Below the pieces are notes generated by a model that saw nothing but the letters and a program-made list of their open reading frames with translations, was not told the origin of the DNA and made no database searches. From the NCBI GenBank assembly GCA_027596195.1, contig JADGJG010000403.1, positions 1 through 20,891 on the forward strand: a stretch of DNA of 20,891 nucleotides, given 5' to 3'. This stretch comes from Podochytrium sp. JEL0797. Its lineage: Eukaryota; Chytridiomycota; Chytridiomycetes; Chytridiales; Chytriomycetaceae. The translations under genes and the position numbers were made by a program. Below are positions 1 through 20,891 of this stretch, in pieces. How positions within the stretch are numbered: position 1 is the first letter of the stretch; every line of letters begins with the position of its first letter.

Positions 1-1
1 C

Positions 2-1374
2 GCCACTAGTCCCTCCGAGACCCTCGTTCGCAAGTTGGTTGCGCAAGGGTGTACAAAGCAGGCCGATCCAGATTCTCCTTGTCCTGTTTGTCGTCTCCAT
101 TGTTATTTTCGGAACGTGGTATTAAAACGAGCACCAAGTTGGACATATGCTTTGATTCGAAAGGAAACGTATATTCGTTGCTGGATGCCAACGGTGCCAC
201 GGTTGATTCGAGTCGCACTCAATGCCAGGTTCGTTTGGGTTCTCGAATCAAGCCAATTTATACACATATGTATAGCTAATCATTTTAAATCAGGCATTTC
301 TAAATCTTGCCACAACTTTCGGATTTACTGCTCCCCAAACGTGTGCGGAAATCGTCAACATCACCAATCCCGACGATCCAAGCTCGTTCATGACTGCCAT
401 GTTCTGCGATGTAAATACAGTCTATTCGCTGAATGTCCACAACCCACCGACCCCCATTGCGCAAGTTCCAATGCCCTTTATGGCACGCGCGGATCTTGCT
501 CTAGTTGGATTCCACGACGCGGTTTACGGAGACTCCATCTTGAATACTTTGCTCGAATCCCTGCAAAACCCGACATATTTCCAAATCTTGTGAGTGTCTG
601 TCGATTTCCGAAAATTGTCCGAGCCATCCAATTTTTCTAACGAATTCATTCAGAAACGTGACTGCATCCGCTTCGGCCACAAAAGTCCTCAACGGTACCA
701 TGCCTCCGCTTCCTCCCGGACTTGCCCGCAAAACTATCTTTTTTACCTCGTTCGGTGCGACGAATCAGAACCTTTCGGGCCCAATCCCACCGAATTACGC
801 CGACTCCCTCGCATTCTTCAACGTTTCCAACAACCCCCTCCTCTCGGGCCCACTCCCTTCCTCCATCAACATTGACCAGACAAGCAACAAAAACCCTCAA
901 TGGATTCAAACGAAAGTTTGCCAGTTCCAAAACACGCAGCTTTGCATCCCAGACGGATGGGCGTACCAGCCCTCTTGCGTTCGAGACATGGCTTTTAGTC
1001 TTCCCATGTGCGCCATAGGCGCGATGCAGGCCACGATTAATCCCAGGGAGCCGACCGTGCCGGGCAAGAATGAGTGGACGTTCAACGGAAAATGGACGGA
1101 ACTGCTTGCCATTGTATCCATCGTGTATTTGATTTTCGTCTTGGGGACGATGATTTGGCTTCGGCGACGGAGAATTCTGCAGGCGCGTGTGGAAACTGAA
1201 TTGCGACAAGACGATTACTACAACCACGTTTCATACGAGGGGGGTCAGGAGGATATCGAGATGCAGCTGAGGCTGGAAAATGATATGAATCTGCCAACTT
1301 ATACGGCGCAACCACCGGGGTACTCCGCGGAAGAAGAGCTGAGGGGCGAGACTACTCCCAAGGGAGGCCGCTGA
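2..1374 (+). pseudogene. LRR-type two-pass membrane protein, copy 1, frameshifted and 5'-truncated by window edge
   Basis: This is the upstream paralogue of the gene at 1783-3202, nearly identical over most of its length. By alignment, exons are about 2-228, 294-589 and 654-1374, with introns 229-293 (65 nt, branch site CTAAT) and 590-653 (64 nt, branch site CTAAC). Exon 1 encodes the proline-rich N-terminus and first membrane helix. Relative to copy 2, a clean 8-nt deletion after base 121 gives an in-frame TAA at 123-125, just after the first helix. Downstream the frame is open and conserved: the Cys-rich domain, an LSGPIP-type leucine-rich segment, a second helix followed by RRRR, and a tail with LPTY and PPGY. 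It is called a pseudogene because of the deletion. A sequencing or assembly error is the alternative, and the start codon lies outside the window. Confidence 0.72.
229..293 (+). other. intron 1 of copy 1 (65 nt, contains a stop)
   Basis: The intron runs from CAG|GTTCGT to ATCAG|GCA with a CTAATC branch site near 275-280. It holds an in-frame stop and is not a multiple of 3, which supports splicing of the matching 60-nt segment in copy 2 (2047-2106). Confidence 0.75.
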
Positions 1375-1782
1375 TTGATACATACCGATTCATAATAAAG
1401 AGCGGTATATTATTCACATATGATATAGCCTGAACAACCCCTAAAATGATAGTGTATACAAATACAAATTCAATTGTCCATTGGGTGTGGGTGATGCGTT
1501 GAAAAATTATCCTTAGAAACTTATACAATGCAGTCTCAATGGCATTCTAAATTTGGAAGTTACCGGACATGCATCATTTATGGCAATTCATCAATAATAG
1601 TGAATGATGCAACCCGAAGCAAAAACGCAATCGTAAAATGTTTTGCGGTAATATTGAGGGTGGTTGCGGTTGTCTGCTTTTGTTCGCGTCATCTTTTCGA
1701 ACCTGAAAAACTCTGCGAGTTCGAATTCCGCCACCTCCTCGATCGTGATGGGCTGAATCTGGCGATCAACAATAACCAAAAG
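1375..1782 (+). promoter_or_regulatory. intergenic/5' region of the second LRR membrane gene
   Basis: This 408-nt stretch holds the 3' UTR of copy 1 and the upstream region of copy 2. An open frame from 1528 joins copy 2 in frame, but that stretch has no domain. The start was therefore placed at 1783, a short distance before the first membrane helix, as in the homologue at 12782. I see no clear TATA box or other gene here. Confidence 0.4.
1394..1399 (+). terminator. polyadenylation signal AATAAA, copy 1
   Basis: AATAAA lies 20 nt after the stop codon. The same context (CATAATAAAG) recurs after copy 2, so the duplicated unit included the 3' end. Confidence 0.7.
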
Positions 1783-3202
1783 ATGACACCAACCGAAACA
1801 ACAACAACGGCACCACCAGTCCCTCCGAGACCCTCGTTCGCAACTCGGTTGCGCAAGGGCGTACAAATCAGACCGATCCAGATTCTCCTTCTCTTGTTTG
1901 TCGTCTCCATTGTTATTTTCGGAACGTGGTACACGTTCTTTAAAACGAGCACCAAGTTGGACGGATGCTTTGACTCGAAAGGCAACGTGTATTCGGTCCT
2001 GGATGCCAACGGTGCTTCGGTTGATTCGAGTCGCAGTCAATGCCAGGTTCGTTTGGGTTCTCGAATCAAGCCAATTTATACACATATCGTTAATCATCCG
2101 AATCAGGCCGTTCTAAATCTTGCCAGAACTTTCGGATTTACTGCTCCCCAGACGTGTGCGGAAATCGTCAACATCACCAATCCCGCCGATCCAAGCTCGT
2201 TCATGACTGCCATGTTCTGCGACGTAAATGCAGTCTATTCGCTGAATGTCCACAACCCACCGACCCCCATTGCGCAAGTTCCAATGCCCTTCATGGCACT
2301 CGTGGATCTTGCTCTAGTTGGATTCCACGACGCGGTTTACGGAGACTCCATCTTGAATACTTTGCTCGAATCCCTGCAAAACCCGACATACTTCCAAATT
2401 TTGTGAGTGTGTGCTGAGCGTCTGTTCGATTTCCGAAAATTGTCCGAGCCGTTCATTTTTTCTGACGAATTCATTCAGAAACGTGACTGCATCCGCTTCG
2501 GCCACAAAAGTCCTCAACGGCACCATGCCTCCGCTTCCTCCTGGACTTGCCCGCAAAACTAGTTTTTTTTCCTCGTTCGGTGCGACGAATCAGAACCTTT
2601 CGGGCCCGATCCCACCGAATTACGCCGACTCCCTCGCATTCTTCAATGTTTCGAACAACCCCCTCCTTTCGGGTCCACTCCCTTCCTCCATCAACACGGA
2701 CCTGACGAGCGACAAAAACCCGCAATGGACTCAAACGAGGGGTTGCCAGTTCCAAAACACGCAGCTTTGCATCCCAGACGGATGGGCGTACCAGCCCTCG
2801 TGCATTCGAGACATGGCTTTTAGTCTTCCCATGTGCGCGATAGGCGCGATGCAGGCTACGATTAACCCCAAGGAGCCGACCGTGCTGGACAAGAATGGGT
2901 GGACGTTTAACAGAGGCGGCGGAATGTGGACGCAGCAGATTGCCATTCTGTCCATTATGTTCGTGATTTTCGTAATGTGGACCATGGTTTGGCTTCGGCG
3001 ACGGAGAATTCTGCAGGCGCAAGTGGAAGCAGATTTGCGAGACGACGATTACTACAGCCACGTTTCGCCCGAGAGGCGTCGGGAGGATATCGAGATGCAG
3101 CTGAGGCGGGAAGATGATATGAATCTGCCAACATATATGCCGCCACCACCGGGGTATTCCGCGGAACTGAGGGACGAGACTTCTCCCAAGGGAGGCCACT
3201 GA
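1783..3202 (+). CDS. two-pass membrane protein with Cys-rich and LRR ectodomain and PPxY tail, copy 2
   Basis: Exons 1783-2046, 2107-2402 and 2479-3202 (introns of 60 and 76 nt) encode 427 aa. In order: a Thr/Pro-rich cytosolic N-terminus, a membrane helix around residues 38-54, a region with spaced cysteines (CFDSKG, SQCQ, TCAEI, MFCDVN), a plant-type leucine-rich segment (LSGPIP, LSGPLPSS), a second Cys cluster, a C-terminal membrane helix followed by RRRR, and a charged tail. The tail has LPTY (403-406) and PPGY (410-413; bases 3146-3157). The charge pattern suggests both ends are cytosolic and the middle is outside or lumenal. PPxY motifs are known ligands of WW domains in Rsp5/NEDD4 ligases. 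The first intron is a multiple of 3 without a stop, so an unspliced form would be 20 residues longer. The homologue at 10683-12782 lacks these residues, so splicing is favoured. Ligand and role are unknown. Confidence 0.82.
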
Positions 3203-3221
3203 TAGATACTTACCGATTCAT

Positions 3222-3227
3222 AATAAA
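3222..3227 (+). terminator. polyadenylation signal AATAAA, copy 2
   Basis: AATAAA lies 20 nt after the stop of the second LRR membrane gene, in the same context as in copy 1. Confidence 0.7.
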
Positions 3228-3816
3228 GCGCGTTATATTTTTTACATATTTTTTTGACGGCCATCCAATGACAGTTTGAAGCTGGGCCAAAGTTTATCAA
3301 TTTATCTACTAGTTCGGCTTGAGAGTCTTTAGGATCGAGGAAGCGTGCTCACAAACACTCCCCCTGTTGTTATTTCTGAATTCTGAATAATCCAATAAGG
3401 CGAATAAGACGAACAAGGATTGTATTTCCGACTTCATCATATCTATCAATCAACGTACAACAATTATTCGTTTGCGTGCCTCGGTCAAAGTTTCGGAGAA
3501 ACGTTATCAGTGCGACGGGCGCGACCCACTTCCCGCCCTTCCTTGATTGCCGACGTAAACCAAATCTTGAAAGCCCAGTGATTTCATGTCTCCTTATCAA
3601 TCAAAAAAGTCACACGACGGAAGCTGGTATGGTGCTGCCAATACTGGTGAGAGATGCTGTGTAAAGCAATCACTCTGTCATGCTACGGATCTAAGGCAAC
3701 CTCGTCGGGATAAGTCTGCCGCCGATGATTTTTGAGTTCATGGTGATTTCATTCAAGCAAAAACGCGTCACAGGTATATAGCTTTAATTACATGTAGAAA
3801 CAACTTTGTACGTAAT
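3228..3816. other. intergenic region between convergent genes
   Basis: About 590 nt separate the LRR membrane gene (plus) from arginase (minus). The short open frames here (for example 3370-3600 minus and 3476-3664 plus) show no recognisable domain, no intron partner and no paralogue. I see no tRNA-like T-arm, no tandem repeat and no other gene. It probably holds the two 3' UTRs. Confidence 0.5.
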
Positions 3817-4952
3817 CTAGTACAACAATCCCTCGCCCAACATGGAGCGAACCAAGGAGCATCCAACTGCAACCGTCTTGGCGCGGTCTTCGGAACTTCC
3901 AAGAGCGGGGTTCACCTCCATAATATCAACAGCCACCAAAGATCCAGAGTGGTGCAACGCCTCCATAATGTAGTGTCCCTCGCGGTAAGAGAGACCACCC
4001 TTGACGGGAGTTCCAGTGGAAGGAGCAAACGCCGGGTCCATGCCGTCAACATCGTAAGAGATGTGGATTGGGCAGATCTTGTTTCCAGCGGCGTCACGAT
4101 CAGCAGGAGACTCAGGAGTGTCCGGGGCAGTCTCGTGCAGGTACTTGATGGCCGCGTCCATAATGCGTCCGATACCCCACTCATCCACCTCCGTCATGGA
4201 GAAGGCCTTAATGTTGTGGTCACGGAAGATTTGCTTCTCGGGGGCATCCACGTCACGCAGACCAATGTACACGAGACGCGAGAGGTCAAAGTCGGATTTC
4301 AACCACTTGCTAAAGTGGGGAACGTTCTTGGTGAGTCCAGACACGAACGCGATGGGGCATCCGTGCAAGTTTCCACTGGTGGTGCACTCTTCCGTGTTGA
4401 TGTCGCCGTGGGCATCGACCCAGATGAGTCCCATCTTGGGGTAGGCCTCTAGGGATCCCGACACGGTTCCGATCGCGAGGGAGTGGTCTCCACCGATGGT
4501 GAGGGCAAGCTTCTTCTCTTCACAGGCCTTCTTGACACAGTCGTGGACCTCCTTGGTGATGTTGGACACGTACTCAACGTTCTTGAGGATTCCGTAAGTG
4601 TCATCGCCCTGGGGCTTGAACTGGTGGGTGTCCAACAAGTGGTTGTCGAGTTCGACGTTCCAGTTGAGGGCTTCCATTTGGGCAATGAGACCGCCTTCGT
4701 TGAGCATGGCGGCGGGACCTTCGTCGACTCCACGTCTGGGTTGACCTCCGCCTGAGAGGAAAGAAAATTGCAGAACATCGTTAGAATCGCGTCGCCATTG
4801 TCGAAAGTCAAAGACGAGAGGAACTCACTGAATCCAGCAGCAATCAAAGCCACAGTCTTCTTTCCGTCCTTGTCACCCTTGAGCATGCGCTGCTCGGCAC
4901 GCTCGTTGGTACGGTTGTTGATAATGTCGAGTCCGAATTCAGTGGCAAGCAT
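3817..4952 (-). CDS. arginase (L-arginine amidinohydrolase)
   Basis: Arginase hydrolyses arginine to ornithine and urea using a two-manganese centre. Exon 1 is 4952-4829 and exon 2 is 4751-3817, joined across a 77-nt intron (4752-4828, GTGAGT donor, TTCTAACG branch site, CTCAG acceptor), giving 352 aa. Family motifs are present: SGGQPRRGVDEGP at 42-54, GGDHS (128-132), DAHGD (154-158), SGNLHG (167-172) and DVDGMDP (275-281), which supply the metal-binding His and Asp residues. Length fits the family (about 300-350). The ATG at 4952 is about 50 nt from a TATA-like GTATAAATAC on the minus strand. The gene diverges from the amino-acid permease at 5504, so a shared role in arginine or amino-acid nitrogen use is plausible but inferred. 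There is no obvious mitochondrial presequence, which suggests a cytosolic enzyme. Confidence 0.96.
4752..4828 (-). other. arginase intron (77 nt)
   Basis: A|GTGAGT...CTCTCAG|GC. Splicing joins exon 1 ending GF(S) to GGQPRRGVDEGP, the conserved arginase N-terminal motif. A TTCTAACG branch site lies inside. Confidence 0.9.
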
Positions 4953-5000
4953 TGTAAATTTTATTGGTATGTTTTCATGGGAGAAAGGCAGCAGGGGTTC

Positions 5001-5010
5001 GTATTTATAC
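5001..5010 (-). promoter_or_regulatory. TATA box of the arginase gene
   Basis: GTATAAATAC on the minus strand, about 50 nt before the ATG at 4952. Confidence 0.6.
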
Positions 5011-5444
5011 TTTTTACAAATGAATTAGTCACTCGGTTCAGCTCAAAGCCTCCAAGTTGTTTGGGTCCCCAGTCAAGCCTCCGTCATCGGAATGCTCCGA
5101 TTTTTAGGTCAATGAATGATTATAGACGCTCACTCCTTGAAGAACTGAAAACGCTTCGGTTTTGCTGGAGCAAGGAGCATATCGTGATTGAAAAGCACAC
5201 GCACGAAAAAAATTGTTTGCCAAGAAACGAGTCACCGCTGAAAATTTTGAACTAATTGTCTATACTATATCCGAAATGCGCGTGAAGCAATAGGGGGGGT
5301 GGAATGAGTGGGTAAAGGATGATGTTATGATGCAGCCGTAACATGCAGAGAAAATACATTCCCGGTGGCACCGATCGGCAGTTAATCAAGGCGAAGGCTG
5401 AGTACCTGGGCGTCCGCCTCCGCAGTCATCGCGGATCGACTGGA

Positions 5445-5453
5445 ATATATAAA
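5445..5453 (+). promoter_or_regulatory. TATA box of the permease gene
   Basis: ATATATAAA followed by GGG, about 50 nt upstream of the ATG at 5504. It is the strongest TATA-like match in the intergenic region on this strand. Confidence 0.65.
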
Positions 5454-5503
5454 GGGATGCCTCCACCTCACCACCGTCCACCTCTTCTCATATTCTATCC
5501 ACA

Positions 5504-7405
5504 ATGTCAGAAGTCGAGGTAGAAACGCAAGCCGCATCAGCAAATAGCACTCCCGTATTGGCCACGGAGGGCGAAAACAAACTCCAGTAAGTTCAGCCTT
5601 TAGTCGCGTTTCTCATCTTTCAGTTTCTAACGACCGTGTTTACTCTAGGCGTGGAATGTCTGCGGGACACATGGAAATGATCGCCATCGGTGGTTGCATC
5701 GGAACTGGTCTCTTGCTCAAAGTCGGACAAGCCATTTGGACCGCCGGACCAATCGGAGCTTTGATTTGCTTCTTCATTGTCGCCATCCAAGTGTTTGGTG
5801 TCATGACTGCGTTGGGAGAAATGGCCACGTACCTTCCCGTCGAAGGAATCTTTAGTCAAATCCCCAACCGTTTCTTGAACGAATCGTATGGTTTCGCTTC
5901 TGGCTGGAACTACTGGATCAACTGGGGTCTCACCATTCCCACCGAACTCGCCGCTATTGGAGGTTTCATGGCGTTTTGGGTGCCCAACGCAACAGTCCCT
6001 TCTGTAAGCTTTTCCTGCTTCTCCTCCCCCCACTGAAACTAACACTACTGTTCCGACTTTTAGTGGGCCTGGTGTGCTATTTACCTCGTTCCTCTTGCTG
6101 CCATGAATTGTTTGGACGCCGAGAACTTTGGTGACGCCGAGTTCGGTCTGTCAATCATCAAGGTGAGTAGTTTTTTGAGTGCAGTTTTTTCATGAGACGC
6201 GTCATGTTCTAAACTTTCCCCCCACCACACAGGTCGTTGCCGTTATCGTTTTCATCATCATTGCCATCATTGTCTGGTTTGGCGGAGTCACCCACACTGG
6301 CCCCATTTGGTTCCAAAACTGGGAGACTCCCATTATTGGAACCACGTCCGTCTCGCAGTTCAACAACATTTCCGCTTCTTTCGTCACTGCTTTCTTTGCC
6401 TACGCCGGAACCGAGATGATTGGTGTCGCCGCCGCAGAAGCGCACAACCCAAGAAAGAACGTTCCCAAGGCCGTCTACGGAACCTTCATCCGAATCAACT
6501 TCTTTTACATTGGCGCCGTCGGAATGCTCGGACTCATCATGCCCGCCAACGATCCCGTCTTGAACCCAAACAACCCCAGTGGAATCACGGGATCCCCCTT
6601 TGTGTACGTGTACGAACTCGTCGGAATCTCTGCCGCAGCTGACATCATGAACGCCGTCATCATCATCGCCTGTCTCTCCGCCACAAACTCCTCCATCTAC
6701 GTATGCGCGAGAACCATGATGCGACTCGCCGACGAAGGAAACGCGCCCAAGATTCTCGGATACGTGACCAAAGGCGGTGTGCCCCTCTACGCTCTCATTT
6801 TCTCGGTCGCGTTTGGTATTCTTTCCATTATCGGTGGATATCTCGGAGGAACCAACGTGGCGTTCAACTTTCTCTCGAGTTTGGTTTCGCTCGGAATCTT
6901 GGGCGCTTGGATGGCCATGTCATTTGCTCATGTTCGCTTCCGCGCTGGGTACTTGGCGCAAGGGTACAAGCTTGAGGACCTCCCGTATGTCGCTCCATTC
7001 TACCCGTGGTTGGACTACCTGAGCTTGCTGATTGGTGTGTTTGTCATTGTCATTATGATTTTCGGAGCCTTTTACGAAGTAACGGACTTTACCACCACCT
7101 GGTGGTTGAACACTTCTTGGCTGTATGGAGGACTTGGAATCATTTTCGTGCTGTTCTTTGGAAAGATTCTGTACGAGGGTATCAAAGCTGGAAACATTAT
7201 GGAAGGATTCAAGTTGGTGCCGTATGAGGACATGGACTTTGAGACGGGGAAATTGATTGAGACGGCCGAGGATTTGTTGGATGTGGACAAGAGTATGAAG
7301 GAGACTGTGCAAGATTGGATCGCCAAAGCCAAGCAGTTTACCAACGCAAAGAAGGAGAAGGAGCCATCCCCGGAGGAACCGTCCCAGGAGGCGGCAGCGC
7401 CTTGA
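5504..7405 (+). CDS. amino-acid permease (YAT/AAT-type, APC superfamily)
   Basis: A proton-coupled amino-acid importer is expected, acting in the plasma or endomembrane. Exons are 5504-5586, 5649-6003, 6064-6162 and 6233-7405 (introns of 62, 60 and 70 nt), giving 569 aa, the usual length for fungal members. After a short hydrophilic N-terminus comes GGCIGTGL in helix 1, the family's substrate-binding turn. GWNYWINWG follows, then FFAYAGTEMIGVAAAE with NPRKNVPKA, a hallmark of the fungal AAT family. About twelve hydrophobic segments are visible. The last 35 residues are Lys/Glu/Pro-rich and cytosolic. The start is supported by the TATA box and by the first splice, which creates the conserved segment before helix 1. 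Substrate cannot be assigned from sequence. The divergent arginase neighbour makes basic amino acids a reasonable but untested guess. Confidence 0.95.
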
Positions 7406-7458
7406 TTTTCGTCACGTTGTTCGTATATGTATGGGTTGTAATTTCCGCTTTTTGTTCA

Positions 7459-7464
7459 AATAAA
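7459..7464 (+). terminator. polyadenylation signal AATAAA, permease
   Basis: AATAAA lies 53 nt after the permease stop codon. Confidence 0.65.
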
Positions 7465-7742
7465 CACATTTTGTATAGTTAAATCTCTCTCTTCTTGAAT
7501 TCTCATCGGATGAGTCAGGTATCGGATCTGTTTTCACCGCCGATTTCAGGAGACGGAAATATGGAAATCATAATACAACAGCTCCCATGCCTCCAAACAA
7601 AGGAGCAATCAGTTGCGTACCCATTCGTTCTTAAGAGTGAAAAAAAGTTTAAAAGACCTTACGTTTTATTTCCACGCGTATTAGGGGGGAAAAAGTTTTG
7701 CATGAATTCTCCATGAATTCTCCTCGCGGCGCAAGAAAGGGA
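7465..7742. other. intergenic region between convergent permease and aldo/keto reductase
   Basis: This stretch holds both 3' UTRs. It contains an 11-bp tandem direct repeat CATGAATTCTC at 7701-7711 and 7712-7722, and AATAAA on the minus strand at 7665-7670 for the reductase. The open frame at 7495-7716 has no recognisable content. Confidence 0.5.
7665..7670 (-). terminator. polyadenylation signal AATAAA, aldo/keto reductase
   Basis: AATAAA on the minus strand, 72 nt beyond the reductase stop. Confidence 0.55.
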
Positions 7743-8893
7743 TCAAGCGTTCACAAGTGTCATCCCGCGCGCGTCGTAACGAGTTCCCGTCACGGGAATC
7801 TGCGCAATAATATCACGCACGGCCTTGTTGTCTTCAGGAGTGATGGTAACGTTCAAAGATCCACAGTTTTCGTCGAGACGCTGCGTTGTGTGGTGGTGCC
7901 AATTAGGAATACCGTTAGAGGTTAGAAAATGTGCAAGAAGAGAGTGTTTCGAACAACAACCCACCTTAATACTCTTGGTCCCCGGAATCGGAATCACACA
8001 AGGCCCCTGCGCCATCACCCACGCCAACGTCAACTGCGCAACCGAACACTTTTTGTCCTCAGCCAACTTTTCCAACGCCTTCACAATCTCCAAGTTCTTG
8101 GCAAACGCGTCCCCTTGGAACCGCGGGTTTCCCTTGCGATAATCGCCTTCCTCAAAATCCTCGGGACTGCGGAACCGACCCGTCAAAAAACCACGTCCGA
8201 GTGGAGAATACGCAATCACAGCAATCCCGAGTTCATTACACGTCGCGAGGATATCATTGTGTTCGATTTCGGTGGTCCATGGGGAGTATTCGACTTGGTA
8301 CGCGGCAATGGGGTGGATGGCGTGGGCGCGACGAATCGTGGCGGCGGAGGCTTCCGAGAGACCAATGTGTTTGATTTTGCCTTCGTTGACGAGAGTCACG
8401 AGGGCACGCATAGTGTCTTCGATGGGGGTTTTGGGGTCCACTGTCATGTATCGATTATGTGCGGGGAATTGGTGGTTGAGTGAGTCATTTGGATTTGATA
8501 TACCCCTCGGGTATTACCGCGATGCTGGTAATACAAATCGATGCATTCAATCCCAAGTCTCTTCAACGAAGCCTCACACGCACTCCTCACATACGCAGGG
8601 GATGAATCCAATCCCATCGTGGGGTGCCGCACGATTCCAAACTTGGTGCACACAAACACCTTGTCACGGCACTGATGCATTTTGATAAACTTGCCAATGA
8701 GCTCCTCGTTGTGTCCGGATCCGTACATGTCAGAAGTGTCCCAGAACGTGCATCCAATGTCGAGGGCGTGTTTGAGGGTTGCCAGAGATTCGGATTCATC
8801 TGTCGCGCCGTAGAATTCGCTGAGACCCATTGCGCCAAAGCCAAGGGCAGAGACGAGTGGGTTGGAGGTGGTGCCGAGGTGGGTTTGCTTCAT
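7743..8893 (-). CDS. aldo/keto reductase (AKR13-like)
   Basis: An NADPH-dependent carbonyl reductase with a TIM-barrel fold is expected. Exons 8893-8518, 8440-7965 and 7880-7743 (introns of 77 and 84 nt) give 329 aa, typical for the family. The catalytic tetrad is visible: Asp52 in WDTSDMYG, Tyr57, Lys84 in CTKFG and His124 in YYQHR. The first intron falls inside YYQHRVDPKTP and restores this conserved segment on splicing. The second restores [19 protein letters not shown], the cofactor-binding end of the barrel. [10 protein letters not shown] and [11 protein letters not shown] are further family landmarks. The N-terminus resembles the yakC/pyridoxal reductase type group. Physiological substrate is unknown. 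Its ATG lies 116 nt downstream of the LITAF gene stop on the same strand, leaving little room for a promoter. Confidence 0.95.
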
Positions 8894-8961
8894 TGTTGGG
8901 AGGGAAAAGTGGTTGGGACTTGGGGATGTTTTTTGTGGATAAGAATACGAACGCGGTCTTC

Positions 8962-8967
8962 TTTATT
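8962..8967 (-). terminator. polyadenylation signal AATAAA, LITAF gene 1
   Basis: AATAAA on the minus strand, 42 nt beyond the stop of the LITAF gene at 9010, inside the short gap before the reductase. Confidence 0.55.
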
Positions 8968-9009
8968 TTTACCTCCCCCGCCTACTCATTAAAAACATAC
9001 TACTTCATT

Positions 9010-9623
9010 TTACGCCGGCGCAACGGCCACCACTTTTCGACACACTGGACACACATGAATCCGATCTAGCATTACACACATATTAATTTCAGAGAGTCAC
9101 CTCCCGCCCCACCCCCCAATTTACGTTACCTTTAAACCGATCCATAACAAGCGGAATCCAGAAACACGGCCAACACCCAATCAAACACAAACACCCACTG
9201 AACAAATACCCACTACAACTCGTTGTCGAAGCCACCATCGACACGACATTGTTGTGGCAGTGTTTGCAATACATCATCACCGAGTTGGATCCGTCCACCA
9301 GCATGACGGGAGGGTCGTTGAGGAGTGTGGCGGTGCTCTGCTGTTGCACGTATACGGTTTGCATGGGGATTGTTTGGGCGGGCATGGTTTGGATGGGGAC
9401 GCCGGGATAGTTGGCTTGTGATTGGGGGAGCGAGTAACTGCATATGTGAAATGAGGGTGTCAACACTCGTGGGGGGGTGGGTGATGACAACGAGGGACAC
9501 TCACGCTGGGGGTGGCGGCAAAGGCTGCGAAGACCCACCCTGCTGTGCATCCGAGGTCTGCAGCGGCTGTTGTTGTTGGCTCGCAGCGGCGGCGGCCTTC
9601 TGGCTTTCTTCGGCAGTCCCCAT
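9010..9623 (-). CDS. LITAF-domain protein, intact copy
   Basis: Exons 9623-9505, 9437-9130 and 9065-9010 (introns of 67 and 64 nt) encode 160 aa. The N-terminus is Ala/Gln/Pro-rich and contains PPAY (38-41), a PPxY motif split by intron 1. The C-terminal LITAF domain has the first zinc knuckle CKHC (97-100), a hydrophobic Cys/Trp-rich stretch GCLCLIGCWPCFWIP (121-135) and the second knuckle HVCPVC (146-151), which is completed only after splicing of intron 2. In characterised LITAF/SIMPLE proteins the split zinc ribbon is anchored to the cytosolic face of late endosomal membranes by the central stretch, and the PPxY motif binds NEDD4-type ligases. An endosomal adaptor role is inferred by family. 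The start ATG is the first in frame, and the sequence before it is unrelated. Confidence 0.9.
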
Positions 9624-9979
9624 TTTGAGAATGAATTTTGTGGAGATTGGAAGCCGAGGAGATTGGTGGTGGACGCCGTGTCGGCGAAAAAAGCGGGGTT
9701 GTAAACCAAGCCAAGGCGAGACACAAAATCAAAACTCCTTCTCCCCCGGAAATAAATAAAAATATACATGATAAGAAATCCGAGGGGGAATCGAAATTGA
9801 AGGCTGGGCGCTGCCCGCTGGATATTTCCCCGGATCTCAAACCCAACCCTTCCTCCAACTGACATTCATTGTTGTTGGGCGAGATCCTAAAATTTTGACG
9901 CGTTTTTTATTAGTTAATTGCCCTTTCCCCCCTCGGCTCGTTTCCCCCCCTTACATTATCAAAAAACCATCTCATTCTT
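9624..9979 (-). promoter_or_regulatory. promoter of LITAF gene 1 and 3' region of LITAF copy 2
   Basis: This 356-nt gap holds the upstream region of LITAF gene 1, with AT-rich TATA-like sequence near 9752-9766 on the minus strand. It also holds the 3' end of copy 2, with AATAAA on the minus strand at 9906-9911. No further gene is visible. Confidence 0.45.
9906..9911 (-). terminator. polyadenylation signal AATAAA, LITAF copy 2
   Basis: AATAAA on the minus strand, 68 nt beyond the stop at 9980. It suggests the second copy is, or was, transcribed. Confidence 0.5.
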
Positions 9980-10402
9980 TTACACTACCCCAACAGCCAC
10001 CTTTTTTTGACACTTTGGACACACAACAACTGGATCTGCATTATTACAAAAAAAAGCGTTTCAGAAAAACGGAATCCCCCCCAATCCACATTACCTTTGA
10101 ACCGATCCATCACAAGCGGAATCCAGAAACAAGGCCAACACCCAAACAAACACAAACACCCACTAAACATATATCCTTTTGAGCTCGTTTTCATAGCCAT
10201 CGTTGAATTCACATTGTTGTCGCAGTGGGTGCATGCAGTAGGCGGCGCCACCGCCGACGATTTGCATGGGGATTGTTTGGGGGGGCATGGTTTGGATGGG
10301 GGTCCCAGAGTAGACGGGCATGGGTTTTTGGGGTGGTGGGTAGTATCTGTTGCAGTGTTTAATTCGTGGGGGGAGGGGGGTGACAACGAGAAGGAAACCT
10401 AC
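9980..10402 (-). pseudogene. LITAF-domain protein, second copy with a 4-nt frameshifting duplication
   Basis: This is a tandem paralogue of the gene at 9010-9623, close at the nucleotide level. Exon 2 is 10346-10095 and exon 3 is 10035-9980 (intron 10036-10094, 59 nt). An upstream intron, 10347-10402, matches the paralogue's first intron. The LITAF domain itself is complete: CTHC, GCLCLFGCWPCFWIP, then VCPKC after splicing. The upstream part (PIQTMPPQTIPMQ, as in copy 1) is in another frame, because TGCATGCA at 10230-10237 is a tandem TGCA where the paralogue has a single unit. The only nearby ATG in exon 2 leads into the wrong frame. No ATG lies between the TATA box and the exon 1 donor. It is probably a pseudogene; a sequencing error is possible. 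Confidence 0.7.
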
Positions 10403-10460
10403 CCTTGATTTTGTATTTTTGGAGATGGAATAAATTTACCAAACGAAAAAAGGGGGGTGT

Positions 10461-10470
10461 GTTTTATACC
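10461..10470 (-). promoter_or_regulatory. TATA box of LITAF copy 2
   Basis: GGTATAAAAC on the minus strand lies about 60 nt before the exon 1 donor of copy 2. The promoter therefore looks preserved although the reading frame is not. Confidence 0.5.
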
Positions 10471-10641
10471 TAAATCTGCGGCGAAAAGCCAAAAAGCGGC
10501 AATAAGATGAAACAGAAATTTGTAGGAATTACCTGGGAATTACCCAACGAATTACGCCCATTGCCAGCTTCTAAGCAACGAAATTAATCAAGAAATAACC
10601 CGCAAACCAAAAACCCCGCTCTGTATTTTTTATTACTCATA

Positions 10642-10647
10642 TTTATT
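10642..10647 (-). terminator. polyadenylation signal AATAAA, third LRR membrane gene
   Basis: AATAAA on the minus strand, 35 nt beyond the stop at 10683. Confidence 0.6.
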
Positions 10648-10682
10648 GCACTTATGTCACACTCATGTAAGAAAAAACAAAA

Positions 10683-12782
10683 TCATTGCGTTATAGAATT
10701 GGCCGTATCCTCCCCACCTTCCTTCCCTGTATCCCGTGACACGTCCACCATCCCAACCACATGCAGCGCAGGAGGAGCAGGAGGAGTAGAAGGAGGAGAA
10801 GATGCAGAATCAGGGATGATTGTTATCGGTCGCGTATCCGAAACGAATATCGGCTCCTCCGCCTCCACGCGCGTGTCTTTCGCAGATTTCGTATCATTCG
10901 CAGGCACCGTCTTGCTCAACATCAACACCCGCATTTCCTCCTTCCCAATCCTCTCATCGGGCCTCACATCCCCCATCGGAATCATTTCCACACAATCCAC
11001 CCCGCCGCCGACACCCCCACTGCCGCCTCCAGCGTCCCCACCCCGACTCACCAACCACTCCCCTCTCCCCACATACTCCGGAACCCTCGCCTCATACCGC
11101 GGCAACTCCATCTCCCGTTCCCTCTCCGCCCTCTCCCTCTCATCCCGTTCCAACTCCTCCCGGCCGGGGAGGTACCCACTCGTACTGTACACTTGTCGGT
11201 TCGCAAACACTTGACGGTATTGTCGGCCTTTCCAGTACACGATGACGCCGGCGAGGACGACAAGGATGAGGATGGCGACGCCAGCGTATTTGACTACAGT
11301 TGTGAGTGTGTCCTGGGCGCCGTTGTTCGGAGGTTGGAGGACGGTAATCACGGGATTCGAAGGATCAATAGGACGTGGAATCGTGTCGGAGGGGTTCGTG
11401 GAGTTTGTACAGGTGGGCAACGCGTCGGTCGCGTTTCGGATACAAGCCGGTTGGTGAGGCCAGGAAGGCGGGATGCAGAGGTTCGTGTGGGAAAAGGCGC
11501 ATTCGAGGGATTGCGTCCATTGAGGGGTGTGGGTGATGGAGGTGAAGGTGGAGGCGGGGAGGGGACCGGTGAGGTGGGTGTTGTTGGCGAAGGAGCTGTT
11601 GGTGTGTGCGTTGAAATTAGGACGGATAAAATGTCGGCGTTAATCCTCCGCATTGGCATTCGCGTTTCTACGATGACTTGTTCGCTTCGCTCACTCCCTC
11701 ACGCAGCGAAGCTGCATTCCGCGTTGCCATTCCCACATAAATTGTTCGCTTCCCTCACTCTCTCGCGCAGTTTCGCTGCGGCAATCCCTGCTTAAACTGT
11801 TCACTGCGCCTTCTACGCGCCCGCCCGCTCACCCACACCCGCCCCGCGTCGCTTCGCTCGGCCCCACTCGGGCTCCCATCCACACTCTCACAGCCGCCTC
11901 GCTTCGCTCGGCTCCGCTCGACGATCAACAAACATACGTGTAAGGCAAGGTATCAGCCATGGAATCCGGAAAGGTTCCAGACAGATTATTGTTTGCCACA
12001 AAAAGGTTATTGAAAAAGGGCTGCTGAAGAGACATTGGAATCTGCGGGATGGAACCACTGACGACCCGGGTAGACACGTTCATGAGGTTCGAGTTGCCTG
12101 TCATGTTGCTAGTATTTGGTGGTGGTTGGAATGGTTGTTTTGGAATTCAAACAGGCTGTGACTCACAGCACGGTGAAGAACTTTGAGTTGCCGAGCACGT
12201 TGAGCAATGGGGCCAGCACGTTGTTGCCGTACAAGGCATTGTGCATACCGAGACCCCACAGGTTGGTCAGGTTCGCCATTGCGTCGGGAACAGCGTTGAG
12301 GGAGACGGGCGGGTTGTGAACCGACACAAGGTAGATTGTATTTGTGTCGCAGAAGCCAGCCGTGAGGAACGAGGTTGGGTCGTTTGGGTTTGTGACAGTG
12401 GTCTAGTTCTAGTGGTGAGTGGAGATCATGGAGTGGTGATCATGACAGGAGTTGTTACATTCTGGCTGCACTCGTCGATCGCAAAGCCAAACTGCCTCGC
12501 CATGGCAAGAAGGGCCACGCACTGGGACGCATTCTGGGCTACTGGGTCACTCGGTGATCCAAACAGCGAAAAGGCGGCGCCAGACGAAGCCTCGAAACAC
12601 CCGTCGAGTCCAATGCTGCCACTGCCAAGTCCCGCACCGCCGCCCTTGACAACCGCAAAGTACACGGCCGCAAGAACTGCCCCAACGAGAACACTCAGTC
12701 CAACACCGCGAACAATCCGCATGCGCTGATCACGCCCCGCTGAAGTGAACATGAAAGCAGTCGGCGTCGGGAACCGCGCCAT
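10683..12782 (-). CDS. two-pass LRR-type membrane protein, third diverged family member
   Basis: Exons 12782-12459, 12402-12167, 12108-11938 and 11595-10683 (introns of 56, 58 and 342 nt) encode 547 aa, longer than copy 2 because of the tail. It aligns with copy 2 throughout: first helix near residues 27-45, LDGCF, SQC followed by a GFA/GFT segment, FCDTNTIYLVSVHNPP, LSGTFPDS and LTGPLPAS leucine-rich units, CAFSHTNLCIPPSW, then a second helix (YAGVAILILVVLAGVIVYW). The cytosolic tail is Glu/Arg-rich, then Pro/Ser-rich, with LPRY and VPEY in place of PPGY. Only the middle intron (TVL|NMT, phase 2) is shared with copy 2. The exon 3/4 junction was fixed by homology and by a CCTAATT branch site with AACAG acceptor. 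It diverges from the bHLH gene at 12995. Function is unknown. Confidence 0.8.
11596..11937 (-). repeat. 342-nt repeat-rich intron in the third LRR membrane gene
   Basis: Donor AC|GTATGT and acceptor AACAG|CTCC are fixed by protein homology on both sides. It is over four times longer than any other intron here. It holds two copies of a unit of about 64 bp (TTGTTCGCTTCSCTCACT at 11679 and 11743), each ending in a small hairpin: GCAGC/GCTGC at 11703-11715 and CGCAG/CTGCG at 11766-11780. The 13-mer TCGCTTCGCTCGG occurs twice, at 11849-11861 and 11899-11911. Its composition is unlike the flanking exons. It could be an inserted short repetitive element. Confidence 0.7.
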
Positions 12783-12994
12783 TTCAAATTAATGTTTGAT
12801 TTTTTGGGTTTCTCAAGAACACTCGCTTATTATTAATCCAAGTCGACTCTTTCCTTTCTTTCATTGCCAAATAGCGTGAGATCATCCTTGCCTCATTTCT
12901 ATTAATTGCCATTCCAGCCTTGTGTGAGTGCGAAAAGCAGATTGAATTTTTTTCTTCGTTTCGCCTTTGCCCCCTCAGCTTCCAGTTGTCCCCA
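12783..12994. promoter_or_regulatory. divergent promoter between the third LRR membrane gene and bHLH gene A
   Basis: A 212-bp gap lies between divergent ATG codons at 12782 (minus) and 12995 (plus). No clear TATA box is seen. A GTGAGT-like site near 12923 and TTCCAG near 12985 could bound a 5'-UTR intron of the bHLH gene, which is speculative. Confidence 0.4.
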
Positions 12995-14415
12995 ATGGCG
13001 CACTTTGGCAGCAGTGACCGCCACTCCGAGTTTGAATTCGAAGAAATGTATCGAGCCAACGCAAACGTGAATGCTGGCGGACTTCAGCCCGAGTTCAAGC
13101 CGCACGTCCTTGTCAACCCGACACCAGATAACCAGTTTCTGTGGGACCACACCAGCGATAGCATGCTCGGCTTCCTTGACTCTGAGGCATCGCTGTTCAA
13201 CCTCGGGATGGACCAAGGCGCGAGTGTGTTTGCCTCGGAGGGCTCCCTGGGCTTCTGGCCCGAATCTTCTCACAACGGCCCAGGCCCACAGAAGCGAAGC
13301 AGCAGTGCCATGTCCGCCACCAGCAGCAGTTCTCTTGCTGCCCCCAAGGCCAAGAAATCCGCTGCCCTGAATCCCGCCCTGGAAGTGATCAACAACCACC
13401 CCAAATCCAAGAGCTCGTCCCCTGATTTCGAATGGACCCTCAATGTCCCACCCGAGCCCGATCACGAACCCAGCTTGTTTCGCATGACGCCCGCCCAAAT
13501 GATGCTCGACATGTCCGCCATCCACACCCCAACTTCCCCTTCAGAAACCTCCCTCATCGACCCCGTCCAACCCCCCACCACGAACGCCCTACCCCCAAAC
13601 TTCTCTCAATACCGCTCCAACTCACTCCATCTACTTGAATCTCCGCTGTTCTCACACCAAGCCCCGTTATCTCCCTTCGCATTCTCGCCGTTGATGATTC
13701 CATCCGTGCAACAAACTCCCTCCTTCACGTCCTCCAACACTCTCTCCTCCGCGCTGTCAGCCACCATGTCCAATATTCACTTAAATCCAACCATGTTCAA
13801 CCAACTCCTCGTATCTCCGGCCCTCGATCCATCGTATGGATCCACCTTGTCTCCGTTTTCGCCGGCAATGTTGCCGGATTCTTCGTGGTCTTTAGCTATT
13901 CCTCAACACCAGCAACAGCAACAGTATCAACAACTGCATCAAACTATGCCAATGACAATGAGTCCCATGATGAATCCGCATGAAGTTGGTTTTGGGGCCC
14001 TCGATGCACCTGACACATCACCCCGCGATGCGAGGAATCCTGCAGTCGAAACTCCTTTGGTTGCCAAAAACAAGTGTGGGAGGAAACGGAGAGCTCCCGT
14101 GATTCTGTAAGTTTCCCGCCCCCCGTCGCATTCATTCATGCTTACCGATCCTCTCGCCCCAATAGCTCTCCGGAAGAAGACCTTCTCCTCAAATCGACCC
14201 GCAAGGAAACCGAAAAACTACGTCGCGCCGCCATGAAAGCCGGGTTTGACGAATTGCAGCTCATGCTTCCACGCGATTGGGTGACCAACAAGGCGCCGAA
14301 TCAGGCGCGACTACTAGAACTCGTGTTGCTATATATTGAGGGTTTGGAGCAGGAGGAGAGGGAAAAGAGGGAGGTTGTGAGGCGGTTGGAGGAGGAGGTG
14401 GCACGGTTTACATAG
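12995..14415 (+). CDS. bHLH-type transcription factor A
   Basis: Exons 12995-14106 and 14166-14415 (59-nt intron, CT|GTAAGT to AATAG|C) encode 453 aa. The first 370 residues are low-complexity: Ser/Pro-rich, with acidic and Phe-rich patches and a Gln run near residue 310. RMTPAQMM lies at 163-170. Exon 2 carries the DNA-binding domain: basic region TRKETEKLRR (382-391) with Glu387 and Arg390/Arg391 in the ExxRR positions that read E-box DNA in bHLH proteins, helix 1 ending DELQLMLP, a loop, and helix 2 with ARLLELVLLYIEGL. A Glu/Arg-rich helix follows. The gene is expected to act as a nuclear dimer, with targets unknown. ATG 12995 is the first in frame; the open frame extends upstream only to a non-ATG codon. 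The intron sits just before the DNA-binding domain. Confidence 0.85.
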
Positions 14416-14497
14416 GCGGTGGTTGCTTCGACTTTGTCAGGGTTTCTTTTAGAATATCATATTGCTGCACTCGTTTTTCTTTTCCTTGTGTCCACAG

Positions 14498-14719
14498 TTC
14501 ATCCGAGGAAGAACTTGCACTCAAATCCACTCGCAAAGAAACCAAAAACTGCGTCGCGCGGCCATGAAATCCGCGTTTGACGAATTGAAAGAATTGCTTC
14601 CACGCGATTGGATCACCAACAAGGCGCCGAATCAGGCGCGGCTACTAGAGCTCGTGTTGCGGTATATTGACAGTTTGGTGCAGGAGGAAAGGGAGAAGAG
14701 GGTGGTTGTGGCACAGTGA
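14498..14719 (+). pseudogene. duplicated, frameshifted bHLH exon (copy of exon 2 of gene A)
   Basis: This closely matches exon 2 of gene A (14166-14415) and is preceded by its own pyrimidine tract and acceptor (TGTCCACAG at 14489-14497). No separate upstream exon or ATG is seen. Relative to gene A one base is missing near 14547, where ACCGAAAAAC became ACCAAAAAC, so the SSEEELALKSTRKET start runs into a stop at CCATGA. The rest of the helix-loop-helix stays open in another frame up to 14719 (LRRAAMKSAFDELKELLP, ARLLELVLRYIDSL). It probably arose as a tandem exon duplication that could once have served as an alternative terminal exon. Confidence 0.75.
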
Positions 14720-15160
14720 TGATAATCCTTTGTAGTTTTATAGTTTATTCAGAGTATCATAGTTGGTCGTTTCTTGGTCTCTTTCTCTCTCTCTCCTTCA
14801 GACGATCTGGCTAAAATCTGCCAATTTCTCTGCGAAACCGGGCAATTGATATCACAGCATAATACGGCACTTCATCACCTCAAAAAAAATGAAATGGATC
14901 TGAGGGGGAAACAATCCTTATGACCGCGCCCTGCCATGGAAGTTGCATATATTGTGCTTATGTTGAGGGCGTTTTAGTAAATGAGGGAAAGAAAGGGGGT
15001 TTCAATTGGAGATAACCATCTTGGGGAGTGGAGCTGAAGCGTGTTGTGGTCTTATCTTCGATTTTTACAAGAGTCCTTATCGCGACGTGTGGGATGATTC
15101 TTCCGCGGCACACTGGGCATACATCTCCGCTGATCGATTTTTTAATTTGAGGTTCAAAAA
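14720..15160. other. intergenic region, no gene seen
   Basis: About 440 nt separate the broken exon from the next bHLH copy. There is a pyrimidine-rich CTCTCTCTCT tract near 14783. The open frame that begins at 15006 has no ATG at its start and no homology to the other bHLH genes before about 15210. I see nothing else. Confidence 0.45.
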
Positions 15161-16582
15161 ATGGATTGCGTTATTGCGGCGCAACCCAATCTTAACCGCC
15201 CATGAAAAGAACCCCAAATTGAAGGATATTGAAGTTCTCATGCAGCTCGATATGGCCTTCCTGGACTCGATTCTCGACTGCGACTAGTTTGCAGACACTC
15301 TTGCGACATCCAATGCAGATTTCCACCCGTCCGCGTCCGTGACACAGCCGAACCTCCTTCCTCCCAACGACATGACCTTGGATCCACTCTTTGGCTATGA
15401 CCCGTACCTCGCGTCTTCCCTGGGCCCTCTGCAGCACGGGTTTGACAGCACGGCGGGACAATATCACTTCGGACTTGGCGCACAAGCCTTGGCAGAATTA
15501 AGCCTCCCCGCATTCGTGCCGAACCCTATTGCGTCTCACTCATTGATCTTTCCATTCATCTTCAATTATGACAACTTGATGGCGGAAATGCTGGCCACGC
15601 AGCACCGGAATCATCAGAATCACCGGAATCAACAGTTTCAGCAACACCAGCCACAACAGCAACCGCCAAACCTACAGTATCCCTTTTATGGCTTTCAAAA
15701 AATCCCTCTTCAATGGACCCAACTCCAGTCTTTCATCAGCAGCCACTCCCGAATCATATTTCTAATGGGTTCGCACGTGACAACCAACCACAACATCCTT
15801 CTCCAAATACACGCAAGAGGGTCGTGCAACAACGTGAAACATCTTGTCTAGTTCCCAAAAGCGCCATGGATCGCGTCCCCGAATCCTTTTCGCGAATGAC
15901 ACCATCCATGATTATGTCATCAACGACGTCAGAAACCAATCCAGACACAAGGGCATCCGGAATAACGCCTTATTCCGTCTTGGAGTTTGAAAATGAATCC
16001 GGCAGGTCCTCAACAACAGTCAGGTTTCCTTCGTCTCCTCCCACAACTTCTGCCTCAACATATCACGCATTGCCTCCTGTTGCAGCAATCCGAAATGTTC
16101 CAAGTCGAGTGACCCCCTCTTCCATCATGGCATCCTCATCCTTCTCCAACACGTCCGAAGCTGCACCGAACGCGACTTTCTCCTTCCGGGAGCCTCCAAC
16201 GCGACGATCCAGCTCGCTATCATCTGAGTCTGACCACACTCTTCGAGCCGCAAAACGACTAAAATCGGCACCCAAGCCTTCCTTTGCAACTATCCTCACT
16301 ACCCAGAGTGCGACCTCTTACGACCGCAAGACGTACCGCAAAGAAGCTGAGCGACATCGCCGCGAGAGGATCAAGTTTTGTTTTGAGGGTGTGAAGCAGA
16401 TTCTTCAACGAGACTCGTTTGGGACGCGATCGCCGTCCAAGGTGAAGGTGCTGGATACGGCGAGGGAGTATATTGAGGATCTGCGGAACAGTGCACAGGG
16501 GAAAGAGCGCACTGCGAGTGAGATGGAACAGGAGATTGAGTGGTCGAGGGTGAGGCTTGGGGTTGAGGCTGGCGTTGTTTGA
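15161..16582 (+). pseudogene. bHLH-type transcription factor C, multiply disrupted
   Basis: This is a homologue of gene D (16752-17858). The N-terminal motif LDMAFLDSIL matches LDMDFLNSLL of D but runs into an in-frame TAG at 15285-15287, where D has CCG. The frame then continues (FADTLA, as FADSLI in D) through a Gln-rich segment to about 15700. At the A6 run 15697-15702 one base appears lost, and the protein resumes in the next frame (PSSMDPTPVFHQQ) to the stop at 16582. The C-terminal bHLH is canonical: YRKEAERHRRERIK (ERxRR type), then VKQILQRD and KVLDTAREYIEDL. RMTPSMIM, GITPYSVL and RVTPSSIM motifs are present. A third frame change near 15200 would be needed to use ATG 15161. Either a decaying gene or errors at low-complexity sites. 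Confidence 0.7.
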
Positions 16583-16751
16583 TAATATGAACATTATTCC
16601 ACTTTTGTTGACGGGTATTATTAATGTTATGACTGATTTTACCAGGCGATGCCATTTGAGAGATTATGCTATCATATCGGAAGCTGCGGTGCTGCTAACA
16701 AATTCATTTGAACCTTTCCGAGTCAAAAAACGAACTCGAACAAAAGCAACC

Positions 16752-17858
16752 ATGGTACAGCCACGCCCCTCTGTCGGAGACAACTCCATTGAGGACCTGT
16801 CTTTACTGGATATGGACTTTCTGAACTCCTTGCTCGAAAACGACCCGTTCGCTGACTCTCTGATTGCGGCACACCCATCCTCCTCGAATGCTTCCGTGCA
16901 TGGTGGCATCAACAACACAAGCGTTTTCGGTCCCAACGGCTTTCAATCTGCTGCAGCTCTTTCATTCTCAGGCACACAACAGCTTCCCATAGCCGACAGC
17001 CCTATGCTACCTTTTCTTGAGGACTTCAACATTCCCTTCCCCGCAAATTCGATCATGCCTGGCTCTCAACTTCAAGGCTTCAGAGACGATACCATGTCAG
17101 AAATGCTGCCATTTCCATACCCGAACCAAAATTTTGATACACCACAAGCGCTGCCCAACGGCCTCTTGCCATTTATCAGCTTCGACAACATGTCCATTTC
17201 AACCAACACTTTTACCCAAACGCAACCATCGCGTAGCCAACTTCAACAAGAACAACAGCTTCTCCCCAACTACCCAGAATTTGAAATATCGCACCACCCC
17301 CCTCGCTCAACCACCAACGTCATTCGCCACTCGCGAACAAGCTCCGCCCCAGCAATGTTTGCGCCCTATTCACGCGCAACTCCTTCCTCAATCATGTCCT
17401 CAGTATCTGGAGTAACACCTTCCTCCTTTTTGACCTTTCCAAGCACCAACCCACCAAACCCGCCTGCCCGACAACAAAGCCTTCCTCTCGCGGGTGGAAT
17501 TTCTCAAATCACATCCACTATGATCCAACAAGAACCCAAATCGGAACTTTCTCGCCGACATCCAAGAACCCACGCCGCCGTCCCACGATCGGTGGAGTCC
17601 CGCAAAATGTACCGCAAGCATGCCGAAAAGGCGCGTCGTGAGTTGCTCAAAGTTTCCTTCGCCGAGGTGAAGCAGATTCTGCCCGGCCACTGTTTTGCCG
17701 AGCGACTGCCGTCAAATGAGAAGGTGCTGGACAAAGCCAGGGAGTATATTGAGGACTTACGCGGTAGTGCGCAGGGGAAGGAGCAGACTGTGAGTGAGAT
17801 TGAGCGGGAGATTGAGCGGTTGAGATTCGGGCAACCCCCGGCAAAGGGCGATTTATAA
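16752..17858 (+). CDS. bHLH-type transcription factor D
   Basis: A single exon of 368 aa. The start ACCATGG has a strong context and lies only 170 nt from the end of copy C; an in-frame extension upstream has no homology. The N-terminus has LDMDFLNSLL, an acidic/hydrophobic motif that may be an activation segment. A Ser/Pro/Asn/Gln-rich middle follows, with RATPSSIM (17373-17396) and GVTPSSFL soon after. The bHLH is at about residues 284-338: MYRKHAEKARREL (Glu292, Arg295, Arg296 in the ExxRR positions), VKQILP, a loop, and KVLDKAREYIEDL. A heptad-like ERxIERLR helix follows and could extend the dimer interface. It is the best preserved of the C/D type. Its DNA targets and partners are unknown. 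Confidence 0.85.
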   Translation: MVQPRPSVGDNSIEDLSLLDMDFLNSLLENDPFADSLIAAHPSSSNASVHGGINNTSVFGPNGFQSAAALSFSGTQQLPIADSPMLPFLEDFNIPFPANSIMPGSQLQGFRDDTMSEMLPFPYPNQNFDTPQALPNGLLPFISFDNMSISTNTFTQTQPSRSQLQQEQQLLPNYPEFEISHHPPRSTTNVIRHSRTSSAPAMFAPYSRATPSSIMSSVSGVTPSSFLTFPSTNPPNPPARQQSLPLAGGISQITSTMIQQEPKSELSRRHPRTHAAVPRSVESRKMYRKHAEKARRELLKVSFAEVKQILPGHCFAERLPSNEKVLDKAREYIEDLRGSAQGKEQTVSEIEREIERLRFGQPPAKGDL

Positions 17859-18003
17859 TGTCTCTCTCCGTTTTTCTATACATTAATTTTTGAATCTAAT
17901 TGAGAAGCCTGCTGTTGGTATCCTGTGAAGTGATGCAAATGAAGGGAAGGCTACGAACGGGGCCATATTGTGGCACAGTCATTAAATGCCCAGTATAACT
18001 TCT

Positions 18004-18016
18004 TGTATATATTTAT
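18004..18016 (+). promoter_or_regulatory. TATA-like element before gene E
   Basis: TATATATTTATAT ends only 6 nt before the first ATG of gene E (18023). If this is the TATA box, transcription would begin after 18023 and translation would more likely start at ATG 18212. Confidence 0.5.
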
Positions 18017-18022
18017 ATCAAA

Positions 18023-18979
18023 ATGAGTCGTTCTCCATTGCTCCTATCTCGCGAAGAAGAGAGCCTCATCGCTGTGCTGCAGTTCGACTTTGCCGTTGCT
18101 GCGCACAACTTCAGTCCAACCTCTTGCTGCGGCTCATCGTGTGGCCTCACGGCAAAGATCCGTAGCTTTGATACTTATGTGGCAAGCCCGTTAGAGAACG
18201 AAAACTCCAACATGGACTTTTCACAGCATGGTGCGCCCCACGCAGAAGTATCTTCATTCTCGTTGCCACTAGAACGGCACCATCGGCAAAGCCTTTCTCA
18301 GCCCACATCATCGTCACCACCACCCACCTCCTTATTCCTCCCACGAATATCTCCAAAATCCAACCTCTCCTCGCCAAGCTCTTCGAGGAGTGCGAGCGTC
18401 AACTTCTATTCCGACGCGTTTGGGCGATTGACTCCTTCTCAGATCTTGCAAATTGATCTGCTCGAGGATAGGACGAACCTGTTCCCTTCAGCAACGATTT
18501 CACTCTCGCCATCCCAACTTTCTGTCAAAGAGCACGCTCAGTTGTATGGTTCCGATCAAGAGGACTTGGAAAACTCGCCCACAACTTCCACCTTTTGCGA
18601 CTGGAGCGACTCGCCGACGAGTTCTTTGCCAGGCAGTGGAGTGTTGCAGCCGAGTGCATTGGTGGGAAGCGAACATGTCGTGATGGAGGGGTTGGAGAGT
18701 ATGGCCGATTCGGCAAAGCCACCGTTGGTGTGTTCACCACGGAATTATTCTCGTTGCAGGGCGGATACGAGACGCCGCGAGCTCATCAATCAACTTCTAC
18801 ATGAGATTGGTACTCTCAGGTCGGGATTTCGGAGAAAGGTGCGAGTTTTCCTCAACTTTTACCTCCTTTTTCCTAATCGCTTCAGTTTTCTTCAATTGCA
18901 GCTGTCTGAGGAAACTAAAGAGTTCTTGGAATTGGAGGCCGAAATCGAGGAGATCTTGAGAGTGCATGTTTTAATATAA
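18023..18979 (+). CDS. divergent bHLH-like protein E with degenerate basic region
   Basis: Exons 18023-18838 and 18902-18979 give 297 aa, or 234 aa if translation begins at the in-frame ATG 18212 (MDFSQHG). The 63-nt intron (18839-18901) has a CCTAATC branch site and TTGCAG acceptor, is a multiple of 3 and has no stop, so an unspliced form would stay open. The protein is Ser/Pro-rich and has RLTPSQIL (18425-18448), the motif shared with A, C and D. Near the end, SRCRADTRRRELINQLL aligns with HAEKARRELL of D and is followed, after splicing, by LSEETKEFLELEAEIEEIL as a second helix. The key glutamate of ExxRR is Asp here, so DNA binding may be altered or lost. It may act as a dimerisation partner (inference). 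Confidence 0.65.
   Translation: MSRSPLLLSREEESLIAVLQFDFAVAAHNFSPTSCCGSSCGLTAKIRSFDTYVASPLENENSNMDFSQHGAPHAEVSSFSLPLERHHRQSLSQPTSSSPPPTSLFLPRISPKSNLSSPSSSRSASVNFYSDAFGRLTPSQILQIDLLEDRTNLFPSATISLSPSQLSVKEHAQLYGSDQEDLENSPTTSTFCDWSDSPTSSLPGSGVLQPSALVGSEHVVMEGLESMADSAKPPLVCSPRNYSRCRADTRRRELINQLLHEIGTLRSGFRRKVRVFLNFYLLFPNRFSFLQLQLSEETKEFLELEAEIEEILRVHVLI
18839..18901 (+). other. 63-nt stop-free intron in gene E
   Basis: AAG|GTGCGA...CCTAATCGC...TTGCAG|CTG. It translates without a stop, but the predicted insert is hydrophobic/aromatic and would break the helix-loop-helix, so splicing is favoured. Confidence 0.65.
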
Positions 18980-18990
18980 TAATTCCATAA

Positions 18991-19010
18991 TAATTCTGTA
19001 AAAAGAATTA
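18991..19010. other. small AT-rich hairpin after gene E
   Basis: TAATTC and GAATTA (18991-18996 and 19005-19010) form a 6-bp inverted repeat around an 8-nt loop, 12 nt past the stop codon. It may be incidental in AT-rich 3' sequence. Confidence 0.3.
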
Positions 19011-19112
19011 AATCTCGCAGCAATTAATTCCACAGTATTCTATTCCTTTACTCACATTGTTTCCTTCGTTATTCTAATTCTTCTCAATCGGAATGAAAAG
19101 AACTTTCCAAAA

Positions 19113-20144
19113 ATGGAGGCCAGCGAACGAGTCGAACACGCCGTTCGCCGCCTTTGCTGCCACTGCCGCCCTTCTCCCACCACCTCAACCGAATGCAGCT
19201 GCTCGTGGCGAATCGCGCGTGTTCCCGTCACTCCTCGCCTGCAGAAGGGTCCAACGTGAGTTGGATTATCTGCCTCAATCCTCCTAATCTACCAGAGAAG
19301 CTGCGGCCTTGTTGCCCTGACGATTGCGGCAGAGTATTTCGGGAGGCTCTGTAAAGACCTTGGCTTCCACGGCAAGGATGAACGAGCATTGACCGAAACC
19401 GCCTCGCTGTTTGACCAAAACTTGAATGCGCTCCTGTCCCTCTCGATACACCTCAACATGTCTTCGAAAGGCGAGCTATTTAGCGCGGATTGGATTGCAC
19501 AGCTCGCACGGGTTCAGTTTGGGTTGACTGCGATGGTGATTGAGTGGAACGGAGAGTATCCTGTGGTTGAGTGTTTGCAGAAGGGCGGACTCTGTTTGGT
19601 TGCATACGATAAAGAGGGAAATCACGAGCCGGGGCTGAAGAAGGGGGGGAAGGCACATTGGGCTCTGATCAATGGTACGGCCCCTTTCGATTCCACGGTT
19701 GATGCATCGCACTAAAGATACCAAAAAGGATTCGCAACTCGATTGGCAGATTCGGAAATGGGTCGAAAAGTCGAATGGCGTTCTTGTGCGTCGATTGATT
19801 CCGCTTGCTTGATCCGAAAACCGGAAGCTCTCTTATGCATTCACGGAAAGTCTCTGCATCAGGCTGTTTGGTCGTATGATTCGCTGCATTCGAGTTGTTG
19901 GAACTTGGAACGCGTGAATGAAACCGTGTTGCGTTTGTCTCGAGACGCTTTTGTCGAACATACGGAATTGGACGCGATTGCGACTTTGTCGGAAAGATTG
20001 AATGATGATTATACCGCGGATATGCAGATGCTGTCTATTGAGTCCAAACAGGATGGCTATGTCCTTCCAAATCGGGATGGAATACTGACAGATTCTTTGA
20101 AAGGAAAACTTGTGCTTCTATACCCCCGGGGAAAGGAACAATAA
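19113..20144 (+). CDS. actin maturation protease-like cysteine protease (ACTMAP/C19orf54 family)
   Basis: Exons 19113-19255, 19298-19674 and 19729-20144 (introns of 42 and 54 nt) give 311 aa. In animals this family removes the N-terminal residue of actin during maturation; the fold is papain/C39-like. Family landmarks appear only after splicing: QKGPTSCGLVAL (44-55) with the presumed nucleophile Cys50, GELFSADW (106-113), GKAHWALING (165-174) with presumed catalytic His168, EALLCIHGKSLHQAVW, and a C-terminal LVLLYP. One residue (Ser49) is inserted between GPT and CGL. The N-terminus is short and Cys-rich (CCHC, CSC) rather than the long proline-rich stretch of vertebrate homologues. Acceptors for both introns are the second available AG, chosen to keep frame. 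It has an AATAAA overlapping the stop codon. Function is inferred from family membership. Confidence 0.82.
19256..19297 (+). other. very short intron (42 nt) in the ACTMAP-like gene
   Basis: AC|GTGAGT to CCAGAG|AAGC, with CCTAATC as branch site about 14 nt from the acceptor. The nearer AG (ending 19295) would break the frame before the catalytic Cys, so the AG ending 19297 is required. Confidence 0.7.
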
Positions 20145-20188
20145 AATAGATTCTTTGAAACTATACCCCCCGATACAGGCGCAATAAA
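20091..20188 (+). repeat. tandem duplication of the 3' end of the ACTMAP-like gene
   Basis: Two units share GATTCTTTGAAA, CTATACCCCC and CAATAAA in order: 20091-20145 and 20149-20188. The second unit lacks exactly 15 nt between the first two blocks; the 11-nt spacer before CAATAAA is the same length in both. The first unit encodes the last residues, the stop and an AATAAA. The second is non-coding and holds another AATAAA (20183-20188). Confidence 0.8.
20140..20145 (+). terminator. polyadenylation signal AATAAA overlapping the stop codon
   Basis: AATAAA overlaps TAA at 20142-20144. A duplicate AATAAA at 20183-20188 may be the one used in practice. Confidence 0.5.
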
Positions 20189-20427
20189 TAATATTCGGTT
20201 TTTTTGGATTCTTGTGCGCAGTCTCGGTTTTGATCACCCTGCCGCGTGTTTGTCGCCATCCCAAAGGTTCATGACCGCGTCTTTGGCCACTCGGTCTGGA
20301 AGGCGAAAAGTCAACTCCTGCGCGTTTCAAGAATTTGGACTTCCTTCCTGAACAGAACGGGACAGAACAGAATTTTGGAGACAGAACGACAATTTTTGTT
20401 TGTATTTGACAGGTGAAAAAAATTGAA

Positions 20428-20891
20428 ATGAAACGAATCAATCGCGACCCGGCCCCAGCGCCCTCCGCAGCGCCAGCCCTCCGTGGCACTCGCAGTACCC
20501 CAGCGCCAGCTGCAGTGCCCGTCCACCGCTCCACTTGCAGTGCCACCTCCCTTGGTGGCCCACGCGATACCGCGCCCGAGCTGGCCATACCTCAGCCTGC
20601 CAGCATGCCTGCAGCCGCGGAGGAAGCCAATCACGACATGCAAGATGCATTCGCCGATAAAGATGGCAACGGCGACGATGCCGCTTCCGAAAACGAAGCC
20701 GTTGTCGAAGAACCCTCTCCTGAGCTGCAGTTTCCCGTCAGAGATCTCGTCGATGTCAATTCGGAGAAGGAGATCTATCAGCGAATGCGCGAGAACATGG
20801 ACGAAAACCCTAAATGGGTCGCCCAGTTCGGTGGCGGCGGAGCAAAACAGCAGGAATTTCGCAAGAAAGCACTCGCATTGGAGGAGTCTCG
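20428..20891 (+). CDS. unrecognised protein, N-terminal part, continues past window end
   Basis: The frame is open from ATG 20428 to the window edge (154 codons so far), with an in-frame TGA upstream at 20407-20409. The first 60 residues are Ala/Pro/Thr/Ser-rich and basic (MKRINRDPAPAPSAAPAL). An acidic stretch follows (DKDGNGDDAASENEA, VVEEPSPE), then a more structured segment (FPVRDLVDV, KEIYQRMRENMDENPKWV, FGGGGAKQQEFRKKAL). I do not recognise a family. TTTGACAG just before could be a splice acceptor, so an upstream exon is possible. Strong G+C and third-position bias compared with the flanks support coding. Confidence 0.6.
   Translation, partial: MKRINRDPAPAPSAAPALRGTRSTPAPAAVPVHRSTCSATSLGGPRDTAPELAIPQPASMPAAAEEANHDMQDAFADKDGNGDDAASENEAVVEEPSPELQFPVRDLVDVNSEKEIYQRMRENMDENPKWVAQFGGGGAKQQEFRKKALALEES

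What the first reader, a model, noticed from the sequence alone, without database searches (positions are those of the whole stretch)
12995..18979. A shared R-x-T-P-x-x-[IM]-[ML] motif across a bHLH cluster, outside the DNA-binding domain
Gene A has RMTPAQMM (13481-13504), C has RMTPSMIM (15893-15916) and RVTPSSIM (16106-16129), D has RATPSSIM (17373-17396) and E has RLTPSQIL (18425-18448). C and D also have a second, related element a short way downstream (GITPYSVL, GVTPSSFL). These segments lie in otherwise low-complexity, poorly alignable sequence, yet persist even where the bHLH has diverged (E). The TP core could be a phosphorylation site of proline-directed kinases inside a short helix used for co-regulator binding or turnover. 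I do not know a described motif of this form.
Basis: partly seen in the sequence, partly recalled or inferred. Interest (0 to 1): 0.78.

Follow-up and report, generated by a model that had tools for sequence, protein, structure and literature searches.

The report
Private motif of a chytrid bHLH cluster
A family of DNA-binding regulator genes that multiplied side by side in an aquatic chytrid fungus shares one short protein signature outside its DNA-binding part, which points to a common, still unknown control partner or switch.

Summary
All five R-x-T-P copies and both related elements are at the stated places. The window is a contig of a chytrid, Podochytrium sp. JEL0797, judged by one identical protein and a contig length. 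Contig C112 holds a second cluster with 11 bHLH hits. De novo enumeration makes RhTP..hh (h = hydrophobic) the best-shared non-bHLH word: 7 of 8 lineages, shuffles 3-4. A genome-wide DNA pattern gave 13 hits, 11 in the clusters; the other 2 encode Ser for Arg. Ten loci with bHLH genes elsewhere show none. Ser, Lys and non-Pro versions are absent. Best reading: a lineage-private, often repeated short linear motif in disordered tails, probably a phospho-Thr switch read by one shared partner. The motif is well shown; the mechanism is inferred. AlphaFold shows no helix at the motif. Orthologues could not be tested. Gene C has a stop and a frame change; E's bHLH is degenerate.

The parts
12995..14415 (+). 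Gene A, two exons (12995-14106, 14166-14415; my model); Ser/Pro-rich N-terminal tail, bHLH in exon 2
   Evidence: PF00010 in exon 2, E 9.9e-7; 64% identical to C112:32301-33458
13481..13504 (+). Motif RMTPAQMM in A (C112 counterpart: RMTPAQMI)
14453..14719 (+). B: tandem copy of A's bHLH exon without a tail of its own; matches HLH positions 10-52 of 53
   Evidence: PF00010 hit 14546-14677 in an 88-codon open frame; 63% identical to the g1 exon over 59 aa
15240..16579 (+). Gene C region: TAG at 15285-15287, and a change of frame between the ORFs 15288-15848 and 15572-16579, both of which match the single open frame of g3; probable pseudogene or assembly error
   Evidence: bHLH at 16325-16486
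15893..15916 (+). Motif RMTPSMIM in C
15959..15982 (+). Related element GITPYSVL in C; the counterpart in C112 gene g3 is RMTPCSVL
16106..16129 (+). Motif RVTPSSIM in C
16752..17858 (+). Gene D, single exon, bHLH at the C-terminal end
   Evidence: PF00010, residues 284-337
17373..17396 (+). Motif RATPSSIM in D
17409..17432 (+). Related element GVTPSSFL in D
18023..18979 (+). Gene E (read unspliced); tail kept, bHLH degenerate, second helix apparently lost (by eye against g9)
   Evidence: 55% identical to C112:43865-44755; no Pfam family; longest branch in the bHLH tree
18425..18448 (+). Motif RLTPSQIL in E

Best explanation
The segment is a real short linear motif, R-h-T-P-[S/A]-[Q/S]-[I/M]-[M/L], often with F, Y or L two residues before the Arg. 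In this genome, in the form searched, it is private to one tandemly expanded chytrid bHLH family, and it sits in one to three copies in the disordered tails. Most likely it is a docking switch: a CMGC kinase of DYRK/Yak1 or MAPK type phosphorylates the Thr (Arg at -2, Pro at +1), and one shared protein reads the phospho-Thr plus the hydrophobic pair, so that family members are controlled together (activity, localisation or turnover) whatever DNA site each binds. Shown: existence, out-of-sample recurrence, no Arg-coding hit elsewhere for the pattern searched, lack of R/T/P variants apart from two Gly-initial elements, sameness of protein rather than DNA.
For: Out-of-sample recurrence. Best-shared word in an unbiased enumeration. 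11 of 13 genome-wide DNA hits in the two clusters, the other 2 coding Ser for Arg. 0 copies in about 121,000 aa of six-frame ORFs of 60 aa or more from the 10 loci with other bHLH genes, two C112 flank loci and window 1-12800. 0 copies of R-h-SP, K-h-TP, R-h-T-notP and R-polar-TP in the full form (chance expectation for each is also under 0.2, so this shows lack of decayed variants, not a deficit). Third codon positions of T and P are 25% identical between R copies, as random (its 19 rows include one wrong-frame match). In the tails of 10 C112 genes 15 of 36 TP have Arg at -2, against 2 of 74 SP. Arg -2 with Pro +1, which is the motif's own definition, fits DYRK1A (PMC3677093, passages); RxtP is a fungal phosphosite class (PMC7751435, passages).
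Against: No phosphorylation data for any chytrid were seen. Strict Thr is unusual for a kinase consensus alone, and Arg at -3, favoured in some DYRK work cited by PMC3677093, is absent (0 of 18). No known pThr-reader rule tried fits: by the motif's own make-up Cks1, Polo box and Cdc4/FBW7 are excluded, and 14-3-3 gives 0 and FHA 1 of 18 (rules recalled). AlphaFold gives no structure at the motif. In close pairs the motif is not exceptional: 16-26% of tail windows are as conserved for A/g1, E/g9 and the two R copies of C/g3, 5% for D/g3, and 44% and 23% for the two Gly elements. All copies come from one tandem family in one genome.
Confidence: 0.42

Rival explanations
1. The motif is a binding element used without phosphorylation: Thr-Pro caps a short helix (hydrophobic at -1 and +4, Gln or Ser at +3) that folds on a co-regulator.
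For: Strict Thr. A capping-box residue at +3 in 14 of 18 copies; hydrophobic at both -1 and +4 in 15 of 18, which largely follows from how the copies were picked (capping rules recalled). Up to three copies per protein suit avidity.
Against: Two AlphaFold models show no helix at the motif. Ser, Asn or Asp could also cap, yet no copy of the full form has them. The Arg is not explained. A hydrophobic at position 10 in 11 of 20 copies, counting the two Gly-initial ones, reads more like an extended hhxh strand.
Confidence: 0.27
2. No special function: the motif is the best-preserved scrap of an ancestral N-terminal region in tandem duplicates.
For: The genes are paralogues in two related clusters. 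A, C and E keep the motif much as they keep other stretches of their C112 counterparts.
Against: Between lineages it is the most widely shared long non-bHLH word. Silent sites at T and P are randomised. Four genes (C, g3, g4, g11) hold two or three R copies at different places. No R, T or P variants of the full form except the Gly elements.
Confidence: 0.12
3. Hydrophobic docking for a MAP kinase (D-site-like) or for SUMO (hhxh), with the TP as a secondary site.
For: A loose D-site rule with one Arg fits 14 of 18 copies. A hydrophobic at position 10, as in hhxh, is present in 11 of 20 copies, counting the two Gly-initial ones and one with Arg at position 8.
Against: D-sites usually need a cluster of basic residues (recalled), which was not counted here and is not seen by eye in most copies. 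Position 10 is not hydrophobic in 9 of 20. Neither rule explains the invariant T and P.
Confidence: 0.1

Closest known systems
bHLH transcription factors (Pfam PF00010)
   Same: 15 places in the two clusters score over the PF00010 cut-off, B included, E not
   Different: Basic-region position 5 is Arg in 15 of 15 cluster domains compared (14 by script, g9 by eye; E counted, B not), against His in 9 of 10 other bHLH domains of the genome (8 by script, C15 by eye); R-h-T-P motif in 11 of the 14 genes with a tail; E has lost a recognisable bHLH
DYRK/Yak1-type phosphosites (Arg at -2 to -4, Pro at +1)
   Same: Arg -2 and Pro +1 (PMC3677093 passages on DYRK1A; Yak1 recalled)
   Different: Arg at -3 in 0 of 18, Thr only, plus a hydrophobic pair at +4/+5 that no DYRK rule seen here asks for
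RxtP phosphosite class of the Lentinula edodes phosphoproteome
   Same: Same R-x-T-P core (PMC7751435 passages)
   Different: That class is a statistical summary over many proteins; the passages read give no hydrophobic tail and no link to one family
MAP-kinase D-sites and SUMO-interacting motifs (recalled)
   Same: Basic residue upstream of hydrophobics; hydrophobic at position 10 in 11 of 20 copies
   Different: T-P core invariant; position 10 not hydrophobic in 9 of 20

Membership tests
bHLH transcription factor (PF00010) | HLH domain over the curated cut-off | tested here: met
   A, C and D met, and 11 of 11 C112 genes; E not met
bHLH, E-box binding class | H5-E9-R13 in the basic region (rule recalled) | tested here: not met
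   Position 5 is Arg in 15 of 15 cluster domains; position 9 is Glu except Asp in E and g9; the RR pair is kept (g9 and C15 registers read by eye)
DYRK-type kinase site | Arg at -2 to -4 and Pro at +1 | tested here: met
   18 of 18, which follows from the motif's definition; specificity from PMC3677093
DYRK-type kinase site | phosphorylated in vivo | not testable with these tools
   no chytrid phosphoproteome seen
Cdc4/FBW7 phosphodegron | hydrophobic upstream, TP, acidic or Ser/Thr at +4 (recalled) | tested here: not met
   0 of 18; excluded by the hydrophobic at +4
Cks1, Polo-box, FHA and 14-3-3 ligands | recalled consensus of each | tested here: not met
   0, 0, 1 and 0 of 18; the first two are excluded by the motif's own residues at -2 and -1
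MAPK D-site | basic cluster plus hxh | tested here: inconclusive
   loose form with one Arg 14 of 18; the basic cluster was not counted
Pre-formed helix | helical in prediction | tested here: not met
   coil with low pLDDT at the motif in D (3-row alignment) and g11 (single sequence)

The most novel reading that the evidence does not exclude
The motif is a family badge: a new Thr- and Arg-strict linear motif read by one dedicated partner, through which a locally expanded set of transcription factors (eleven motif-bearing genes found) with an altered basic region (Arg for His at position 5) is switched as one unit, independently of DNA binding, as E's decayed bHLH suggests.
Probability: 0.28. 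Interest if true: 0.68.

Novelty: new variant of a known kind. Interest (0 to 1): 0.5.

Why it matters
Linear motifs in disordered tails are hard to find because tails do not align. Here tandem paralogues in two clusters act as a natural experiment and expose one whose R, T and P hardly vary and which, in the form searched, is not coded elsewhere in the genome. If true, it gives a handle (a peptide bait) on how an early-diverging fungus controls a lineage-expanded regulator family, and suggests that a motif can outlive the DNA-binding domain it came with.

Tried and rejected
Protein search for orthologues: three searches. D alone: none. A profile of six cluster proteins: one hit, the genome's own g11 (HDU98_004247), with only the best 7995 candidates scored. 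g10 region 345-470: none. D, g3, g4, g9 and g10, whose own letters were in the query, did not come back, so the database seems to lack most of this cluster and the null is uninformative.

Rejected: chance; a recent DNA-level repeat; a motif of the genome's other bHLH genes (10 loci with 11 over-cut-off hits; two sub-cut-off hits were not fetched); a doubled assembly as source of the second cluster (Rpb2 domain at three loci, as expected for Pol I, II and III), though arginase has further copies and the two blocks share an arginase 99% identical in protein. Four-residue words were not informative: shuffles reach as many lineages. Papers, all seen as listings unless said otherwise: RxTP as a whole word gave one paper, PMC7751435, whose passages I read; six motif hexamers gave three papers, one on concrete and two on plant AP2/ERF factors that hold TPSQIL once each, not opened; chytrid bHLH, fungal bHLH, Podochytrium, DYRK (none) and helix capping gave no description of this motif in titles or abstracts shown. 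PMC3677093 was read in passages.

Dropped rows: RRTPCHLR at C112:37590, a wrong-frame match listed and included in its 19 R rows; B and g2 have no tail and were left out of the counts of 14; C547 was left out of the tree as an apparent duplicate of C79. In one search the split of cluster from other bHLH genes is weak (57/83). RLTPSSLR (g11) is among the 18 copies but not the 17; RATPSQPI and RQTPAGGG (g10), which lack the hydrophobic pair, are in neither.

Full report
Where it is. The window is the whole contig C339 (20,891 bases) of a 24.4 Mb, 995-contig genome. One protein of a second cluster on contig C112 (154,326 bases) is letter for letter the public record HDU98_004247 of Podochytrium sp. 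JEL0797, whose longest contig has the same length; the organism is a chytrid of the Chytriomycetaceae.

The observation. All five R-x-T-P copies are in frame at the stated coordinates, and both G-x-T-P elements too. The bHLH domain is found in A, C and D over Pfam's cut-off, not in E read unspliced. C has a TAG at 15285-15287 and changes frame between the ORFs 15288-15848 and 15572-16579, while its counterpart g3 on C112 is one open frame; C is probably a pseudogene or an assembly error.

A second cluster as test set. PF00010 finds 26 places over cut-off in the genome: 4 in the window, 11 on C112 between 33.5 and 48.3 kb, 11 elsewhere. A, D and E have matches on C112 (64%, 44% and 55% identity over the matched parts). 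In the 7 without a window counterpart it occurs 5 times (mean 0.013). With wider hydrophobics, 17 full copies occur in 14 tails of 4158 aa, 0.02 expected. Eleven of 14 genes with a tail carry it; g5, g7 and g8 do not. C, g3, g4 and g11 carry two or three R copies.

Unbiased search. I grouped the 14 genes by hand into 8 lineages. Among all 6-position gapped words within 9 residues, with I, L, M, V and F merged, RhTP..hh leads alone with 7 of 8 lineages; next is 5; 15 shuffles peak at 3-4. An aromatic upstream also recurs: F.R.TPS in 5 lineages in the unmerged 5-position search, shuffles 3-4; F, Y or L stands there in 9 of 18 copies. With only four fixed positions the signal is not above shuffles, so the strength lies in the long form.

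Genome-wide. The DNA pattern for R-h-T-P-[S/A]-x-[I/M]-h had 13 hits in 24.4 Mb: 7 on C112 and 4 in the window, all inside the clusters and on the plus strand, and 2 elsewhere whose first codon (AGC, AGT) is Ser; the backward control had 5. The pattern covers only some codons and letters: it found 11 of the 18 known R copies, so copies elsewhere could be missed. No match occurs in about 121,000 aa of six-frame ORFs from the 10 loci with other bHLH genes, two C112 flank loci and window 1-12800.

What is fixed. No R-h-SP, K-h-TP, R-h-T-notP or R-polar-TP version of the full form occurs; the only such changes are the two Gly-initial elements in C and D. Three further TP sites on C112 with Arg at -2 lack the hydrophobic pair: RATPSQPI and RQTPAGGG in g10, RLTPSSLR in g11. 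In g3 the second element has Arg (RMTPCSVL). Third codon positions of T and P are random between copies (25% identity), so the sameness is of protein, not DNA. Against: within close pairs the motif is not exceptional; 16-26% of 8-residue tail windows are as conserved for A/g1, E/g9 and the R copies of C/g3, 5% for D/g3, and 44% and 23% for the Gly elements of C and D.

Family history. In a tree of 25 bHLH domains all 10 non-cluster domains fall on one side of a branch, weakly (57/83), and motif presence needs three changes, which may be one gain and two losses. Basic-region position 5 is Arg in 15 of 15 cluster domains (14 by script, g9 read by eye) and His in 9 of 10 others (8 by script, C15 by eye; C101 has Gln). 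The two blocks also share an arginase 99% identical in protein and an amino-acid permease about 77% identical, so the bHLH genes evolve fast around a steady motif.

Mechanism. Arg -2 and Pro +1, which define the motif, fit DYRK1A, whose Arg pocket may accept -2 to -4 (PMC3677093, passages read); the same passages report Arg -3 as favoured in some DYRK studies, and no copy has it. RxtP is among the five largest Thr motifs in a mushroom phosphoproteome (PMC7751435, passages read). The absence of Ser, while SP (98) outnumbers TP (48) in the tails, suggests that something reads the Thr itself: a phospho-Thr reader or an unphosphorylated recognition. Known reader rules (recalled) fail: Cks1, Polo box and Cdc4/FBW7 are excluded by the motif's own residues, 14-3-3 fits 0 and FHA 1 of 18. 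The helix-cap reading has a capping residue at +3 in 14 of 18, but AlphaFold models of D (3-row alignment) and g11 (single sequence) leave the motif as low-confidence coil. I commit to a phospho-Thr docking switch at 0.42, with an unphosphorylated co-regulator element next.

Limits. One genome; gene models mine except g11; no orthologues tested, no expression or phosphorylation data. The three protein searches are uninformative as nulls because most cluster members queried were absent from the database.

Noticed in passing
window 14191-17762 and C112:33552-48287 (loci L009, L010): Arg replaces the usual His at basic-region position 5 in 15 of 15 cluster bHLH domains compared (14 by script, g9 by eye), while 9 of 10 other bHLH domains of the genome have His; DNA-site preference may be shifted.
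   Followed up: partly
window 14453-14719: B is a tandem copy of A's second (bHLH) exon directly behind A, with an acceptor-like AG before it; the exon-like sequence appears to change frame within the basic region (read by eye), and the HLH lies in an open frame. An alternative exon of A or its relic.
   Followed up: no
window 3817-7402 and C112:21492-22442, 51756-53613: Arginase and amino-acid permease genes lie near both bHLH clusters; arginase is 99% identical in protein but differs at 37 of 152 fourfold sites, permease about 77% identical: an old, rearranged segmental duplication.
   Followed up: partly
window 276-1374, 1495-3202, 10683-12788: What look like tandem copies of a membrane protein, with a third divergent copy on the minus strand; four ORFs tested match no Pfam family.
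   Followed up: no
window 9089-9862 and 9985-10395 (minus): Two adjacent LITAF-like zinc-ribbon genes (PF10601).
   Followed up: no
window 16800-16856 (D residues 17-35) and the N-terminus of C112 gene g3: Acidic-hydrophobic N-terminal segment (DMDFLNSLLEN in D, DMAFLDSLLED in g3) predicted helical in D (residues 21-29); looks like a separate activation segment.
   Followed up: no
G000:C79:93129-93347 and G000:C547:13040-13258: Two bHLH hits of equal score and frame length on different contigs, probably a duplicated or haplotypic assembly piece.
   Followed up: no
C112 genes g5 and g7 (L009 8762-9580, L010 1366-2253): These motif-less genes hold PLSPSSTVPIRL and PLSTSSIMPIRL, which resemble a decayed copy of the motif.
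   Followed up: no
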